64,000 nt of DNA from Sphingomonas psychrotolerans. Its GTDB lineage: Bacteria; Pseudomonadota; Alphaproteobacteria; Sphingomonadales; Sphingomonadaceae. Of this stretch, positions 1 through 64,000 are shown piece by piece (position 1 is the stretch's first letter; every line of letters starts with the position of its first letter). The translations under genes were made by a program, and so were the position numbers. A model generated the notes under the pieces. It saw only the letters and a list, made by a program, of their open reading frames with translations, made no database searches and had not been told where the DNA came from. The stretch is from contig NZ_CP024923.1 of the NCBI RefSeq assembly GCF_002796605.1, forward strand, positions 682,001 to 746,000, written 5' to 3'.

Positions 1-228
1 ATTCGCGGAACGGGTTAGCACATAGCCGCGGCTGGTGAGTAGCTTGTGCACGATCCCGCGTTCGACGAGCTTGCACAGAGCGCGAAACACCAGGCTGAGG
101 GCCACGGCGTCGCCTTGTTCCCGCAGCATTCCGGTGAGCATCAGACCCGTCAGTGGACCTCCCTCGCGCTCGAGAAGCGCGAGGAGAAATTCCTCCAGCT
201 CGCCCGCTGCACGCCGCCTCCTAGCCAT
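1..228 (-). CDS. Fur-family regulator (Zur-like), N-terminal part
   Basis: Seventy-six residues are visible from ATG at 228 before the window edge cuts the gene. They form a winged-helix N-terminus: an LEEFLLALLER helix, then LVFRALCKLVERGIVHKL and a beta hairpin reading RGYVL. This is the layout of Fur/Zur DNA-binding domains, where the equivalent helix reads LYRAL..L...GLVH. The metal-binding C-terminal half lies outside the window. The start overlaps the stop of the upstream MerC-like gene by 8 bases (ATGGCTAG), so the two are translationally coupled. Sitting last in an operon with a ZnuD-like receptor makes zinc sensing the best guess, but iron or another metal cannot be excluded. Confidence 0.65.
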   Translation of the reverse strand, partial: MARRRRAAGELEEFLLALLEREGGPLTGLMLTGMLREQGDAVALSLVFRALCKLVERGIVHKLLTSRGYVLTRSAN

Positions 229-625
229 GGAGGTGCGGCCAATGGCGCCGGCGCAAGTTTACAAGGTGCGCGCTCGCGAGGAGCAGGCTCCCGCAGATGG
301 TCATCGCCGTTTCGGCTGGTGTTTCGGCGAATGCCACGGCGCCGGCCAGCATCAGCGCCAACCCGGTGCCGCCCAGCAACAGCGTTTCGCCTCGGCCATG
401 GCGGCGAAGGGCTGCCACCAACGCGATTGCCGATGTCGGTATTACGAATGCCAGCATCCACAGATGGAAGCTCTGGGGTATCGCGATTGCCCGCGACAAT
501 GCGGGCAGGGCCGCGAGGAGAAGGGGAAGTCCTGCGCAATGGATCAGGCACAGGAACGAAGCGCCGATCGCGGTTCGATCGAGCCAGGTGATGACGGAAG
601 CACGCGCAACCTGTTCGTGGTGCAT
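221..625 (-). CDS. MerC-domain membrane protein
   Basis: A 134-residue membrane protein with start ATG behind GGAGAAG. Residues 10-30 (IGASFLCLIHCAGLPLLLA) hold the Cys-Leu-Ile-His-Cys motif typical of the MerC family, in which a membrane helix carries metal-liganding cysteines. Three more hydrophobic segments follow, and the tail is LVNLRRRHWPHLHG. MerC was named for mercury transport, but no other mer gene is present here. The position between a ZnuD-like receptor and a Fur-type regulator suggests zinc or another divalent metal. The gene lies 125 bases after the receptor and overlaps the regulator. Confidence 0.75.
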   Translation of the reverse strand: MHHEQVARASVITWLDRTAIGASFLCLIHCAGLPLLLAALPALSRAIAIPQSFHLWMLAFVIPTSAIALVAALRRHGRGETLLLGGTGLALMLAGAVAFAETPAETAMTICGSLLLASAHLVNLRRRHWPHLHG

Positions 626-750
626 GCTCTTCTCCAAACATGAATGCCGAGTGGCGGCGCTGTCGTTGCGCCGCCTCGGAGTACGGCGGCGCCAGCCGCA
701 TCGCGCATGAAGCGCGAATGCGGACGGCACCGCCGCCCCTTTAGCTTCGC

Positions 751-2913
751 CTAGAAGCCGACGCGCACCGTCGCCCGGAGGTCGCGCCCGCCGAGCGGGG
801 CGAAGTCCTTGAGGAAGCTGGAATGCCGCCGAGCCTCCACATCGAAGATGTTGTTGGCGCTCAGCAGCAGCGAGATCTTGTCGTTGCCGGAGAAAGGCCT
901 GAACCCGATCGAGGCATTCACGAGCGTATAGTCGGCCGTGGGCGTCTCGAACGGCGCTATGCGATTCTGTTCGAAGACATGCTCGACCTCGGCGCGCGCG
1001 GTGACCCGATCGGATTGCGCCTCGATGCCGCCCAGCACGCGCGCGGGCGGAATGCGCGGCACCGGGCCCGCGTCGACGATCGAGGCGTGCACATAATCGC
1101 CCAGCGCATCGATGTTGATGGCGTAGCTGCCGAGCTGGGCAAGCCGGAACGAGGCGTTGGCCTCGAAGCCGTAATAACGCGCGTCCGCCTGCTGATATTG
1201 GAAGCAGGGCAGATCGACTTCGCGACCGCTGGGTGCCGCGGCCGTTTCGCAGACCGCCGGATCGACCTGATTTTCCGAAATGTAGTTGGAGAACCAGTTG
1301 TAATAGGCCGATGCATCGAGGCTGAAGCGATCCTGGTGGACGTGGAGCGTACCTTCCAGACCCCAGGATTTCTCGAGCTTGAAGTCTTCGTTGCCGACTT
1401 CCCACGATTGGGTACCGGCGTGGCCGCCGCGTGCGAAGAGTTCCTCGCCCGACGGTGCGCGTTCGGTCCGCGAGGCGTTGAACCCGATCCGCACGCCGTC
1501 CGCCAGCTCATAGGAGAGCCCTGCCGAGCCGGAGATCGCATCGAAATGGCGTGTGCCGGAGAAGAAGCGGCTGTCGCCGGCGAGCGGTGTCGCCGCGAGG
1601 CTGGTCGATTCATAGCGCAAGCCGCCTTCGGCACGGAGCGCGCCGAATTCCAGCTGCTGCAGCGTGAACACTCCCAGCTGGCTGGTCCGGTTCTTGGGCA
1701 GGAACGCCTCGTCGCCGACCACGTCGAAATCGCGGTGGAAATATTGCACGCCCGAAGCGCCGCTCCAGCCGCCGCGCTTCGCCTGGACCAGTTCGAGGCG
1801 GCTCTCGATGCCCTTGTTGTAGAAGGCGGTACCAATCTCGCCGTCTTCCTCGAGCTCGAAATGGCGATAATTGGCATAGCCCGCGCGGACGCGGATCTTG
1901 TCAAGGAAGCCGCCCCCGGTTTCGACTTCCCCGCGCAGGTCCACCCGGTTCTGGACGACGCTGAGCCGCGGCGCTTCCTGTTCCTGTCCGGACTCGGTCG
2001 CGTAGCGGATGGGCACGCCGTACAGGCTGTCATAATGGCTGTACGAAATACCGAGATTGCCCGTGTCGGTGATCAGCGCCGCGCCGACGCCCGCAGTCCA
2101 GGTTCGCGCCGCGGTGTTGGGAAGCGTGTCCTTTAGTGCGGCGGAGGTTGCGAAATCCGGATCGTCGGGTGTGGTAGGCCCGGCTGCTGCCGCCAGCGCC
2201 GCGGCCCGTGCACCCGGCGACAGGACATAGCCGCCGATATCGAGATCGTCGCTCTTGAGATACGAGCCGTCGGCGTGGAGCACGACCTTGCCGAGCCCGA
2301 CATCGCCGGCGGCCCCGACCGAACGCTCGTTCGCCGCCGAGCCGTAGCTGCCGATCGCGTTGACGCGGTAGCCGTTCTCGGGAACGGCGCGCGGAATGCG
2401 GCTGTCAATTACATTGACCACGCCGCCGATCGCCGAAGAGCCGTAGAGCAATGCCGATGGGCCGCGAACGATCTCGACCCGGTCGGCAAGTAGCGGATCG
2501 ATGACCACCGCGTGATCGACAGAGGTGTTCGACACATCGATCGAGCCGATCCCGTCGGTCAACACACGGATGCGCTCGCCCTGGAAGCCACGCAGGATCG
2601 GACGCGACGCACTGGGGCCGAAAGAGGTGGCCGAGACGCCGGGTTGCCTCGCCAGCGTCTCGCCGATGCTCGGTCGCAGATCGCGCGTGAGTTCCTCGCC
2701 CGAGACGACCGAGGTGCCCGCGAGCACATCGCGCTCGCTGGTCGGCAGGATGCCGGTGACGACAATCTCGTCACCCTTGCTCACGCCCTTGTCTTGCCCG
2801 TCGGGCGCGGCATCGGCGGGCGAAGGGGGGGAATTGTCGGGATCGGCGGACCGCGCGGCGGCGGGAAGGGCAAGCGCTAGCGAGGCTGCGCTCAGCAGAA
2901 ACAGGTGACGCAT
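751..2913 (-). CDS. TonB-dependent receptor, ZnuD-like
   Basis: A 720-residue outer-membrane receptor. A signal peptide (MRHLFLLSAASLALALPAAARS) is followed by a TonB-box region at about 49-54 (DEIVVTG). The plug domain has the RGPSALLYGSSAIGGVVNVID signature, and the beta-barrel ends in the typical terminal Phe (RATVRVGF). The plug text VVNVIDSRIP and the gene neighbourhood resemble ZnuD-type zinc receptors. I did not see a long His-rich loop, so the substrate stays an inference. The in-frame reading extends to 3408, but ATG 2913 is the start because the signal peptide begins there. The gene lies downstream of a DUF2946 protein and upstream of the MerC-like gene, all on the minus strand. Confidence 0.85.
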   Translation of the reverse strand: MRHLFLLSAASLALALPAAARSADPDNSPPSPADAAPDGQDKGVSKGDEIVVTGILPTSERDVLAGTSVVSGEELTRDLRPSIGETLARQPGVSATSFGPSASRPILRGFQGERIRVLTDGIGSIDVSNTSVDHAVVIDPLLADRVEIVRGPSALLYGSSAIGGVVNVIDSRIPRAVPENGYRVNAIGSYGSAANERSVGAAGDVGLGKVVLHADGSYLKSDDLDIGGYVLSPGARAAALAAAAGPTTPDDPDFATSAALKDTLPNTAARTWTAGVGAALITDTGNLGISYSHYDSLYGVPIRYATESGQEQEAPRLSVVQNRVDLRGEVETGGGFLDKIRVRAGYANYRHFELEEDGEIGTAFYNKGIESRLELVQAKRGGWSGASGVQYFHRDFDVVGDEAFLPKNRTSQLGVFTLQQLEFGALRAEGGLRYESTSLAATPLAGDSRFFSGTRHFDAISGSAGLSYELADGVRIGFNASRTERAPSGEELFARGGHAGTQSWEVGNEDFKLEKSWGLEGTLHVHQDRFSLDASAYYNWFSNYISENQVDPAVCETAAAPSGREVDLPCFQYQQADARYYGFEANASFRLAQLGSYAINIDALGDYVHASIVDAGPVPRIPPARVLGGIEAQSDRVTARAEVEHVFEQNRIAPFETPTADYTLVNASIGFRPFSGNDKISLLLSANNIFDVEARRHSSFLKDFAPLGGRDLRATVRVGF

Positions 2914-2998
2914 TTGTTCAACTCCAGGAACCTTGTCATTTTTTCGGAGGAGCCGCATGCGGTGCGCGCGGTGATGCGCGCAGCCGTCAGGGCTTTCC

Positions 2999-3439
2999 TC
3001 AGGCCTGGAGCTGGTAGGGCGGCGCCCGGCTCTGCCAGACGTGCGACCGGCTTGAGCGTTGAAACTGTTGCGGCTGAATCGCTGCAGTGAAGAAGGCGGG
3101 CGCGGTGGGCACTGCGATGCTGACAGGCATCGGCAACAGCGCCGGGCCAACGCTCGCCGCCTCGAGGCAGATCGGACAGTTAGCAGGTGAGTCAGGCGCA
3201 GGGTCGTCGCGCCCGCTTCGATTCGCAATACTGCGTTCGGACTGCGAAGTGCTGAGCCCAACCGGCCGGTGCTGATGCGCCTGCGTGATGACGCTCTGCC
3301 AAAGAAGCGCGAGCAGCAATGTGCAAAGCACGACGAGCCGCTTCGCCCGGTGAGGCCCGGCCGCGCGCGCATCCCCCTGCGGCCGACCTGCGGCAGCATG
3401 AGCCTCATCGGCTCGATCGAGGGAAGGGATGCAGGTCAA
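2999..3439 (-). CDS. DUF2946-like secreted protein
   Basis: Up to 146 residues. A hydrophobic segment (RLVVLCTLLLALLWQSVITQAHQH) is followed by a CPICLEA motif and a C-terminal SRAPPYQLQA tail. The Cys-Pro-x-Cys motif plus the terminal Arg-Ala-Pro-Pro string are features of the DUF2946 family, small proteins often found next to TonB receptors for copper or zinc. Function is unknown; the CPIC pair could bind metal. The start is uncertain: the longest reading begins with TTG at 3439, and a shorter start just before the hydrophobic segment would leave a normal signal peptide. It ends 85 bases before the ZnuD-like gene and is probably the first gene of that operon. Confidence 0.6.
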   Translation of the reverse strand: MTCIPSLDRADEAHAAAGRPQGDARAAGPHRAKRLVVLCTLLLALLWQSVITQAHQHRPVGLSTSQSERSIANRSGRDDPAPDSPANCPICLEAASVGPALLPMPVSIAVPTAPAFFTAAIQPQQFQRSSRSHVWQSRAPPYQLQA

Positions 3440-3817
3440 CCGGAACCGGCCTCAGCTTGGGTGCAGTGCGGCGTGTTTGATATGTTGTACTGTCTCATCA
3501 CGCAAGTCGCAATTCGACTGCGGCCCCACTCGAGGAACGCCGGGGCGCAGGACTTCGAGGATTGACCACGAGTCCTGACACTGAAAAATATGATGCAACA
3601 TATCATTATTCGCGACGCCGAAGCGCTTGCCCAATCTACCGGGGAACTGATTTGAGCATGGATCGAAGGCGGGTGCTTGCACGCAAGGATCGCGGCGGCA
3701 GAGGTTCCGCCGGGGCGGTTCTGCTGTTCACTGGCGCACTCGTCCTGCGACTGGACTGGCGCAGCCAGCGCCAGAGACGCTGCGGAACGACGCCTTATCG
3801 GAGGGTGAAAGCCATCG
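3440..3817. other. Intergenic, probable promoter region of the metal operon
   Basis: No convincing gene. The motif TGATATGTTG plus a pyrimidine and A occurs twice in opposite orientation, on the plus strand near 3478-3489 and on the minus strand near 3596-3607 (inside ATGATGCAACATATCAT). The paired AT-rich sites upstream of a metal-receptor operon could be Fur/Zur-type operators. This is inference only; no exact consensus match was recognised. Confidence 0.25.
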
Positions 3818-3901
3818 GAAGGCAAGGAGATCGTCGTGACCGGCACGCGCTTCAGCGGCCAAATAACGAGAGGATACCCGATAGCGCTGCTCACGGTATA
3901 A
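3818..3901 (+). pseudogene. Relic of a TonB-receptor N-terminus
   Basis: The reading EGKEIVVTGTRFSG, running on to a stop at 3899-3901, is the TonB-box/plug entry (EIVVTGTR) that starts almost every sphingomonad TonB receptor. The same frame is closed by a TGA just upstream, and only 27 codons remain before the stop. Bases 3690-3815 look like a decayed signal-peptide region in other frames. It lies 80 bases left of the first tRNA-Glu-derived repeat, so this receptor was probably truncated when the region was rearranged. Confidence 0.5.
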
Positions 3902-3979
3902 TCTGAGTCGCGATATATTGGACAAATTTGGATAAATACGGGGTGCGTAACGAAAAAATCGCCCGTAACCCATGAAATT

Positions 3980-4021
3980 GCTGGTGACCCCTACGAGAAT
4001 CGAACTCGTGTTTTCGCCGTG
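3980..4021 (-). repeat. tRNA-Glu 3'-end direct repeat, left copy (att-like)
   Basis: Read on the minus strand, the 42 bases run from the 3' side of the anticodon loop (CACGGCG) through the variable loop AAAAC and the T-arm (ACGAG-TTCGATT-CTCGT) to the acceptor strand AGGGGTC, discriminator A and CCA. This matches tRNA-Glu. The sequence to the right does not supply the tRNA 5' half, so this is an attachment-site copy and not a tRNA gene. It is identical over all 42 bases to 56747-56788, and the flanking bases differ on both sides. Confidence 0.85.
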
Positions 4022-4467
4022 GCTCACCATCGTTGCCGACGAGACGGGTGAACATGCGGTGCTGTCCCACGGATGGCATCATATCCGCATCGATATCGAG
4101 GAGGGCAATCTCACTGCAGATGGGCCCGTGGCGTTCGAATATCGTTTGCATGGCCTCGCGTCCGCGGAGCCGAAGATCCTCCCTGCGGCGTTTGATCGAC
4201 CTGTGTCGGCGGCGGGGCTTCTCGGTGTCACTCTATCCGCCGGACCGCCGGGTCGATCGCTGGATTTTGGCGTTGCGCGTCCATGACGCGCTGGTCGCGG
4301 GCGCCAGCCAGCGAGAGATTGCCCGGGTATTGTTCGGCGACCTTCCTGCAAACGGCGAGGGGGACCGCCGGTCGGATTCGCTGCGGTCGCGGGTGCGGCG
4401 GCTGGTCGCCGATGCGCGGCTTCTCGCAGGCGGAGGCTATCGGGCGCTGATGCGGTGGCGGGAGTGA
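4022..4467 (+). pseudogene. DUF2285-domain protein, truncated and frameshifted
   Basis: One frame (about 4034-4175) reads ETGEHAVLSHGWHHIRIDI then DGPVAFEYRLHGLASAEPKIL. The next frame continues SLRRLIDLCRRRGF, then DRRVDRWILALRVHDALVAG, ASQREIARVLFG and LRSRVRRLVADARLLAGGGYRALMRWRE. Together they follow the DUF2285 layout, a family common on conjugative elements of alphaproteobacteria. The switch of frame near 4175-4185 indicates a one-base indel. The N-terminal part is missing because the gene begins at the attachment-site repeat, so it was cut at the island boundary. Confidence 0.65.
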
Positions 4468-4876
4468 GGTTTACCGGGGTTGGCGCCTCGGACGGCCATG
4501 CCGTCCGACCGCCGCTCTATGGCCGCCTGCGGCCGGCCACCGAGCCCCGCGCCGCGGGTCTCGGCCTGGCGGTGACGATCGGCTGGCGGGACCGGGAGGG
4601 CGTGCTGGCGACCGAGGCATGCGCCGCCGGGTACGTCGTCAGCAAAGCGCCTCAATCTCGACGTTTAGCCGGGCCCGATGCGAGGCCGAAACCGCCTTCG
4701 TTCCTCCGCTCAAGGCGACGACCGGAACGACCGACGGGACTTTTCTGCCGGACAGCTTCCAGAATCGAACGGTCGAAAGCCGCCGGCGCGCGGTATCACA
4801 GCCGGTCGGTTGTGATACCGCGATCGATGATTGGGGTTGGGTCAAGAGGACGAAGCGATCTAGCGGTGGAATCGTC
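4468..4876. other. Intergenic, no gene recognised
   Basis: Open frames exist on both strands because of the high GC content, but none shows a domain, signal peptide or ribosome binding site. A short inverted repeat around CGGTATCACAGCCGGTCGGTTGTGATACCG (4793-4822) could be a hairpin or an operator. Its stem CGGTATCACA / TGTGATACCG is a perfect 10-bp match with a 10-base loop. Confidence 0.35.
4793..4822. promoter_or_regulatory. Perfect 10-bp inverted repeat
   Basis: CGGTATCACA and its exact complement TGTGATACCG are separated by the 10 bases GCCGGTCGGT. No T-run follows, so this is not a standard terminator. It lies 55 bases past the end of the minus-strand LysR gene. It could be a hairpin protecting that transcript's 3' end, an element from the decayed mobile region, or a protein-binding site. 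Confidence 0.4.
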
Positions 4877-5764
4877 CTAGCTGACGCGGAGCGCTTCAAT
4901 CACGGCCCGCAGTCCGGCTGACATGTGCCTCCGAGCGGGATAGTAGAGATAGAGCCAATCTTCCGGCACAATCCATTCATCGAGACATCGGATTAGCCGC
5001 CCTGCCTCCACGTAGGGTCGTGCGCGATCTTCCCAGACGTAGGCAAGCGCAACGTCCGCAAGCGCAGCTTCGATCATCAACTCGTGATCGTGCAGCGCCA
5101 GTGGACCGGTCGGCTCAAACTCGACTTCGTGCCCTTCGCGACTGAAGAACCATGGATAGCGAGCGGTGTTCGGGTACATATTCTGGATGCAAACATGACT
5201 CTTCAGGTCCGCGGGCATCCGCGGGAAAGGGTGCCGCGCGAAATAGGCCGGCGAGCCCACCACCACCAGGCTCATGCGTGGCTTGATGCGCACGGCGGTC
5301 ATGCCCTCACGCAGACTCTCGCCGAGCCGGATACCCGCGTCGAAACCTTCCTCGACGATATCGATGAGACGGTCAGTGGCGACGATCTCCAGCTCCAGCT
5401 TCGGGTTGCGCTCGATCAGCTTGCCGATCACCGGTCCGAGTACAAATGGCGCAATCGAGTTTGGCGCGTTTATCCGCACCTTGCCGAATGGCGTGTCGCG
5501 ATACTGGTTCAGCGCATCCAGCGCCAAGCCGATGTCGCCGAACGCGGGTGAGAGCTGCGCCAGCAGCATGGCGCCTGCGTCGGTCAGCGACACGCTGCGG
5601 GTCGTGCGGTTGAGCAGGCGGATGCCGACACGCGCCTCCAGGTTCGACACTGCGTGACTGATCGCGGAGGCTGTGACACCGCGCTCCTCTGCAGCTTTGC
5701 GAAAGCTGCGATGGCGGGCGACCGCGTCGAAGGCGGCAAGTTCTGACAGGTCGGTGGTGCGCAT
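4877..5764 (-). CDS. LysR-family transcriptional regulator
   Basis: A 295-residue protein of normal LysR length. The N-terminal helix-turn-helix (residues 1-60: LAAFDAVARHRSFRKAAEERG, then SAISHAVSNLEARVGIRLLNR) is followed by a LysR substrate-binding domain with the hinge FGKVRINAP near residue 95. It is divergent from the HbpS/GlcG-like, SDR and NTF2-like genes across 110 bases. In LysR systems the regulator usually controls the divergent operon in response to a metabolite of that pathway. The start is the only ATG consistent with the HTH position. Confidence 0.9.
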   Translation of the reverse strand: MRTTDLSELAAFDAVARHRSFRKAAEERGVTASAISHAVSNLEARVGIRLLNRTTRSVSLTDAGAMLLAQLSPAFGDIGLALDALNQYRDTPFGKVRINAPNSIAPFVLGPVIGKLIERNPKLELEIVATDRLIDIVEEGFDAGIRLGESLREGMTAVRIKPRMSLVVVGSPAYFARHPFPRMPADLKSHVCIQNMYPNTARYPWFFSREGHEVEFEPTGPLALHDHELMIEAALADVALAYVWEDRARPYVEAGRLIRCLDEWIVPEDWLYLYYPARRHMSAGLRAVIEALRVS

Positions 5765-5874
5765 TACTGATCCTCGCTCAGCATTGTTCGGAAAACTAGC
5801 CAGCTAATCGCGAGAGTGCAGAAGGCGCACACCGCTCCTGTCACCGGCGCGGCCGGATCGAAGGGAGCCACACA

Positions 5875-6291
5875 ATGACCATTTCCGAAACCATCACCGC
5901 AGAGCAAGCGGAGGGCCTGCTCGCCGCAGGCCAAGCTCACGCCGCCGCCATCGGCGTGCCTGCCATCGTCGCCGTGCTGGACGCCGGCGCGCACCTGAAG
6001 GCCTTCGTCCGCATGGACAGCGCGGTGCTCGGCTCAATCGATGTCGCCATCGGGAAGGCGCGTACGGCCGCGCTGTTCGGCACCAGCAGCGCTGCCGTGT
6101 GGGACTACTGCCAGCCTGGTGCGCCGGCCCCGAACCTCCAGGCCAGCAACGGCGGGCTGATGCCCTTTCCGGGCGGCCTGCCGCTGATCAATGCAGGCGG
6201 CGTGCTCATCGGCGCCATCGGGGTCTCGGGCGGAACGCCGTCGCAGGACTTGGCCATCGCCGAAGCCGCGGTCGCCACACTTAACGGCTGA
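5875..6291 (+). CDS. HbpS/GlcG-family protein (DUF336)
   Basis: A 138-residue protein covering the whole GlcG/HbpS fold: an N-terminal helix, VPAIVAVLDAGAHLKAFVRMD, then KARTAALFGTSSA, and GGLPLINAGGVLIGAIGVSGG near the C-terminus. Members bind heme or cobalamin or act as small accessory proteins in oxidation pathways; the exact role here is unknown. The ribosome site GGGAG precedes ATG. It is the first gene of a three-gene plus-strand operon under the divergent LysR regulator. Confidence 0.85.
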   Translation: MTISETITAEQAEGLLAAGQAHAAAIGVPAIVAVLDAGAHLKAFVRMDSAVLGSIDVAIGKARTAALFGTSSAAVWDYCQPGAPAPNLQASNGGLMPFPGGLPLINAGGVLIGAIGVSGGTPSQDLAIAEAAVATLNG

Positions 6292-6336
6292 GAACCCTCT
6301 CTCGTAATTACTACCGCGAGCACCAGGAGAACGATC

Positions 6337-7140
6337 ATGACGAAGACCATCCTCATTACCGGCGCAGGCTCCGGCTTCGCCGAGGCCGCCGCCATCGGTA
6401 TGGCGAAGGCGGGCCACACCATCATCGCCACCGCCCAGATCAGCCCCCAGGTGGCGGCGCTACGCAACAAGGTAGCGCAACTCGGGCTCGACAATGTCCG
6501 TGTCGAGAAGCTCGATCTCACCGACCCTTACGACATGGCGTTCATCCAGACGCTGGACGTGGACGTGCTCTGGAACAACGCCGGCTACGGCGAGAGCGGA
6601 CCGGTGAGCGAGATTCCGCTCGATCTCTTCCGCAGGAACTACGAGGTCAACGTCTTCAAGCCACTGGAGCTGACGCAGGGCTTCATCCGCCGCTGGGTGG
6701 CGGAGGGCCGCCACGCCAAGATCGTCTTCACCTCGTCCATGGGCGGCCTGTTCACGCCTGCTGGCTGGGGCACCTACGTCTCCACCAAGCACGCGTTGGA
6801 GTCGATGGCCGAGGCGATCGCGCAGGAAGTCGCGCCGTTCGGGATCAAGGTCCAGACGATCAACCCCGGCGCCTATCTCACCGGCTATAACGAGACGATG
6901 GCGGATACGGCCTTCCGCTGGCTGGACGACGCCAGGAACTTCACCAAGCGCGACGAGCTGCGCGCCACCTTCGATGCGCTGCTCGCCAGCCCGCAAGGAC
7001 ACCTCGACCCGCAGGAGATGATCGACCGCATGATCGAGATCGTCCCCGCCGACACCGGCAAGGTCCGTAATGTCTGTCCGCAGTTCGTCGAGGACATGCT
7101 GAAGGATGCGCAGGCCGCCGCCTGGACCGCCCAGATTTGA
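6337..7140 (+). CDS. SDR-family oxidoreductase
   Basis: A 267-residue classical short-chain dehydrogenase/reductase. The NAD(P)-binding motif TGAGSGF is at residues 7-13 and NNAGYGESG near residue 80. The catalytic Ser is in FTSSMGG, and Tyr/Lys are in GTYVSTKHALES. PFGIKVQTINPGAYLTGY follows, typical of the PGxxxT loop. The substrate cannot be read from the sequence. The gene follows the HbpS-like gene by 45 bases with a GGAGAA ribosome site, and an NTF2-like gene follows. Confidence 0.9.
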   Translation: MTKTILITGAGSGFAEAAAIGMAKAGHTIIATAQISPQVAALRNKVAQLGLDNVRVEKLDLTDPYDMAFIQTLDVDVLWNNAGYGESGPVSEIPLDLFRRNYEVNVFKPLELTQGFIRRWVAEGRHAKIVFTSSMGGLFTPAGWGTYVSTKHALESMAEAIAQEVAPFGIKVQTINPGAYLTGYNETMADTAFRWLDDARNFTKRDELRATFDALLASPQGHLDPQEMIDRMIEIVPADTGKVRNVCPQFVEDMLKDAQAAAWTAQI

Positions 7141-7196
7141 CCCACTGGCGAGCGGTGGCGCGGATTGCCGCCGCTCGCCCGATCAGGAGAAAGACG

Positions 7197-7706
7197 ATGA
7201 CCAGTACCTTCTTAAAACCGTTCGCCGTGCGCGCGAGCCTGGCGTTCGCCGCTACCAGCCTTGGCATCCTCGCGGTGGCGTCCGGCGCTGATGCGCAGAC
7301 GCCGGCCGCAAACAAGACGATCGTCCAGCGCAGCTTCGATGCCTGGACCGCTGGCACCGGCAGCCCCTTCGAATTACTCGCCGATGAGGCGAGCTGGACC
7401 ATCGAGGGCAACTCGGTCGCATCGAAAACCTATCCGACCAAAGAGGCTTTCCTGCGCGAGGTTATCCGCCCGTTCAACGCGCGCATGTCGGCCGGCATCA
7501 AGCCGACGATTAAAAGCATCACGGCCGATGGTAATCGCGTTGTCATCCACTTCGACGCGGCCGGCACCGCACGCGATGGCAAGCCTTACGTCAACACCTA
7601 CGCCTGGTTTTTCCAGATGCAGGGTGGCCGCGTAACCCGCGCCTCCGCCTTCTTTGACGCAATCGCGTTCAACGACCTCTGGGCACGTGTCGCGCCCGAC
7701 GAGTGA
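7197..7706 (+). CDS. Secreted NTF2/SnoaL-like protein
   Basis: A 169-residue protein. A signal peptide (FAVRASLAFAATSLGILAVASGADAQT) precedes an NTF2-like domain with the usual pattern: an N-terminal helix (KTIVQRSFDAW), FELLADEASWTIEGNS, and a C-terminal sheet (YAWFFQMQGGRVTRASAFFD). ATG 7197 sits behind CAGGAGAAAGACG and gives a clean signal peptide. An upstream ATG at 7137 would add 20 Arg-rich residues and overlap the SDR stop, so it was not chosen. Such domains act as small-molecule isomerases, hydrolases or ligand binders. It is third gene of the LysR-linked operon. Confidence 0.8.
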   Translation: MTSTFLKPFAVRASLAFAATSLGILAVASGADAQTPAANKTIVQRSFDAWTAGTGSPFELLADEASWTIEGNSVASKTYPTKEAFLREVIRPFNARMSAGIKPTIKSITADGNRVVIHFDAAGTARDGKPYVNTYAWFFQMQGGRVTRASAFFDAIAFNDLWARVAPDE

Positions 7707-8086
7707 CCTCCGGAAGGCTCCGGACTGCGATGCCGCCGAGCTTCGCCATCCCTCGTCACCGCGCGGTTGATCTGCGTTCGTTCAGCAAAGGACATCTGAC
7801 AGGAAACCTGGTTCATCGCCCGCGCATCGCGGCTTCGGCGCGCTTGGGCAACTTGCCTCGGCTGCGACCGCCTTTGGGTTGGAAGCTGCTTACGCCACAG
7901 GGGGATGGCAGCTTTCGTGTCTGGATCGCCCGAAAGCCGACAGTCAGCTCACGGCCCACATTCAGCCGTTCAGTGCGCCGGGAGACACGCCAGCCCTGAC
8001 GGACGAATCGATCCTAGAGGCTGCGAGGGACTGCGCGGATCCTGTTCATCGGGAACTCCTTGGCTTGGGAAGATCGTCGATCCAGC
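7707..8086. other. Intergenic with a dispersed-repeat copy
   Basis: No gene is supported between the NTF2-like gene and the end of the sulfatase. Bases 7932-7964 (GAAAGCCGACAGTCAGCTCA followed by CGGCCCAC) resemble the intergenic repeat seen more clearly at 47586-47619 and 58766-58799. The two flanking genes converge here. Confidence 0.4.
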
Positions 8087-9508
8087 TCAGGCAGGGGATC
8101 CCGACATATGGCCATACGGATCGGCCTGTCCTGCCAGCCAGGGATCGCGCGTCGCCTTGCGCATCTCGAGCAGTCGGGCGCGCAGGCGATCGCGGACCGC
8201 AGCATGCGCCGGATCGGCGGCGAGGTTGACCAACTCATCGGGATCGCGCTTCAGGTCGTACAGCTCTTCGACGGGGCGTTTCAGATACGCCGACTGGCTG
8301 CGCTTGCCGAGCCGGACCGAGCGATCGGCAGCGATCGCCTTCCAGCTCGGCGAGCCCGCCACGTCGCCGGCGATCGGATAGTCGAGCGGATGGGCGATGT
8401 TGAGGATGTAATTGTGGTCATGCGTGCGGACGCTCCGCATCGGGTAATATTGGTTGATCTCATGAAATTCGTGGCTGGCGAATATCGCGTCGCGAGTCGC
8501 GTCGCCGCGCTTGCCGAGGATCGGTACCAGCGACTTGCCCGGCAGCGGATAGTCCGGCGGCGCGGCGGCGGCCCATTCGAGCACGGTCGGGGCGATATCG
8601 ATCCAGCTGACCATCGCATCGTTCACCGCCCCGTCGGCGCCTGGCGCGCGAACGATAAGTGGTAGGTGGAGGCCTGGCCCATAGAGGTTGGTCTTCGCCC
8701 CAGGAAACGGGCGGCCGTTGTCGCTGAGAAAGATCACCATCGTATCATCGGCCCGGCCGCTTTCGCCGAGCAAGTCGAGGAGCATGCCGACGCCGCTGTC
8801 GAGCCGGCTCAGCGATTCGTAATATTCCGCCAGATCCTGCCGAACCGCCGGGATATCCGGCAGATGCGACGGCACATGCACCCGCTTTGGATCATAAGGG
8901 ACCGGCGGCACGCCCGGCCAAGGCCGGTCGTTGCCGTAATCGGTCGCGGCGCGGTGCGGGTCGCTATAGGCGACCGTCACGAAGAAGGGACGGTCGTCGG
9001 TCGAACGGATGAAGCTCGCCGCCGCGGTTGCCAGCTCGCGCACGTCGCGGATGCCCGAGCGTTCGGGAACCAACTCGGCTTCGAACGGAAACGCCTTGTC
9101 CGGGCCGATGTGCTTCTTGCCGACCAGCGCGGTCGCATAGCCTGCGCGGCGCAGCAGCGAGGGCAACGTCTCGATACTGTCGAGCAGCGACTGGTGATGA
9201 ACGTCGTGCTGCAGCCCGTACATCCCGTTCTGGTGGCCATAGAGGCCGGTATGGATCACTGCCCGGCTGGGGCTGCACGAGGAGACCGCTGCGAAGCCAT
9301 GGGTGAAGAGGGTGCCTGCGCGCGCCAGACGGTCGAGCCGGGGTGTCGACACGGGCGTACCGTAGCAGCCGAGGTCGAGGCCCTGATCGTCGGAAATGAG
9401 CAGCAGGATATTGCGCTGACGCTTTCCGGTCACGGCCGTCCGACCCGTCGGGGCCGCAATGGCCGCCGCCGTGCCGGCGATCCCCTTGAGCAGCGCGCGC
9501 CGTCGCAT
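8087..9508 (-). CDS. Tat-exported sulfatase (alkaline-phosphatase superfamily)
   Basis: A 473-residue arylsulfatase-type enzyme. The metal-binding LLLISDDQG is at 35-43. The formylglycine motif CSPSR is at residues 78-82, with Cys78 the residue converted to formylglycine, followed by HTGLYGHQNGMYG. KKHIGP and FLSDNGRPF near residue 270 are further conserved blocks. The architecture resembles N-sulfoglucosamine sulfohydrolase-like sulfatases. The N-terminus MRRRALLKGIAGTAAAIAAP is a twin-arginine signal, so it acts in the periplasm. A GTG 10 codons upstream is an alternative start. It follows the LacI-linked TonB receptor by 88 bases on the same strand, implying that the imported ligand carries a sulfate ester. 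Confidence 0.9.
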   Translation of the reverse strand: MRRRALLKGIAGTAAAIAAPTGRTAVTGKRQRNILLLISDDQGLDLGCYGTPVSTPRLDRLARAGTLFTHGFAAVSSCSPSRAVIHTGLYGHQNGMYGLQHDVHHQSLLDSIETLPSLLRRAGYATALVGKKHIGPDKAFPFEAELVPERSGIRDVRELATAAASFIRSTDDRPFFVTVAYSDPHRAATDYGNDRPWPGVPPVPYDPKRVHVPSHLPDIPAVRQDLAEYYESLSRLDSGVGMLLDLLGESGRADDTMVIFLSDNGRPFPGAKTNLYGPGLHLPLIVRAPGADGAVNDAMVSWIDIAPTVLEWAAAAPPDYPLPGKSLVPILGKRGDATRDAIFASHEFHEINQYYPMRSVRTHDHNYILNIAHPLDYPIAGDVAGSPSWKAIAADRSVRLGKRSQSAYLKRPVEELYDLKRDPDELVNLAADPAHAAVRDRLRARLLEMRKATRDPWLAGQADPYGHMSGSPA

Positions 9509-9596
9509 GGCATTCCCGTCAGCTGTGGCGGACGTCACCGCCGGAAGAAAGGCTCCCGGACCGAAGGGGAGGGCGCTCGCGGTCCGGGAAGAGGTA

Positions 9597-12038
9597 TCAG
9601 AACTTCACTGCCGCGCTGAAGCGGAATGAACGGCCGAGGATTGGACGCGCGAGGATCGCACCCGACCCTTGCCCGCCGATGATGCGCGGATTGCCCTCGG
9701 TCAGGCCGATCTCGTCGGTCAGATTGTTGCCGGTCACCGCCAGCGTGAAGCGATCGGCGATTTCGACCGAGACGCCCGCATCGAGCTGGTAGAAATTGGG
9801 TAGCACCTGCAAATTCTCGGGGTCTGAGAAGCGATCGCCGGTATATTGCAGCGTCGCGAACAGCGCGGGCTTCACTGCGCCGAGATCCAGCTCATACGCC
9901 GGCGTCACGCGCCAGGTCCAGCGCGGCTGGCGCTGCACCCGGTTGCCAGTGTTGTCGATCGTGCCGTTAGCGGTAAAGAAATCGCGATAGGTCGCATCGA
10001 GATACGTACCCGACGCAGTCACGCTGAAGCCGTCGAACGGGCGGACGATGCCCTCCAGCTCGACGCCGGTCGCCTTGGCGCCCCCGTTCGAACTGGTCGG
10101 AACGTTGTTGATCAGCGACGTCGTGGCGAGGCCGTCGAACTTGTTGTGGAACGCCGTCGCATAGAGGCTTACGAACGGAGTCGAGACTTTCAGCCCCCCC
10201 TCGAACGTCTCGACCTCGGCAGTTGCCGCCAGACCCGTCTTGTCGGCGATGTTGACTGCGGACGCCTCGCGCAGATTGTCAAACTGCGGGAAGCTGTTGC
10301 CGCGACTGTATCGCGCAAATATGCCAACGCTGCTGGAGAAGTCATAATTGATGCCGGCGGTCCACGACCATGCCGAATCGCTGTATTCGATCTGGCGCGG
10401 CCCGCCGAGTACGGTCACCGAATTGTCATACAGCGTTGCGGGATTGCCATCTAGGTCGACATTGCCGCCCGCAAGCGGGGTGCGGAGCGTTGCGTCGACG
10501 ACATGGCGTTGCCAGCGCGCGCCTCCGTCGATGCGCAGTTCCGGGGTGATCTGGAACTCATCGACAGCATAGAAGGCATAGTCGGTACCCTCATAATGGG
10601 CCCGCACCTGAAATGCCGGTCCGCCGGTGAAGCCGCGCAGCGTCGCGATGCGGCCCCCATTCAGCGTCATGTTGAGAAGTCGGGCGTTCGGCTCCGCCGT
10701 CAGCAGCACCTGGTTGCCCAGCGTCCACGCATCGAAGGAGGTATAGTTGGCGAAGTAGAAGCCGCCGGTCAGTTTGTTGCTGCCCGACGTCCATTCGAGT
10801 GCGGAGTCCGATACGAAGGACGAGATCTTTTTGCGCACTTCCCAGATGCCGGCGCGCATCACCTGCGCATTGGCGCCGCCGGTAACCGTACCGCCGCCAT
10901 TAGCGTAGGCGAGGCTCGATACCGCCGATCCGGCGCCACCCAGCGTCACCGCCATCGCCGCTGCCGATCCAGGGGCGGCAACCGGCACCAGGCCGATCGT
11001 GTTCGCATTCCCGCCGAGATAGCTCAGGCGCTCGCGGACGCGCAGGCCGTCGACAACTTCATAGTCAAAGGAAATGCCGGTGTTGATAACGTCGGCACCG
11101 CGGCCTTCGGCCAGGTCAACTGTACGGCCGACGATGTTGGTCGTAAGCTGTGTCTCGCGACCCGCAAGCGTGCCGATGCCGGCGTCGAAACCAGGATAGG
11201 CGGAAATTTCGCCGCCGGTAGAAATGACCGGGATCGGCAGCAGCCACTGACCCTTGTCATTCAGATAGCGGGCGTAAATCTCAACCGAGCCGCGATTGCC
11301 AAAGTCGTGATGGATATTGGCAGTGATCTGTCCGCCCTGTTCTGCACGAAACTGCGGATCGCGGATGCCATTGCCCTGCGCATAATAGCCACCGACCATG
11401 AAGCCGGTATCTTCGGACAGCGGGCCGGAAACCCAGCCGTCGCCACGGATTTCGCCGAAATCGGTGTAGCTGACCTTACCGAACGCTTCGAGCCGGCTGC
11501 CGCCGGTGCGCGGCACGACGTTGACGGTCAGGCCGGGCTGTCCGTTGGAGAAGAGCGACCCGGTTCCGCCGCGAACCGCCTCGATGCGCTCGACCGTCTC
11601 GTCGAGACGGATCAGCTGCGAGTTTTCGAGGAACGACAGAGTAGAGGGCGGGAAGACCGGCACTCCGGCATACTGAAACGTCACGAACTGGGCGTCGCCG
11701 CCCGAGGGATAGCCGCGTACGAAGATATTGGCGCCGTTCTGGCCGCCCGAGCTTTCGGCCATGACGCCGGGCACGGTGCGAAGGATATCCGCGGTGCTGT
11801 TAGGCGCGGCGCGGTCGATCGCTTCCTCACTCAGCGTGGTAACGGCAAACGCCGCATCTTGGCGGCGAGTGCCGCCGCCGGCGGTGCCGACGACGATGAT
11901 CTCGTCGTTCTGGACAGAATCGTCCTGAATCGATTCGTCCTGGGACGGAGCAGCGATATCACTGGTCTGAGCGTGAGCGGCGTTTGCAATCAGCGCCAGC
12001 GGCGCGACACCCAGCATAAAAACGGCACTGCGGAGCAT
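9597..12038 (-). CDS. TonB-dependent receptor of the LacI/trehalase locus
   Basis: An 813-residue outer-membrane receptor. A signal peptide (MLRSAVFMLGVAPLALIANAAHAQ) is followed by a TonB box (DEIIVVG) near residue 45. The plug (ADILRTVPGVMAESSGGQNG, then IEAVRGGTGSLFSNGQPG) precedes a beta-barrel ending RSFRFSAAVKF with terminal Phe. Start ATG 12038 has the strong ribosome site GGGGAGGA; an in-frame TTG nine codons upstream is less likely. A near-palindrome lies 60 bases upstream, matching the operator before the divergent MFS gene, so both are probably under the LacI regulator. The ligand is predicted to be a trehalose derivative. Confidence 0.85.
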   Translation of the reverse strand: MLRSAVFMLGVAPLALIANAAHAQTSDIAAPSQDESIQDDSVQNDEIIVVGTAGGGTRRQDAAFAVTTLSEEAIDRAAPNSTADILRTVPGVMAESSGGQNGANIFVRGYPSGGDAQFVTFQYAGVPVFPPSTLSFLENSQLIRLDETVERIEAVRGGTGSLFSNGQPGLTVNVVPRTGGSRLEAFGKVSYTDFGEIRGDGWVSGPLSEDTGFMVGGYYAQGNGIRDPQFRAEQGGQITANIHHDFGNRGSVEIYARYLNDKGQWLLPIPVISTGGEISAYPGFDAGIGTLAGRETQLTTNIVGRTVDLAEGRGADVINTGISFDYEVVDGLRVRERLSYLGGNANTIGLVPVAAPGSAAAMAVTLGGAGSAVSSLAYANGGGTVTGGANAQVMRAGIWEVRKKISSFVSDSALEWTSGSNKLTGGFYFANYTSFDAWTLGNQVLLTAEPNARLLNMTLNGGRIATLRGFTGGPAFQVRAHYEGTDYAFYAVDEFQITPELRIDGGARWQRHVVDATLRTPLAGGNVDLDGNPATLYDNSVTVLGGPRQIEYSDSAWSWTAGINYDFSSSVGIFARYSRGNSFPQFDNLREASAVNIADKTGLAATAEVETFEGGLKVSTPFVSLYATAFHNKFDGLATTSLINNVPTSSNGGAKATGVELEGIVRPFDGFSVTASGTYLDATYRDFFTANGTIDNTGNRVQRQPRWTWRVTPAYELDLGAVKPALFATLQYTGDRFSDPENLQVLPNFYQLDAGVSVEIADRFTLAVTGNNLTDEIGLTEGNPRIIGGQGSGAILARPILGRSFRFSAAVKF

Positions 12039-12097
12039 AGATCCTCCCCTTCGTATAAGCGGCAAATTTGCCGTCCGGACATTTGTCTACGAAAGTA

Positions 12098-12111
12098 TGA
12101 AATGCTTTTCA
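12098..12111. promoter_or_regulatory. Putative LacI operator upstream of the TonB receptor
   Basis: TGAAATGCTTTTCA differs by one base from the perfect palindrome TGAAATGCATTTCA found upstream of the MFS-trehalase operon at 13251. It sits between the receptor and the divergent lacI-type gene, where it could repress both. The shared 14-bp site next to a LacI gene is the evidence; no binding data exist. Confidence 0.6.
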
Positions 12112-12176
12112 AGAGAAGTTGCAACGGGTGCCGGCGCCCTTGATGCCGCCCCACGCGCCGCCTACGGTCGGCGCCG

Positions 12177-13205
12177 ATGAGTGACGAACGGACAGAGACG
12201 GTGGGGAGAAGCGGCCGCCTGACGATGCGCGACATTGCGCGGCTGGCCAACGTCTCGATGCCGACCGTGTCGCGGGTGCTCAACGACAGCCCGCTGGTCA
12301 CCGTGGAGACTCGGACGCGCGTGCTCGAAGTCGCCCAGGCCCATGGCTACGCCGTCAACAGGAACGCGAAGAAGCTTCGCCAGGCGCGGACGGGCACGGT
12401 CGCAGTGATGCTGGACTTCGCATCGCACCGCCACGGCGCGATCGGCGATCCATTCATCTTCGAACTGCTCGCAGGCGTCTCCGAAGCCTTGTCGATCCGA
12501 AACCAGGAGCTGCTGCTGTCGCCCCCGGGGCTGGACGACACCCGGGCGTTCGAGGATTTTCACCGCGCCCGCGGTGCGGACGGCTTCATCATCCTGGGGC
12601 AAGGGACCCGCGACGCGATGCTGCGGTCGCTTGCCCGGCGCGGCATCCCGATGGTCGTGTGGGGCGCCGTATCCAAGGATGCGGGCTATTGCGCCGTTGG
12701 CAGCGACAATCTTCTCGGGGGTCGCCTGGCCGGCGAATATTTCCGGATGCGCGGACGCAGGCGCTGGCTTTTCCTGGGCGATATCCGGCATGCCGAACTG
12801 CGGCTGCGCTATGAGGGGCTGTGCCAGGAAGCAGCCGAGGACAAGGAAGTGACGGTGGAATATCTGCCGATCGCCTCGATGGCATTCAACGCGACGGGCC
12901 AGACCGTCTCGGCCTATCTGGCCGGTGGAGCGCAGCCCGACGCCCTTTTCGCTTTCTCCGATACTGCGGCGATGGCGGCGATCGGGGCGTTCCGCGAGCG
13001 CGGCCTGATCGCGCCCGATGACTATTCGCTCGTCGGGTACAACAACATTCCCCCCGCCGCCAATTTCAGTCCGGCGCTTACGACGATCGACCAGAAGACC
13101 GATGTCGCGGGCGCGCTGCTGGTCGAGAAGTTGATGCAGCACATCGACGGCGGCCGGGCGCGGTCGATTTTGCTGCCGACTCAGATGGTCGTTCGCGAGA
13201 CCTGA
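12177..13205 (+). CDS. LacI-family transcriptional regulator
   Basis: A 342-residue LacI/GalR repressor. The N-terminal HTH is at about 16-40 (MRDIARLANVSMPTVSRVLND), followed by the hinge HGYAVNRNAKKLRQARTGTVAV and a periplasmic-binding-protein-like effector domain. That domain contains GRRRWLFLGDIRHAELRLRYEG, PDALFAFSDTAAMAAI and SLVGYNNIPPA. The gene lies between a TonB receptor/sulfatase unit (divergent) and an MFS/trehalase/esterase unit (codirectional). Matching palindromes precede both units, which marks it as the local repressor. The inducer is presumably trehalose or a derivative. Confidence 0.9.
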   Translation: MSDERTETVGRSGRLTMRDIARLANVSMPTVSRVLNDSPLVTVETRTRVLEVAQAHGYAVNRNAKKLRQARTGTVAVMLDFASHRHGAIGDPFIFELLAGVSEALSIRNQELLLSPPGLDDTRAFEDFHRARGADGFIILGQGTRDAMLRSLARRGIPMVVWGAVSKDAGYCAVGSDNLLGGRLAGEYFRMRGRRRWLFLGDIRHAELRLRYEGLCQEAAEDKEVTVEYLPIASMAFNATGQTVSAYLAGGAQPDALFAFSDTAAMAAIGAFRERGLIAPDDYSLVGYNNIPPAANFSPALTTIDQKTDVAGALLVEKLMQHIDGGRARSILLPTQMVVRET

Positions 13206-13250
13206 CTCGGCGGAGGTCGGGCGCGAAATCTCCCAGCCGCCCAAGCATCT

Positions 13251-13264
13251 TGAAATGCATTTCA
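13251..13264. promoter_or_regulatory. Putative LacI operator (perfect palindrome)
   Basis: TGAAATGCATTTCA is a perfect 14-bp palindrome, 63 bases before the MFS start. It is nearly identical to the site at 12098-12111 before the TonB receptor. The size and symmetry fit a LacI-family half-site pair around a central CG/GC-type step. Confidence 0.7.
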
Positions 13265-13326
13265 TAAATTCGTAGCGTCAGAGAGCAATGACGGGCACCT
13301 GGCTCGCGCAGGGGAGGAGAGAATTG

Positions 13327-14556
13327 ATGAACCGAGCCCGCGTCATCATCGCGCTTGCCCTCACCTATGCCCTGTTGGGCATCCTGATGAACAGCGTCGG
13401 CGTAGTGATTCTGCAGTCAATTCGTCATTTCGCCGCGACCAAGACCATGGGATCGACGCTCGAGGCCTGCAAAGACCTGTCGGTCGTCGCGGCTTCATTC
13501 TTGCTCGCCACCCGCGTCCCGATCATCGGTTATCGTCGCACCTTGGTCGGCGTGACGGCGGTGATGGCGGCAGCCTGCTTCCTCGCATCATTCGCGGGCG
13601 GGTTCCTTGCGATGCAGGCGCTGTTTGTCGCGACTGGCCTTAGCTTCGGATTGGCCAAGGTCGCGACCTATTCCTCGATCGGCCTGCTCGCGCGCGATCC
13701 CGGCGATCACGCCAGCATCACCGGACTGGTCGAGGGCACGTTCATGGTGGGCCTGCTCACTGGCGTCTGGCTGTTCGGATGGTTTGTCGGCGCGGATACC
13801 GGGAACAGCGAGTGGCTGCACGTCTATCGGCTGCTTGGCGCCGCCTTCGCAGTGATGTCGCTGGCCTGGCTGGCCACGCCGCTCGACGAGCGAGGTGCCG
13901 CGCCGCCCGACGGCACGAAGCCCGCCCATTGGGGCGAGATGGCGCGACTGGCGGTGTTGCCGGCGAGCGTCGCGGTGCTTGCGGGGCTATTCCTTTACGT
14001 GCTGATCGAACAGAGCATCGGGACCTGGTTGCCGACTTTCAACAACGAAGTGCTGCATTTGCCGGCGGCTATGAGCGTGCAGATGTCGAGCATTTTCGTC
14101 GGCGCGCTGGCGCTCGGTCGACTAGCATCCGGCGCGGTGCTGCGCCGCATCGCGTGGTTGCCCGTATTGCTTGGATGCCTGAGCCTCATCGCGGCGCTGA
14201 TCGTCGTCTCGCTCCCGCTCGCCGGCGGTGTCAGCGCCAGACCGGGCACCGGATGGCTGAATGCACCGGCCGCGGCATATCTCTTTCCTCTGCTCGGCGT
14301 ATTTCTCGCGCCGATCTACCCGACCTTGTGCTCGGTCGCGCTAAGTTCGCTGCCGCGCCATCGACACGCAGCGATGATCGGGCTGATCGTCATATTCTCC
14401 GCGCTGGGGGGCACCCTCGGATCGCTGATCACCGGCCTGCTGTTCCAGAAATTGCCGGGCGAGCTCGCATTCTACTTCACGCTGGTCCCGGTGGGGCTGA
14501 TCGCCTTCGTCCTGCCGATGATCCGCAAGCGTCAAGTAGAGGCACTCGGCGCATGA
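13327..14556 (+). CDS. MFS transporter, probable trehalose/disaccharide importer
   Basis: A 409-residue major-facilitator protein with about 12 hydrophobic segments. It starts MNRARVIIALALTYALLGILM and ends at LIAFVLPMIRKRQVEALGA. Start ATG 13327 lies behind GGGGAGGAGA; an upstream ATG at 13288 lacks a ribosome site. The stop overlaps the trehalase start (ATGA), so the two are translationally coupled. Because the trehalase has no signal peptide, this carrier most likely brings trehalose into the cytoplasm. The family subtype was not recognised. Confidence 0.85.
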   Translation: MNRARVIIALALTYALLGILMNSVGVVILQSIRHFAATKTMGSTLEACKDLSVVAASFLLATRVPIIGYRRTLVGVTAVMAAACFLASFAGGFLAMQALFVATGLSFGLAKVATYSSIGLLARDPGDHASITGLVEGTFMVGLLTGVWLFGWFVGADTGNSEWLHVYRLLGAAFAVMSLAWLATPLDERGAAPPDGTKPAHWGEMARLAVLPASVAVLAGLFLYVLIEQSIGTWLPTFNNEVLHLPAAMSVQMSSIFVGALALGRLASGAVLRRIAWLPVLLGCLSLIAALIVVSLPLAGGVSARPGTGWLNAPAAAYLFPLLGVFLAPIYPTLCSVALSSLPRHRHAAMIGLIVIFSALGGTLGSLITGLLFQKLPGELAFYFTLVPVGLIAFVLPMIRKRQVEALGA

Positions 14557-16049
14557 GCCCGGGTCGTCCGTCGGAGGTGTTCGGGACCTTGTTCGCCGAA
14601 GTCCAGGAGGGTGGCATCTTCTCCGATTCCAAGACCTTCGCCGACGCGGTGGCCCTGCGTGCGCCGGAGGCGATCCTCGACGCGCGCAAGGCGGCGGGGC
14701 CGCTCGGCGATGATGGCTTGTTGGCCTTCGTACGCGCGCATTTCGAGTTGCCGCACACCGAGGATTCGGCGGCGCCCGAGATGCTGCCGCTGGCTGATTT
14801 CATCACAATGTTATGGCCGACGCTTACGCGCGCTCCGGTGCAATCCCAGCCGGGCTCCTCGTTGCTGGATTTGCCCCGGCGGCACGTCGTTCCGGGCGGC
14901 CGCTTCCGTGAGCTTTATTACTGGGACAGCTATTTCACGATGCTGGGGCTGGTCCGGTCGGGACGGCAGGATTTGGTCGAGGACATGATTGCCAATTTCG
15001 GCAGCTTGATTGACCGCTTCGGGTATATCCCCAACGGTACGCGCAGCTACTATCTCAGCCGCTCGCACCCGCCGGTCTTCTATCTGATGGCGGCGCTGTG
15101 TCGGGATCGCTCAGATGGTGCGCGGCACGAGCGGCTCCGCTGGATCCGCGCCGAGCATGCCTTCTGGATGGCGGGTGCCGATACGCTTCGTGCCGGTGGC
15201 GAGCACCGCCGTGTGGTCCGCCTGGCCGACGGCGCGCTGCTCAATCGTTATTGGGACGATTGCGCCGCACCGCGCGATGAGTCCTGGCGCGAGGATGTCG
15301 AGCTCTCCCGGTGCGTTCCGAAACGCGACTCGGGCGCGCTGTGGCGCGACATCCGGGCTGCAGCGGAAAGCGGATGGGATTTCAGTTCGCGCTGGCTGGG
15401 CGACGCGCATTCACTCGAGACGATTCGCACCACCCGCCTGCTACCAATCGATCTCAACGCATTGCTGTTCGGACTCGAAGAAGCGATCACCCGCGAAGCA
15501 GCGGCGCTGGGCGATGACACGGTCGCCCGGGACTTCGCTGGCCGGGCGGTGGCGCGCCGCGACGCGATCGATCGCCATTTGTGGAACGAGCAACGTCAGT
15601 TCTTCGCCGACTTTGACCTCGACGCCGGCGCTCCCCGGGACCAGCTGACCGCTGCCCAAGGCTTTGCTCTGTTCACCGGCGCCGCTCGGGAAGAGCGAGG
15701 ACCTCCAGTGGCCCGGGCCTTGGGAAAGCTCCTGCGTGCCGGCGGGCTCCTCGCGACCGACACCGTCACGGGCCAGCAATGGGATGCGCCCAACGGCTGG
15801 GCGCCGCTGCAATGGGTCGCGATCGAGGGATTGCGGGCCTATGGGGAGCCCGCGCTGGCGGACCGGATCGCGCGTCACTGGCTGGCGATGGTCGAGGTCC
15901 ATTATGCGGCCACGGGCCAATTGCTGGAAAAATACGACGTCGAACGCTGCGGTGCGGGCGGCGGCGGCGAATATGGCACTGAGGTCGGGTTCGGCTGGAC
16001 AAACGGAGTCACGCTCGAGCTGCTGTGCCGGCGCGCCGGCGCCGATTAG
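14553..16049 (+). CDS. treF: Trehalase, GH37 (cytoplasmic)
   Basis: A 498-residue enzyme hydrolysing trehalose to two glucose. Both trehalase signatures are visible: PGGRFRELYYWDSYFTMLGL at about 115-134 and QWDAPNGWAP at about 409-418. GGGGEYGTEVGFGWTNGV near the C-terminus is the third hallmark of the family. No signal peptide is seen (MSPGRPSEVFGTLFAEVQ), so it should be cytoplasmic like TreF rather than periplasmic like TreA. It overlaps the MFS stop by 4 bases and is followed 30 bases later by a secreted esterase. Confidence 0.92.
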   Translation: MSPGRPSEVFGTLFAEVQEGGIFSDSKTFADAVALRAPEAILDARKAAGPLGDDGLLAFVRAHFELPHTEDSAAPEMLPLADFITMLWPTLTRAPVQSQPGSSLLDLPRRHVVPGGRFRELYYWDSYFTMLGLVRSGRQDLVEDMIANFGSLIDRFGYIPNGTRSYYLSRSHPPVFYLMAALCRDRSDGARHERLRWIRAEHAFWMAGADTLRAGGEHRRVVRLADGALLNRYWDDCAAPRDESWREDVELSRCVPKRDSGALWRDIRAAAESGWDFSSRWLGDAHSLETIRTTRLLPIDLNALLFGLEEAITREAAALGDDTVARDFAGRAVARRDAIDRHLWNEQRQFFADFDLDAGAPRDQLTAAQGFALFTGAAREERGPPVARALGKLLRAGGLLATDTVTGQQWDAPNGWAPLQWVAIEGLRAYGEPALADRIARHWLAMVEVHYAATGQLLEKYDVERCGAGGGGEYGTEVGFGWTNGVTLELLCRRAGAD

Positions 16050-16079
16050 CGACGGCAATAGGCACGTACGGAGAGAAGA

Positions 16080-17117
16080 ATGAAGCAAATCGCACTCGCT
16101 TTGATCCTGCTCTCCGTTGCCCCGGCGCGTGCGCAGGAAGTGAGGGTTCCCTCTTTCACGCTGCCTGCATCGAACCAACTGAGTGCGGACGCGATGCTTG
16201 TGCTGGAGCGAATGAAGGCCACGGTCGCGCCGCCGGAGATTGTCGGCGATGTGGCAAGGCAGCGCGCCTTCTATCAGACCTACAATGACGATCGGTTGGC
16301 CGATATGCGGCGTCATTTTCGCACGAGTGAGCGGCACGAGATCGTGGACGGCGTAGCCGTGGACATAGTCGAGCCGGCCGCGGGAATCGCGCCACGCAAT
16401 CGCAGCCGAGTGTTGATCAACGTACATGGTGGCGCGTTCATGTGGGGGGCGGGGAGCGGCGGGCTGGTTGAGGCGATCCCGATCGCGGCGACGATGGGGA
16501 TCAAGGTCGTGACGGTCGACTACCGCCTGGCGCCCGAACATCGTTATCCGGCCGCGTCGGAGGACGTGGCCGCGGTGTATAGGGCGCTGCAAAAAAAATA
16601 TCCGGCGGGGAACATCGGCATCTACGGCTGTTCGGCAGGCGGAGTCATCACCGCGCAGGCAACCGCCTGGATCCGCAGGCAGCGCCTGCCACGCCCCGGC
16701 GCGATCGGCACCTTCTGCGGCACCGGTGCGGCCTATTCGGGCGACAGTCCGTATCTGGCCGGGCCGATCACCGGCGGGGCATCGCTCGCTGCACCGACGC
16801 TCCCACCGACGCTCACCACTAGCTACCTCGCCGGCGTTCCGGCCAACGATGCATATGCTTACCCGCTGCTCTCCGACACGCAGACCGGCGCCATGCCGCC
16901 AACACTGTTGTTGGCGGGCGGCCGCGATTTTGCGGCGAGCACGCTGACTTTAGCGCATAGGCGGCTAGCGCGGCTCGGCGTTGAGAGCGAGCTTTACCTG
17001 TTTGACGGCCTCCCGCACGCATTCTTCGTCTGGCCGGATATGCCTGAGTCAACGGAAGCCTATGCGTTGATCGGTCGCTTCTTCGACCGGCATCTGGGAA
17101 GGAGAATGCGGCGTTAA
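16080..17117 (+). CDS. Secreted alpha/beta hydrolase (HSL-type esterase)
   Basis: A 345-residue esterase. The signal peptide is MKQIALALILLSVAPARAQ, the oxyanion-hole motif HGG is at 116-118, and VDYRLAPEHRYPA is near 147-158. The nucleophile elbow GCSAGG at 183-188 has Ser185, and the catalytic His is in LPHAFFVW near residue 315. This is the hormone-sensitive-lipase/acetyl-hydrolase layout. Placed last in the MFS-trehalase operon, it could strip acyl groups from an acylated sugar in the periplasm. Other esters are possible. Confidence 0.85.
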   Translation: MKQIALALILLSVAPARAQEVRVPSFTLPASNQLSADAMLVLERMKATVAPPEIVGDVARQRAFYQTYNDDRLADMRRHFRTSERHEIVDGVAVDIVEPAAGIAPRNRSRVLINVHGGAFMWGAGSGGLVEAIPIAATMGIKVVTVDYRLAPEHRYPAASEDVAAVYRALQKKYPAGNIGIYGCSAGGVITAQATAWIRRQRLPRPGAIGTFCGTGAAYSGDSPYLAGPITGGASLAAPTLPPTLTTSYLAGVPANDAYAYPLLSDTQTGAMPPTLLLAGGRDFAASTLTLAHRRLARLGVESELYLFDGLPHAFFVWPDMPESTEAYALIGRFFDRHLGRRMRR

Positions 17118-17142
17118 ATCGTTGGCGTAGCGCACCGCTCAA

Positions 17143-17313
17143 GGTCATTGGCGAAATCACGCATTGGACCAGATTGCGCAGGACCGCTCGCTCAATCCGG
17201 AGCTCCACAGGCGCATGTACCGCCGCTCGGGGGCGAAGACGACCGAGATCCCCGGCAGTCACGCCATCTACATTTCTCAGCCCGCCAAGGTCGCAGCCGC
17301 GATCGAGAAGGCA
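17143..17313 (+). pseudogene. C-terminal relic of an alpha/beta hydrolase
   Basis: The reading ALDQIAQDRSLNPELHRRM, then YRRSGAKTTEIPGSHAIYIS and QPAKVAAAIEKAA, matches the C-terminal end of EstC-like alpha/beta hydrolases. In those, an Asp in xDRxxxPE and a His in SHxxYxSxP complete the catalytic triad. The core and the nucleophile are absent, and no ribosome site or proper stop follows. Confidence 0.55.
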
Positions 17314-17499
17314 GCGAACGGCGGGGGCCAGTCTCCGCGCGGGTCCCGGCGCGTCGAGGTCGCAGACACATCAGCTTGCGAACGAGCGACAGATCGAGCG
17401 GCCCGTACCGAGACCTTGGCCACCGTTAGCCGGCGTGCGTCCGACAAGGGCGGCTTCCGCTGGGCTCGCACCTGGAAAGGATGGCAGCGCCACTCGCAC

Positions 17500-17781
17500 T
17501 CACCCGCAAAGCGCTTGCACGACCTTCCCGGCAGGATCGACGGCAATCGTGACGCGGTTTTCCCGAAAATCGTGCGTGACCGCGTCGCCGGGTGCGATCC
17601 GCCGGATCAGCTCCGCGCCGGTGCGCTTCCTGACCTGAGCGTCATCGGGCGCGGCCTGCCCGACCAGCGTCGCCGTCGCCTTGGGGCGGCAGACGTGCAT
17701 CGCTGGGCGGTCCTGGGCGTTCGTCGTGCATGCCCCGACGACTGCGGCGCCACCAACGAGCATGGAAACCATCATTTTCAT
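17500..17781 (-). CDS. I78-family peptidase inhibitor, lipoprotein
   Basis: A 93-residue protein. A short signal peptide with a lipobox (VVGAC, Cys18) precedes a compact domain ending VTHDFRENRVTIAVDPAGKV then VQALCG. This matches the I78 inhibitor family, where the last strand carries DxRxxRLNVxVD and a terminal Cys-Gly. ATG 17781 follows an AGAGGA ribosome site. A near-identical but frameshifted copy lies at 56475-56745. Confidence 0.8.
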   Translation of the reverse strand: MKMMVSMLVGGAAVVGACTTNAQDRPAMHVCRPKATATLVGQAAPDDAQVRKRTGAELIRRIAPGDAVTHDFRENRVTIAVDPAGKVVQALCG

Positions 17782-17915
17782 CTGCGCGATCCTCTTGGAC
17801 CGGCACTATCGCGGCCAACCTGAACATAGACGGAGCAGGTTTGCCGATCCCGTTCACCATCAACCGGGCAAGATGCGTCACGCGGAACTCTCACAGCGTG
17901 CTCGGACGAAATGAC

Positions 17916-18120
17916 CTATCGGCCACGGACGGACGGCTCTCCGGTCGCGAAGGCTTGCGCATGTTGCGGGCGAATCATGTGGTCGCAGTCGGTCTCAGAA
18001 GGGGATGCTACGCGATCGCTCATAATCTGTGCCAACGCCTGGGTTAGTTCCGTCTGTTTGAAGGGCTTGCTCAGACGCGGAAGGTCAGGTGCGACCCGTT
18101 GTAGGAACGGCAGCTATTGC
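17916..18120 (-). pseudogene. C-terminal relic of a response-regulator receiver domain
   Basis: The minus strand reads FLQRVAPDLPRLSKPFKQTE then LTQALAQIMSDRVAS and ends at a TAG at 17916. LSKPF is the conserved Lys-Pro pair of receiver domains, followed by the last helix. The phosphoacceptor part is missing and no start is visible, so it is a fragment. Confidence 0.5.
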
Positions 18121-18133
18121 TAGTTTGTTTCCT

Positions 18134-18168
18134 GGAAAGCTGCCAGACCGCTAGCGGCCCAGCACCGG
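18134..18168. repeat. Dispersed intergenic repeat, diverged copy
   Basis: GGAAAGCTGCCAGACCGCTA followed by GCGGCCCAGCACCGG is related to 47586-47619 and 58766-58799 (shared core GCTAGCGGCCCA). The short string CGGCAGCTAT also precedes it (18110-18119), as it does before the 47.6 kb copy. Confidence 0.4.
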
Positions 18169-18223
18169 TCATTTGCACGGTATGACTAAGGCATCGGCGA
18201 TGAGCCGGAAGCGAGTTCTGCAA

Positions 18224-18247
18224 CGGTCAAATCCTGTCCCCGCAACC
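18224..18247 (+). repeat. tRNA-fMet 3'-end remnant (possible att site)
   Basis: CGGTCAAATCCTGTCCCCGC followed by AACCA closely resembles the T-arm, acceptor strand and CCA of bacterial initiator tRNA (GGTTCAAATCCTGC then CCCCGCAACCA). The 5' part of the tRNA is absent upstream. A strong terminator follows 8 bases later, as expected behind a tRNA gene. It lies 56 bases from the end of the RiPP cluster, so it may mark an integration junction. Confidence 0.5.
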
Positions 18248-18254
18248 AACACAC

Positions 18255-18284
18255 ACCGCCCCGGCACCCGCCGTGGCGGTTTTT
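18255..18284 (+). terminator. Rho-independent terminator
   Basis: Stem ACCGCC / GGCGGT (18255-18260 with 18275-18280) is extended by CGGC / GCCG (18262-18265 with 18270-18273) around the loop ACCC and is followed by TTTT. It faces rightward, opposite to the TfuA gene that ends at 18303. It could be the original terminator of the tRNA-fMet whose 3' end lies just upstream. Confidence 0.7.
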
Positions 18285-18302
18285 GTGCCCCGATCCCACC
18301 GA

Positions 18303-19418
18303 TCAGCACCCAACCCCCGCGCCGCCCGCCCGACGGTACGCCCCCAACGAACGCAATTGATCCGCCATCACCGCGTCAATCTCCTCCCGCATAACAGCCC
18401 GCACCCACAAAAGCCGCGCCTCGTCCGCGGCAAAGCGCAGGAATTGCGCGCGATCCAGATCATTGCTCCGCATCCACGCGTCGAGCGCGTCGGCGTCCCC
18501 CAGCCCCAGCCGTACCCGAATCGACACAATCGCCTCCGCCAGCCTGTCCTCGTCCAGCCTGAAGCTGTGGCGCTGGGCCTGATCGCGCGCGAGGATGCGG
18601 GCCAAGGCGAGGTCGCGCGCCACGGGATCAGCGCCCGGGCCGCTGTCGAGGGCTGCCATCCTGGCGGATCCCTGGAGCGTCGCGGCCCTGCCGTTCCAAT
18701 TCAGCGCCTCCCGGACAAGATCGTCCCAAAGCGCAGTCCGTTCGAACCAAAAGGATCGCTCGCCGGGGTCCCCGGCGCCGAGCGCCTGCTTCATCGTCCG
18801 CAGCATCGACACCGCATCGTCCCGTTTGACGCTCACGCGGTGTGCGGGCCACCATTGCTCGAACGCGGCCAACTCGGCGCCGTCGATCGCGGGCCGCGCT
18901 GCCGCCGCGACCTGCGGGTAGGTGCGATCGCTATAATGCAGCGCCTTGGCGGCGCGGACGAGCGCCTCGCCCGCCACCGCACCTATCGCCTGCGCTTCGA
19001 CCGCACCCGTGATCGTCGCGCGAATGTCTACCAAAGGTTCTGTGACGTGGCGATAGCCCTGTTCCGCTAGCAAATGAGACAGGGCCACTTCGTCGTCGTC
19101 GGCGAGGACGCCGTCGCGATAGGCCTCGAAGACCGACCCGATGCCGACCATGCCGAAGGTCCACAATTCGGCGGCCCGCAACGCCCCCATGCTGGCACTG
19201 CCATAGACGGGAACGCCCACATCCAGCGCCCACAGGATCTCCTTGTGCCAGACGCTTGGCACGCTGTCGAAATGGCCGTCAACGAGGCCGATGGCCGTCG
19301 CACCCTCTCGCACTGCCCTATAGATGTCGCCTTGCACGGCGGGCGAGGCGTAGCGGGCGTCGAGTTCCCGTGTGGCTTCTGCCGCCGGAAGGCTCGGCCC
19401 CAAGAAGACGACGATCAT
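18303..19418 (-). CDS. TfuA-like RiPP protein
   Basis: A 371-residue protein beginning MIVVFLGPSLPAAEA, the typical TfuA start (VxFxGPSL). GATAIGLVDGHFDSVPSVWHKEI is near residues 38-60, followed by VYGSASMGALRAAEL. TfuA partners a YcaO cyclase-like enzyme. In thioviridamide-type peptides and in methyl-coenzyme M reductase, the pair installs backbone thioamides, with TfuA thought to help deliver sulfur. Its ATG overlaps the YcaO stop by 4 bases (ATGA). It is the last gene of the minus-strand RiPP operon. About 200 residues of extra C-terminal helical sequence follow the core TfuA domain. Confidence 0.88.
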   Translation of the reverse strand: MIVVFLGPSLPAAEATRELDARYASPAVQGDIYRAVREGATAIGLVDGHFDSVPSVWHKEILWALDVGVPVYGSASMGALRAAELWTFGMVGIGSVFEAYRDGVLADDDEVALSHLLAEQGYRHVTEPLVDIRATITGAVEAQAIGAVAGEALVRAAKALHYSDRTYPQVAAAARPAIDGAELAAFEQWWPAHRVSVKRDDAVSMLRTMKQALGAGDPGERSFWFERTALWDDLVREALNWNGRAATLQGSARMAALDSGPGADPVARDLALARILARDQAQRHSFRLDEDRLAEAIVSIRVRLGLGDADALDAWMRSNDLDRAQFLRFAADEARLLWVRAVMREEIDAVMADQLRSLGAYRRAGGAGVGC

Positions 19419-20695
19419 GAAACCCGTTCCCGAAGGGCGAGCGCCCGGCTGCCCGGCGCATATTCGGGATCGTCGTCCGGCCCCTCGAGCCCGGGGATCA
19501 CCATGCGCACCACCGGGATCCGATAGCGTGTGCTGGTCAGGTCGACGGCGATCGCTTCATCTATCCCGATGCGCTGGAGGCGTGCGGCGAGATCCGCCAG
19601 ATCCTCGTTGAAGGTGCGGCGCGCGACATCGACAGTCTCACCGGGAAACAGCCTGATGGCCCGGTTCGACGGCGCGTGCCCTGCCGCGACATAATCTCGC
19701 CGGCTGAGATCGTCGCGCGAGCCTGCGATCAGCACCAGCCGGGACTGTACGGCCTCGGTCACTGCGCGCAGCAGGGCGAGGCGCGGCTCGAAATGACAGC
19801 CCAGGCCCGAGAACACCGGCGTTGTCTGCCACGGGCCAACCTCGCGAATTTCGCAAAGATATGCCGGCACGCCGATATCCGAGCCGATGTCATAGACGGT
19901 GGGCAGGACCCCGGCGGCGCGGCAGCGATCGATGGCGTAGCGACACGATGGATCAGCGACGGTATCCAGATCGACGGCGGTGTCCTCCCGATGGGCCTGG
20001 CCGCCTGCGCTCCACAGCGAGGCGGAATCGCGTTCGATCACCTCGAGCGTGGCGTGGACCATCGCCTCGAGCAGGTGATTGCCGGAGGCGAGGCCGTTGG
20101 AGGTTGCCGCGAAGCATCCGCTGCCCGTCGGCGCTTCGCTGAGGGCGCTCGCATGCACCGTCTCGAACGGAAGCCAAGCGGGCTTCCGGCCGATCAGGTC
20201 GAAGCCTTCGATCCAGAGAAGGGGGAGGCTGGGGTGATAGCGGCCGTTGCGCACCCGCGGCAGCCGCGACACGTCGACGATCCGTTTCCCCAAAGCCGAA
20301 AGATCGGCCGCGCTGGCCAGCAGAAGCGGTTGCATCACGCGTTCGCCATGATGCAGCTCGATCGATTCCATCACCCCGGAGACCGTCGCATTGACGAGAT
20401 CAAGCCCCTTGCCCACCGAGGTGGACAGTGATCGCGAGTTCGGCCGGCACACCAGCACCACAGGCAGGCCGATCCGGTCGAGCCCGGTGATGTTGGCGAT
20501 CCGGGTGATGCCCATCGCGCCGAAATGCGGACGTACCGCCGCCAGGGTTTCCTCGGGCGCACGCATGCGCTGCGTCCCCGAGGCGAAATGCTTCTCCACC
20601 TTTGTCGCGAGCAGACCGGTCCAGCCGGCCACGTCCCCGCCACCCAAAGGCGCCGTGCCGAGTTCGAGCTGCGGTTCCGGCTCGAGCAGACTCAC
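19415..20695 (-). CDS. YcaO-family peptide backbone-modifying enzyme
   Basis: A 426-residue YcaO enzyme, which uses ATP to activate a backbone amide. Visible blocks are VNATVSGVMESIELHHGERV (first Glu-rich ATP motif), GLASGNHLLEA then VHATLEVIERDSASLW (second), and LALLRAVTEAVQSRLVLIAG followed by SRDDL (third). The C-terminus PVVRMVIPGLEGPDDD then EYAPGSRAL is the form seen in TfuA-associated YcaOs. The start is GTG 20695, which overlaps the upstream HExxH gene's stop (GTGA); the longer frame runs through that gene and is not coding. With TfuA beside it, thioamidation is more likely than azoline formation. Confidence 0.9.
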   Translation of the reverse strand: MSLLEPEPQLELGTAPLGGGDVAGWTGLLATKVEKHFASGTQRMRAPEETLAAVRPHFGAMGITRIANITGLDRIGLPVVLVCRPNSRSLSTSVGKGLDLVNATVSGVMESIELHHGERVMQPLLLASAADLSALGKRIVDVSRLPRVRNGRYHPSLPLLWIEGFDLIGRKPAWLPFETVHASALSEAPTGSGCFAATSNGLASGNHLLEAMVHATLEVIERDSASLWSAGGQAHREDTAVDLDTVADPSCRYAIDRCRAAGVLPTVYDIGSDIGVPAYLCEIREVGPWQTTPVFSGLGCHFEPRLALLRAVTEAVQSRLVLIAGSRDDLSRRDYVAAGHAPSNRAIRLFPGETVDVARRTFNEDLADLAARLQRIGIDEAIAVDLTSTRYRIPVVRMVIPGLEGPDDDPEYAPGSRALALRERVS

Positions 20696-21843
20696 AATGC
20701 GTCTCGAACCCGGCCTTGCAACGTGTCGATGGTGTCGAGCACCTCGGAATTGATGTGCTCCGCAAAAGGGCGCACCTGGTCGAGAACATGGCCCTTGAGA
20801 AAACCGCGCAGCGCTTGCTCGAGGCGTGCCCTGGCGCGCTCGGCCTCGAAGGTGCCGCGCGCAAAGGCCTGCGCCCAGAACATGGCGAGGCCATACCAGA
20901 CGAAGCAGGCCTGCAGGTATGAGCGGAGCGGCAGGGGATTTCCTGTCCATTCGGATCGGGTCCGAAGTTCCGGACCATAGACTTCCTCGTTATTGACCCA
21001 CGGCTCAAGTCGTTCGCTCATGTACAGCAGCGAGTGAATCGCCTCGTGCACCAGCCCCTCGGCCAGCAAGGCGGAGTCGACCTTGGACAAATGCGGGTTT
21101 CCCATGACCGAGCGGCCGACATATTGTGCGGACGAGCCGGTCGAGAAGAGGTCGGGCGCCTGCGGATCCTGCTGCAGGACGAGCGACTTGGTGAATGCCT
21201 CGACGAAGCCGGCGATGCGGGGATTGGTGGTGACCAGCCTTTCCCGGACGTCCGAAAGCAGCGAGAGAATCTGCCGGGTCTCGGCGGACGGATAGGGAGA
21301 TCGCGGCACGTCAACTTCGTCGATCTCACCGTCGATGTCGATGGCGAGTGCGTGCGGACTGAAAAAATCGAGCGGCGGCAGACCGGGCAGCGCCGGACCG
21401 GCCACGAAGCCGCCGTCGGGCCCGAGCCAGCCGTCGCCGACGGCGGACCAGAGCGTCTGCGGCGGTGGCGAGAAGGCTTTATCGGTTGCAGCACCGGCGT
21501 TGGCGCGCGCCTTTTCGACGGCGAGCGCCGCGCCGAGCGCGTCGGCGATATCGGCCGCCGAATGGCGCGAGGGCCAGAGAAGCCGGTAGGTGATCCGCGG
21601 TGCGGTGACGAGCCTCAACCAGTTCTGGTCCGGCAGCGTGTCGAGCGCGCCGCGGAGTCTGTCTGCCACAGGCTTGGGGACCTGGGCCAGCGCCACGCCC
21701 AGCTGATCTGCCAGAAACAGCACATAGTCACGATGGATCTGCGCCCCGCTGGCACCGTTCCAGTCGAGCACTTCCGCCGCCTGATAGATCCGGTTCGCGT
21801 CGGGCATGGCGCCGACCGGAAGATCGAGGCGGGGCGCAGTCAT
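20692..21843 (-). CDS. HExxH RiPP-modification protein 1
   Basis: A 383-residue protein with HEAIH at about residues 266-270 (GLVHEAIHSLLYM). It also has QYVGRSVMGNP about 25 residues before, and SEWTGNPLPLRSYLQACFVW after it. These blocks align with the paralogue at 23024-24181 (RYVGRSILWNP, MIHEGLHTVF, SPWTGRPLDVPTYVHAFLVW). The pattern resembles the HExxH domain found with radical SAM FxsB-type proteins, members of which are now annotated as alpha-ketoglutarate-dependent peptide beta-hydroxylases. A peptidase role is the alternative. The start overlaps the radical SAM stop by 4 bases and the end overlaps the YcaO start by 4. Confidence 0.75.
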   Translation of the reverse strand: MTAPRLDLPVGAMPDANRIYQAAEVLDWNGASGAQIHRDYVLFLADQLGVALAQVPKPVADRLRGALDTLPDQNWLRLVTAPRITYRLLWPSRHSAADIADALGAALAVEKARANAGAATDKAFSPPPQTLWSAVGDGWLGPDGGFVAGPALPGLPPLDFFSPHALAIDIDGEIDEVDVPRSPYPSAETRQILSLLSDVRERLVTTNPRIAGFVEAFTKSLVLQQDPQAPDLFSTGSSAQYVGRSVMGNPHLSKVDSALLAEGLVHEAIHSLLYMSERLEPWVNNEEVYGPELRTRSEWTGNPLPLRSYLQACFVWYGLAMFWAQAFARGTFEAERARARLEQALRGFLKGHVLDQVRPFAEHINSEVLDTIDTLQGRVRDAL

Positions 21844-23024
21844 GCCGGAACGCCTTCTGTGTCCACCGAAAGGCTGTCGAGCGCCTCGCGCCGCAACAGG
21901 GTCTCGGCGGGCGGCACCCCGAGGCGGCTGCGCAGATGATCGAACAGCCGGAGTATGTCCGCGCACCATGCCGAGGGGTGATCGAAGCCGCCGTCGGACG
22001 CGAAGCGATGGGGGAGATAGCCGCCTGCGCAGGTACTGCGCTCGCGGCAGGTCCGGCATCCCCGGGGCAGCGACAGCCCTTCGAAGATCACTTGGTAATG
22101 GAATTTGCAATGGTCCTCCATGTCGGAGAAGTCGTGGTTACGCACGTTCATGCCGGTTCGTGCCAGACCCGGGCCGCAGGTCCGCAGCACGTCCAGGCCT
22201 TCTATTGCCCCATCGGGCTCCACGAAGAGATAGCCCAGTGGATTGTTGCCGATGAAATCGACTTCGCAGACCCCTCCGAGAATGGCCCTGACGATCGCCA
22301 TGAAGGGACCCACCCGGACCTTCATGTCGCCGCTCCCCCACCATTGCTCGAAGATCGGGATCAGGAAATCAGCGCCCGGCGTCGGGCCATGACGGGCGCG
22401 GAGGGCGCCGATCGTGTCGTGCGTCTGATCGGGGAAAAGATATTCGATCTGCGCCGGGCCGAGCGAGAGCAGATGCCGGTGGGTGGCGACCGGATCGCTT
22501 CCCAGCGAGATGACGCTCAGCAGCGAGAACCCGACGGCGTTCCTGCGCAGCGCCTCCACGCCGCGCAGCACCCCGCTATACGATCCTCTTCCCTTGTGAT
22601 CGACGCGCTGCGCATCGTGCACATCGGGCGTGCCGTCGATGCTGATGCCCACTACGATCTTGTGGGCGGCGAACAGTTCGGCCCATTTGTCGTCGATGAG
22701 CACGCCGTTCGTCTGGAGTGCGAGCCGGACCTCGACGCTGTCGTCGAGGCTTCGCAGCTTTCGGCACCAGCAATCGAAGCGTTCATGGCCGACCAGTAGC
22801 GGCTCTCCGCCGTGAAAGACGATCCGCAGCAGACGCTGGCCTGATTTCGCGCAATGTCGGCGTAGCGCGGCGACGCTGGCGTCGATCACCTCGTCGGAAA
22901 TCATCGCCGGCTGACGGCGCCAGGAATCGTCGAGCTTGTTGTAGACATAGCAATAGCTGCAATTGAGATTGCAACGCGAAGCGATCTTGAACGTGACGCT
23001 GAGCGGAGAATGCGCGTTTCGCAT
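21840..23024 (-). CDS. Radical SAM/SPASM peptide maturase (FxsB-like)
   Basis: A 394-residue enzyme. The radical SAM cluster motif CNLNCSYCYVYN has Cys18, Cys22 and Cys25. FHGGEPLLVG and LQTNGVLID follow, and a C-terminal SPASM region contains CRTCRERSTCAGGYLPHRF and a final AWCADI. The CYVYN string and CxGGYxPHR are typical of the FxsB/XyeB/GrrM group, several of which cross-link aromatic side chains in RiPPs. The start ATG 23024 shares one base with the stop of HExxH protein 2. The reading frame extends upstream to 23231, but that part is inside the HExxH gene. Full-length FxsB proteins often carry a fused HExxH-like domain, which here is on separate neighbouring genes. Confidence 0.88.
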   Translation of the reverse strand: MRNAHSPLSVTFKIASRCNLNCSYCYVYNKLDDSWRRQPAMISDEVIDASVAALRRHCAKSGQRLLRIVFHGGEPLLVGHERFDCWCRKLRSLDDSVEVRLALQTNGVLIDDKWAELFAAHKIVVGISIDGTPDVHDAQRVDHKGRGSYSGVLRGVEALRRNAVGFSLLSVISLGSDPVATHRHLLSLGPAQIEYLFPDQTHDTIGALRARHGPTPGADFLIPIFEQWWGSGDMKVRVGPFMAIVRAILGGVCEVDFIGNNPLGYLFVEPDGAIEGLDVLRTCGPGLARTGMNVRNHDFSDMEDHCKFHYQVIFEGLSLPRGCRTCRERSTCAGGYLPHRFASDGGFDHPSAWCADILRLFDHLRSRLGVPPAETLLRREALDSLSVDTEGVPA

Positions 23025-24181
23025 CACCGTTCGCCCGCGAGGTGCCTGAACGCCTGGCTGGCCTGTTCCTCGAGCTGGCGCATCAGGTCCTTCACGTCGG
23101 AGCGGATTCGTCCGGCAAAGGGCTCGAGCGGCGTGAAGGCGGTGCGCGTCGCGAACGGCGCGCCGGCGCGCAGCAGGCGCCCCCGGGCGATCGGGGGCTC
23201 GAACGTTCCCCGGCTCGCCACTTTCGCCCATAAGGTGAGCAGCCCGAACCAGACCAGGAAAGCGTGGACATAGGTCGGGACGTCGAGCGGCCTGCCGGTC
23301 CAGGGAGAGATCGTGCGGGACACGCCGTCGTAGAGCATTGGTTCCGTCACCCAGCGGGCCCGGGGAGGCGTCACCCGCGACAGCAGGGCATCGGCCATAT
23401 CGAACACGGTGTGCAGGCCTTCGTGGATCATGGCTTCGGCAAGGGCGTCGGTGCCGACCGCCGGATCGTCCGGATTCCAGAGGATTGAGCGGCCGACATA
23501 GCGCTCGGGAGAACTAGACTGGAACCCCTGCCGCGACGCGACGCGACGCAGCACCAGCGTCGTGTTCCAGTCTCGCGCGAAATCCGCCAACCGTGGGTCG
23601 GTAGCACGTAAATGTTCCTGTGCTTCCTGCAGTTGCTCCACCAGCGCCGGAAGCGTCGGCCATGGTTCCGGCGGGTCACCGGAGGTCGGCGCGGAGGGCA
23701 GCCTTGTCGCCGGATCCCCGATCACCAGCCGCGGCAGGTCTCCGCACCCCGCCGTATATGGGGCGGGAGACAGGCAGTGACGGTCGCCCATCGCGCTCCA
23801 GACGACCTCGTCGAGTTGGTGATCGAGTCCGGAGAAGGCGCGCTCGACCTCCACCGCGCGCACGAAGAAACGGGCGCTCTCCTCCCGGTCCGCTTTCTCC
23901 CCGCTGCGCCACAGCAGTCGCCGGATCGATTCCGGGGCGAGAAGGATCCGGCAGAGCGCTTCGACCGGCAGGTCCGAAACCCGGGACTGAAGCCGTTCGC
24001 CCGCCTCGGGATCTGCCAGAGTGAACGCGCCGATCCAGGCCCCCCAGCGTTCCGACACCAACAGTACGAAGCGGCTGCGCAGCGACTCCAGCGCTGTTCC
24101 GGAAGAAAAGCCGAGCACCTCGGGCAGCCATGTTTCCGCTGCGGTTTCGGATTCGATCGGTGATGTCGTCTCAATCGGCAT
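23024..24181 (-). CDS. HExxH RiPP-modification protein 2
   Basis: A 385-residue paralogue of the protein at 20692-21843. HEGLH is at about 253-257 (AMIHEGLHTVFDM), RYVGRSILWNPDDP lies upstream of it, and SPWTGRPLDVPTYVHAFLVW then FGLLTLWAKVASRGTFE downstream. The N-terminal third (LPEVLGFSSGTALESLRSRF) resembles the aggregate start of family members where no known motif is seen. It may hydroxylate or otherwise modify the peptide. The start overlaps the end of HExxH protein 3 by 11 bases, and the stop shares one base with the radical SAM start. Confidence 0.75.
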   Translation of the reverse strand: MPIETTSPIESETAAETWLPEVLGFSSGTALESLRSRFVLLVSERWGAWIGAFTLADPEAGERLQSRVSDLPVEALCRILLAPESIRRLLWRSGEKADREESARFFVRAVEVERAFSGLDHQLDEVVWSAMGDRHCLSPAPYTAGCGDLPRLVIGDPATRLPSAPTSGDPPEPWPTLPALVEQLQEAQEHLRATDPRLADFARDWNTTLVLRRVASRQGFQSSSPERYVGRSILWNPDDPAVGTDALAEAMIHEGLHTVFDMADALLSRVTPPRARWVTEPMLYDGVSRTISPWTGRPLDVPTYVHAFLVWFGLLTLWAKVASRGTFEPPIARGRLLRAGAPFATRTAFTPLEPFAGRIRSDVKDLMRQLEEQASQAFRHLAGER

Positions 24182-25235
24182 AGGCCACCACGCGCGCTGT
24201 CGTTGTATCGAGCAGTTCGCGGCCCAAGTCCGTCAGTGCCGAGCGCGCACGGTTGAGAGTGGCGCAGGCATCGTCGCGAAGCGCGCGGGTTTGCATCTGG
24301 AGTTGCCGCTGTTTCTCGCCCGCACCGAGCGCGCGGAACCAGTCATGATAGAAGGCGGTCATGAAGGCGAGCGCGTGAAACGCCAGGAAGATGCCCCGCA
24401 GCGGCCGGGGATCCTGCCGTAGCGGAGATGCATAGCTCGCATAGTGGGACGGATCGACGAGCGGGCCCTCGGCCTCGGCGATGATCAGCCAGTGATGCGC
24501 TGATTCGTGCACGAGCGTCTCGAGTATCTGTTCGTGCGGTCCCTCCAGATCGCTGAACACGAGGCCGGGGAGGGAGGCGCAGGAGCCGGACCGGAAGCGC
24601 TGGCCGCCGCAGCTGTAGAGTGGCACCACGACCTTGGTCGAGTGGCGCACCCAATCCGCGCAGGTAGGGAGATGCCGGTGGAGGCGTGCGCCGGCCTCAA
24701 GGAATGTCACCAGTCCCCGGCGGAGCCGTTGCTCATCCTCCGCGGTCAGCGGCTGGCGGTGGGGCCAGCCCCATTCGGGCGTGTTCACCACCCCTTCGTC
24801 CAGCGGCAGGCCGACGCTGTCGCACCAGGGATCGAGCTCCACCAGGCGTTCGAACTCGTCGGGCGGCGAGCATATCTGCTCCGCCAGACCGCAAAGTGCG
24901 TAGCGGCCAGGGTCGAGCGAAGCGCCTCCTTCCGGACCCCAGATCCATTCGGGAGTCTCCAGCGTCACCTCGCCGAGATCGTCTTCCATATTTGCCGCCG
25001 CCCACACGGCAAGCCTCAGGTCGCGGCCGATCGTGGGGCGCGACATCACCGCGCATGCCACGGGGTGATAGAGCCAGGGCGCCTCCGCCACCGCCGCCGC
25101 GACCAGCCGGTCACGGACCGACGGAGACAGGCCCAATGAGCGCTCCGGAGCCCAGTTTTCAAGGCGCGAAGCGCTCAGCGCGTACCAATGTCGAGGCGAG
25201 ATCCGCCAAGACCAGGGATTGTCTGCCGCGCACAT
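24171..25235 (-). CDS. HExxH RiPP-modification protein 3
   Basis: A 354-residue, more divergent member. HESAH is at about 243-247 (TLVHESAHHWLIIAEAEGP), preceded by RFRSGSCASLPGLVFSDLEG and followed by PLRQDPRPLRGIFLAFHALAFM. The layout, with the motif near residue 245, an Arg-Pro segment 30 residues later and then a helix with FxAFHA, matches alpha-ketoglutarate HExxH-type hydroxylase families better than metalloproteases. It starts 13 bases after the candidate precursor, and its stop is inside the next gene's start. It lacks the YVGRS block shared by the other two, so it probably acts at a different site. Confidence 0.72.
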   Translation of the reverse strand: MCAADNPWSWRISPRHWYALSASRLENWAPERSLGLSPSVRDRLVAAAVAEAPWLYHPVACAVMSRPTIGRDLRLAVWAAANMEDDLGEVTLETPEWIWGPEGGASLDPGRYALCGLAEQICSPPDEFERLVELDPWCDSVGLPLDEGVVNTPEWGWPHRQPLTAEDEQRLRRGLVTFLEAGARLHRHLPTCADWVRHSTKVVVPLYSCGGQRFRSGSCASLPGLVFSDLEGPHEQILETLVHESAHHWLIIAEAEGPLVDPSHYASYASPLRQDPRPLRGIFLAFHALAFMTAFYHDWFRALGAGEKQRQLQMQTRALRDDACATLNRARSALTDLGRELLDTTTARVVAYAD

Positions 25236-25248
25236 GAGGGCGAGCGAT

Positions 25249-25569
25249 TTACTTGGTCGAGGACGGTTTCATCTTGCGAAGCGTCGACAGCCGGTCGGCG
25301 AAGCGCGAAAAGGCCGCATCGTCGAGCGACTCGACATTCCGAAGTAGCGCGCGATCAAGGTCGACCACCGGATTGACGCGATCCCTCAGAGCATCGGTGG
25401 TCTTCGATCGGCTGAAGAAGAATCCCTTCGATCGCGAATGTGCCATCAGCTCGTCGCCGCTAAGACCGGTGGCGGCACGAGCAAGTTCGCTCTCAATCGC
25501 CCGCTTCATCGCATCTTCCACGCGCGAACGCGCCTCGGGACTCAGCTTGGAGAGTTCGCTTTCTTCCAC
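25249..25569 (-). CDS. Candidate RiPP precursor peptide
   Basis: A 106-residue hydrophilic protein without signal peptide. The N-terminal half is strongly helical and charged (SKLSPEARSRVEDAMKRAIE), then comes SRSKGFFFSRSKTTDALRDR, and the tail is DAAFSRFADRLSTLRKMK with a Pro-Ser-Ser-Thr-Lys end. The start is GTG at 25569 behind a perfect AAGGAGG ribosome site. It is the first gene of the minus-strand operon of modifying enzymes, the usual precursor position. No Cys is present, so a thioamide rather than an azoline fits. Possible modified motifs are Phe-Phe-Phe-Ser-Arg and Phe-Ser-Arg-Phe-Ala-Asp. It has no recognised family and could instead be a small accessory or regulatory protein. Confidence 0.6.
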   Translation of the reverse strand: MEESELSKLSPEARSRVEDAMKRAIESELARAATGLSGDELMAHSRSKGFFFSRSKTTDALRDRVNPVVDLDRALLRNVESLDDAAFSRFADRLSTLRKMKPSSTK

Positions 25570-25674
25570 GATAGCCTCCTTGTTTTCAGTGCCATTGCTT
25601 GCACGACTCGCATACTACATGAAATGTTGGTAAAATCTAGATTGATATGTCATCTGATTGTATGGAACTATGTT
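25570..25674. promoter_or_regulatory. Divergent promoter region of the RiPP cluster
   Basis: The stretch between the precursor candidate and the methyltransferase is clearly AT-richer than its surroundings (for example ATCTAGATTGATATGTCATC), as expected for a bidirectional promoter. TTGCTTGCACGACTC and TACTACATGAAATG resemble weak -35/-10 parts, but no spacing can be asserted. Confidence 0.45.
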
Positions 25675-27162
25675 ATGTTGCGCAGCAACGTGTCTCAACG
25701 CGCAGAGAAATTGGAATTAATCCAAAAGTTATTTTGGGAATGCGATTTTTCGACTCAGGTGCTGAATGGAAGGTTGCCGGAAGACTGGCTCCAACTTGCG
25801 GATTATCAGGAGTGGGCGCCGGTTCTCTACTATCTTAATAAGAATTTACCGACAGACCTTCTGCTCATCCTGTTCGTTCTTGGGCGGGCTTGTCCGGCCG
25901 ATGTCGCTCGGGGCGTCTTTGGCGCCGAAACCGTGTCTGCATTGGAAGAGATGGGGTTCGTGGAGGACTCCGGCCCGGATTTGCTACCTGCGGTTATGGT
26001 GCAGTCCTACGGGGACCTGCTCGTCGCCTCCGATCATCGGCGGCGGCGGAACGAGAGCGACTATGTCATGGGGCTGAGCGGCCCTACCCGCGCCCTTGCG
26101 GATCTGACGATCCGGAAACCGGCCTCGCTGGCGGTCGATATCGGCTGCGGCAGCGGGCTGCAGGCCTTGCTGGCATCGCGGCATAGCGCGCGAGTGCTTG
26201 CCTGCGACGTGAATCCGAGAGCGCTCGATTTCGCGCGCCTGAACGCGCAACTGAACGGAATCGCCAATATCGACGTGGCCGAAGCCGACCTATTCGATTT
26301 CGCGCTCGATCGCCCGGCGGAGTTGGTGGTTTGCAATCCGCCCTATGTGATCTCGCCCGACCATTCGCAGGCGTATCGGGACAGCGGCCGGGAAGAGGAT
26401 GGCGTCTGCGCGCATCTGGCCGGACTGCTGCCCAGACTTCTGAGCATGGGCGGAACCGCACAATTCCTGGCCAATTGGGCGGTTCACAAGGGCGGTACAT
26501 GGCCGCAGCGGCTCGGACAGTGGTTCGCCGGCAGCGGATGCCATGTTTCCATCCTGCACGAAGTGACCGAATCTCCCGCCGACTACACGATCAAATGGCT
26601 CCGTCAGAGCGATCCCCATGCGCTCGCCGCGGACCAGCCCGCCTTTGCCCGCTGGATGGGCTATTTCGACCGGCGGGAAATAAGCGGGATCGCCTATGGC
26701 CTGGTCACGATCCAGCGGACTGGAGGCGCCGCGAGCTTCGCGATCGACGAGGCGCCCGATCACTATATCATGCCGTGCGGGGACGCGCTGGCGGCCTTTC
26801 TCGCGAGGAAGCGCCGGCTGCGGGCGCTCGACGGGGACCTTCTGGACCTGCGCCTGCGCCGCGCATCGAACATGCGGCTGGTGCAATCCGCGCATTTCCA
26901 CAACGGCCAGTGGATCGCCGGCCAGGTCCGGGCGAGCCTAGCCGACGGGCTTCGCTGGAGCGAGGATCTCGGTCCGGAATCCGCGCGGCTGTTCGAACTC
27001 ATCGACGGCCAAAAGACCCTCGGCGCCCTGCTCGGCGACATTCTCGAGGAAGAAGACCCGCCAGCAGCTCGCACTCTTTTCCGGACCGTGGTGACGGCAA
27101 TCGAAAAGGGATTGCTGACCATCGCCGATACGGCGTGGGACGAAGAGAATGAAATGCCGTGA
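25675..27162 (+). CDS. Methyltransferase with PqqD/RRE-like C-terminus
   Basis: A 495-residue class I SAM methyltransferase. An N-terminal helical region (1-145) is followed by VDIGCGSGLQALL at 154-166 (SAM binding) and VVCNPPYVI at 218-226. NPPY is the catalytic motif of N-methylating PrmC-like enzymes. The final 80 residues (ARLFELIDGQKTLGALLGDI, then RTLFRTVVTAIEKGLLTI) look like a PqqD winged helix, the fold that binds RiPP leaders. Start ATG 25675 was chosen; an in-frame ATG at 25624 is possible. It is divergent from the precursor operon, so it probably methylates the peptide, though a separate housekeeping target cannot be excluded. Confidence 0.75.
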   Translation: MLRSNVSQRAEKLELIQKLFWECDFSTQVLNGRLPEDWLQLADYQEWAPVLYYLNKNLPTDLLLILFVLGRACPADVARGVFGAETVSALEEMGFVEDSGPDLLPAVMVQSYGDLLVASDHRRRRNESDYVMGLSGPTRALADLTIRKPASLAVDIGCGSGLQALLASRHSARVLACDVNPRALDFARLNAQLNGIANIDVAEADLFDFALDRPAELVVCNPPYVISPDHSQAYRDSGREEDGVCAHLAGLLPRLLSMGGTAQFLANWAVHKGGTWPQRLGQWFAGSGCHVSILHEVTESPADYTIKWLRQSDPHALAADQPAFARWMGYFDRREISGIAYGLVTIQRTGGAASFAIDEAPDHYIMPCGDALAAFLARKRRLRALDGDLLDLRLRRASNMRLVQSAHFHNGQWIAGQVRASLADGLRWSEDLGPESARLFELIDGQKTLGALLGDILEEEDPPAARTLFRTVVTAIEKGLLTIADTAWDEENEMP

Positions 27163-27651
27163 GCCGGACTCAGTGCAGCTATTTGTGCGCAGCGAGCGCC
27201 GCATGGTTGTTAGCAGTCTGATGGCTCGCAACCGATCGTTGCGCGGGGCGGTCGAACGGCTGCGGAAATCGTGAACGCAGGGGATGGAAGGGAATTTCTA
27301 TCGGTTCTCCGGAACTGCTGCGCGGCGGTCTGGACTAAGCTCTCCGGTATTGGAGAACCCGTCTTGAGAACCGGTAGAATGCGGACCCAAGAATGCGCGT
27401 GAGCAGGCTGCCTCAGCTTGTGAGAGGCTAGACCTTATGGTTCGAGCGACGTGTCCGTCGCACCGATGACAGATTCGTGCTCCGGGTAGAATTCGACAGC
27501 AGTTATAATGCACATGACTCATCATAACTTCGGACGATCTCGTACCTTAGCGCAGATGTCTGTTTGATCCGGAGCGCCTGCGATCGCAGCGTTTTTTGGT
27601 AAGGGTTGCTTAGCGTCCAATACCCAGATCGGGACGGGGGCGATATGGGCG
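27163..27651. other. Intergenic, no gene recognised
   Basis: Between the methyltransferase and the SIR2 relic no reading frame shows a domain or ribosome site. Weak complementary pieces (CTCTCCGGTATTGGAGAACC, then GAACCGGTAG, 27341-27376) may form a hairpin, but with no T-run. The lower GC content in places suggests decayed sequence. Confidence 0.35.
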
Positions 27652-27866
27652 TTATAGATAGCCCAACCAGGATTCACCGAGCTTGTCGTAAACATCGGTG
27701 GTGAGGTTGTAGAATGATGGAAACCGTAGCGCTGTGAAATGCCGGCGCCGCAAAGGAACACCACCTCGCCCTTCTCTTGAAGCGCTATAAGACGGTCAGG
27801 AATATCGGCGGTATCGTCCGTGAAGCGCATAGAGACGACAATCGCTTCGGTCTCTTGGTGTTGCAA
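27652..27866 (-). pseudogene. SIR2-family N-terminal relic, frameshifted
   Basis: One frame reads MRFTDDTADIPDRLIALQEK then GEVVFLCGAGISQ, the SIR2 start in which GAGIS binds NAD. The next frame continues FPSFYNLTTDVYDKLGESWL, the usual downstream block, to a TAA at 27652. The frame switch near 27725-27735 and the missing C-terminal part mean the gene is dead. The bare DIPxxL...GxVVFLCGAG form is common in stand-alone SIR2 proteins, some of which belong to phage-defence systems. Confidence 0.6.
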
Positions 27867-27957
27867 GCCACTCTTCGCTAATTGAAAGTATGAACGCGCG
27901 GACCTGGCGAGACGAACGTCGCCGCGACGTCCGGCTCGCCGGGGTCCGCTACAACCC

Positions 27958-30921
27958 TCAGAACCGCAGGCTGCCGCCCACCAGGATCGTGCGTCCGCTT
28001 GCCGTGTTGGTCATCATCCGCTCGGCATCCTTGTCGGCATATTGCACGATCGGCTCGTTGCCGATGTTGATCGCTTCCACCGTCAGCTGGAAGCGCGGGG
28101 TGACGTTGAAATAGGCCGAAGCATCGAAGTTTGCGGTGCCTTTGATATATTCACCGATATTGCCGTTGCCGCCGCTGCCCCAGCGATACTTGCTGCGCAT
28201 CGCAGCCGATGCGCGCACGCCCCATTTGCCCGTGTCGTAATAGACGGTCGCGTTCGAAGACAGCTTCGAAAGATTGGTCAGCGGAAGCTTCACGGCCTTG
28301 CCCGAAAAGAGCACGTCGGTGGAGCCGTCGGCGATCGTGACATTGCCGAGCATCCCCAGGCGATCGAACGGCGCGGGCAGGAAATCGAAATCGCGCTTGG
28401 CGGCCAGTTCGATACCCTTGATCGACGCGCCTGCCCCGTTCACCGGCCGGGTATAGTTGAACAGGATCGCCGGATCCTGGCCCGGCAGCAGCAGCGATAT
28501 CGGGAATCCCGTGCTGTTGTACGGCACCGGCGTGGTCTCTGCGGTGATGAACGACTTCATGTTCTTGTAGAACAGGCCGAGCGCCAGAAAACCGCGGGTC
28601 CCATCATAATATTCGAGCGAGGTCTCGACCGAATCGGCGAGGAAGGGTGCCAGATTGGGGTTGCCGGCGCTGATCGTGCCGCCGAACGCAGCGACGTTGA
28701 TCGTCGCCGCCGCGCGCATGTCGGCAAGCGCAGGGCGGTTGACGTTGCGATTGGCGCTCAATCGCAGCACCAGCGAGCGATCGAGATCGAAGGCGATATT
28801 GGCCGCGGGCAGGAAGCCATCATAGCTGTTGGTGATGGCGACCGGCGTCAGCGTTGTCCCGGTCAGCGCCGTACCCACCGAATCGAGCGTGGTGCGGTAA
28901 TAGCGTACCCCGAGATCGGCGCGGACGCCAACGCTGCCGAGCGTCGTCTTGAGATCGTATTGGAGATAGCCGGTGAAAGTCTTCTCGCGCAATTCATAGT
29001 CGCCGCCAGCAATGTTATTGCTGGCGTTGACGTTACCGCCGAGCCCGAGCACCTTGAAGGTCCCGGCGATGTCGGCGATGATATAGGGCGCCAGGCTGTC
29101 ATATGGGACGATCTTGGTCGGCACGGTCGGCAACCCCGCCAGGCCGTCATAATTGAAGACCACCCGGCGCTGCCAGCCGTCATTCTCGAAACGCTTGTAC
29201 GCGGCGCCGGCCTTGAGCGTCGAACCCTCGGCGACGCGCCAGGCCAATTCGGCCTTGGCATTGTAGAATTCGCTGCCGATGTGATCGTCGCGGCTTTCCG
29301 CGCCGTTCAGGCCCCATTTGGTGGGATCGGTAACATCGAAGCCATAGCTGTTTCTGGGGTTGGCGGTGTTCATCCCGGAAAAGCTGTAACTTTGGCCGAC
29401 CGATTCCAGATACACCTGATCATAGCTGGAGCCGAAGGACGATTTCGACCAGCCGGCGAGGACCGTCCCGCTGAGATTGTCGGTGAAATCGGTGCGGCCG
29501 TTAAGCGCGACCTGCCAGAAATCGGTCTGGTCGACAGTCCGGCGGGTCTCGGTGCGCATGTCGACGCCGCTGAATGACGCGCCAACGATGCTGTTGAAGC
29601 TGTCGAGCGTGACATCGGTCAACACCTGCGTGCCGGTGACGTTATTGGCCGAGACGCCGTTGGTGCCGGCAGCGCCCAGCACATCGGTTTCGCGATTGTT
29701 GGTGAGTTTGCCGTACAGGACGTCGAGCGTCACGTCGGTGCGTTCGTCGGGATGATATTGCAGCGCCGCGGTCACCCCCAGGCGTTCGCGCTTGTTGAAC
29801 CAGCTCGCATAGGTCTGCGCGCGGCTGTTCCACACGCGATTGGCGCCGGTGGCGCCCACCAGCAGGGCGCGGTCGGGGGCGGAGATGTTGGACCCGACAT
29901 TGGCGGCACCGAAATTGATCTGCGACCAGTTCCAGTTACGATAGCCGAATTCGATCGTGTCCGCGGTGCTGTACGCCACCGACACCAAGGCGCCAAAATC
30001 GCCCCAGCGATTTGAGATCAGGCCGACCAGCCGCGGCGTCACCGTCTCGCTATATTGGTTGCTCTGGGCCTTGGCCGAGACCACCGCGGTCAACCCGCCA
30101 AAGTCGAACGGCTTCGCCGTGTGGAGGCCGATCGTGCCGCCGATCCCGCCTTCGTCCTGCTCGGCAGCATAGGATTTTTCGACGGTGACCTCGTTGAACA
30201 GCTCGGACGCGAAAATGCTGTAGTCGAACGAACGCGAGCGGCTGATGCTGCTGCGGCTGTCGAGGCCCGACGAGGTGTTGGTGAGCACTTCCATGCCGTT
30301 GAGCTGGGTCCGGGTGAAATCGGCGCCGAGGCCGCGCAGCGAGATCTGGCGCCCCTCGCCGCTGTCGCGAGTGATCGCGACGCCAGGGACGCGCTGAAGC
30401 GATTCGGCCAGATTCTGGTCGGGGAACGCCGCGATGTCCTGCGCCACGATCACTTCGCGCGATCCGGTGGCCGCCTTTTTAAGTTGCGCGGCGCGCGAAA
30501 GGCTCTCGCGATAGCCCGAGACCACGATCTCCTCGCTGTCCAGCTCGTCGACCGACGCCGGATCGGCCGCATCTGCAACCGTGTTGTGGCCTTGGCGCTC
30601 GAGGATCACCGTATCGCCGATAATGCGGCCGCCGACCGCGCTTCCCGCGGTTAGCTGGCGCAGCGCTTCTTGGGCATCCATCCTGCCGCGGAGTCGATTG
30701 CTGCGCAGGCCGTTCAACATCGCGGGGGAGGTGGCCACCTGCAGCCCGGTAACGCGCGAGAAGGCGAGCAAGGCCTCGCTCATCGCCTGTGGCGGCAGGT
30801 TGAAATCAAACTGACGCCTCGGTGCCGCCGCAGCCTGCGCCATCGATGGCGACCAGGCGACGCTCGACAACGCCACCGAGCAGAACAGCAATTGCGAAAT
30901 GCGACCTGTATATATCATCAT
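27958..30921 (-). CDS. TonB-dependent receptor with STN signalling domain
   Basis: A 987-residue FecA-type transducer. After a signal peptide, residues about 38-112 form an STN (secretin/TonB short N-terminal) domain (FDFNLPPQAMSEALLAFSRV, then GRMDAQEALRQLTAG). The TonB box SEEIVVSGYRESLSRA follows at about 128-143, then a plug and a long barrel ending GRTILVGGSLRF. The STN domain passes a signal to a FecR-type anti-sigma factor, and such a gene together with its ECF sigma lies divergently 340 bases away. Together with the PhoD-like phosphatase next door, the ligand may be a phosphate ester, but this is inferred from context only. Confidence 0.88.
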   Translation of the reverse strand: MMIYTGRISQLLFCSVALSSVAWSPSMAQAAAAPRRQFDFNLPPQAMSEALLAFSRVTGLQVATSPAMLNGLRSNRLRGRMDAQEALRQLTAGSAVGGRIIGDTVILERQGHNTVADAADPASVDELDSEEIVVSGYRESLSRAAQLKKAATGSREVIVAQDIAAFPDQNLAESLQRVPGVAITRDSGEGRQISLRGLGADFTRTQLNGMEVLTNTSSGLDSRSSISRSRSFDYSIFASELFNEVTVEKSYAAEQDEGGIGGTIGLHTAKPFDFGGLTAVVSAKAQSNQYSETVTPRLVGLISNRWGDFGALVSVAYSTADTIEFGYRNWNWSQINFGAANVGSNISAPDRALLVGATGANRVWNSRAQTYASWFNKRERLGVTAALQYHPDERTDVTLDVLYGKLTNNRETDVLGAAGTNGVSANNVTGTQVLTDVTLDSFNSIVGASFSGVDMRTETRRTVDQTDFWQVALNGRTDFTDNLSGTVLAGWSKSSFGSSYDQVYLESVGQSYSFSGMNTANPRNSYGFDVTDPTKWGLNGAESRDDHIGSEFYNAKAELAWRVAEGSTLKAGAAYKRFENDGWQRRVVFNYDGLAGLPTVPTKIVPYDSLAPYIIADIAGTFKVLGLGGNVNASNNIAGGDYELREKTFTGYLQYDLKTTLGSVGVRADLGVRYYRTTLDSVGTALTGTTLTPVAITNSYDGFLPAANIAFDLDRSLVLRLSANRNVNRPALADMRAAATINVAAFGGTISAGNPNLAPFLADSVETSLEYYDGTRGFLALGLFYKNMKSFITAETTPVPYNSTGFPISLLLPGQDPAILFNYTRPVNGAGASIKGIELAAKRDFDFLPAPFDRLGMLGNVTIADGSTDVLFSGKAVKLPLTNLSKLSSNATVYYDTGKWGVRASAAMRSKYRWGSGGNGNIGEYIKGTANFDASAYFNVTPRFQLTVEAINIGNEPIVQYADKDAERMMTNTASGRTILVGGSLRF

Positions 30922-31262
30922 AACCCCCGAGTTTGTCCGTTTCGGAGGGCATGACGGGCGCGGCGAACGAAACCCGACAAAAAAAGTTCAGTCTTTTTTA
31001 AAGTCTGAATTGTTTCGGAATTGCTACAAAATTGATTATCGAATATATGGCATCATTTAACCGCATTATAATTTTATAAATTAGATTAATTTCTGTAGAT
31101 ACGGAGGATGGCTGTTCCAAACTATTTTGGGCCATCTGGCCATTTGCTAGATAAACCTAAATTTTATTGAATTGCAGGCCTTCGCAAGGATCGGCCGGAC
31201 GGCTCTGCCAAATTGTCACAATGCGATCATAGACGCGCCGCACGACCAATGCGGGATAGCGC
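30922..31262. promoter_or_regulatory. AT-rich divergent regulatory region
   Basis: Bases 30980-31170 are strikingly AT-rich for this genome (for example TTATAATTTTATAAATTAGA). They separate the TonB receptor from the divergent ECF sigma gene. This is the expected place for the sigma-dependent promoter of the receptor and the autoregulated sigma operon. No gene is present. Confidence 0.55.
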
Positions 31263-31781
31263 GTGCCTGTTTCCCTTCCCCAGATCGACGATATGCCGGG
31301 TGCCGTTCCCGAAGATTGGGAGGCGATCGGCGCGGCGATCGGCCGCTATGTGCGTGGGCGCACCCGCCGCAGCGATCTGGTCGAGGAGGTGGTGCAGGAG
31401 ACGCTGTCGCGGCTGGTCGAGCAGAGCCGGCAGAAAACGCTGGTCAGCATCTATGCGCTTGGCTTCCGGATTGCCGCCAACCTCCTGGTTGATCATCATC
31501 GCCGCGACCGCCGTTATTTGAACGGACCCGAGATGGAACAAGTCAGCGAAGCGCCGCTGCCCGATCGCATAATCGCCGGACGGCAGGAATTGTCGGTGCT
31601 GATCGACGCGCTGGCGGCAATGCCGCCGCTACGGCGCGAAGTCGTGGTGCGGCGGCGGTTGCGCGGCGAAAGCTGTGCGGCGATCGCCCGGGATCTGGAA
31701 CTGAGCCTGAAAGCCGTCGAAAAGCACATCACCCGCGGGCTGGCCGATTTGCACCGGGCCATGGCGGCGAGTGACAATTGA
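31263..31781 (+). CDS. ECF sigma factor, FecI-like
   Basis: A 172-residue sigma-70 of the ECF type. Region 2 (VEEVVQETLSRLVEQ, then YALGFRIAANLLVDHHRRDR) and region 4 (LPPLRREVVVRRRLRGESCA, then IARDLELSLKAVEKHITRGL) are present and no other domain is attached. The start is GTG 31263; ATG 31293 is an alternative. The stop shares one base with the FecR start (TGATG). It is predicted to drive the receptor gene when released by FecR. Confidence 0.88.
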   Translation: MPVSLPQIDDMPGAVPEDWEAIGAAIGRYVRGRTRRSDLVEEVVQETLSRLVEQSRQKTLVSIYALGFRIAANLLVDHHRRDRRYLNGPEMEQVSEAPLPDRIIAGRQELSVLIDALAAMPPLRREVVVRRRLRGESCAAIARDLELSLKAVEKHITRGLADLHRAMAASDN

Positions 31782-32764
31782 TGACGCGCGACCCGCAGAT
31801 TGCCGCGGATGCCGCCATGTGGGTCAACCGGCTCGACCAGCCGGTGATCGACACTTCGGTCAGCGCCGCGTTCGACGCCTGGATGGCCGCCGACGCCCGC
31901 CACCGCGAGAAATTCGCCGATCTTCAGGCGCTATGGCATTCAGACACGCTCACCCAGGCGCTCGATCAGTCGGAAGCCACGGTGGTGAGCAATGCCCCGG
32001 TTGCGGTGGTCGCGCATTTCTCCGGCCTGCGGCGATCTGCGCCATGGCTGGCAGCTGCCGCGTGCGCAGCGATGCTGATGCTATTCCTGCTGGTGCCGGG
32101 TCTGCAGGTCGAAACCTACCGAACCGGAACCGGCAACGGCCAAGCGATCGTCCTGGCCGATGGTTCGCATGTCGAGCTTAGCGGCGATGCCGAACTCAGC
32201 ATTCGCATCCTGCCGTGGCGCCGCGACGCAACGCTGGTGCGCGGCGAAGCATTTTTCGACGTCGCGCACGAGGGCTGGCGCCCGTTCCGGGTGCAGAGCG
32301 GAGCAAGCTCGGTGCGTGTGCTCGGCACCGCTTTCAATGTCGATCGTCAGAGTCCGACGCGTACCGCGGTCGAAGTCTATCGCGGCGCGGTGACGTTCGC
32401 GGCGGGGGGTGCCGAGAATATCGTGCTGCGCAAGGGCGACCGGGCGCGCGCAGTCGATGATCGCATCGCCGCGCAGGCACCCGGCCCCAATGCCCCCGGG
32501 CATGACAAGCCGGACTGGACCGCAGGCTGGTTCGAAGCCGCCGACGTTCCGATGAGCGTGCTGATCGCCAAGGTGCAGCGCTATTCGGTGCGGCCGATCC
32601 GCCTGCGCGATCCCGGGCTGGCGGCCCTGCCGGTGAGCGGACGGTTCCAGGTCTCGAACCCGGCGCGCGTACTCAAAGCGATCCGCGGCGCCTATGCGCT
32701 TGAAATCCGCTACGATCGCGATGCGATCCGCATCGCGCCTGCGCCCGGCGTTCCGGGTTCCTAA
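31781..32764 (+). CDS. FecR-family anti-sigma/sigma regulator
   Basis: A 327-residue inner-membrane protein. The N-terminal cytoplasmic part contains the DUF4880-like stretch (AADAAMWVNRLDQPV, then FDAWMAADARHREKFADLQA). One membrane segment follows near residues 88-108, then the FecR domain (VLADGSHVELSGDAELSIRI, RGEAFFDVAHEG, VRVLGTAFNV). The C-terminal STN-contacting part ends YALEIRYDRDAIRIAP. It should bind the adjacent ECF sigma and take its signal from the STN domain of the divergent receptor. Confidence 0.9.
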   Translation: MTRDPQIAADAAMWVNRLDQPVIDTSVSAAFDAWMAADARHREKFADLQALWHSDTLTQALDQSEATVVSNAPVAVVAHFSGLRRSAPWLAAAACAAMLMLFLLVPGLQVETYRTGTGNGQAIVLADGSHVELSGDAELSIRILPWRRDATLVRGEAFFDVAHEGWRPFRVQSGASSVRVLGTAFNVDRQSPTRTAVEVYRGAVTFAAGGAENIVLRKGDRARAVDDRIAAQAPGPNAPGHDKPDWTAGWFEAADVPMSVLIAKVQRYSVRPIRLRDPGLAALPVSGRFQVSNPARVLKAIRGAYALEIRYDRDAIRIAPAPGVPGS

Positions 32765-32835
32765 AAAAGTGCGCGGTCTGTCGGGTTGAGGGCACCTGCA
32801 CCGTCTTTCCTGAACTGGCCAGTGCTGGAGGATCC

Positions 32836-34404
32836 ATGTCCGACAAGTTTTACGACCGCCGCGACCTGATCAAAGGCGGAGCGGGGCTGGCGCTGCTTGC
32901 TGCGGCCAGCCCGACGCGCCTGCTGGCCACCCCGGGTTTTCGCCACTATCCGTTCACGCTCGGGGTCGCCGCAGGCGATCCCGCGCCTGATGGCTTCGTG
33001 CTGTGGACTCGCCTCGCCCCCGCGCCCGAAGCTTCCGATGGCGGCATGCCCCCGCACGATGTTCCGGTACGCTGGGAAGTTGCGGAAGATGCCGACTTCC
33101 GACGGATCGTCCGCTCGGGCAGCGCCATCGCCAGGGCGAGGCTGGCGCATTCGGTACATGTCGAAGTAAGTGGGCTGCGCTCGCACCGGCCGCATTGGTA
33201 TCGTTTCCTCGTCAGCGGCGCCGATGCCAGCCCGGCGGGACGCGCGCGGACTGCACCGGCGATCGGCGCGCCAGTCGATCGGCTGCGGTTGGCGATGGCC
33301 GGCTGCCAGAATTTCGAGATGGGCTATTTCACCGCCTACGCGCATCTCGCGCGCGAGCCCGATCTCGACGCGGTGTTCCATTATGGCGACTATATCTACG
33401 AGTTGGGACCCGGCGCCACGCCCGGCCCGCGCCGCCATGTCGGGGAGGAACTGGCTTCGCTTGCAGATTATCGCCGGCGCTATGCGCAGTACAAGGCAGA
33501 TCCCGATCTGCAAACGGCGCACGCGGCAACGGCGTTCATCATGTCGTTCGACGATCACGAGATCGACGACAATTGGGCCGGCGCACTCGACAAGGACGGC
33601 AACACCGCCACGGTGTTCGCGCCGCGCAAGGCAGCAGCGCTCCAGGCCTGGTACGAACATGTTCCGGTCCGCCTCGCCCAACTGCCCGGACCGCGCAGCG
33701 CAATGTATCGCCGCCTCGATTATGGCTCGCTGGTGCGCGTGCACGTGCTCGATACCCGCTCGCATCGCAGCGACCAGCAATGCGAGCGCCTTGGGCTGAC
33801 GCGTGCGGAGAGGAATCAATGCCCGCGCGTCGACCGGCCCGAGCGCACCATGCTGGGGGCGGCGCAGGAGGCCTGGCTGGATCGCGGGCTCGCCAATGAC
33901 GCGCGCTGGAACCTGATCGCGCAGCAAGTGATGGTGATGCCGCACGATTCGCGAAAGGACGGCAGCAGCGCGACCGAGACCAGCACCGACAATTGGAACG
34001 GCTATCCGCTGGCCCGGCAGCGCCTGATCGACAGCATTCGTCGGCGCCGGCTGACCAACGTGGTGATCGGCAGCGGCGACGCGCATCAGAACTACATCGG
34101 CGCGGTGCCGCTCGATGTGCGCGACGTGGACGGTCCGGCGATCGCCAGCGAATTCCTCGCAACTTCGATATCGTCGGGGGGCACCGGCAATGCCCGGCAC
34201 GCCGATGAGCTGGATGCGCTCCGCAACAACCCCAATATGCGCATGATCAACAACCAGCGCGGCTACCATATCCACACGATCGCGCCTGATCGCTGGGAGA
34301 CCGAGGTCAAGGTGATCGATCAGGTCGACCGACCGGGCGGGAGCATCGCCACGCTGGCCACCTTCCAGGTCGATCCCAGACGGCCCGGCCCCGAGCTGGC
34401 CTAG
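32836..34404 (+). CDS. phoD: PhoD-like alkaline phosphatase/phosphodiesterase
   Basis: A 522-residue enzyme. A Tat signal (YDRRDLIKGGAGLALL, Arg8-Arg9) is followed by the PhoD N-terminal domain (FTLGVAAGDPAPDGFVLWTR). The metallophosphatase core has FHYGDYIYE, MSFDDHEIDDNW near residue 240 and VIGSGDAHQNYIG near residue 420. PhoD enzymes hydrolyse phosphate monoesters and diesters with Fe3+/Ca2+. It follows FecR by 71 bases and is divergent from the STN receptor, suggesting a receptor-linked organophosphate scavenging locus. Confidence 0.88.
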   Translation: MSDKFYDRRDLIKGGAGLALLAAASPTRLLATPGFRHYPFTLGVAAGDPAPDGFVLWTRLAPAPEASDGGMPPHDVPVRWEVAEDADFRRIVRSGSAIARARLAHSVHVEVSGLRSHRPHWYRFLVSGADASPAGRARTAPAIGAPVDRLRLAMAGCQNFEMGYFTAYAHLAREPDLDAVFHYGDYIYELGPGATPGPRRHVGEELASLADYRRRYAQYKADPDLQTAHAATAFIMSFDDHEIDDNWAGALDKDGNTATVFAPRKAAALQAWYEHVPVRLAQLPGPRSAMYRRLDYGSLVRVHVLDTRSHRSDQQCERLGLTRAERNQCPRVDRPERTMLGAAQEAWLDRGLANDARWNLIAQQVMVMPHDSRKDGSSATETSTDNWNGYPLARQRLIDSIRRRRLTNVVIGSGDAHQNYIGAVPLDVRDVDGPAIASEFLATSISSGGTGNARHADELDALRNNPNMRMINNQRGYHIHTIAPDRWETEVKVIDQVDRPGGSIATLATFQVDPRRPGPELA

Positions 34405-34726
34405 CCCCCTTGTTCGGCTCCGTCGTCTTTTCGGACGACAGCTTCCCAACATCCATCGCTATCAAGCTACCGGATCGGCCTCCCGCAAAAACGGGCGGAA
34501 GGCCAGCGCCGTCGCGGGAAAGGGCCCCGCCACCGTCGCTCTACTCCGTAGCGCCGAAGTCCGGGGCGTGGTGATCGCCGCCGCCGCTTCGCGGTGTGCG
34601 GTGAAGGTGCTGGCGAAGGGGGTGGTGGGCCCAGTTCCGGCCGCCAAGCAGCACCTGAATCAATGTCCGGTGTTCGGAGGCGCTTTAGCCGCCGCCAATG
34701 TCCGAATGTGGGTCGAGCCGGTCCGG
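34405..34726. other. Intergenic, weak hairpin only
   Basis: No gene is supported. GTCGTC (34422-34427) pairs with GACGAC (34434-34439) just after the phoD stop and could act as a transcript 3' end, but no T-run follows. The rest holds decayed sequence leading into the integrase relic. Confidence 0.35.
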
Positions 34727-34962
34727 TCAGATCTCTGTCCCCTCCGACAACTCCAAGCGTCTTCGACATCGACGCCAAGGTAGCTCTCGATCTTGGCATG
34801 CCCGAGCAGGATCTGAACAGCGCGTAGATTGCCGGTGGCCTTGTAGATAATCGAAGCTTTCGTGCGCCAAAGCGAGTGCGTGCCGTAATCCTCGGCTTGG
34901 AGGTCGCTGCCGGTGACCCACTCGCGAACGAGGCGAGCAATGGGGATGGAAAGGGTGACTGA
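34727..34962 (-). pseudogene. Tyrosine-recombinase C-terminal relic
   Basis: The minus strand reads SVTLSIPIARLVREWVTGSD, DYGTHSLWRTKASIIYKATG, NLRAVQILLGHAKIES and YLGVDVEDA, with LELSEGTEI in another frame. This is the C-terminal catalytic part of a phage-type integrase. Active relatives have THSLRRTKAS and LLGHTKxESTVRYLGI. Here the second catalytic Arg is Trp, the TVR triplet before the active-site Tyr is deleted, and a one-base deletion shifts the frame at about 34755. It marks an old insertion in the middle of the region. Confidence 0.7.
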
Positions 34963-34970
34963 AGATATGC

Positions 34971-35870
34971 CTAGGGAGTCGATCTCTTCTCAAGGGCGAT
35001 GGAGTAGGTGATCCTGTCAGGTGAGACCTTTGTGACGGTGATCGCGAGGTCACGGATATAGACCTTGCGTTCGCCCAAGCCGGCCGTTTCGATCTGACCC
35101 GAGCCGGGATTCACCAGGTCGTCGATCGAGTAACCGCGGATCTCGAACCGCATCTGGCCGTCCTTTATTCCCTGATAGGCGATGTCGTAGATCCGGCCCG
35201 CCTCGATCGGATCATAAGCGGCGGGGTTCGGAGCCTCGGCGCCCTTGGAATAATCGCGAGGCGGTACCATCGGCTGGCCCATTCCGACGGTCTGCACCTG
35301 CCCAAACGTGGCCGGGGCAGGCGCGGAGGAACGAACGATCGGTACGGCTTTGTCCTTTGCCATCCGCTCCTGAAGCGCGAGGGGTGACATCGCGCCATCG
35401 CGCTGCGCGAGAAGTGCCTCTGTGAAAGCGACATCGTCGATGGTGAGCGGGAAATATCCGACCGCGTGGCGGACGGCCGGCTTGGAACACACAAAGTCCA
35501 GCTCCGATTGGGCGAGGGCATCGGTCGCCTCGGCCATCTCCACCTTCGCGCGAGTTGAGGTATCGATCACGGTCTCGTCATATCCGAAGCGCTGCACGCC
35601 ACCCCAACCCAACCGACGCCTCACGCAATCGGCCTCCATGAAAGAGACGGTCCTTGCGACGGGATTGCCCGGCTGCCGGATAACCTCCTTCGCAGCGAAG
35701 CGGACGATATCCCCTTCGCGCTCCATCGTATCTGTGTCGATGAACAGGACGCGATCCTGGCTTTGACCGACATACCACCAGGGCGCAGCGGCAGCAGGCG
35801 CCGCGGCCAGTACAAATGTGGCGGCGAACAATGCGCCAGACAGTTCACGCGACAATCCTATTCCTCTCAC
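34971..35870 (-). CDS. Secreted protein of unknown function
   Basis: About 299 residues. A signal peptide (LSGALFAATFVLAAAPAAAA) is followed by PWWYVGQSQDRVLFIDTDTM, a pattern shared with surface-adhesin-E-like/YARHG-type exported proteins that read out a colour or state string. No catalytic motif is visible. The start is uncertain: GTG 35870 or a TTG 5 codons later with an AGAGGA ribosome site. It follows a DUF1176 protein by 43 bases, and the two may form an operon. Confidence 0.65.
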   Translation of the reverse strand: MRGIGLSRELSGALFAATFVLAAAPAAAAPWWYVGQSQDRVLFIDTDTMEREGDIVRFAAKEVIRQPGNPVARTVSFMEADCVRRRLGWGGVQRFGYDETVIDTSTRAKVEMAEATDALAQSELDFVCSKPAVRHAVGYFPLTIDDVAFTEALLAQRDGAMSPLALQERMAKDKAVPIVRSSAPAPATFGQVQTVGMGQPMVPPRDYSKGAEAPNPAAYDPIEAGRIYDIAYQGIKDGQMRFEIRGYSIDDLVNPGSGQIETAGLGERKVYIRDLAITVTKVSPDRITYSIALEKRSTP

Positions 35871-35913
35871 CGATATCAGCCTGATGGCTTGGCTGCGAAT
35901 AGCTGGTGAAGAC

Positions 35914-36975
35914 CTAGCGGACCGAACGAAACAGTATCGGCCAATCTCCCGGCTCGATCCCGCCACAGGATTGCTGCAGCGTCATTTCCGACAGCAGGAA
36001 AGATCTTCCGTCCCAGATCCAGCTTGCCGACACGCCGCAATCGGCAAGACCACGCCCCTTGGCCGCCATGCTGAGCGTGCCGGTCTTTGCGTCGAAGGCG
36101 CCCTCGGTGAAATAGGCCGCATCGGAGCGGTCGGACCCATTGCTGAGATACGGGGTCGGGGCGATCAGCCGGCGCGCGGCGCCACCGCGCCGTGGCGCGA
36201 TGAAAGCTAGTGAGGAACCCTGATATGCCCCCATGATGCAGGGGATCAGCACAAGGGCCTGGCTGTCATCGAGCGCGTGCGCTTCCGGCATTTCCGGCGT
36301 CTCCCCGCAACCTTCCTTCTCGAACAAAGCCTTCTGGTTCGCCCGTACGGCTCGAATCAACCGTTGTTCCTCGCCAGTTGCGAAGCTCGCCAGGACTGGG
36401 CGGTTGGGAATCCTCGGAAGCGCAGGCGGCGCAGGAACCTGCGATGCCGGCTTCTCGCCTGTCCGGAGCAGTGCGGTTACTCCGCCCCCTCTGTGCTGCC
36501 GATCATCGAGGCGCAGGATGGCCGCCGCGAAGCCATCGAGCGGCACCTCGTCGCCTTCGGCGAGTGTTACTTTGGAGGCACTGCGCAGCTTCAGTACAAG
36601 CGCGCGTATCACCTCGAGATTGTCGGTTGTGGCCGTGGTCTCGTCATCGGAAGTCGTGATTTCCCAAGCCGGCCCCGCGAGGCCAGCCGGCTGGCCGTCG
36701 ATCCGGATGTCCGTCAGTGCGAATTTATGGGTGGCGCTTATCGAAGCGCTCAACGATCCCCTCGGGCCAGCATCCCGCTCGATCCTGATCTCGGAACCCT
36801 GATAGCGGTCCGGGAAGCCCTTCGTGATGCAAGTTAGCGTGTTGTCGCAAGCGACGAACCACGATCCGTAGGTGTCATAAGACTGGACGGTGTCGCGCGG
36901 CGGTGACGCTGCGACCGACAAGATGGCCGTCGCCAGGAGAGGGAGGATCGATCCTGCACAACTGGCTTTCGTCAA
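35914..36975 (-). CDS. DUF1176-family secreted protein
   Basis: About 353 residues. Its N-terminus SILPLLATAILSVAASPP is a signal peptide, followed by the DUF1176 pattern: YGSWFVACDNTLTCITKGFP and the C-terminal AAKGRGLADCGVSASWIWDG with SCGGI. Cys pairs around residues 40 and 325-350 are typical. The function is unknown. The start is uncertain because no ATG lies near the signal peptide; TTG 36975 is the closest candidate, and the longer frame upstream overlaps the divergent GH172 promoter region. Confidence 0.7.
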   Translation of the reverse strand: MTKASCAGSILPLLATAILSVAASPPRDTVQSYDTYGSWFVACDNTLTCITKGFPDRYQGSEIRIERDAGPRGSLSASISATHKFALTDIRIDGQPAGLAGPAWEITTSDDETTATTDNLEVIRALVLKLRSASKVTLAEGDEVPLDGFAAAILRLDDRQHRGGGVTALLRTGEKPASQVPAPPALPRIPNRPVLASFATGEEQRLIRAVRANQKALFEKEGCGETPEMPEAHALDDSQALVLIPCIMGAYQGSSLAFIAPRRGGAARRLIAPTPYLSNGSDRSDAAYFTEGAFDAKTGTLSMAAKGRGLADCGVSASWIWDGRSFLLSEMTLQQSCGGIEPGDWPILFRSVR

Positions 36976-37232
36976 CGTCGCTCGCTCTCGAAATGGCAAG
37001 CTCCTCAAACGACCTTTAACAAGCTTCGATCCGGGAACGGCAAGTTTACCCGCCTCGCACCTGGAAGCGGCCGGTCGGGAAACGGCCCAAAAGCGGCAGG
37101 GCCCCCTTTCCGCATAAGCTGCGGGTCTCCGTTGCGTCGAGCGGAAGTGCCGCGCTTTGGCCTGAGTGGAATCCGCTGGCCAGCTTCGGATGCGCTCTTC
37201 TGCATGCGAGCGCATACCGGTAGAGCAGTACG

Positions 37233-38474
37233 ATGAGAACTTATCATCGAGTCCGGCGCCCGCTGCTGCTGCTGCTGCTGCTGCTGCTGACTTGCGCCCC
37301 GGGTGCAACGTTCGCACAGGAAGTATATCAGCTCCCGGACGGCCAGGAGACCCGCTGGATCAGTCCCGAAAATCCGACGGGAGACAAGGGAGCCGGCGCG
37401 AAAGAAAATCGTGGCGGGAAAGGCCACGCCTTCGAAACCATTCCCCTCGGCGCAACACACACGCTCGCGCATATCAAAGGTTCCGGCATCATCGATCGGA
37501 TATGGATGACGATCGAGGACCGCTCGCCGGAAGCCTTGCGAGGCCTGAAGCTCGAAGCATTCTGGGATGGAGCGAAGACCCCTGCAGTGTCCGTCCCGCT
37601 CGGCGACTTCTTCCTCCACGGTGCAGGCGAAATAGTGCCTCTGGAGACCGAGCTGTTTGCCAGCCCTGAAGGTCGGTCGCTTGTCTCCTATGTGAAAATG
37701 CCTTTTCGCCGCGAAGCCAGGCTGACAGTGACCAATGAGTCCGGCAAGCGGGTCAACTTGATCTTCTTCGACATCAATTATCGTTCAGTGACGGTGCTTC
37801 CGAAAGACACCCTCTATTTTCACGCGTGGTGGAACCGCGAAAAGTCTACGGCACTCGGCCGTGATTTCCGGATCCTGCCGCGCATCGAGGGCAAGGGGCG
37901 CTTCCTGGGGACGAGTGTGACGGTGCTCACTAACCCGGTTTACGAGAGAACCTGGTGGGGTGAAGGCGAGGTCAAGATCTCCCTGGATGGTGACGCCGAG
38001 CATCCCACTTTGGTGGGAACGGGCACAGAGGATTACATCGGTACGGCATGGGGCCAGGGGCCTTATGTGAACCGGTTCCAGGGTGCGCCAATTGCCACTT
38101 GGGACGACGAGGGACGCTGGACCTTCTACCGTTTCCACGTGCCTGATCCGGTATATTTTCGGCACGGCATCGAGGTGACTCTCCAGCAGATGGGCGGAGC
38201 GCGCAAGCCCATCATCCTTGGCCTGATGAAGAAGGGCGCACCTCTCGTCCCGGTGACCATTGACCCGGGCTCGCGAGACAATTTTCAGCAGCTTCTCTAC
38301 AGCAGCAAGCAACTCCCCGACGCGGCACTGCCGGATGGGCATACAAACTATTACCGCAGCGACGATGTGGCTGCGGTGGCGTACTTCTATCTAGACAAGC
38401 CGGATCGCGTTCTACCTTCGATCGCGCCCGTTGCGGAGCGTCTGTCCGGACTGCGCGTGCCAAAAAAGAAATAA
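37233..38474 (+). CDS. Secreted GH172-type protein (DUF2961)
   Basis: A 413-residue protein. A signal peptide with a nine-leucine core precedes the DUF2961/GH172 fold: WISPENPTGDKGAGAKENRG, HIKGSGIIDRIWMTIEDRSP, VPLGDFFLHGAGE and LVGTGTEDYIGTAWGQ. GH172 enzymes act on fructofuranose dianhydrides or arabinofuranosides. The GTGTEDY block is the family hallmark with the catalytic acids. The substrate is unknown. No sugar transporter lies next to it, so it is an isolated exported enzyme. Confidence 0.85.
   Translation: MRTYHRVRRPLLLLLLLLLTCAPGATFAQEVYQLPDGQETRWISPENPTGDKGAGAKENRGGKGHAFETIPLGATHTLAHIKGSGIIDRIWMTIEDRSPEALRGLKLEAFWDGAKTPAVSVPLGDFFLHGAGEIVPLETELFASPEGRSLVSYVKMPFRREARLTVTNESGKRVNLIFFDINYRSVTVLPKDTLYFHAWWNREKSTALGRDFRILPRIEGKGRFLGTSVTVLTNPVYERTWWGEGEVKISLDGDAEHPTLVGTGTEDYIGTAWGQGPYVNRFQGAPIATWDDEGRWTFYRFHVPDPVYFRHGIEVTLQQMGGARKPIILGLMKKGAPLVPVTIDPGSRDNFQQLLYSSKQLPDAALPDGHTNYYRSDDVAAVAYFYLDKPDRVLPSIAPVAERLSGLRVPKKK
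37263..37289 (+). repeat. (CTG)9 microsatellite in the GH172 signal peptide
   Basis: Nine consecutive CTG codons encode the leucine run of the signal peptide. Being a 3-base unit, slippage changes the hydrophobic-core length without shifting frame, which could tune export. Confidence 0.9.
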
Positions 38475-38725
38475 GCTGCGCGCCGCTGGTGAGGGGGCTG
38501 GGGCGTCCCAAGTCCGCTAAGCGCCCATTGTCGCTGTCTACAGCGCCCTTGGGTGTTCCCGAAAGCGGACGTCCGTTCACGTCAAAGCTCAGGGCCTTGG
38601 CCTTGGCAGCGCTCCTAACGAGGGTGGCGGTGGCGTGGACTCTCGCAGCGCATGCCGCGCTGGACAAATTCAGCGCTGTTGGCGGCATCGGCATCGCACT
38701 TCTGTTCACCAAAGAGCATCGTTGT

Positions 38726-39757
38726 TCAGGCGGCTTCCAAAGGGTAACCAGCTTCCCGCCAGGCGGTAGTCCCGCCCTCGAGCGCAGCTACGCGGGAAAA
38801 ACCAAGATCCCGCAGCGTAGCGGCCGCGAGAGTGGAGATCTTCCCGAACTCGCAACAAGTCACAATCTTGGCCGTGGGGTCGGGCAGTTCTGTATTTACT
38901 CGAAGTTCCAGCTGGCCGCGCGGGAGGTGCCGCGCGCCCGTGATATGTCCCGCCTCGAAAGCCTCTTTCTCTCGCAGATCAAGTACGGTTACCTCGCTCG
39001 GGTTGTTGTCCAGACGACTGCGCAGCTCAGCCATCGCCATAAATGGCACCTTCCGGGCGGCCTCAGAGAGTAGCTGCGTTACGGTCTTGCCGCCGTTCAT
39101 ATTGGTGCGGAGCGCCTCCGTAATATGGGTTGGAGCCGCAAGGTCGAGGTCGCGCATCATAGCCACGAAGTCAGCTCGTTCGGGTCTCTGGAGCCGATGA
39201 TTATACGCACGTTCGTGGCCGATAGTGGAGTTAGTCCTGCCCTTGTAATCATGCGCCGGATAGACAAGCGTAGCATCAGGCAACCGGAGAAGCCGTCCGA
39301 ACAAGCTGTCGTACAAGGCGTTCGGGTCGCCAGTCGGAAGATCGGTTCGTCCTGTTCCTTCGATGAGAAGGGTGTCTCCCGTGAACACCCGGTTTTCCAT
39401 GATCAGGCACATCGAGTCTGCAGTATGCCCCGGTGTATGCATCGCCGTCAGCTTCAGTGATCCAGCGACGAGCATGTCACCGTCGTCTAGCCGAAGGTCG
39501 GCATAGGGTGCCGAACTCAGCCGGTGCATGACAATGGGCACGCCGAGGACTCGGCCCAGCTCCCGGCTGCCGGAGAAATGGTCCGCATGCGTGTGCGTAT
39601 CGACAATGTAGCGAAGACAAAGGCCCTGATGCTGAACCTCCCCGCGGTACCGATCGACCAAGCTGAGTTCCGGATCGATGAGTATAGCGGCACATGAACT
39701 TTCGCACGCGAGGAGGTAGGATCGGCAACCGCCCGCGGCGAAGGTTTCGAACAGCAT
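38726..39757 (-). CDS. Persulfide dioxygenase-rhodanese fusion
   Basis: A 343-residue protein. The N-terminal metallo-beta-lactamase domain of the ETHE1/Blh group has DTHTHADHFSGSRELG at about 52-67, HTPGHTADSMC and YPAHDYKGRTNSTIG. The C-terminal rhodanese domain (VTVLDLREKEAFEAGHITGA) has the loop TCCEFGKIST holding the cysteine. The enzyme oxidises glutathione persulfide to sulfite. The rhodanese loop is not the usual CRSGxRS. It ends 251 bases from the GH172 stop, and its start lies 6 bases after the peroxiredoxin stop, so the two form an operon. Confidence 0.85.
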   Translation of the reverse strand: MLFETFAAGGCRSYLLACESSCAAILIDPELSLVDRYRGEVQHQGLCLRYIVDTHTHADHFSGSRELGRVLGVPIVMHRLSSAPYADLRLDDGDMLVAGSLKLTAMHTPGHTADSMCLIMENRVFTGDTLLIEGTGRTDLPTGDPNALYDSLFGRLLRLPDATLVYPAHDYKGRTNSTIGHERAYNHRLQRPERADFVAMMRDLDLAAPTHITEALRTNMNGGKTVTQLLSEAARKVPFMAMAELRSRLDNNPSEVTVLDLREKEAFEAGHITGARHLPRGQLELRVNTELPDPTAKIVTCCEFGKISTLAAATLRDLGFSRVAALEGGTTAWREAGYPLEAA

Positions 39758-39763
39758 GGCCAG

Positions 39764-40423
39764 TTAGCGGGGCTGAGCGACGAGGCGAAGATACGGGCGG
39801 GGGGCTTCCCAACCTTCGGGGTAGAGGGTCGCGGCTTCCTTATCGGAAACCGACCCAGCGATAATCACCCGATCGCCATCCCGCCAGTTTACCGGCGTGG
39901 CCACTCGATGCTGCGCTGTCAGCTGCAACGAGTCGATGACGCGCAATATCTCGTCGAAGTTGCGCCCGGTGGTCATGGGGTAGCTGAGCGACAACTTGAT
40001 TTGCTTGTCTGGTCCAATGACAAATACCGTACGAACGGTAGCATTATCGGCTGTCGAGCGTCCGCGGGCGCCGCCGTCGATTTCTTCGGGGAGCATGTTG
40101 TAAAGTTTCGATACCGCCAGATCGATATCGCCGATCATAAGGTAGTTTGGCGCAGTACCCTGCGTTTCAGCGATATCTTGGGCCCAGCGGGCATGATTTC
40201 CCACCGGATCGACGCTGAGGCCGATGATCTTGACCCCGCGCCGGTCGAATTCAGGCTTGAGCTTGGCCATGTAACCAAGCTCTGTCGTGCAGACCGGAGT
40301 GAAGTCGTTCGGGTGCGAGAAAAGGATCGCCCAAGAGTCGCCAATCCATTCATGAAAATCAATGACACCCACTGTCGTGCGGGCGCTGAAATTTGGCGCA
40401 ATTGAGTTTATGCGAAGATTCAT
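39764..40423 (-). CDS. 1-Cys peroxiredoxin (Prx6-type)
   Basis: A 219-residue thiol peroxidase. The peroxidatic Cys is in PNDFTPVCTTELGYMAKL at about 38-55. VDPVGNHARWAQDI and the C-terminal LQLTAQHRVATPVNWRDGD extension place it in the Prx6 group. It reduces hydrogen or organic peroxides. It is the first gene of the operon with the persulfide dioxygenase, suggesting linked detoxification of sulfane sulfur and peroxide. It is divergent from the AraC regulator. Confidence 0.9.
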   Translation of the reverse strand: MNLRINSIAPNFSARTTVGVIDFHEWIGDSWAILFSHPNDFTPVCTTELGYMAKLKPEFDRRGVKIIGLSVDPVGNHARWAQDIAETQGTAPNYLMIGDIDLAVSKLYNMLPEEIDGGARGRSTADNATVRTVFVIGPDKQIKLSLSYPMTTGRNFDEILRVIDSLQLTAQHRVATPVNWRDGDRVIIAGSVSDKEAATLYPEGWEAPRPYLRLVAQPR

Positions 40424-40589
40424 CCAAGTTCGCCCCGCGTTTGCGCGCCCCGACTGCCAGGCGCTGTACGAGCTTAGTTGGCGGGAACTCCGGGGCTATG
40501 CGATTCCGGCAGGTAGGCAGGCGTATCATCCGCGATCATTGCGGATGCTCCGAACGACGTTATTCTTGGTAGGAATTCGGGAGCGGAGA

Positions 40590-41591
40590 GTGTCAGCGGT
40601 GCTGTCGGCACACAACGGTGTTAAGATCAAACGGTCGTTCTTCGGCGAGTTTACCGATCCGGATCTTATGGCGTCGGCCATCGGCGGTCTGGACCGCCGC
40701 GCACCCGGACCTCGCCCGATGAAGGCCCGTGCGGTGGATTTTCATGCCACCTTTGCGCGAGCGTTGCTCGACGACGTTAGCCTCGGGGTCGGACGTTTTG
40801 CCCAGGGCGAGCCGCAGCGTGCGGAACTCAACGAAGGCCACACCTTCCTGTTCGCAACCGAGCCCGGCCTCGTCCGCCGCATGTCAGGGCGCGAGCTGAG
40901 CGGAGACCGCATACTTCATTTCCGACCGCATGCGGAGACGGTCGCGACATCTCCCATGGGCATGGCTTGGGCGTTCGCCATCCTGATCGTGCCCAGCGAG
41001 GCACTCTCGAAATATGCTCCTGCACTGGCCGGCTTCGACCTCGAAGGCGCCCTGCCTAATGACAGAATGTTCGCTGTTGAGCGCCGTCCTTTGTCCCGGC
41101 TGATCGCGCTCACCAACGATGCGGCCCGGATCACCCGCGACGTCCCCTGGATCATCGAGGCGGAGGAGCCCGCACGCGCGCTTGCGGGCACGTTGCTGGA
41201 GGCACTGCTGTTGTGCCTCGCACGCGCCGAGTTGCGTCACCACCGGGGCGCGCCCTGGCGTCATCGCCAGATCGTTGAGGGCTTCGAACGACTGCTCGAT
41301 GAGCGTCCCGAGGAGCTGCTGTCACTTCCCGCGATTTGTGCGGCGTTGGGAGCGCCCGAGCGGACGCTAAATCTCGCCTGTCAGGAGTTTCTCGGGGAGA
41401 GCGCAGTCCGCTACGCGCGCGGTCGCCGGCTCGACCGGGTACGCCTCACCCTGCTGTCGTCGGATCCTGAGACGACCCATGTGACTGCAGTTGCGATGCG
41501 ATACGGTTTCTGGGAGCTCGGCCGCTTCGCGGGCGCCTATCGGTTGCGCTTCGGCGAGCGGCCTTCGGAGACCTTGCGGCGAGGGCGCTGA
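40590..41591 (+). CDS. AraC-family transcriptional regulator
   Basis: About 333 residues. The C-terminal helix-turn-helix pair (LPAICAALGAPERTLNLACQ, ARGRRLDRVRLTLLSSDPET, VAMRYGFWELGRFAGAYRLR) is clear and ends FGERPSETLRRGR. The N-terminal half (MKARAVDFHATFARALLDD, then SVGRF-like sequence) resembles the sensor of AraC_binding_2-type regulators. The frame stays open to 40362, overlapping the peroxiredoxin; GTG 40590 behind GGGAGCGGAGA is the likely start. It lies 100 bases before the autotransporter and is divergent from the peroxiredoxin, so either could be its target. Confidence 0.8.
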   Translation: MSAVLSAHNGVKIKRSFFGEFTDPDLMASAIGGLDRRAPGPRPMKARAVDFHATFARALLDDVSLGVGRFAQGEPQRAELNEGHTFLFATEPGLVRRMSGRELSGDRILHFRPHAETVATSPMGMAWAFAILIVPSEALSKYAPALAGFDLEGALPNDRMFAVERRPLSRLIALTNDAARITRDVPWIIEAEEPARALAGTLLEALLLCLARAELRHHRGAPWRHRQIVEGFERLLDERPEELLSLPAICAALGAPERTLNLACQEFLGESAVRYARGRRLDRVRLTLLSSDPETTHVTAVAMRYGFWELGRFAGAYRLRFGERPSETLRRGR

Positions 41592-41691
41592 ACGGTTGAA
41601 TCGTAAACCCGGGCGCTTGTCTGCCGGAATCGCATAGCCGCCTCGCCGGACCCCGCCTTATGCGCGCAGGCTCTGAAGAGGGGTCATTATC

Positions 41692-44600
41692 ATGCGCGCA
41701 GCTATCGATCGCAAAAAGCGGAGGTCCGTATTGCCAGCGCACGCGTCGGCCTCCTTAGCGGCACTGGCGGTCGCGACTGGGGTAGGCGCGGTGCCGGTCG
41801 CGCAAGCGCAGCAGCTCACCCAAGGCGGTGGCAATTCTACGGGTGGGATTGCGGGCGGCGGCGGGGGGCGCGGGGGCCCCGACTATAATCTCTTGGGCGG
41901 CGCGGGTGGCTCGGCAGCAACCACGCCGGACGGATTGGCGCAAGCCGGGAGCAAAGGCACGAACCCCACGAACGGGGCTCCGGGCGGTCCCGCAGGAACC
42001 CCGAACGACATCTCCGCGGGCGGCGGTGGCGGCGGCGCCGCGTCTGGTAGGGGGCCCCTCGCTCAATCGAGCGCAGGCGGCGCCGGCGCCGGCGGCGGCC
42101 ACCTCGACGCGACGACTGGCGCCTTCTCCTTGAGCGCGGATTACCTTGGATCCTCGGGCGGCGATGGGATCGCCGGAAACGCCGGCACCGGCGGCGGCGG
42201 AGGCGGCAGCGGTGGGCTGGTGCTTACGGGCGTCGAAGTCAGCGTGCAAACTGACGGGCATGCGGTGACCGGCGGCATCGGCGGGCGCAGCGCGGGCTCC
42301 GGCTTCTGGGGAACCGCCGGCGGCGGCGGTGCAGGACTGGTGTTGCTCCAGGGCGGCGCGCTGGCGATTTCCGGCGGCTCGGCTATCGCCGGCGGATTGG
42401 GCGGCGGTCGGGCCGATTATGGCGGCGGCGGGGGGGCGGGACTCTTCCTCTATGCAGGCGGCGCCCTGATCAATCAGGCCGGGAGCATTCGGGGCGGAAA
42501 CGGCGGCGGGGAAATTCTATTTGTCTACATGGGGGGTGATGGTGGTGCCGGCGTACTCAGCAATCTGGGCACGATCGCCAACGAGGCGGTGATCATCGGC
42601 GGCGACGGAGGCGTTGGCAGGTCAATGGGCGGGAATGGCGGCATTGGTGTCGTCGCGTGGGGCGGCAGCATCGACAATGCCGCGAACGGCGTCATCTCGG
42701 GCGGCCAAGGTGCCACCATACGGGATGCTGGCCGAAATAACAAAGCCGGCGGCGGCGGTGGTGGCATCTGGTTCCGCGATGGTCAGGCGGCGAGCCTGAC
42801 CAATGCGGGTACCGTCGAAGGAGGGGCAGCTGGAGCGACTCCGTTTGGCGACAATGTGGTTGGCGCTGGCGGTGTGGGCGTCACGGGGGCCGCAACCGGC
42901 AACATCTCGATCATCAATTCCGGGACGATCACCGGCGGGCTCAACAGCCGGAATGCAGTGCGGTCTGACGCGATCACGCTGTTCGGCAGCGGTAACCGTG
43001 TCGAATTGCGCGCGGGCTCGACGATCAACGGCAATGTCGTCGTGTCGGGCGGGAGCGACAATGCGCTGGTGCTCGGCGGTTCCGCCAATTCCGGCATGGA
43101 CGTGTCGCTGGTTAGCGCACTTGCACAATATCGCGGCTTCGACAGGTTCGAGAAAGTCGGGGCGAGCAATTGGACGCTGACCGGGGCGGGGAGTCAGGAC
43201 TGGTTGATCACGAGCGGCACGCTGAAGGGCGACACCAACAGCCTCAGCGGCAGTCTTGGCTTCGGGACCAGTGACGGCGGTCGCGGCGCGATCTTTGATC
43301 AGGCCTTTAACGGCACCTATGGCGGAGTTCTCTCCGGCGACGGCGTGGTGACCAAATCCGGGACCGGTGCGGTGACGATGACGGGTGTCCCGGCGCCCGG
43401 AGACAAGTTCACCGGCCTCGTGCAGGTTGATGGCGGTACGCTGGTGCTGAACGGCACGCTCGGCGATCGTGCGGGCAAGACTGCCCAGCTCCGTGTCGGG
43501 ACTGGCGCGATGCTAGGCGGCAGCGGAACATTCCTCGGCGACGTCACCGTCGCCGATGGGGGGATTGTCGGCCCCGGCACCAGCCCGGGCACGCTCACGA
43601 TCACAGGCAATTACACGCTCGGCGCAGGGTCGGTCCTCAGATATGAGCTCGGCCAGCCCGGTGTGGTGGGAAGCGCGACCAACGACCTGATCGTCGTCGG
43701 TGGCAATCTCACGCTCGACGGCAGTCTGGACCTGACCGCGCTCCCGGATTTCGGTGCCGGCTATTATCGCCTGATCGATTATGCCGGCTCGCTGACCGAC
43801 AACGGGCTAGAGCTGGGCACGACACCGCCGGGCTTCACCGGCACTGTGCAAACGGGGATCGCGGGACAGGTCAACATCCTGTTCAACGATGGTGCACAGC
43901 GGGTGCAATATTGGGACGGCACCGACGCGACCGGCAGATCTGCGGCCACCAACGGCGACGGCGGCATGGGCGTATGGCGCGCGGGCAGCACCAATTGGAC
44001 CGCAGCGAGCGGCTTCGGGATCAATGACGGCTGGGCTGGGCAGGCCGGCGTGTTCGCGGGCACCGCCGGCGGCACGGTGACGATAGAGGGTAGGCAAAGC
44101 TTCCAGCGCCTGCGCTTCGATACCGCTGGCTATGTGCTGCAAAGCGGAGCGCTCGTGACCACCGGCGACTTCTCGATCATCGAGGTAAACGCCGCGACGA
44201 CGATCAACTCAGCCATAGCCGGTATTGCCGGTCTCACCAAGACGGGCGCAGGCGCGCTGACCATGGGCGGCGCGAACAGCTACACCGGCCGCACCACCGT
44301 AAGTGCAGGAAGCCTGTCTCTCGCTGCCGGTGGCCTGATTGCGGGAGCGGTGCACAACGAAGCGTACTTCTCGAACGCAGGCACAGTTAACGGATCAGTG
44401 ACCAACGCTGGCGCCTTTGCTTCGACGGGCACTCTGAATGGCAACCTCCTCAACCAGGGCACTGCCAGTCTCGCCGGCCAGGTTCGCGGCAGTATCGAGA
44501 ACCACGGCACGGTCGCGCTTACGGGTGCGCTGTCTGGCGTCACTCGCCTGAACCAGGTGGGTGGCAGCCTGAACGTGGCAGGGTTCGAGATAGAGCTCGA

Positions 44601-47406
44601 CGTGCTCGACGGCGAAGGCAGCATCGCTCTGGGCGGTGGAACGCTGATGATCGGCTCGACAGCAAGCAGCTCGGTCTTTGACGGCATGATCGCCGGCGGC
44701 GGCACCGTGACGATCGCCGCCGGCAGCTTTGAGGGCAGCGGATCGATTGATGCGACAATGGTCGTCGTCGATGGTGCGCATCTCAGGGGCGTGCGGGGCA
44801 GCACCCTGTCGGTGGGTTCGCTGATACTCGCTGCGGGATCGCAGCTCGATGTTGCGCTCGGCGCTCCCTTGAGCGCCCCGTTGTTCGACATCGACGGGAA
44901 CCTCACGCTCGACGGCACCGTAAACGTGAGCGCCAGTCCCGCGTTCGGCGCGGGCGTCTATCGCCTGTTCGACTATAGGGGAGTGCTCACCGACAATGGC
45001 CTCGAACTGGGTGCCGTGGCGGGCGCTCCGGGTGGCCAGCTCTCGATTCAGAGCGGGGCCGGGCACGTCAACCTGGTCAACACCGCAGGGGTTACGCTCG
45101 CATTCTGGGACGGCGGCGCTGCCGGCTTCCACAACAATGGTGCGGTCGACGGCGGCAATGGCACCTGGAGCACCGGTAGCGCTAACTGGACCGCGGCGGA
45201 CGGCAAAGTGAACAGCGCTATGGCGCCGCAGCCGGGGTTCGCGGTGTTCCAGGGAAGCGCCGGCACGGTGATGATCGACAACACCGCGGGCCAAGTCTCT
45301 GCGACGGGAATGCAGTTCGCGACGAACGGCTATACGCTCGAGGGCGGCCCTCTTGCGCTGACGGGCGAGCGTGCGGTGATGCGCGTCGGCGACGGCAGCG
45401 CAGCAGGCGCCGGAATGCGTGCGACGGTCGCGGCTCCGCTGACCGGCCCGGCGACCCTGGTCAAATCAGACCTGGGCACGCTCGTTCTCACCGGCTCAAA
45501 CAGCTATTCCGGCGGTACGATCGTCGAAGCCGGCACCCTCGTCGGCGACACCAATGGACTGCGTGGCAACATCGCCAACCGTGCGTCGCTGGTATTCGAC
45601 CTTGCCGCGAACGGTACATTCGACGGCTCCGTCACCGGGACAGGCAAGACGATGAAATCGGGTGCAGGGGCGCTCACGCTTGCAGGTGCGAACGCTAGTG
45701 ACTGGCAGGTCCTGGCGGGTAGCCTGATCACCACTTCTACACTGTTCACCGGCGATGTGGACCTCAAGCAGGGGGCGAGCCTCGTGTTCGACCAGACGAG
45801 GGAGGGCGCCTATGGCGCAACGATCACCGGCAACGGCTCGATCGCCGTGCGTGGTGGTGGGGCGATCCGGTTTACCGGCAATGGCTCCGCTTTCCTTGGG
45901 ACAACCAACGTCGGCGGCGGGCAGCTGCTTACCATCAACGGCACGCTGGGGGGCACGCTCGACATAGCTGCGGGCGGTCGCCTGCAGGGCAGCGGAACGG
46001 CCGGATCGGTCAACGTCGCAGGCACGATCGCTCCAGGCAATTCGATCGGAACGCTTACCTTGGGCGGCAATCTGGCGCTCACGTCGGGCAGCATATACGA
46101 GGTGGAGGCGGACGCGACCGGCGCGAGTGACCGCATCATTGTCGGCGGCACTGCGACGATCGGCAGCAATGTCGGCATGACCGTGCTGGCGGCGGACGGC
46201 AACTACGCGGCCAGAACCAATTATACGGTTCTCAGCGCCTCGGGGGGCGTGACCGGTACGTTCGCTGCCGTCACTTCCAATCTGGCCTTTCTCACCCCGA
46301 CGCTGAACTATTCGGCCAACGCAGTGACGCTCAACCTTCGTCGCAATACCGTCGACTTCGCCACGGTAGGCCAGACACACAATCAGGCAGGCGTCGCTCC
46401 GGCTGTCGAGGCGCTGGGTTCGGGCAACCGTGTGTACGACGCAGTGGTCGCGCTCACCGCACCTGAAGCACGCGACGCCTTCGATCAGCTTGCAGGTTCA
46501 GACTATGCCAGCGTCCGCGGTCAATTGCTCGAGGACAGCCGCTTCGTGCGGGATGCGATGCTCGCACGCGGGCAAGCGGCCGGCGGCTCCGGCGTGGCAC
46601 TTTGGGGCCGCGTTCTGGGCAGTCGGGGCAGCATCAACGACAACATCGATGCGCCGGGCTACGAACGTGATCTTGAAGGTTTGCTGACCGGCTTCGATGG
46701 CCCGCTGGGCGAGAGCCTGCGCGCGGGGGTCGCGGTCGGTTATGGGACAACGGACATCCATATCCGCCGTGGGCGACATGAGATCCGGTCCTATCACGCA
46801 GGCGGGTATTTCATGGGAGGCTTCGGAGTGTTCTCATTCCAGCTTGGCGGCGCCTATGCATGGAATGATGTCGAAGCCACACGCCGGATCGCCTTTGGAA
46901 CGTTCGATCAAATATTGTCATCCGAGTATGCTGCACGCACCTTCCAGACGTTTGGCGAAGTCGCGCTCAGGGGCGAACTCGGCGGGGTCATGCTCCAGCC
47001 ATTTGCGAGCGTCGCGCGGGTCAGTCTCTTCGACGCACGGGTTCGTGAGCAAGGCGGCGGCGCTACGCTGCGTGGGGGCGACGGCAGGGCGCGCGTCACT
47101 TGGGGCAATCTCGGGATTCGCACAAGGGCGGACCTCGGCATGAACGACATCGGACTGCGGTTTGCTGGCTCAGCGGCACTCCGCCACGCGTTCGGTGATC
47201 GTTCCGCCAATCTCGATCTCGCATTCACCTCCGGAGCAGCATTCAACGTGGTCGGTGCAGGAATTGAGCGCGACAGCATTGCCGTCGATGGTGGTCTTGA
47301 GGCGGATCTCACTCGCGATCTCGCTCTTAGCATTAGCTACATGGGCAATTATGGGAATAGCTCTACCGACCATGGCGGGCGCGTGTCCCTTAACTGGCAG
47401 TTCTAG
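41692..47406 (+). CDS. Large glycine-rich autotransporter (type Va)
   Basis: A 1904-residue protein. A long signal peptide (about 1-41, ending PVAQAQ) is followed by a very glycine-rich segment to about residue 280 (GGIAGGGGGRGGPDY, GGGGGGSGGLVLTG, GGRADYGGGGGAGLFLYAGG). Then come many autotransporter-associated beta-strand repeats (TLTGAGSQDWLITSGTLKGD, LTKTGAGALTMGGANSYTGR, TLVLTGSNSYSGGTIVEAGT). A C-terminal autotransporter barrel of about 270 residues ends VSLNWQF. A passenger with beta-helix folding and no recognised enzymatic motif suggests a surface adhesin. No Shine-Dalgarno is strong at ATG 41692 (GAGGGGTCATTATC precedes). Confidence 0.9.
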   Translation: MRAAIDRKKRRSVLPAHASASLAALAVATGVGAVPVAQAQQLTQGGGNSTGGIAGGGGGRGGPDYNLLGGAGGSAATTPDGLAQAGSKGTNPTNGAPGGPAGTPNDISAGGGGGGAASGRGPLAQSSAGGAGAGGGHLDATTGAFSLSADYLGSSGGDGIAGNAGTGGGGGGSGGLVLTGVEVSVQTDGHAVTGGIGGRSAGSGFWGTAGGGGAGLVLLQGGALAISGGSAIAGGLGGGRADYGGGGGAGLFLYAGGALINQAGSIRGGNGGGEILFVYMGGDGGAGVLSNLGTIANEAVIIGGDGGVGRSMGGNGGIGVVAWGGSIDNAANGVISGGQGATIRDAGRNNKAGGGGGGIWFRDGQAASLTNAGTVEGGAAGATPFGDNVVGAGGVGVTGAATGNISIINSGTITGGLNSRNAVRSDAITLFGSGNRVELRAGSTINGNVVVSGGSDNALVLGGSANSGMDVSLVSALAQYRGFDRFEKVGASNWTLTGAGSQDWLITSGTLKGDTNSLSGSLGFGTSDGGRGAIFDQAFNGTYGGVLSGDGVVTKSGTGAVTMTGVPAPGDKFTGLVQVDGGTLVLNGTLGDRAGKTAQLRVGTGAMLGGSGTFLGDVTVADGGIVGPGTSPGTLTITGNYTLGAGSVLRYELGQPGVVGSATNDLIVVGGNLTLDGSLDLTALPDFGAGYYRLIDYAGSLTDNGLELGTTPPGFTGTVQTGIAGQVNILFNDGAQRVQYWDGTDATGRSAATNGDGGMGVWRAGSTNWTAASGFGINDGWAGQAGVFAGTAGGTVTIEGRQSFQRLRFDTAGYVLQSGALVTTGDFSIIEVNAATTINSAIAGIAGLTKTGAGALTMGGANSYTGRTTVSAGSLSLAAGGLIAGAVHNEAYFSNAGTVNGSVTNAGAFASTGTLNGNLLNQGTASLAGQVRGSIENHGTVALTGALSGVTRLNQVGGSLNVAGFEIELDVLDGEGSIALGGGTLMIGSTASSSVFDGMIAGGGTVTIAAGSFEGSGSIDATMVVVDGAHLRGVRGSTLSVGSLILAAGSQLDVALGAPLSAPLFDIDGNLTLDGTVNVSASPAFGAGVYRLFDYRGVLTDNGLELGAVAGAPGGQLSIQSGAGHVNLVNTAGVTLAFWDGGAAGFHNNGAVDGGNGTWSTGSANWTAADGKVNSAMAPQPGFAVFQGSAGTVMIDNTAGQVSATGMQFATNGYTLEGGPLALTGERAVMRVGDGSAAGAGMRATVAAPLTGPATLVKSDLGTLVLTGSNSYSGGTIVEAGTLVGDTNGLRGNIANRASLVFDLAANGTFDGSVTGTGKTMKSGAGALTLAGANASDWQVLAGSLITTSTLFTGDVDLKQGASLVFDQTREGAYGATITGNGSIAVRGGGAIRFTGNGSAFLGTTNVGGGQLLTINGTLGGTLDIAAGGRLQGSGTAGSVNVAGTIAPGNSIGTLTLGGNLALTSGSIYEVEADATGASDRIIVGGTATIGSNVGMTVLAADGNYAARTNYTVLSASGGVTGTFAAVTSNLAFLTPTLNYSANAVTLNLRRNTVDFATVGQTHNQAGVAPAVEALGSGNRVYDAVVALTAPEARDAFDQLAGSDYASVRGQLLEDSRFVRDAMLARGQAAGGSGVALWGRVLGSRGSINDNIDAPGYERDLEGLLTGFDGPLGESLRAGVAVGYGTTDIHIRRGRHEIRSYHAGGYFMGGFGVFSFQLGGAYAWNDVEATRRIAFGTFDQILSSEYAARTFQTFGEVALRGELGGVMLQPFASVARVSLFDARVREQGGGATLRGGDGRARVTWGNLGIRTRADLGMNDIGLRFAGSAALRHAFGDRSANLDLAFTSGAAFNVVGAGIERDSIAVDGGLEADLTRDLALSISYMGNYGNSSTDHGGRVSLNWQF

Positions 47407-47711
47407 GTCGCGGCCCGCAACCAGGCATTCCGACCCATGCTTGTTCAGGAGAGCCCCAGGCCACGCTCAGTCGTTCCCAGGAGCTCCCCACGTCTTGTGC
47501 GATTTTCCGCATCCGGAGGTGCAGCTGCGCCTGGCGCAGTCGCGTCGCCGGGTCGACGAACGGCAGCTATCGAGGTCCACGAGCCAGAAGCGGACTGGCA
47601 GCTAGCGGCCCATTTCCGGCCGATGTGCGGGGCCCCACAAGCAAATCGGAGCGGTTCTACAGGCCCAACCTGGAGCGCCTGTGTTCGAGGTCCGGGATGC
47701 ACTAACCGAGG
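47407..47711. other. Intergenic with a dispersed-repeat copy
   Basis: No gene. The stretch holds the repeat copy at 47586-47619 with the upstream CGGCAGCTAT string at about 47559-47568. The autotransporter and the metalloprotease converge here, and no clear terminator was found. Confidence 0.45.
47586..47619. repeat. Dispersed intergenic repeat
   Basis: AGAAGCGGACTGGCAGCTAG plus CGGCCCATTTCCGG matches 58766-58799 at 31 of 34 positions. Weaker relatives lie at 7932 and 18134. The unit sits only between genes. Confidence 0.7.
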
Positions 47712-50198
47712 TCATAGCGGCGGCCCAGGCGGCTGCGGGAATCGCGAGCGCGGTCCCTTGCCCCAATCCGGTTCTACCGATCTTGGCGCGTGCGCGATCG
47801 GATCCTCCAGATAATGATCGATGTCGAGCGCGGTCTGGTGATAGAAGGCGGAGGTCAGAGCGTCTCCTCCGGAGCGTCGCCGCAACGCCTGCGCCAGGCT
47901 CGCCAGCTTCTGGAGAACATAGGCGCGGGCGTCCGCGGGCGCGTCCACGTCGGCACCCAGAATCTCCGCGGCCTCAAGCGCGACCGTCTGACTGGCGCGC
48001 AACAGCGCCTGCTCGCTTGTCCCGGCAGGCACCGGTGCACCCCAGGTGCGGCTGAACACCGCATCCACCATCTGCGTGAAGGTCACCGCGTCGGCCTGCC
48101 GCGCGCCCAGCGCCATCATGCGCGCCGCCTTGTCGCCGTCGAAAAGCGGCGCGATCACCATGGCCGCAAGGATACGTGCGGCGCGGAGCTGGTCGAAGGC
48201 ATCGTCCTTGGACAGGTCCTCGAGATTGTTGCCGGGATCGGGTGTCAGCTGGGCGAGCAGGGTTTCGGGCAGTGCGAGGTTGCGCGGCTCGATCGCCGTC
48301 ATCAGCAACTCCAGCGTCTGGTGTTGCAGCGCGCCGGGGATGAACTCGGTCGGCGGCAGCATGTCGCCCTTTATCGTCAGGTTGGTGAAGAGCCCGCCGA
48401 CATATTTGACGGCGGATTCGATCGCGTAACGATGATGGAGATAGGCCATCCAAAGCCGGGTGTTGCGCAGCGAGCCGCTGGGCTCGCCGGGCTGCAGCAC
48501 GCCGGCCTGGCCATAGGCCTGGAGCATGATCGCGCGCGCGCCCATCGCCTCGCGCAGATTCTCGGTCGGCGTGGCGCGATCGTCGTACCATGTCCAGCGC
48601 GGATCGCTCTGGGGGACGTAGAGCAGCCCGGCGCCGCGCATGTCGGCAATCACCTGGTCTAGCCCGGCCTTCTCCCCCGGCGCGGCGAGCGGCGTGTACG
48701 CATAGCGCACCATCGCGGTGTCATAGGCGCCGATCGCCTTCATGAAGGATTCGCTGAGATCGAGGCGGCCGTTGGTCACCTTTACACGCGGTGTCGGATA
48801 TTCCATCACCGAGGCGCGATCGTTGAGGCTCGACGCGAAATTGTGCCCGAAGCCGAGCGCATGGCCGAGCTCGTGCGCCGTCAGCAGCGCCTGCCGCAGC
48901 AACACCATGTTGCGCTGGCCCTCGGGCACGCCTTCGAACGTACCCGGCGTCAGCAGGATCGGATCGACGAGGGTGATGCCGCTGCCATCGCTGGATAGGC
49001 CGGCATTATAGGCATCCCAATAATTGGCGATCGTACGGATGCGGTGAGTGTCCATTCGCGTCTTTGAGCCCAGGATCTCGCCGGTGCGCGGATCGCGATA
49101 GGTGCCGCCGCTCGAGAAGCCGCGCTCGTCGCGATTGATCCAGAGGACATAGGCGTAGCGTATGTCCATCGGGTCCATATCGGCCGGCGCATCGCGTGCC
49201 TCGATCGCGTTGATGAAACCGGCCGCCTCAAACGACCTGTTCCACCAGAGCAGGCCCTGCTTCATCGCGGTGCGGATCGGCGCGGGGATCGCGGGATCGA
49301 AGTAGAAGACGATCGGCTTGACCGGTTCGCTCATCGCCGCGCCGGGATTCTTCTTTTCCAGCCGCCAGCGGGTGATCAATTCGGTCTCCGGGCCTTGGCT
49401 GAACGGCCTGGAATAATCGTGAAACGCGATCGCGCTCACCCCGATGCGCGGATCGGCGGCCCGCGGCGTGTAGCCGATGGGTGCCTTCAGGAAGCTGTGA
49501 TGGACGCGCAGCGTGACCATGCGCGCGTCGGGCGTCACATTGGCGATCCGCGGTCCCGGCGCGTCGGTGACGTAGGTCGAAATCGTCTCGATTTCGGTAT
49601 TCTCGGGAAACGCCTTCATCCGAGCGGGATAGAAGCTGCTGCGCGTGCCATCGTAGCGAAAGCCGCCCTGATTGGCGCGCTTCAGATCGCCTTCAATATT
49701 GGCCGCATCGCGCAGGAACAGGCTGGTGGCGTCGGCGACCACCTTGCCGCCGCTCTCGGCCTCGACCGGAAGGCTGGCGATCACCGAGGTTGGAAAGGAA
49801 TCCGCGACCCCCCGCGCATGCGCCGCATCGCCTTCGAGCGAGCGATAGTCGGTGTTCACCTGATTGACGAGCACGCGGCCGCCGACGCGCTCGAAGCGGA
49901 TCACTGCGCTTTCGAGGATGCCGCGGTCGAGCGGCAACTCCACCGAGCCGCCACCGCTCGCCGCCGAAACATAATAGAGGATGTCCTGCCCGAAGAGCGG
50001 CACTTCGATCAGCAGCTTCCCCGCCTTCGAATCGAACCAGAAAGGCACGAAGCCCTCTATTCTTTCGAGCGCGGCGGTGCGCTTTGCGATGGCTCCCGCC
50101 GGCGTGGATTGTGCAAGCACCGGCGGAGAGCAAAGCGCGGTGCCGAGGAACAAGAGGGCGGAAAGTCGACAAGGCCGACGATAATGCGGTTTCGGCAT
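47712..50198 (-). CDS. Secreted zinc metalloprotease (DUF4953/DUF5117 type)
   Basis: An 828-residue enzyme. A signal peptide (RLSALLFLGTALCSPPVLAQ) is followed by a DUF5117/DUF5118-type beta region (FVPFWFDSKAGKLLIEVPLF, ILYYVSAASGGGSVELPLDR). The metzincin zinc motif HELGHALGFGHN has HELGH at residues 441-445, with SVMEYP 21 residues later as the Met-turn. It probably degrades peptides in the periplasm or outside. It follows the M20 amidohydrolase by 46 bases in an operon that begins with a TonB receptor. Confidence 0.9.
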   Translation of the reverse strand: MPKPHYRRPCRLSALLFLGTALCSPPVLAQSTPAGAIAKRTAALERIEGFVPFWFDSKAGKLLIEVPLFGQDILYYVSAASGGGSVELPLDRGILESAVIRFERVGGRVLVNQVNTDYRSLEGDAAHARGVADSFPTSVIASLPVEAESGGKVVADATSLFLRDAANIEGDLKRANQGGFRYDGTRSSFYPARMKAFPENTEIETISTYVTDAPGPRIANVTPDARMVTLRVHHSFLKAPIGYTPRAADPRIGVSAIAFHDYSRPFSQGPETELITRWRLEKKNPGAAMSEPVKPIVFYFDPAIPAPIRTAMKQGLLWWNRSFEAAGFINAIEARDAPADMDPMDIRYAYVLWINRDERGFSSGGTYRDPRTGEILGSKTRMDTHRIRTIANYWDAYNAGLSSDGSGITLVDPILLTPGTFEGVPEGQRNMVLLRQALLTAHELGHALGFGHNFASSLNDRASVMEYPTPRVKVTNGRLDLSESFMKAIGAYDTAMVRYAYTPLAAPGEKAGLDQVIADMRGAGLLYVPQSDPRWTWYDDRATPTENLREAMGARAIMLQAYGQAGVLQPGEPSGSLRNTRLWMAYLHHRYAIESAVKYVGGLFTNLTIKGDMLPPTEFIPGALQHQTLELLMTAIEPRNLALPETLLAQLTPDPGNNLEDLSKDDAFDQLRAARILAAMVIAPLFDGDKAARMMALGARQADAVTFTQMVDAVFSRTWGAPVPAGTSEQALLRASQTVALEAAEILGADVDAPADARAYVLQKLASLAQALRRRSGGDALTSAFYHQTALDIDHYLEDPIAHAPRSVEPDWGKGPRSRFPQPPGPPL

Positions 50199-50244
50199 GA
50201 GGTTCCTCGGCGGCAGGAGGGGAGAAAGGCGGCGGCTCAGCCGC

Positions 50245-51837
50245 TCATTTAGGCGCCGTGGTTGTCAGCGTCGGATATTTGATGCCGAGCTGGTCGAGAT
50301 AGGTAGGGTATTTGGCCGGGTCGTAATAATATTTCTCCATCTCCGGCCGCATCTCCTTCATGATCTTCTCGTTCAGCCAGATCGCGGGCTTGTCCTCGGC
50401 GGTGAGCACCGGATCGTATTTGACTTCCTTGGTCTGGACGTTGGTGAAGTAAGTCTTGGCCTCGGTCACAAGCTTCGGCGTGGTGGCGATGTCGAGCACG
50501 GTCATCGCCACGGCCTTCGCGCCGGCCACCGCGCCTTTGTGCGCGATCGGAGTCGCCATCGCGATCGCCGACGTGACGTTGTGCCCGATCATGCTGGGGA
50601 CGTTGGACGGGAAGCGGATCGTGATCGTCGGCACCGTCCACATGATGTCGCCGATATCGTCCGATCCGCCGCCCATCGATTCACCGCGGGTGTCGGGCGT
50701 CGAAATCTTGCCGACCTCGGTTTCCAGCGGCTTGAGCTTCAGCGCGTTGGCAGTCTGCGCGGCCTTGGCAAAGGCCTGATCGTCGGCAGTCCATTTGGGC
50801 ATGCCGACCAGCTCGATGTTCTTCTGCGCCGCTTCGGCGAGCGGGCGGTTGCCGTGATTGGGCGCGGCGTAGCCGAGGACGCGGCGGGTGACGGTGGTGC
50901 CGGTGGCCTTGGCCGCCGCCTCGGAGATGGTGTTGCCGGTCTCGTACAGCTCGCGGATCGTGTCGAACTTCTGCTCGCGGAAATAATACCAGACAGTCGC
51001 GTCGCCCGGCACGATGTTGGGCTGGCCGCCACCATTGGTGATTACATAGTGGGAGCGCTGGGTGACCGGCAGATGCTCGCGCCGCATGTTCCACGCGATG
51101 TCCATCAGCTCGACGCCGTCGAGCGCGCTGCGCCCGGCCCAAGGCGCGCCCGCGGCGTGCGAGGTCTTGCCTTTGAAATTATACTCGACCGAGACCATGC
51201 CGTTATTGCCCATGTCGCCCCAGCCGGTGCCGAAGCCCGAGCCGACATGGGTGAAGATCGACGCGTCGACGCCCTTGAACAGCCCCGAGCGGACATAATA
51301 GGCCTTAGTGGCGAGCAATTCCTCGGCGACGCCGGGCCACAGCATCAGCCGGCCTTTGATGCCGTGCTTGACCATCACTTCCTTGGCGGCGAGCGCGGCG
51401 GCAACGATCAGCGGCATCCCCGAATTATGGCCCTCGCCATGCCCGGGCGCGCCGGCGACCTGCGGCTTGAGATAGGGCACGCCTGGGGTCTGCGAGAGGC
51501 CGAGCAGGCCGTCGATGTCGCTGCCCAGCGCGATCAGCGGGCCGCCTTCGCCCCAGGTCGCGGTCCATGCGGTAGGGATGCCGGCGACGCCGCGGGTGAT
51601 CTTGAAGCCGTTCTTCTCGAGGATGCCGGTCAGATATTCGGAGGTCTTGAACTCCTGAAAGCCGGGCTCGGCGAAGCTGAACACCGAATCGACCATCTCC
51701 TGGACCAGCTTGGCCTTGGCATCGACGCTGGCGGCTGCCTCTGCCTTGAGACTGGTCGAGGCCTGGGCGAAAGCGGGGGCGGGAACGGACGCGAACGCGG
51801 CGCCGAGCGAAAGCGCAGTACGAAGCTTCATCTTCAT
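50245..51837 (-). CDS. M20-family amidohydrolase (AbgB-like), exported
   Basis: A 530-residue enzyme. A signal peptide (MKMKLRTALSLGAAFASVPA, PAFAQA) precedes an M20 peptidase fold: FSFAEPGFQEFKTSEYLTGI, PLIALGSDIDGLLGLSQTPG, GHGEGHNSGMPLIVAAALAA, SDDIGDIMWTVPTI and GHNVTSAIAMATPI. It resembles aminobenzoyl-glutamate/amidohydrolases that cleave N-acyl amino acids or dipeptides using two zinc ions. The start is ATG 51837 with AGGAGAG upstream. It lies 64 bases after the TonB receptor. Confidence 0.88.
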   Translation of the reverse strand: MKMKLRTALSLGAAFASVPAPAFAQASTSLKAEAAASVDAKAKLVQEMVDSVFSFAEPGFQEFKTSEYLTGILEKNGFKITRGVAGIPTAWTATWGEGGPLIALGSDIDGLLGLSQTPGVPYLKPQVAGAPGHGEGHNSGMPLIVAAALAAKEVMVKHGIKGRLMLWPGVAEELLATKAYYVRSGLFKGVDASIFTHVGSGFGTGWGDMGNNGMVSVEYNFKGKTSHAAGAPWAGRSALDGVELMDIAWNMRREHLPVTQRSHYVITNGGGQPNIVPGDATVWYYFREQKFDTIRELYETGNTISEAAAKATGTTVTRRVLGYAAPNHGNRPLAEAAQKNIELVGMPKWTADDQAFAKAAQTANALKLKPLETEVGKISTPDTRGESMGGGSDDIGDIMWTVPTITIRFPSNVPSMIGHNVTSAIAMATPIAHKGAVAGAKAVAMTVLDIATTPKLVTEAKTYFTNVQTKEVKYDPVLTAEDKPAIWLNEKIMKEMRPEMEKYYYDPAKYPTYLDQLGIKYPTLTTTAPK

Positions 51838-51901
51838 GGGAGCTCTCCTGTTATGGATTTGAAGGACGGGCCGGCGCGAGGCGTTCGCGCCGGCGGGGAA
51901 A

Positions 51902-54900
51902 TCAGATCCGCACGCGCATGCCGAGGCGGAAGACGCGGCCGAGCACGTCGTAAAGCGCACGGTTGGTCTGCGGATAGGCCGGGGTATTGTTGCCGGTCGG
52001 GCCGTTGCCGACCAGCACCGGATCTGTGTCGAGCAGGTTGCGGATCGACAGGAACGCCTCGAACTTGCCGCCGCCGGCCTCGAACTCATAGCTGGTGTTG
52101 AAGTCGAGATAGAAGGCGCCGGCGATGTCGTTGCGGTTGACCGTGCGGTTGGCGACGGTCGAGACCGGGCAGTCGGTCGAGCAGACGATATAGCTGTTGT
52201 CGTAGACGCCGCCGCTCACGCCGCGGCCGACAAGCTGGGTGCTGAACCCGCCGACCTCGTATCCGGCCGAGAGGCGATAGGTCCAGTCGGGGAGGCTTCC
52301 GGAATTCTGTCCCGCCGATTCGGTCGGCACGTCGACGCCGTTGTTGGTGTAGAGGCTGATCGCATGGCTCGCGAGCGCGCGCAGCGTCAGGGTGCCGGGG
52401 CCGACCGGCCGCCGATAACTCGCCTCGATGTCGAGGCCCTTGGCTTCGATGCCGACGAAGTTGGTCGGTTTGATCTCGATGCTGGTCACCGCGAGGCCGG
52501 GGGTGGTCGCCCCGCGCCCGCCGGTGGTCGAGATGAAGGTGCAGGCATCGGCGATCGTCTGGACATAGCATTGGTCGATCAGCGTCTGGGCGGTGAGCGA
52601 CGAGATCGCGCCGTCGAGCTGCAGGTCGAAATAGTCGACCGACAATGCGAGGCCGGGCAGGAAGGTCGGCGTGGCGATGATGCCGACGCCGTAGGTCTTG
52701 GCGACCTCGGGCGCGAGCACGGCGTTGCCGACGGTCGATTCGTTGAACTGGTCGGTGCGGAAGCCGCCGCCCGCCAGCGGCACGTTGACCGTGTTGGTGC
52801 GGCCGACCCCAGGCGCAAACAATTCGCCGAGATTGGGTGCGCGGATGTCGCGCGAGATGGTGCCGCGCAGCTTGATGTCGGGGATCACCTGCCAGGTGAC
52901 GCCGCCTTTCCACGTCGTCACCGTGCCCGAGGTCGAATAGTCGGTGACACGCACCGCGCCGTTCAGATCCGCGCCCTTGAACAGTGGGATCAAGGTCTCG
53001 AGATACGCCTCCTTGACGTCATAGGCGCCGACCGTGGGCAGGTAATTGCCGTAGATCCACGTGCCGCTGGTCACCCCCGCCGAGACGATCGGCCGGAACA
53101 GCGGATCGACGCTGCCGGTCACCGTCTCGCGCCGCCATTCGCCGCCCATCGCGATGCTGACCGGCCCCGCCCAGAGGTCGAATAGATTGTTGGTCGAGAG
53201 ATTGAACGCGGCGACGTCCTGCGTCAGCGTCTGCTCGCGCAGCGGCTGGAGGCCGCCATAGAGCACGTAGTTGACGGCCTCCTGCGACATCCCGCCGACG
53301 CCGATGCGGTTGAGTGGCACGCAGGCGCGGTCGTCGTTGGTGGTGCTGGCATCGATGTTGATCCGGCAGACGATCGAGCCCGTGGCATAGCCGCCGACAT
53401 TGCCCGCCGGCGCTGCGACTGCGTCGGTCGCCGCTGCCATCCGGGCGAGGTTCCACGCATTGGTGAGCAGCTCGCTCGTCCTGGTCTCGCCGCGCTGGTA
53501 ATAAGCGTCCCAGCTCCAGTCGATGCCGACTGCGCCGAAATCGCCGTTCGCGCCGATCACATAGCGATAGACCTCGCGGGTATTGTCGCTGCCCTGCGGC
53601 GGGATACCGATATTGCTGGTGCCGATCTGCACCGTGGTGACCCGCGCCGTCGGGTTGGCGAGGTTATAGGCATTCACCCGGTCGACGAACGCCTGCGGCA
53701 GGAAGGCGTTGATCAGCCCGCCATTGGTGGCCGAGGACGCGACCTGCAGCGTCACGCCGGTGGTCGGTGTCTGCTGGTAATAGCTCTGCCCGCGATAATA
53801 GCTGTACGACACCTGGCCGAAGATCTTGAAGGCGTCGGCGAAATCGTAGCTCAGCCGGCCGAACAGGCTCCCGCGCTTCTCGGCGGGAAGCAAAGTCGCG
53901 CTGCTGCGGTGGCCGTCGCTGGTGATGTCGTAATCGCCGCCGACCATCCACTGGCCGTTGGTCGGGCCGAAGGCGAGCTGGTTCGTCGTCGCGCGTCCGG
54001 TCGCTGGATCGATCGAGCCGAAATAGGTGCCGCGGAAAGCGCCGGTGCTGATCAGGCCGCCCGGTGTGAACTGGCCGGTGCCGATGCCGCCCTGGATCAG
54101 CCGGGCAGGGACACAGAGCGTCGCGGTGCTGCTATCGGTGCAGGCGGCGGCGCTATAGGCCGGACTGTCGATCTGGAAGAAACCGGCGTCGTTCCAGTCG
54201 CGGTCGATCGTCTGGATGCCGGTCTGAGAGAAATATTCGCCGCTCAGCAGAATGTGGCCGCGGCCATCGGCGAAGCTCTGGCCGCCCGTCGCCGAAACTT
54301 TGTGGTTCTGGCCGTCCCCATAGGTAGTGATGCCGAACTCATAGTCCATCTTGAAGCCGGTGAACTTCTTGTCGAGGATGAAGTTGACCACGCCCGAGAC
54401 GGCGTCCGAGCCATAGGCTGAGGAGGCGCCGCCGGTCACCACTTCGACGCGCTCGATCAGGGCCTGCGGGAAGGTGTTGACGTCGACCACGCCGGTGGTT
54501 GCCGAGGCGACCGAGCGCTGGCCGTCGAACAGTACCAGCGTGCGTGCAGCACCGAGATTGCGCAGGTTGACGGTGTTGATGCCCGCCGCGCCGTTGCTCA
54601 GGGAGCCGTTGGAGCTCGCCGCCGTGCCGCTGCCGCGCACCGCGGGAAGCGTGTTTACGAAATCGGTGATGTTGGCGGGCGCCTCGCGCTGGATTTCCTC
54701 GGCGCTGATCACGCTCACCGGGGTCGGCGCACTATAGCCGTCGCGAACGATGCGCGATCCGGTGACGGTGATTTCCTGCGTCGGATCCGCCGGCGTTTCG
54801 GGCGCGGTTTGGTCCTGTGCGGACGCCATGTCGGTGACGAGCGAGGCTTCTGTGGCAGGGACATCCTGCGCATGCGCGGCGGAACCGGCGATCAGCGCGG

Positions 54901-54982
54901 CAGTGGCGGTGGCTGTCAGCGCAAGCAGGCGAATTCGGTAAGCGGCATTTTTGCCGCTAGGCTGCGACCCTGTATCGACCAT
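51902..54982 (-). CDS. TonB-dependent receptor, peptide-locus type
   Basis: A 1026-residue outer-membrane receptor. A signal peptide (IRLLALTATATAALIAGSAA) is followed by a TonB box (EITVTGSRIVRDGYSAPTPV) near 68-88. The plug has RVEVVTGGASSAYGSDAVSG, and a 900-residue barrel ends LGRVFRLGMRVRI. It belongs to the long receptors abundant in sphingomonads and Caulobacter. The downstream M20 amidohydrolase and metalloprotease make peptides the likely ligand. GGGGGAAA precedes ATG 54982. The terminal residue is Ile, not Phe. Confidence 0.85.
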   Translation of the reverse strand: MVDTGSQPSGKNAAYRIRLLALTATATAALIAGSAAHAQDVPATEASLVTDMASAQDQTAPETPADPTQEITVTGSRIVRDGYSAPTPVSVISAEEIQREAPANITDFVNTLPAVRGSGTAASSNGSLSNGAAGINTVNLRNLGAARTLVLFDGQRSVASATTGVVDVNTFPQALIERVEVVTGGASSAYGSDAVSGVVNFILDKKFTGFKMDYEFGITTYGDGQNHKVSATGGQSFADGRGHILLSGEYFSQTGIQTIDRDWNDAGFFQIDSPAYSAAACTDSSTATLCVPARLIQGGIGTGQFTPGGLISTGAFRGTYFGSIDPATGRATTNQLAFGPTNGQWMVGGDYDITSDGHRSSATLLPAEKRGSLFGRLSYDFADAFKIFGQVSYSYYRGQSYYQQTPTTGVTLQVASSATNGGLINAFLPQAFVDRVNAYNLANPTARVTTVQIGTSNIGIPPQGSDNTREVYRYVIGANGDFGAVGIDWSWDAYYQRGETRTSELLTNAWNLARMAAATDAVAAPAGNVGGYATGSIVCRINIDASTTNDDRACVPLNRIGVGGMSQEAVNYVLYGGLQPLREQTLTQDVAAFNLSTNNLFDLWAGPVSIAMGGEWRRETVTGSVDPLFRPIVSAGVTSGTWIYGNYLPTVGAYDVKEAYLETLIPLFKGADLNGAVRVTDYSTSGTVTTWKGGVTWQVIPDIKLRGTISRDIRAPNLGELFAPGVGRTNTVNVPLAGGGFRTDQFNESTVGNAVLAPEVAKTYGVGIIATPTFLPGLALSVDYFDLQLDGAISSLTAQTLIDQCYVQTIADACTFISTTGGRGATTPGLAVTSIEIKPTNFVGIEAKGLDIEASYRRPVGPGTLTLRALASHAISLYTNNGVDVPTESAGQNSGSLPDWTYRLSAGYEVGGFSTQLVGRGVSGGVYDNSYIVCSTDCPVSTVANRTVNRNDIAGAFYLDFNTSYEFEAGGGKFEAFLSIRNLLDTDPVLVGNGPTGNNTPAYPQTNRALYDVLGRVFRLGMRVRI

Positions 54983-55245
54983 GGTTTCCCCCTGTGTTCG
55001 GTTCTCACCGCACAGGCACCCTCACCAGGAAACAATGCCGCCCAGGAACTCCCCACGCATCTTTGCGGCGGGGAGCCGCTTCAAGCCTCTCCGTTCGTTT
55101 CTGTCTTTATCGCCGTCTATTCGGTACTTTCCTTGCCCGAAATCGTCCCAATGCGAGCGAAACAATCACATCGATTGCTGCAGCGCAATAGACATTACCG
55201 GAATATTACATTGCCGCTTCGTTTCAGCGCCTTTTGGGCGCCGGG

Positions 55246-55572
55246 TCAGCGTCCGCCGGAAACATGCTCGATCGTCACGCTGCGAACCCGCGGTTCGACG
55301 AGATTTGCCAGTTGCGCCCGGACATTCGGGATGGTGTCGCGACGACAGCTGTACGCCTCGTGCTTGCGGCTCTCCTGCGGGTCGGAAAGCTTGCCGCACA
55401 CGGCATCGACGGCGCGATCCACCTGCGTCTCCAGTGCCGCGCGCCCCTCGGCGGTCCCAAGATCATGGGATGCGACCGGAACGTGCACGGTGCGAACCGG
55501 GTCGCGTGCAAAGGCCGGCGGACTCAATGCGGCACAGATCGTTGCTGCGGCAAGCAGCGTTGCTTTGATCAT
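55246..55572 (-). CDS. UrcA-family periplasmic protein
   Basis: A 108-residue protein. A signal peptide (MIKATLLAAATICAALSPPA, then FA) is followed by the UrcA pattern: VRTVHVPVASHDLGTAEGRA, LETQVDRAVDAVCG and SYSCRRDTIPNVRAQLANL. UrcA proteins are small, sphingomonad/Caulobacter-specific and of unknown function. GGAGAGA precedes the ATG at 55572. Confidence 0.88.
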   Translation of the reverse strand: MIKATLLAAATICAALSPPAFARDPVRTVHVPVASHDLGTAEGRAALETQVDRAVDAVCGKLSDPQESRKHEAYSCRRDTIPNVRAQLANLVEPRVRSVTIEHVSGGR

Positions 55573-55941
55573 GACATTCTCTCCAGCCGCGGCCAGGGCT
55601 CTGCCGCCTGTGGCTCGCGGCGCCTATCTAGTCGCAGAATGCTGCGCACAAAATTGCAAATTGCGCATCTAGCAGCGCAAAGCCCCGTCGCGCGTGACGG
55701 CCGCTTTCGTTGTCCATCTGGCTGAAGCTGCCGGACCAATCGGCCCTTCCCAGCCTTTCGCCATGGATGACCACAAAGCGCCCAAAGTCGGTCATCCAGC
55801 GTCGCCGTGCCGCTGCCCGAAAGCAGACGGACGTTCAGCTCAAGGGCGAACGACAGCCAACGCACGATATCGGCCGTTCAGCCGCGCGCCCGAACGGTCG
55901 TGTAAGCCTCGCAGCCCGGTGGAGCTAGCTCGCTCCAGCGG
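55573..55941. other. Intergenic, repeat-like segment
   Basis: No gene. Bases about 55818-55846 (CCCGAAAGCAGACGGACGTT and CAGCTCAA) resemble 38557-38586 in the gap after the GH172 gene, probably another short dispersed element. Confidence 0.35.
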
Positions 55942-56223
55942 CTAATTCACCGGATGCCCGGCCTTCCGGCAGAGGCGGGTCAGGGTGCCGATCCGCGGGT
56001 CGTCGGCGCCGTAGCGCTCGCGTAGCATGGGCACCTTGGCGCAGTTCTTCGCGGTGCGTGTCGAACGCGTCGCCGCGTCCTCGTCCTCCGTTTGCCCGCG
56101 CTCACGCTTGCTCTGCGTGACATGGTCCTGCGACAGCGTGCCGGTGAGCTGCCCCATGTTGAAGGCGCCGCTAGCGTCCTGCGCGCCTGCGGCGATGAAC
56201 AGTCCTGCGGCCAGAAGAATCAT
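55942..56223 (-). CDS. Small secreted protein
   Basis: A 93-residue protein with a signal peptide (MILLAAGLFIAAGAQDASGA) and a hydrophilic mature part containing ATRSTRTAKNCAKVPMLRER and YGADDPRIGTLTRLCRKAGH. The two Cys residues may form a disulfide. A ribosome site (GAGGAG) precedes ATG. No family was recognised; the pattern recalls small exported sphingomonad proteins. Confidence 0.65.
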   Translation of the reverse strand: MILLAAGLFIAAGAQDASGAFNMGQLTGTLSQDHVTQSKRERGQTEDEDAATRSTRTAKNCAKVPMLRERYGADDPRIGTLTRLCRKAGHPVN

Positions 56224-56474
56224 GACACATCTCCTCGTCTCCGACTCGTCCTAGGCCCGGCCCGTCGCGACCGGCTCAACCGGAATGCGTTTAACGCGTT
56301 CGTGCGCGCGGCGACTTGCGTGTTGCACAAGGGACGCTGGCGCTAATCGGCGCGGCTGGGTGCTCGCTCCCCGCGAACCTACCGACGATGCCGGCAAAGC
56401 AGTCGATATCGACTTCGGCGAGCGGATCCTCTTCGCTGGCGGATCCGTGGAAAGGATAGCAGCGCAACTTGCAC

Positions 56475-56745
56475 TCACCCGCAAACCGCTTGCACTACCT
56501 TACCGGCTGGATCGACGGCGATCGTGACGCGATTCTCCCGGAAATCGTGCGTGACCGTCGCCGGGCGCGATCCGCCGGATCAGTTCCGCGCCGGTGCGCT
56601 TCCTGACGTGAGCGTCGTCCGGCGCACTCTGTCCGACAAGGCTCGTCGCGGCCTCGGGGCGGCACACATGCGTGGCCGAGCCGTCCTGGGCGTTCGTCGT
56701 GCATGCCACGACAATTGCGGCGGCACCAACGAGCGTGGAAACCAT
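56475..56745 (-). pseudogene. I78 inhibitor pseudogene, 2-bp deletion
   Basis: It is homologous over its length to the intact gene at 17500-17781: VACTTNAQDGSATHVCRPEA, VRKRTGAELIRRIAPGD. After APGD the reading shifts because GC is missing (intact: GGCGACGCGGTCACG; here: GGCGACGGTCACG). The correct end VTHDFRENRVTIAVDPAGK remains in another frame. The start ATG lies just 2 bases from the right tRNA-Glu repeat. About 20 bases downstream are also conserved, so the two copies are a duplicated segment. Confidence 0.75.
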
Positions 56746-56746
56746 C

Positions 56747-56788
56747 GCTGGTGACCCCTACGAGAATCGAACTCGTGTTTTCGCCGTG
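56747..56788 (-). repeat. tRNA-Glu 3'-end direct repeat, right copy (att-like)
   Basis: Identical to 3980-4021. The minus strand again carries CACGGCG, AAAAC, the T-arm and AGGGGTC-A-CCA. To its right the sequence (GAGAGAGCCTCCAAAAAACG) does not complete a tRNA. The recombinase begins 128 bases further right, the usual position for an integrase beside its attachment site. Confidence 0.85.
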
Positions 56789-56916
56789 AGAGAGCCTCCA
56801 AAAAACGCCCTTGGACGTCCTAGGACGCTTTATAAAACAATAGCTTAGACGATCTCAATCCTTGCCGATCCGAGCGAATTTGGCTAGTATTCCGGCCAGA
56901 TTACGGAACCTCCGCA

Positions 56917-58212
56917 ATGGCGCGTACGCTCGGCGAAACTCGGATCCAGGACCGCACCGCGCGCAGCCGTTTGGCGCACCGGGACAAGCCCTATTGGCGC
57001 ATGCTCAGCGAAGGCGCCCATGTCGGCTATTTCCGTGGGCGCGTGAAAGGCTCCTGGTCCGCCCGCTACCATTGCCCGATCCGCGCCGAATATGTCCGCG
57101 CCATTATCGGCGAGGCCGACGACCACCGCGAAGCCGACGGCATCACCATCCTCAACTACAAGCAGGCAGTCGAAAAGGCGCTGCGCTGGATCGAGATGCA
57201 GAGCCGCGGCGGCGGCCCCGCGACCGAGAGCAGTCCCGACATGACGATAGCGGAAGCGGTCACCGCCTATATTGCGGTCCGTGACGCGCGCCGCTCCTCG
57301 CGCGCCGGCCGTGAGGTCAAGTCGGACGCCTCGTCCAATCTGACCAAGTTCGTTCTCGAGGACAGGCGGCTGCCGGCGATGAAGCTGTCGGTGCTCAGCG
57401 AAGCCGACCTGCGCGCGTGGCAGCTGCGCATCAAGCGCCGCAAGCCTTCCAGCATTCAGCGCGTCGTCAACGACTTCAAGGCCGCGCTCAACGCCGCGTT
57501 CGTCGAGCACCGCAAGGTTCTGCCTGCGGACCTGCCGACGGTCATCAAGTTCGGGCTGAAGGTGGATGCGCCCGAGGTGCTGACCGCTGCCGCCCGCGAC
57601 AACCAGATCCTCACCGACGACGAGGTCCGCGCCGTCGTCACCGCAGCCATGGCGATCGACGAGGATTTTGGGCGGCTTGTGGTGCTGCTCGCCGCCACCG
57701 GCGCACGCTTCTCGCAGATCGCGCGGATGACCGTCGGCGACGTCCAGGCCGGGCAGGGGAGGCTGATGGTTCCGCAGTCGTTCAAGGGCAGGAAGCGCGT
57801 CCTCGCGCATATCCGCACGCCCGTCGGCGCGGACACGCTCGCCGTGCTGGCGCCTGCGGTCGAGGGCCGTCCGCTCTCGGCGCCGCTGCTGGAGCATTGG
57901 CGGCATCGCCAGGTCGGACCGATGCAGTGGGAGCGTGTGGACCGCGGCCCCTGGGCCTCTTCCTCGGCAATGCTCAGGCCGTTCCAGCGCGCAGTGGAGG
58001 AGGCGGGGCTGCCCTTGTCGACCATTCCCTACGCGCTGCGCCACAGCTCGATCGTGCGGGGTTTGCGCGCGGGACTGCCGATCCGGCTGGTCGCGGCGCT
58101 TCACGACACCTCGGTCGCGATGATCGAACGGCACTATTCGCGTTATATCACCGAGGGGCTCGACGAACTCGTCGCCCGCGCGGTGGTACCAATCGTCGCC
58201 AAGGCGGCCTGA
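56917..58212 (+). CDS. Tyrosine recombinase/integrase
   Basis: A 431-residue site-specific recombinase. The N-terminal DNA-binding part (residues 20-110, with VKGSWSARYHCPIRAEYVRA) is followed by a SAM-like domain and a catalytic domain. Catalytic residues visible are Arg in LAATGARFSQIARMTVGDVQ, Lys in FKGRKRVLAH, RHSSIVRGL, His in ALHDTSVAMIERHYSRY and Tyr in that same block. Motif box II has PYALRHS where the common form is PHDLRHT, so the first His is Tyr. It lies beside the tRNA-Glu-derived repeat and most likely drives integration there. Confidence 0.88.
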   Translation: MARTLGETRIQDRTARSRLAHRDKPYWRMLSEGAHVGYFRGRVKGSWSARYHCPIRAEYVRAIIGEADDHREADGITILNYKQAVEKALRWIEMQSRGGGPATESSPDMTIAEAVTAYIAVRDARRSSRAGREVKSDASSNLTKFVLEDRRLPAMKLSVLSEADLRAWQLRIKRRKPSSIQRVVNDFKAALNAAFVEHRKVLPADLPTVIKFGLKVDAPEVLTAAARDNQILTDDEVRAVVTAAMAIDEDFGRLVVLLAATGARFSQIARMTVGDVQAGQGRLMVPQSFKGRKRVLAHIRTPVGADTLAVLAPAVEGRPLSAPLLEHWRHRQVGPMQWERVDRGPWASSSAMLRPFQRAVEEAGLPLSTIPYALRHSSIVRGLRAGLPIRLVAALHDTSVAMIERHYSRYITEGLDELVARAVVPIVAKAA

Positions 58213-58982
58213 AGCGTCTGACTCGCGTCCCAATCTCGGACTTTCGGTGATAAGAACGTCGTTCCTTAGAGCGGCCGTCCATCCACGTCGTATTACCTTG
58301 GCGACTTCGATCCGCTGAGAGAGTGCCGAAGTGATTCGCGGCACAGGGACTTATAGGTGTTCGAACGGTAACTGATCCGCACCTTTGATAATCAGGTGCC
58401 AAGCGTCGAGCGACGGCTAGAGTGCGGGGTTAGACTGCGCGTCCGAGCGCAGGCGACAGCTACTTTCCTGAAGGCAGTCGGCCGCACCTGCCCGACGAAG
58501 CGCATTGAAATCGACGTGAACGATGATGGCTCGCCTGGACGCCAGCACATTCAGGACCGCAGCGAGCGCTTGAGAAACGCGACCACTTGTGGCCAGGCGT
58601 CAGCGCGCGCTTGGGCATTCGCGATCGGCGAGCCTCCTCCCCGCAGATCTTCGCGCGGCTCAGCAGAACCGCCGGCGAGATCGTGGCCTGTGGCCGGCTA
58701 AGGGTCGCATCTCGTCATTCCACTCGCGACGCAGCGAAGCGTCCGCTTTGCGGTAGATGAAACCTAGAAGCGGACAGGCGGCTAGCGGCCCACTTCCGGA
58801 CGTTCGGCGGCGCGATCCGAACGGCTCGATGTGAGCGGCTGAATTGGTGGAAAGCGCCGGGCAGCTCTTGGGAGCCGAAGGCGTGATCGCTGTCGTCTGC
58901 CTCGCCGCCGACGCTTAAAAGCGGTCATTCAAACCAGCCACCACGGTAACGATCTCGCAGCCGAATTGGCATATCGTGGCGT
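58213..58982. other. Intergenic, no gene recognised
   Basis: A 770-base gap after the integrase. Frames are open but carry no domain or ribosome site. It contains the repeat copy at 58766-58799, and this is where an excisionase would be expected, but none was found. Confidence 0.4.
58766..58799. repeat. Dispersed intergenic repeat
   Basis: AGAAGCGGACAGGCGGCTAG then CGGCCCACTTCCGG is a near match to 47586-47619 (31 of 34). It lies outside the 3980-56788 interval, so the element is not restricted to the island. Confidence 0.7.
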
Positions 58983-59801
58983 ATGCTCTTGCTAGATCTC
59001 GTGAATGGCGAACGCACCCGTCTGCGCGATACGGGCGGCAACAAGCCTATTCTCATCCTTGTCCATGGCTTGGCGAACAGCATCGAGATCTGGGACCGCG
59101 TCATACCGCAGCTGGCGCGGAGGTTTCGCGTCATCGCTTTCGACTTGCCGGGGTTCGGGGCGGCTTCGCGTCCCGACGCCATCTATGACGCAGCGTTCTT
59201 CGCAGACCAACTGCTTGCCCTGATGGACACACTGGGCCTGCCCCGCGCGCATTTCGTCGGCAACTCGCTCGGCGCGAGCGTGATCGTCCGCCTCTCCGAC
59301 CGCGCGCTCGACCGGATCGATCGCGTGGTGCTCGCCGCGCCGGGCGGGTTCGGACGGCGCACGCACCCCTTGATGCGACTGCCGGCGCTTCCGCTGATCG
59401 GTTATCAGCTCGGGAGGCCAACCTCGTTCAACAACGCGCTGACCCTCAAGCTGGCGATGCACGACCCCGCGCAGGTGACGCCGGCGCTGCTGCAACTGAT
59501 CAACCGCTACGCCCGCGTCCCCGGCAGCCACCGATCGTTCGTGCGGACGCTGCAGACCGGCGTCGGCGTGTTCGGCAGCAAGGATCGCGCCAGCGTCGAG
59601 CGGATCGCCGCCCGGCTCGATCGACCGGCGCTGGTTGTATGGGGGCGCCAGGATCGGGTGTTCCCGCCCGCCTATGCGGAGCGCGCAATGGCGCTGCTTC
59701 CGCAGCCGAGGCTTTGCCTGATCGACCGATGCGGCCATTATCCGCATTGGGAGCAGCCGGATGTCTTTGCAGCCGCGGTCGAAGGATTCCTGACGCAATG
59801 A
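58983..59801 (+). CDS. Alpha/beta hydrolase
   Basis: A 272-residue hydrolase without signal peptide. The oxyanion region HGLANSIEIWD is near 28-38, the nucleophile elbow GNSLGA is near 92-97 (Ser94), Asp is in WGRQDRVFPP and the catalytic His in DRCGHYPHWEQP. The shape fits C-C bond hydrolases or haloperoxidase-like esterases. The substrate is unknown. The stop overlaps the next ATG (ATGA), coupling it to a diheme cytochrome. Confidence 0.88.
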   Translation: MLLLDLVNGERTRLRDTGGNKPILILVHGLANSIEIWDRVIPQLARRFRVIAFDLPGFGAASRPDAIYDAAFFADQLLALMDTLGLPRAHFVGNSLGASVIVRLSDRALDRIDRVVLAAPGGFGRRTHPLMRLPALPLIGYQLGRPTSFNNALTLKLAMHDPAQVTPALLQLINRYARVPGSHRSFVRTLQTGVGVFGSKDRASVERIAARLDRPALVVWGRQDRVFPPAYAERAMALLPQPRLCLIDRCGHYPHWEQPDVFAAAVEGFLTQ

Positions 59802-61432
59802 GGCGACCGAGGCTCGTCTTCGCCGCGGCGGCAATAGTCCTGCTCGTCGGCGTGCTGTGGGGCGCGTCGCGGTGGACGACGGAATCGCTTGCCCGTCCCG
59901 TGGTCGCTGCGGGTGCTCCGGCAGCGACGCGCGGCGCGGCCGCGTTCGAGGGGGCAGCGTTCGGCGGGGTCAGCATGGACGCGCTGTCGACCAACGCGGT
60001 GCCGTGGCGGCTGGTCGCGGCGGCGCTGGTGCTCGACGAGCGCGCGCAGAATCCTGGCGCGCCGCTCGACAAGACCACGCTTGATCGAGTGCTGCGTCGC
60101 TTCGGATTCCTGACTGGCGTGGCGATCGTCAACCGGGCGCCCGGCGCGTCCCCCGCGGCGACCGAACTGCCCCTCGGTATCACCGTCAGCGACCTCGCCC
60201 CCATCGGTGGCAGCGTGATTCGGGTTGCCAATCTCGGATGCGCGGCGTGTCATGCAGGCGTGACATACGCCGCTGATGGCAGTCCGCGCCCAGACCGGGC
60301 GATGCTCGGCATGCCCAACAGCTCGATCGACCTCGAGGCGTACACGATGACGATCTTCCGCGCGCTGCGGCGGTTCGCCGGATCGGATCAATTGCTGCCC
60401 GCGGTCGACGCGCTGTATCCCGAAATGAGTTGGCGCGAGCGGGCGAGCCTGCGCTTCATCGTGTTGCCGCTCGCGCGAAAGCGGCTAGCCGAGCTTGCCG
60501 ATGTCGACCGTCCTCTACCGTTCCCCAACGGCGCGCCGGGCAGCACCAACGGCGTCGCGGCGCTGAAGGTGGCGCTCGGGCAACCGCTGATCCATGGTGG
60601 CAGAGGTGATGCCGGGGTGGTGTCGATCCCCGATCTCGCCGACCGGGTGTGGCGTACCAGCCTGCTCGCCGACGGCGCCTATGCGATCCCCGGCAAGCCC
60701 GCACAGGCACCGACCACGCCGGCGACGATCGATGATTCGCATCTGCGCGCGCTGGCCGGGATCACGACCTTCTTCACCGTGCCCAGCATGGGAATCCATC
60801 CCGACAAGGCGGTTGCCAGCCTGGAGGACGCGACGGCGATCATGACCTTTTTGAAAGGCTATCGGCCGCAGCGCTTTCCCGGCGCCGTCGACATGGTGCG
60901 TGCCACAGCGGGAGGCGTCGCGTATGCGCGGTACTGCTCCGCATGCCATGGTAGCTACAGCAACGGTTCCGCACCGCGCTTGACGCACTTTCCCAATTGG
61001 CAAGGGGATGTCGGCACTGATCCGCTCCGCGCCACCGCGTTCGATCGCGGTCTCGCCAATGCGGTCGCGGGTACCGACTACCGATCGCGCATCGCCGTCC
61101 GGATCGGTGGCGGCTATGTCGCACCGCCGCTGACCGGCATCTGGGCGTCGGCACCGTATCTGCACAACGGCTCGGTTCCGACGCTGGCGGCATTGCTCGC
61201 GCCCATGACGCGTCCGGTGCGATTCATGGTCGGCGGGCATGCGCTCGATTTTGTGGGGGTCGGGCTGAAGCTCGAAGCCAATGGCGCATATCCGCCAGGG
61301 TACCGGCCGTTTTCGCAACCGGCCCGGATCGATACGCGCGATGCCGGGCGCAGCAATCATGGCCATCTTTTCGGCACGACGCTTCCGGTGGAGGAACGCG
61401 CCGCCCTGATCGAATATCTGAAGCTGCTTTAG
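59798..61432 (+). CDS. Diheme cytochrome c, RoxA/peroxidase-like
   Basis: A 544-residue protein. It has an N-terminal membrane anchor/signal (LVFAAAAIVLLVGVLWGASR) and two heme c sites, CAACH at 148-152 and CSACH at 380-384. The late block GGYVAPPLTGIWASAPYLHN then GSVPTLAALL is shared by RoxA-type rubber oxygenases and diheme peroxidases. The order and spacing of the two hemes fit the RoxA/cytochrome-c-peroxidase superfamily. Its length is shorter than classical RoxA (about 680). The actual reaction is unknown. It is coupled to the hydrolase, and its stop overlaps the nitroreductase stop by 4 bases (convergent). Confidence 0.8.
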   Translation: MRRPRLVFAAAAIVLLVGVLWGASRWTTESLARPVVAAGAPAATRGAAAFEGAAFGGVSMDALSTNAVPWRLVAAALVLDERAQNPGAPLDKTTLDRVLRRFGFLTGVAIVNRAPGASPAATELPLGITVSDLAPIGGSVIRVANLGCAACHAGVTYAADGSPRPDRAMLGMPNSSIDLEAYTMTIFRALRRFAGSDQLLPAVDALYPEMSWRERASLRFIVLPLARKRLAELADVDRPLPFPNGAPGSTNGVAALKVALGQPLIHGGRGDAGVVSIPDLADRVWRTSLLADGAYAIPGKPAQAPTTPATIDDSHLRALAGITTFFTVPSMGIHPDKAVASLEDATAIMTFLKGYRPQRFPGAVDMVRATAGGVAYARYCSACHGSYSNGSAPRLTHFPNWQGDVGTDPLRATAFDRGLANAVAGTDYRSRIAVRIGGGYVAPPLTGIWASAPYLHNGSVPTLAALLAPMTRPVRFMVGGHALDFVGVGLKLEANGAYPPGYRPFSQPARIDTRDAGRSNHGHLFGTTLPVEERAALIEYLKLL

Positions 61433-62412
61433 ACCAGTATCTCGGCAAGGCGCCGCCGCGCGCGCGGCACCGTCGCGCCTGCCGGTCGGCGCCCGATGCG
61501 AAAGGCGCTGACGATGCGATGCCCGCTCGGCACGCCGGCCATTTGCGCGATCCGCTGGGCGGCAGCCGGATCGTCGGCGAGCGCGGCGAGAACTGCCGCG
61601 CCGAACCCCGCCGCCTCTACCCGAAGCCACAGACGGTAGAAATGCGCGCCGCTGTCGAACGGCGTTTCCGCCACGGGTCGATGGAACACCACCAGCGCCG
61701 CGGCTGCCGCGACCTTCTTGCCCTCGGCGAGCAGGCCCGGTGCGATACCGATGCGATCGAGGATGCCAAACGCTGGGCCGAGCACTACCGACGCGCCGAT
61801 CGCTTCGACCCGGCCGAGCGCCATCGCCGCCGCGTTGAGGCCGTCGCGATCCCAGCGCCGGTGGCGCCGCGTGAAACGCATCCATGCACGCAGCTCGTCG
61901 CGAAACGCGCGATCGCGAAGGAAGCCGTAGCTGGCGGCGTCGAAGATTCGCGACGCTTCTATCAGGGACTGGGAGTCGGTGACCACTGCGCTGTCCGTAT
62001 CGATGAGCCGCTGCGCATTCTCGCGATCGGCGGTGTTGACGACGGTAAAATCGCCGCGCCACGATGCCCTTGCCTCGACCTGGTCGGCGAGCGGATCCGG
62101 GTGCGTGTCGGTCGGTACCAGGAGGTAGCGCGCTATTGGCAGCAGCGCATCGTCGGTCTGTGGAGGGGCTTCGCGCGGCTCCAGCCCTAGCCCGCGCCAG
62201 CTCGCCGCCAGCCGCAACCCCTCGGCAGCCGCGCCCAGGCTGACGCCAGCGTCGTTGCAGCGCGGATCGCCGACCGTCAAGCGCGCGCGCACATCCTCGA
62301 ACAAGTCGATCGTGTCGTCGCCCACCAGCCGCCAGCGCGCTGGCTGGACGTTGTGGACGCTCGGCGCGAGCATTGCCTCGGCGACGAGCAGGTGCAGCGT
62401 ATCCGCGCTCAT
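61429..62412 (-). CDS. Nitroreductase-family protein (Acg-like)
   Basis: A 327-residue FMN-dependent oxidoreductase. The N-terminal MLAPSVHNVQPARWRL is the APSxHNxQPWR motif of nitroreductases. ASWRGDF and FDSGAHFYRLWLRVEAAGFG continue the fold, and the protein ends RRRLAEILV. The Acg subgroup has weakened FMN contacts and is stress-linked. The start overlaps the GNAT stop by 4 bases. Confidence 0.8.
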   Translation of the reverse strand: MSADTLHLLVAEAMLAPSVHNVQPARWRLVGDDTIDLFEDVRARLTVGDPRCNDAGVSLGAAAEGLRLAASWRGLGLEPREAPPQTDDALLPIARYLLVPTDTHPDPLADQVEARASWRGDFTVVNTADRENAQRLIDTDSAVVTDSQSLIEASRIFDAASYGFLRDRAFRDELRAWMRFTRRHRRWDRDGLNAAAMALGRVEAIGASVVLGPAFGILDRIGIAPGLLAEGKKVAAAAALVVFHRPVAETPFDSGAHFYRLWLRVEAAGFGAAVLAALADDPAAAQRIAQMAGVPSGHRIVSAFRIGRRPAGATVPRARRRLAEILV

Positions 62413-63506
62413 GCGATCGCTTTCCGGAACAGATGCAGCCGGTGCAGCGGCGTGGCGCCCAACCGCTCCATCTGGCGCAGGCTCGCGGCGTTGCCGTCGG
62501 CGATCCAGGTGATGCCGAGCTTCGTATAGCCCGCGACCCGCAGCGCCGCGACGGTGCGCGCGAGCATCGCACCCATCAAGCCTTGCCCGTGCATGTCGCT
62601 CACTACCGAATAGAAGATGATCACCGCCCGTCGCCGGCGCAGGCGATAGCGCAGGTAGTGGAAAGGCGTGGCAAGCCCGATGCGCGATCGCGTCGCGGCG
62701 AGGAAGCCATTGAGATCGGGGATGCAGATGATCGCACCGACCGGCCGATCGCCGTGCATCAGCACCGACGATAGGCGAGGATCGAGGATCGACATCATCT
62801 CCCCCGCCTGGAAGCGGAATTCATCGGCGGTCAGCGGCACGAACATCGGATTGCCCGCAAAGCCGTCGTTGAGGACGAGCCGCGCTTCCTCCATCCGCGC
62901 GGCGAAGCTGCCGCGCGCAATGGGAGCGAAGCTGAACCCCGCCGCGGCATCGATCGGGCGGGCGGCGAAATCGCCTTCCGCGGCCAAGTCCAGCTCGAAG
63001 GTCTGCATGGGAAAGAAGCGCGCAAATCCATTCGCTTCGAGCAGGCGGGGCACATGCGGCGGATTGACGATCATGTCGGTATAGGCCCGCGCGCCGAAGC
63101 CTCCCGTCATCACGCCCGCCTGCTGCATCGCAGTCAGGTTGAAATTGCCGACCAGCTCGTTCTGGCCGTGCGTGCGGGTGAAATCGGTGGCGGCATCGAG
63201 CAGGATCCGCGCTGCCTCCGTGTCATCGGCGCAGTCGAAGAAGCCGAACTGCGCGCGTTCGGTGCCGTGACGGGCGTTCGACTGGCGATGGACGTGGGCG
63301 ATGACGCGCCCGATCGGCCGGCCAGCCCGGTGCGCGGTCCAGAAGGCGAAGGGGGTGCCCGTCGTCCACAACGGGTTCCTGACCGGATCGAGCATCCGGA
63401 CGATGTCGGTGCGCAGGGGCGAGACATAGCCGTCGGCTTGGTCATAGGCATTGAACGGTGCGTCGAAGAACGCAGCGACGTCGCCCTGGCGGAGTTCGAC
63501 CGTCAT
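62409..63506 (-). CDS. GNAT-like N-acyltransferase
   Basis: A 365-residue protein. An N-terminal half (FDAPFNAYDQADGYVSPLRT, then FWTAHRAGRPIGRVIAHVHR) precedes a C-terminal acetyltransferase-like fold (SVVSDMHGQGLMGAMLARTV, then GITWIADGNAASLRQMERLG). DxxGQGL resembles the acyl-CoA loop. The substrate is unknown. It is flanked on both sides by 4-base overlaps, so it belongs to one operon with the nitroreductase and the membrane protein. Confidence 0.7.
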   Translation of the reverse strand: MTVELRQGDVAAFFDAPFNAYDQADGYVSPLRTDIVRMLDPVRNPLWTTGTPFAFWTAHRAGRPIGRVIAHVHRQSNARHGTERAQFGFFDCADDTEAARILLDAATDFTRTHGQNELVGNFNLTAMQQAGVMTGGFGARAYTDMIVNPPHVPRLLEANGFARFFPMQTFELDLAAEGDFAARPIDAAAGFSFAPIARGSFAARMEEARLVLNDGFAGNPMFVPLTADEFRFQAGEMMSILDPRLSSVLMHGDRPVGAIICIPDLNGFLAATRSRIGLATPFHYLRYRLRRRRAVIIFYSVVSDMHGQGLMGAMLARTVAALRVAGYTKLGITWIADGNAASLRQMERLGATPLHRLHLFRKAIA

Positions 63507-63988
63507 GCCGATCGCTCAATCAATCGCGCAACGAGCACAAGCTCGTCATCGAGCGCGGGTGCGGTCAGGCTGCCCGCAGCTACGGCCAGCAGTTGCGGCG
63601 GCGTGCGCGACAGCCGGACGAGATGTGTCGCGGCATAGGCGTCGAGCACCTCGCGCGCGGCATCGCGCGCCTCGGAGTCGTCGCTCGACGTGCTGACCAC
63701 CGGATGGTCGAGCAGCCGCGCGATGCTGGCCTCGGGATAGGCGCGCAACTCGGCCGGACCGAGCACTCGTCCCGAGGCGAGAAGCGGATGGGCCGCGATC
63801 AGCGCGTGGGGATCATGAGCCGGTGCGCGTGCGAGCGCGGCGACAAGACCTGTCGCGTCGTCATCGCCCGCCTTCGATCGCGCGACGATAAGTAGGAGGC
63901 ACGCCAGCGCGGTGCCCCCGGCAGCAACAAGGATCACGGCGTCGCCCGGCAGGGTAGGCTGCGCAGCCAGCGCGATGATGACACTCAC
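63503..63988 (-). CDS. Membrane-anchored hypothetical protein
   Basis: A 161-residue protein with one N-terminal membrane helix (AVILVAAGGTALACLLLIVA), then a soluble part rich in Ala and Asp (EARDAAREVLDAYAATHLVR). No family was recognised. The start is GTG 63988, 12 bases from the window end, so upstream extension cannot be excluded. The stop overlaps the GNAT start by 4 bases (ATGA). Confidence 0.55.
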   Translation of the reverse strand: MSVIIALAAQPTLPGDAVILVAAGGTALACLLLIVARSKAGDDDATGLVAALARAPAHDPHALIAAHPLLASGRVLGPAELRAYPEASIARLLDHPVVSTSSDDSEARDAAREVLDAYAATHLVRLSRTPPQLLAVAAGSLTAPALDDELVLVARLIERSA

Positions 63989-64000
63989 GCCGCCGGCCCC

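Follow-up and report, generated by a model that had tools for sequence, protein, structure and literature searches.

A predicted hybrid RiPP gene cluster in Sphingomonas psychrotolerans that unites a YcaO–TfuA pair with an overlapping radical SAM–HExxH pair

Radical SAM and alphaKG-HExxH enzymes are fused in proteins of the ChlB/ChlBH type (9gm3, 8s5f), and the same two enzyme families are present in the gene cluster described here, although as separate overlapping genes and accompanied by two extra HExxH proteins, a YcaO–TfuA pair and a methyltransferase. The FxsB and YhhB cyclophane maturases represent the best NCBIfam matches of the cluster radical SAM protein, yet both curated models score below cut-off, and the candidate precursor is 106 aa in length compared with 60 aa for the YhhA protein annotated at another of the scanned loci (L075). 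Classes associated with YcaO–TfuA pairs in one account include the thioviridamide-like peptides, thiovarsolins, thiopeptides, chimeric lanthipeptides and the std cluster (PMC13174530). Thioamidated RiPPs of this kind resemble the present cluster in having adjacent YcaO and TfuA proteins without an azoline partner, no ThiF-type partner being identified by Pfam among the eight proteins. To our knowledge, none of these named classes carries an alphaKG-HExxH enzyme together with a cyclophane-type radical SAM enzyme. Some actinobacterial clusters have been predicted, according to passages in PMC8120280, to combine radical SAM/SPASM with YcaO–TfuA proteins, and thioamidated cross-linked peptides are mentioned as products of engineering in PMC12951456. 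The pfl/pos and biphenomycin clusters share with the present one an alphaKG-HExxH enzyme encoded with a RiPP precursor; they are also described as employing MNIO enzymes (in parts of PMC12636437 and PMC12257519, respectively), and no MNIO was found in the cluster. The nearest plasmid relatives of the radical SAM–HExxH pair are located at two Rhizobium loci (L064 and L071), where the radical SAM proteins are 46–50% identical and the 4-nt overlap with the HExxH gene is retained. These loci differ in encoding a trypsin-like protein and, beside both pairs, a repetitive, multicore-type protein with 13 or 8 copies of HxQ[TN]HS, which suggests that such pairs act on peptide substrates; searches within them detected neither YcaO nor TfuA, nor any HExxH gene beyond the first, nor a cluster-type methyltransferase. 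The combination of enzymes described below was not found in the open-access literature searched, which agrees with its original designation as undescribed, although this is no proof of absence.

The cluster lies in a 64,000-nt stretch of S. psychrotolerans DNA (the window), in which a list of ORFs of at least 60 aa and domain searches revealed an eight-gene peptide-modification set (Table 1). Two related alphaKG-HExxH proteins, HExA and HExB, are encoded on either side of the radical SAM/SPASM gene, with HExC as a third. The six enzyme genes on the minus strand are linked by overlaps of 4, 4, 4, 1 and 11 nt (n = 5), and the original prediction, in which six of seven minus-strand genes were joined by overlaps of 1–11 nt and accompanied by a divergent methyltransferase, holds; the 106-aa ORF is located upstream of HExC across a gap of 13 nt. 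This gap and another of about 105 nt constitute the only non-genic space. As anticipated, no transporter or protease is encoded in the block, and nor is a recognisable RRE. The domain searches were run on longest ORFs, and the true starts of the YcaO, radical SAM, HExA and methyltransferase genes very likely lie downstream of the longest-ORF starts. With a probability of roughly 0.66, the block is best explained as a hybrid RiPP cluster that would give rise to a thioamidated, cyclophane-bearing, oxidised and probably N-methylated peptide, with the 106-aa protein as its precursor.

Table 1. Features of the predicted cluster, with positions in the window
Feature	Position	Strand	Remarks
TfuA	18303..19418	-	371 aa; C-terminal extension past TfuA domain
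YcaO	19415..20695	-	426 aa; GTG start; 4-nt overlap with HExA
HExA, alphaKG-HExxH, predicted radical SAM partner	20692..21843	-	383 aa
Radical SAM/SPASM, predicted cyclophane-forming	21840..23024	-	394 aa
HExB, alphaKG-HExxH, HExA paralogue	23024..24181	-	385 aa
HExC, alphaKG-HExxH, more distant subfamily	24171..25235	-	354 aa
Candidate precursor	25249..25569	-	106 aa; GTG start; AAGGAGG Shine-Dalgarno just upstream
Precursor/methyltransferase divergent intergenic region	25570..25674	.	sequence
Class I methyltransferase, NPPY motif	about 25675..27162	+	495 aa; start codon uncertain

The adjacent YcaO and TfuA proteins, which had been identified as a thioamidation pair with the advice that PF02624 and PF07812 be searched, matched both models well above cut-off (232.6 bits against 25.7 for YcaO; 151.5 bits against 30 for TfuA, over residues 47–166). 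YcaO additionally clears the general model TIGR00702, and its nearest solved relative is MJ1094 (6pe3, E = 6e-32). The best NCBIfam match of YcaO is TIGR03266, associated with thioamidation of an McrA glycine (191 bits, cut-off 365), whereas TfuA scores 208.7 bits with NF033432 (cut-off 235.2); since both equivalog cut-offs are missed, the sequences indicate proteins that are related to the McrA enzymes but are not those enzymes. The fact that these models are nonetheless the best-scoring ones could feasibly mean that the enzymes act on a larger host protein, as YcaO–TfuA does on McrA, with the 106-aa protein serving as an adaptor or discrete recognition protein, an arrangement with which the want of an exporter or protease in the block and the conservation of the 106-aa protein through most of its length would also be compatible. 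It seems unlikely, however, given that, of 295 genomes surveyed from the genus, the block was encountered in only 2, unlike what would be expected of the modification of a universal protein, that the related Rhizobium pairs adjoin multicore precursor-like proteins, and that the 106-aa ORF matched no recognition domain, nor indeed any family above cut-off.

The block (18293–27122) recurs in Sphingomonas pituitosa, at locus L018, with 85.4% DNA identity and unrelated flanks, which argues that it is one discrete unit, and probably a mobile one. All eight genes are under purifying selection in this comparison, with dN/dS values of 0.08–0.29, each below 0.3. The gene set is thus not a product of chance, and the original description of a discrete RiPP-type modification set is borne out both by the domain matches and by this conservation as a unit. 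Recurrence of the genes together in other genomes had been proposed beforehand as a check, and they do occur together in this second species; beyond S. pituitosa, however, the full combination was met in no further species in the searches made here. Strong matches to the precursor were confined to two genomes of the genus (G000 and G385), and no match of any strength was found in plasmids or phages. Six weaker matches among the 295 genomes (E = 0.002–0.01), of which five lie within ORFs of 481–1187 aa and one contains internal stops, were treated as chance and left uncounted. The cluster unites the overlapping radical SAM–HExxH pair with the YcaO–TfuA pair, which are apart in the other loci scanned: each module occurs alone in relatives, and only L018, among 27 neighbourhood loci, has both. 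Two independent RiPP modules lying side by side, with the radical SAM–HExxH proteins acting on the 106-aa protein and YcaO–TfuA on something else, would fit this distribution, but appear rather improbable in view of the six overlapping enzyme genes, their conserved order and the movement of the block as a whole; moreover, because the non-genic gaps are so short, little room is left for a second precursor (at the ORF limit of 60 aa).

Assignment of the 106-aa protein as the candidate precursor follows the usual pattern of a short ORF beside modification enzymes, all of which are conserved together in L018. Based on these two sequences, which are 88–89% identical, residues 39–61 show zero amino-acid changes against 10 synonymous codons (the chance of this change-free stretch alone being 0.05), and only 2 of the 11 amino-acid changes fall within residues 39–95, or 57 of 103 codons (chance 0.010, with boundaries chosen afterwards). 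The core likely resides inside residues 39–95 of the putative precursor. This region contains aHSRSKgf, fFSRSKtt and aFSRfa; at least three copies of [HFWY]SR occurred in a fraction of 0.0001 of 20,000 shuffles, for a motif picked after viewing the sequence, whereas the SRSK repeat is unremarkable, a repeat of at least 4 residues arising in 19% of shuffles. The precursor gene has the lowest dN (0.063) and omega (0.081) of the eight, but its dN is barely below those of YcaO (0.066) and the radical SAM gene (0.067), and the low omega is due mainly to a dS of 0.78, about twice the 0.35–0.45 of the other genes. An AlphaFold model of the precursor was too poor for use (mean pLDDT 52).

The radical SAM protein (PF04055, 56.4 bits) has a CxxxCxxC motif and a C-terminal cysteine cluster, as in SPASM maturases, with Cys 18, 22, 25, 283, 323, 326, 332 and 354 common to 4/4 aligned homologues, and its nearest solved relative is the radical SAM domain of ChlB (9gm3, E = 6e-53). 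Scores with the FxsB (TIGR04269, 292.3 against 370) and YhhB (NF041707, 294.7 against 445) models are below cut-off, and the term FxsB-like can therefore be retained in the sense of the same clade, though not of membership.

The HExxH motif is kept in HExA (HEAIH), HExB (HEGLH), HExC (HESAH) and seven aligned relatives. Against a curated TIGR04267 cut-off of 40 bits, HExA (61.2) and HExC (89.3) score clearly above and HExB is borderline, with 38.8 bits in one search and 40.2 in another. HExA and HExB are 30% identical, and their group profile matches ChlH (8s5f), a characterised alphaKG-HExxH enzyme, with E = 1.1e-10, compared with 0.0027 for HExA alone; HExB alone has no relevant match in the PDB, and HExC matches 22nu (a chain named as radical SAM, E = 2e-5) and ChlH (E = 0.003). 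None of the three matched a Pfam peptidase, and since ChlH and 22nu are the PDB entries of relevance among their relatives, a peptidase identity, which had been named as an outcome that would overturn the prediction, was rejected in favour of the alphaKG-HExxH family. The overlap of 4 nt between the radical SAM and HExxH genes is maintained in S. pituitosa as well as in Rhizobium. It is improbable that one of the HExxH proteins cleaves the peptide oxidatively in place of a protease, freeing an internal core as a C-terminal amide in the manner of the alphaKG-HExxH enzymes PflC and PosC, which are described as cutting the backbone oxidatively (PMC12636437, in part): three HExxH proteins, no protease and a probably internal core would accord with it, but the precursor is devoid of the ARMD motif and the HExxH protein of L082, a locus of pfl-like appearance, resembles HExA and HExB only weakly (28–32% over 120–155 residues).

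The methyltransferase matched PF05175 (46.1 bits), with DUF7059 and DUF7782 matches under cut-off, and among solved structures it lies nearest to chains of gentamicin methyltransferase (5u4t, for example, with E = 4e-17). Its original description as RRE-like is unsupported: no RRE or PqqD match was obtained with Pfam, the C-terminus bears only a weak likeness to DUF7782 (20.9 bits, cut-off 27), no sequence relative of this region was found in the PDB up to E = 10, and a low-confidence structure model (pLDDT 48) was too poor for use.

Judging from homology, the enzymes of the preferred hybrid RiPP cluster might share a single peptide, residues about 1–38 of which would form a helical leader, with the modified stretch inside residues 39–95. 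The radical SAM enzyme would form cyclophanes, perhaps with the three [H/F]-S-R motifs as sites, by bonding an aromatic or histidine side chain to a neighbouring residue at its beta-carbon, after which HExA, the overlapping partner, would beta-hydroxylate near the ring, by analogy with the fused ChlB-type proteins. HExB and HExC could oxidise further positions, YcaO–TfuA would exchange backbone oxygen for sulfur, and the NPPY methyltransferase may N-methylate a side chain or terminus. Release would presumably depend on host enzymes or on an oxidative cut by an HExxH enzyme. There is a slim chance that the cluster defines a new class of RiPP, whose internal core would be thioamidated, cross-linked, hydroxylated at three places by as many different alphaKG-HExxH enzymes, N-methylated and excised oxidatively by an HExxH enzyme, in place of a protease, from a leader–core–follower precursor. 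That a single operon-like run encodes three alphaKG-HExxH enzymes divergent from one another, with two peptide-modifying systems that lie apart in the other loci compared, offers a ready test of how oxidative, radical and ATP-dependent enzymes share one precursor, and of whether a protease may be replaced by HExxH enzymes, while the split radical SAM and HExxH genes offer a natural comparison for fused ChlB-type enzymes.

A number of minor observations were made also. Genes for a TonB receptor and FecI/FecR (27958–32764) were rejected as members of the system because the S. pituitosa block stops at the methyltransferase and the flanks compared have no such match. One L018 flank matches positions 5574–5626 of the window over 53 nt by blastn. 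The L082 locus comprises genes for a GNAT protein, an HExxH protein and a 650-aa protein, a putative MNIO fusion. No RNA element reached the gathering threshold in 17500–31500 and no tRNA was found in the window, while DNA repeats in 17100–28000 were weak and scattered among the matches listed. Finally, a weak sigma-70-like site is present on the minus strand at 25698–25670 (one, compared with 0.3 expected), extending into the first codons of the methyltransferase gene.

The eight genes that include the YcaO-TfuA pair form a real, compact and conserved hybrid RiPP cluster, in which the combination of enzymes is apparently new and the component enzyme families are already known. In order of transcription, successive overlaps between the six enzyme genes on the minus strand are 11, 1, 4, 4 and 4 nt, and 13 nt separate the end of the candidate precursor ORF from the gene for HExC, one of three alphaKG-HExxH (TIGR04267) proteins encoded in the cluster.

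Genes of the cluster, in window positions
Gene	Position	Strand	Remark
Candidate precursor, 106-aa ORF	25249-25569	-	first in transcription order; GTG start behind AAGGAGG
HExC	24171-25235	-	second
HExB	23024-24181	-	third
Radical SAM	21840-23024	-	fourth
HExA	20692-21843	-	fifth
YcaO	19415-20695	-	sixth
TfuA	18303-19418	-	last
Methyltransferase	about 25675-27162	+	divergent from the other seven genes

A single scan of genome contigs with YcaO as the only query, which reaches close relatives only, returned six relatives, including Sphingomonas pituitosa NBRC 102491 (locus L018), in which all eight genes are present in unchanged order. Aligned over 8,841 columns (window 18293-27122), the two blocks are 85.4% identical at the DNA level; similarity ends on both sides, and the remainder of L018 holds a single further match to the window, of 53 nt. 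The same block is present in genome G385 (L047), which we take to be the same genome as L018. Pairwise dN/dS values against L018 (NG86) were lowest for the precursor (0.08), followed by the radical SAM protein (0.16), HExA and HExC (0.18 each), YcaO (0.19), TfuA (0.24), HExB (0.26) and the methyltransferase (0.29). The cluster is adjoined in the window by genes for a TonB-dependent receptor, an ECF sigma factor and FecR (27958-32764), which are absent from the S. pituitosa block. Just outside it lies an apparently broken short ORF with the motif FLCGAGIS (27522-27866, minus strand), which presumably matches how a SIR2-type protein begins. The window also has a 93-aa ORF (17500-17781, minus strand) that we assume to resemble an I78-type peptidase inhibitor.

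Codon differences between the precursor and its L018 counterpart are unevenly distributed, with 11 synonymous and 7 non-synonymous at residues 1-38, 10 and 0 at residues 39-61, 10 and 2 at residues 62-95, and 4 and 2 at residues 96-103. With boundaries picked post hoc, the chance of finding none of 11 changes within residues 39-61 is 0.05, and that of finding two or fewer within residues 39-95 is 0.010. Within the conserved part lie the tripeptides H44-S-R, F52-S-R and F87-S-R; of 20,000 shuffles, a fraction of 0.0001 had three or more copies of [HFWY]SR, a motif itself picked post hoc. Cyclophane enzymes of the clade to which the radical SAM protein belongs cross-link an aromatic residue to the residue two positions on. 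The AlphaFold model of the precursor is poor, with confidence lowest at residues 44-80, a stretch that would be compatible with an unfolded core, though this proves nothing.

Pfam and NCBIfam searches with the longest ORFs recognised the TfuA, YcaO and radical SAM domains. Against TIGR04267 (NCBIfam; cut-off 40 bits), HExA, HExB and HExC scored 61.2, 38.8 and 89.3 bits, respectively, and HExB reached 40.2 bits in a second search. HExA and HExB are paralogues (30% identity), and H266, E267 and H270 (HExA numbering) are unchanged across all ten aligned sequences. The profile of eight of these sequences, omitting the two HExC rows, matched ChlH (8s5f, E 1.1e-10), a characterised alphaKG-HExxH enzyme, as its sole PDB match up to E 0.1; HExB as a lone query gave no relevant match in the PDB. 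The radical SAM protein is closest to the radical SAM domain of ChlB (PDB 9gm3), a protein of the fused radical SAM-alphaKG-HExxH type. Eight of its own cysteines, those of the cluster's radical SAM protein, are common to three relatives, and it falls below the NCBIfam cut-offs for both FxsB and YhhB. MJ1094 is the closest structure to YcaO. The methyltransferase, whose closest structures are gentamicin methyltransferases, carries an NPPY motif, typical of N-methyltransferases.

Judged from sequence, the cluster is likely to direct thioamidation, cross-linking, oxidation and methylation. A radical SAM-fused HExxH protein reportedly hydroxylates Asp and His only with a preinstalled cyclophane (work cited in PMC12636437), PflC/PosC are reported to perform Gln hydroxylation and oxidative backbone cleavage (PMC12636437), and a HExxH enzyme is reported to hydroxylate Pro (PMC13060819); with members so varied, the family name predicts oxidation rather than an exact site or product. 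PMC13174530 names the known thioamide classes and describes thioamidation of Asn by YcaO-TfuA within a multi-enzyme pathway. Radical SAM enzymes with YcaO-TfuA are predicted for some clusters in PMC8120280, the main text of which nowhere mentions HEXXH, FxsB or Sphingo. In the open-access literature searched, Sphingomonas, YcaO and TfuA never occurred together in one paper.

The components proved rare in genome scans, all counts of which include the window's own genome. In the genus, 2 of the 295 genomes scanned had strong matches to the precursor. In the order, TfuA was matched in 11 of 296 genomes and TIGR04267 in 17 of 396 (12 above cut-off). The window's own genome alone was matched in both of the latter scans; G385 has a TIGR04267 match and is absent from the TfuA list, presumably lying outside that sample. 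At class level, HExA alone matched 4 of 385 genomes, with two of the matches weak and partial (E about 1e-6, residues 85-173); at phylum level, the HExA/HExB profile matched 4 of 299, one weakly (5.6e-6). Among 299 genomes of the phylum, the methyltransferase C-terminus profile matched only that of the window itself. A methyltransferase relative on a Tsukamurella plasmid adjoins DUF3039 and DUF3099 genes, with no annotated RiPP gene in the surrounding stretch.

Profiles built in this analysis were also scanned against 27 neighbourhood loci. YcaO and/or TfuA matched without radical SAM or HExxH at ten (L015, L016, L017, L019, L057-L060, L062, L065), the converse held at fifteen (L048-L051, L053-L056, L061, L063, L064, L071, L072, L081, L082), L052 matched neither module, and L018 alone held both, being also the sole match to the methyltransferase profile. 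Since each locus was picked via one of the two modules, and some of the contigs are short, the scan demonstrates modularity and is no measure of frequency.

The nearest plasmid relatives of the radical SAM protein are from Rhizobium lusitanum (L071, 50%) and R. ruizarguesonis (L064, 46%); both genes overlap a HExxH gene by 4 nt, and upstream lies a repetitive protein with 8 and 13 HxQ[TN]HS copies, respectively. The two plasmids are typed as conjugative, and the two loci resemble a multicore RiPP system. At both (L064:5208-10718, L071:6742-11543) the pair adjoins the repeat protein and then a trypsin-like protein, for which Pfam matches in L064 are weak and below cut-off. At L015:11194-14645 and L016:1917-5327, YcaO and TfuA are followed by a 432-aa HEIGH-motif protein and a protein of ∼200 aa ending in ASVRG repeats, possibly a multicore thioamide precursor. 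On a Rhizobium etli IE4803 plasmid (L063:7243-12545), genes for a 77-aa protein, a radical SAM protein of another subfamily (TIGR04463-like, below cut-off), a HExxH protein, an annotated JmjC-domain protein and a GNAT protein stand in a row. Finally, Novosphingobium plasmid pLA4 (L075:2184-8115) carries an annotated YhhA/YhhB cyclophane pair (YhhB, 711 aa), with a Piwi-domain gene and integrases nearby.
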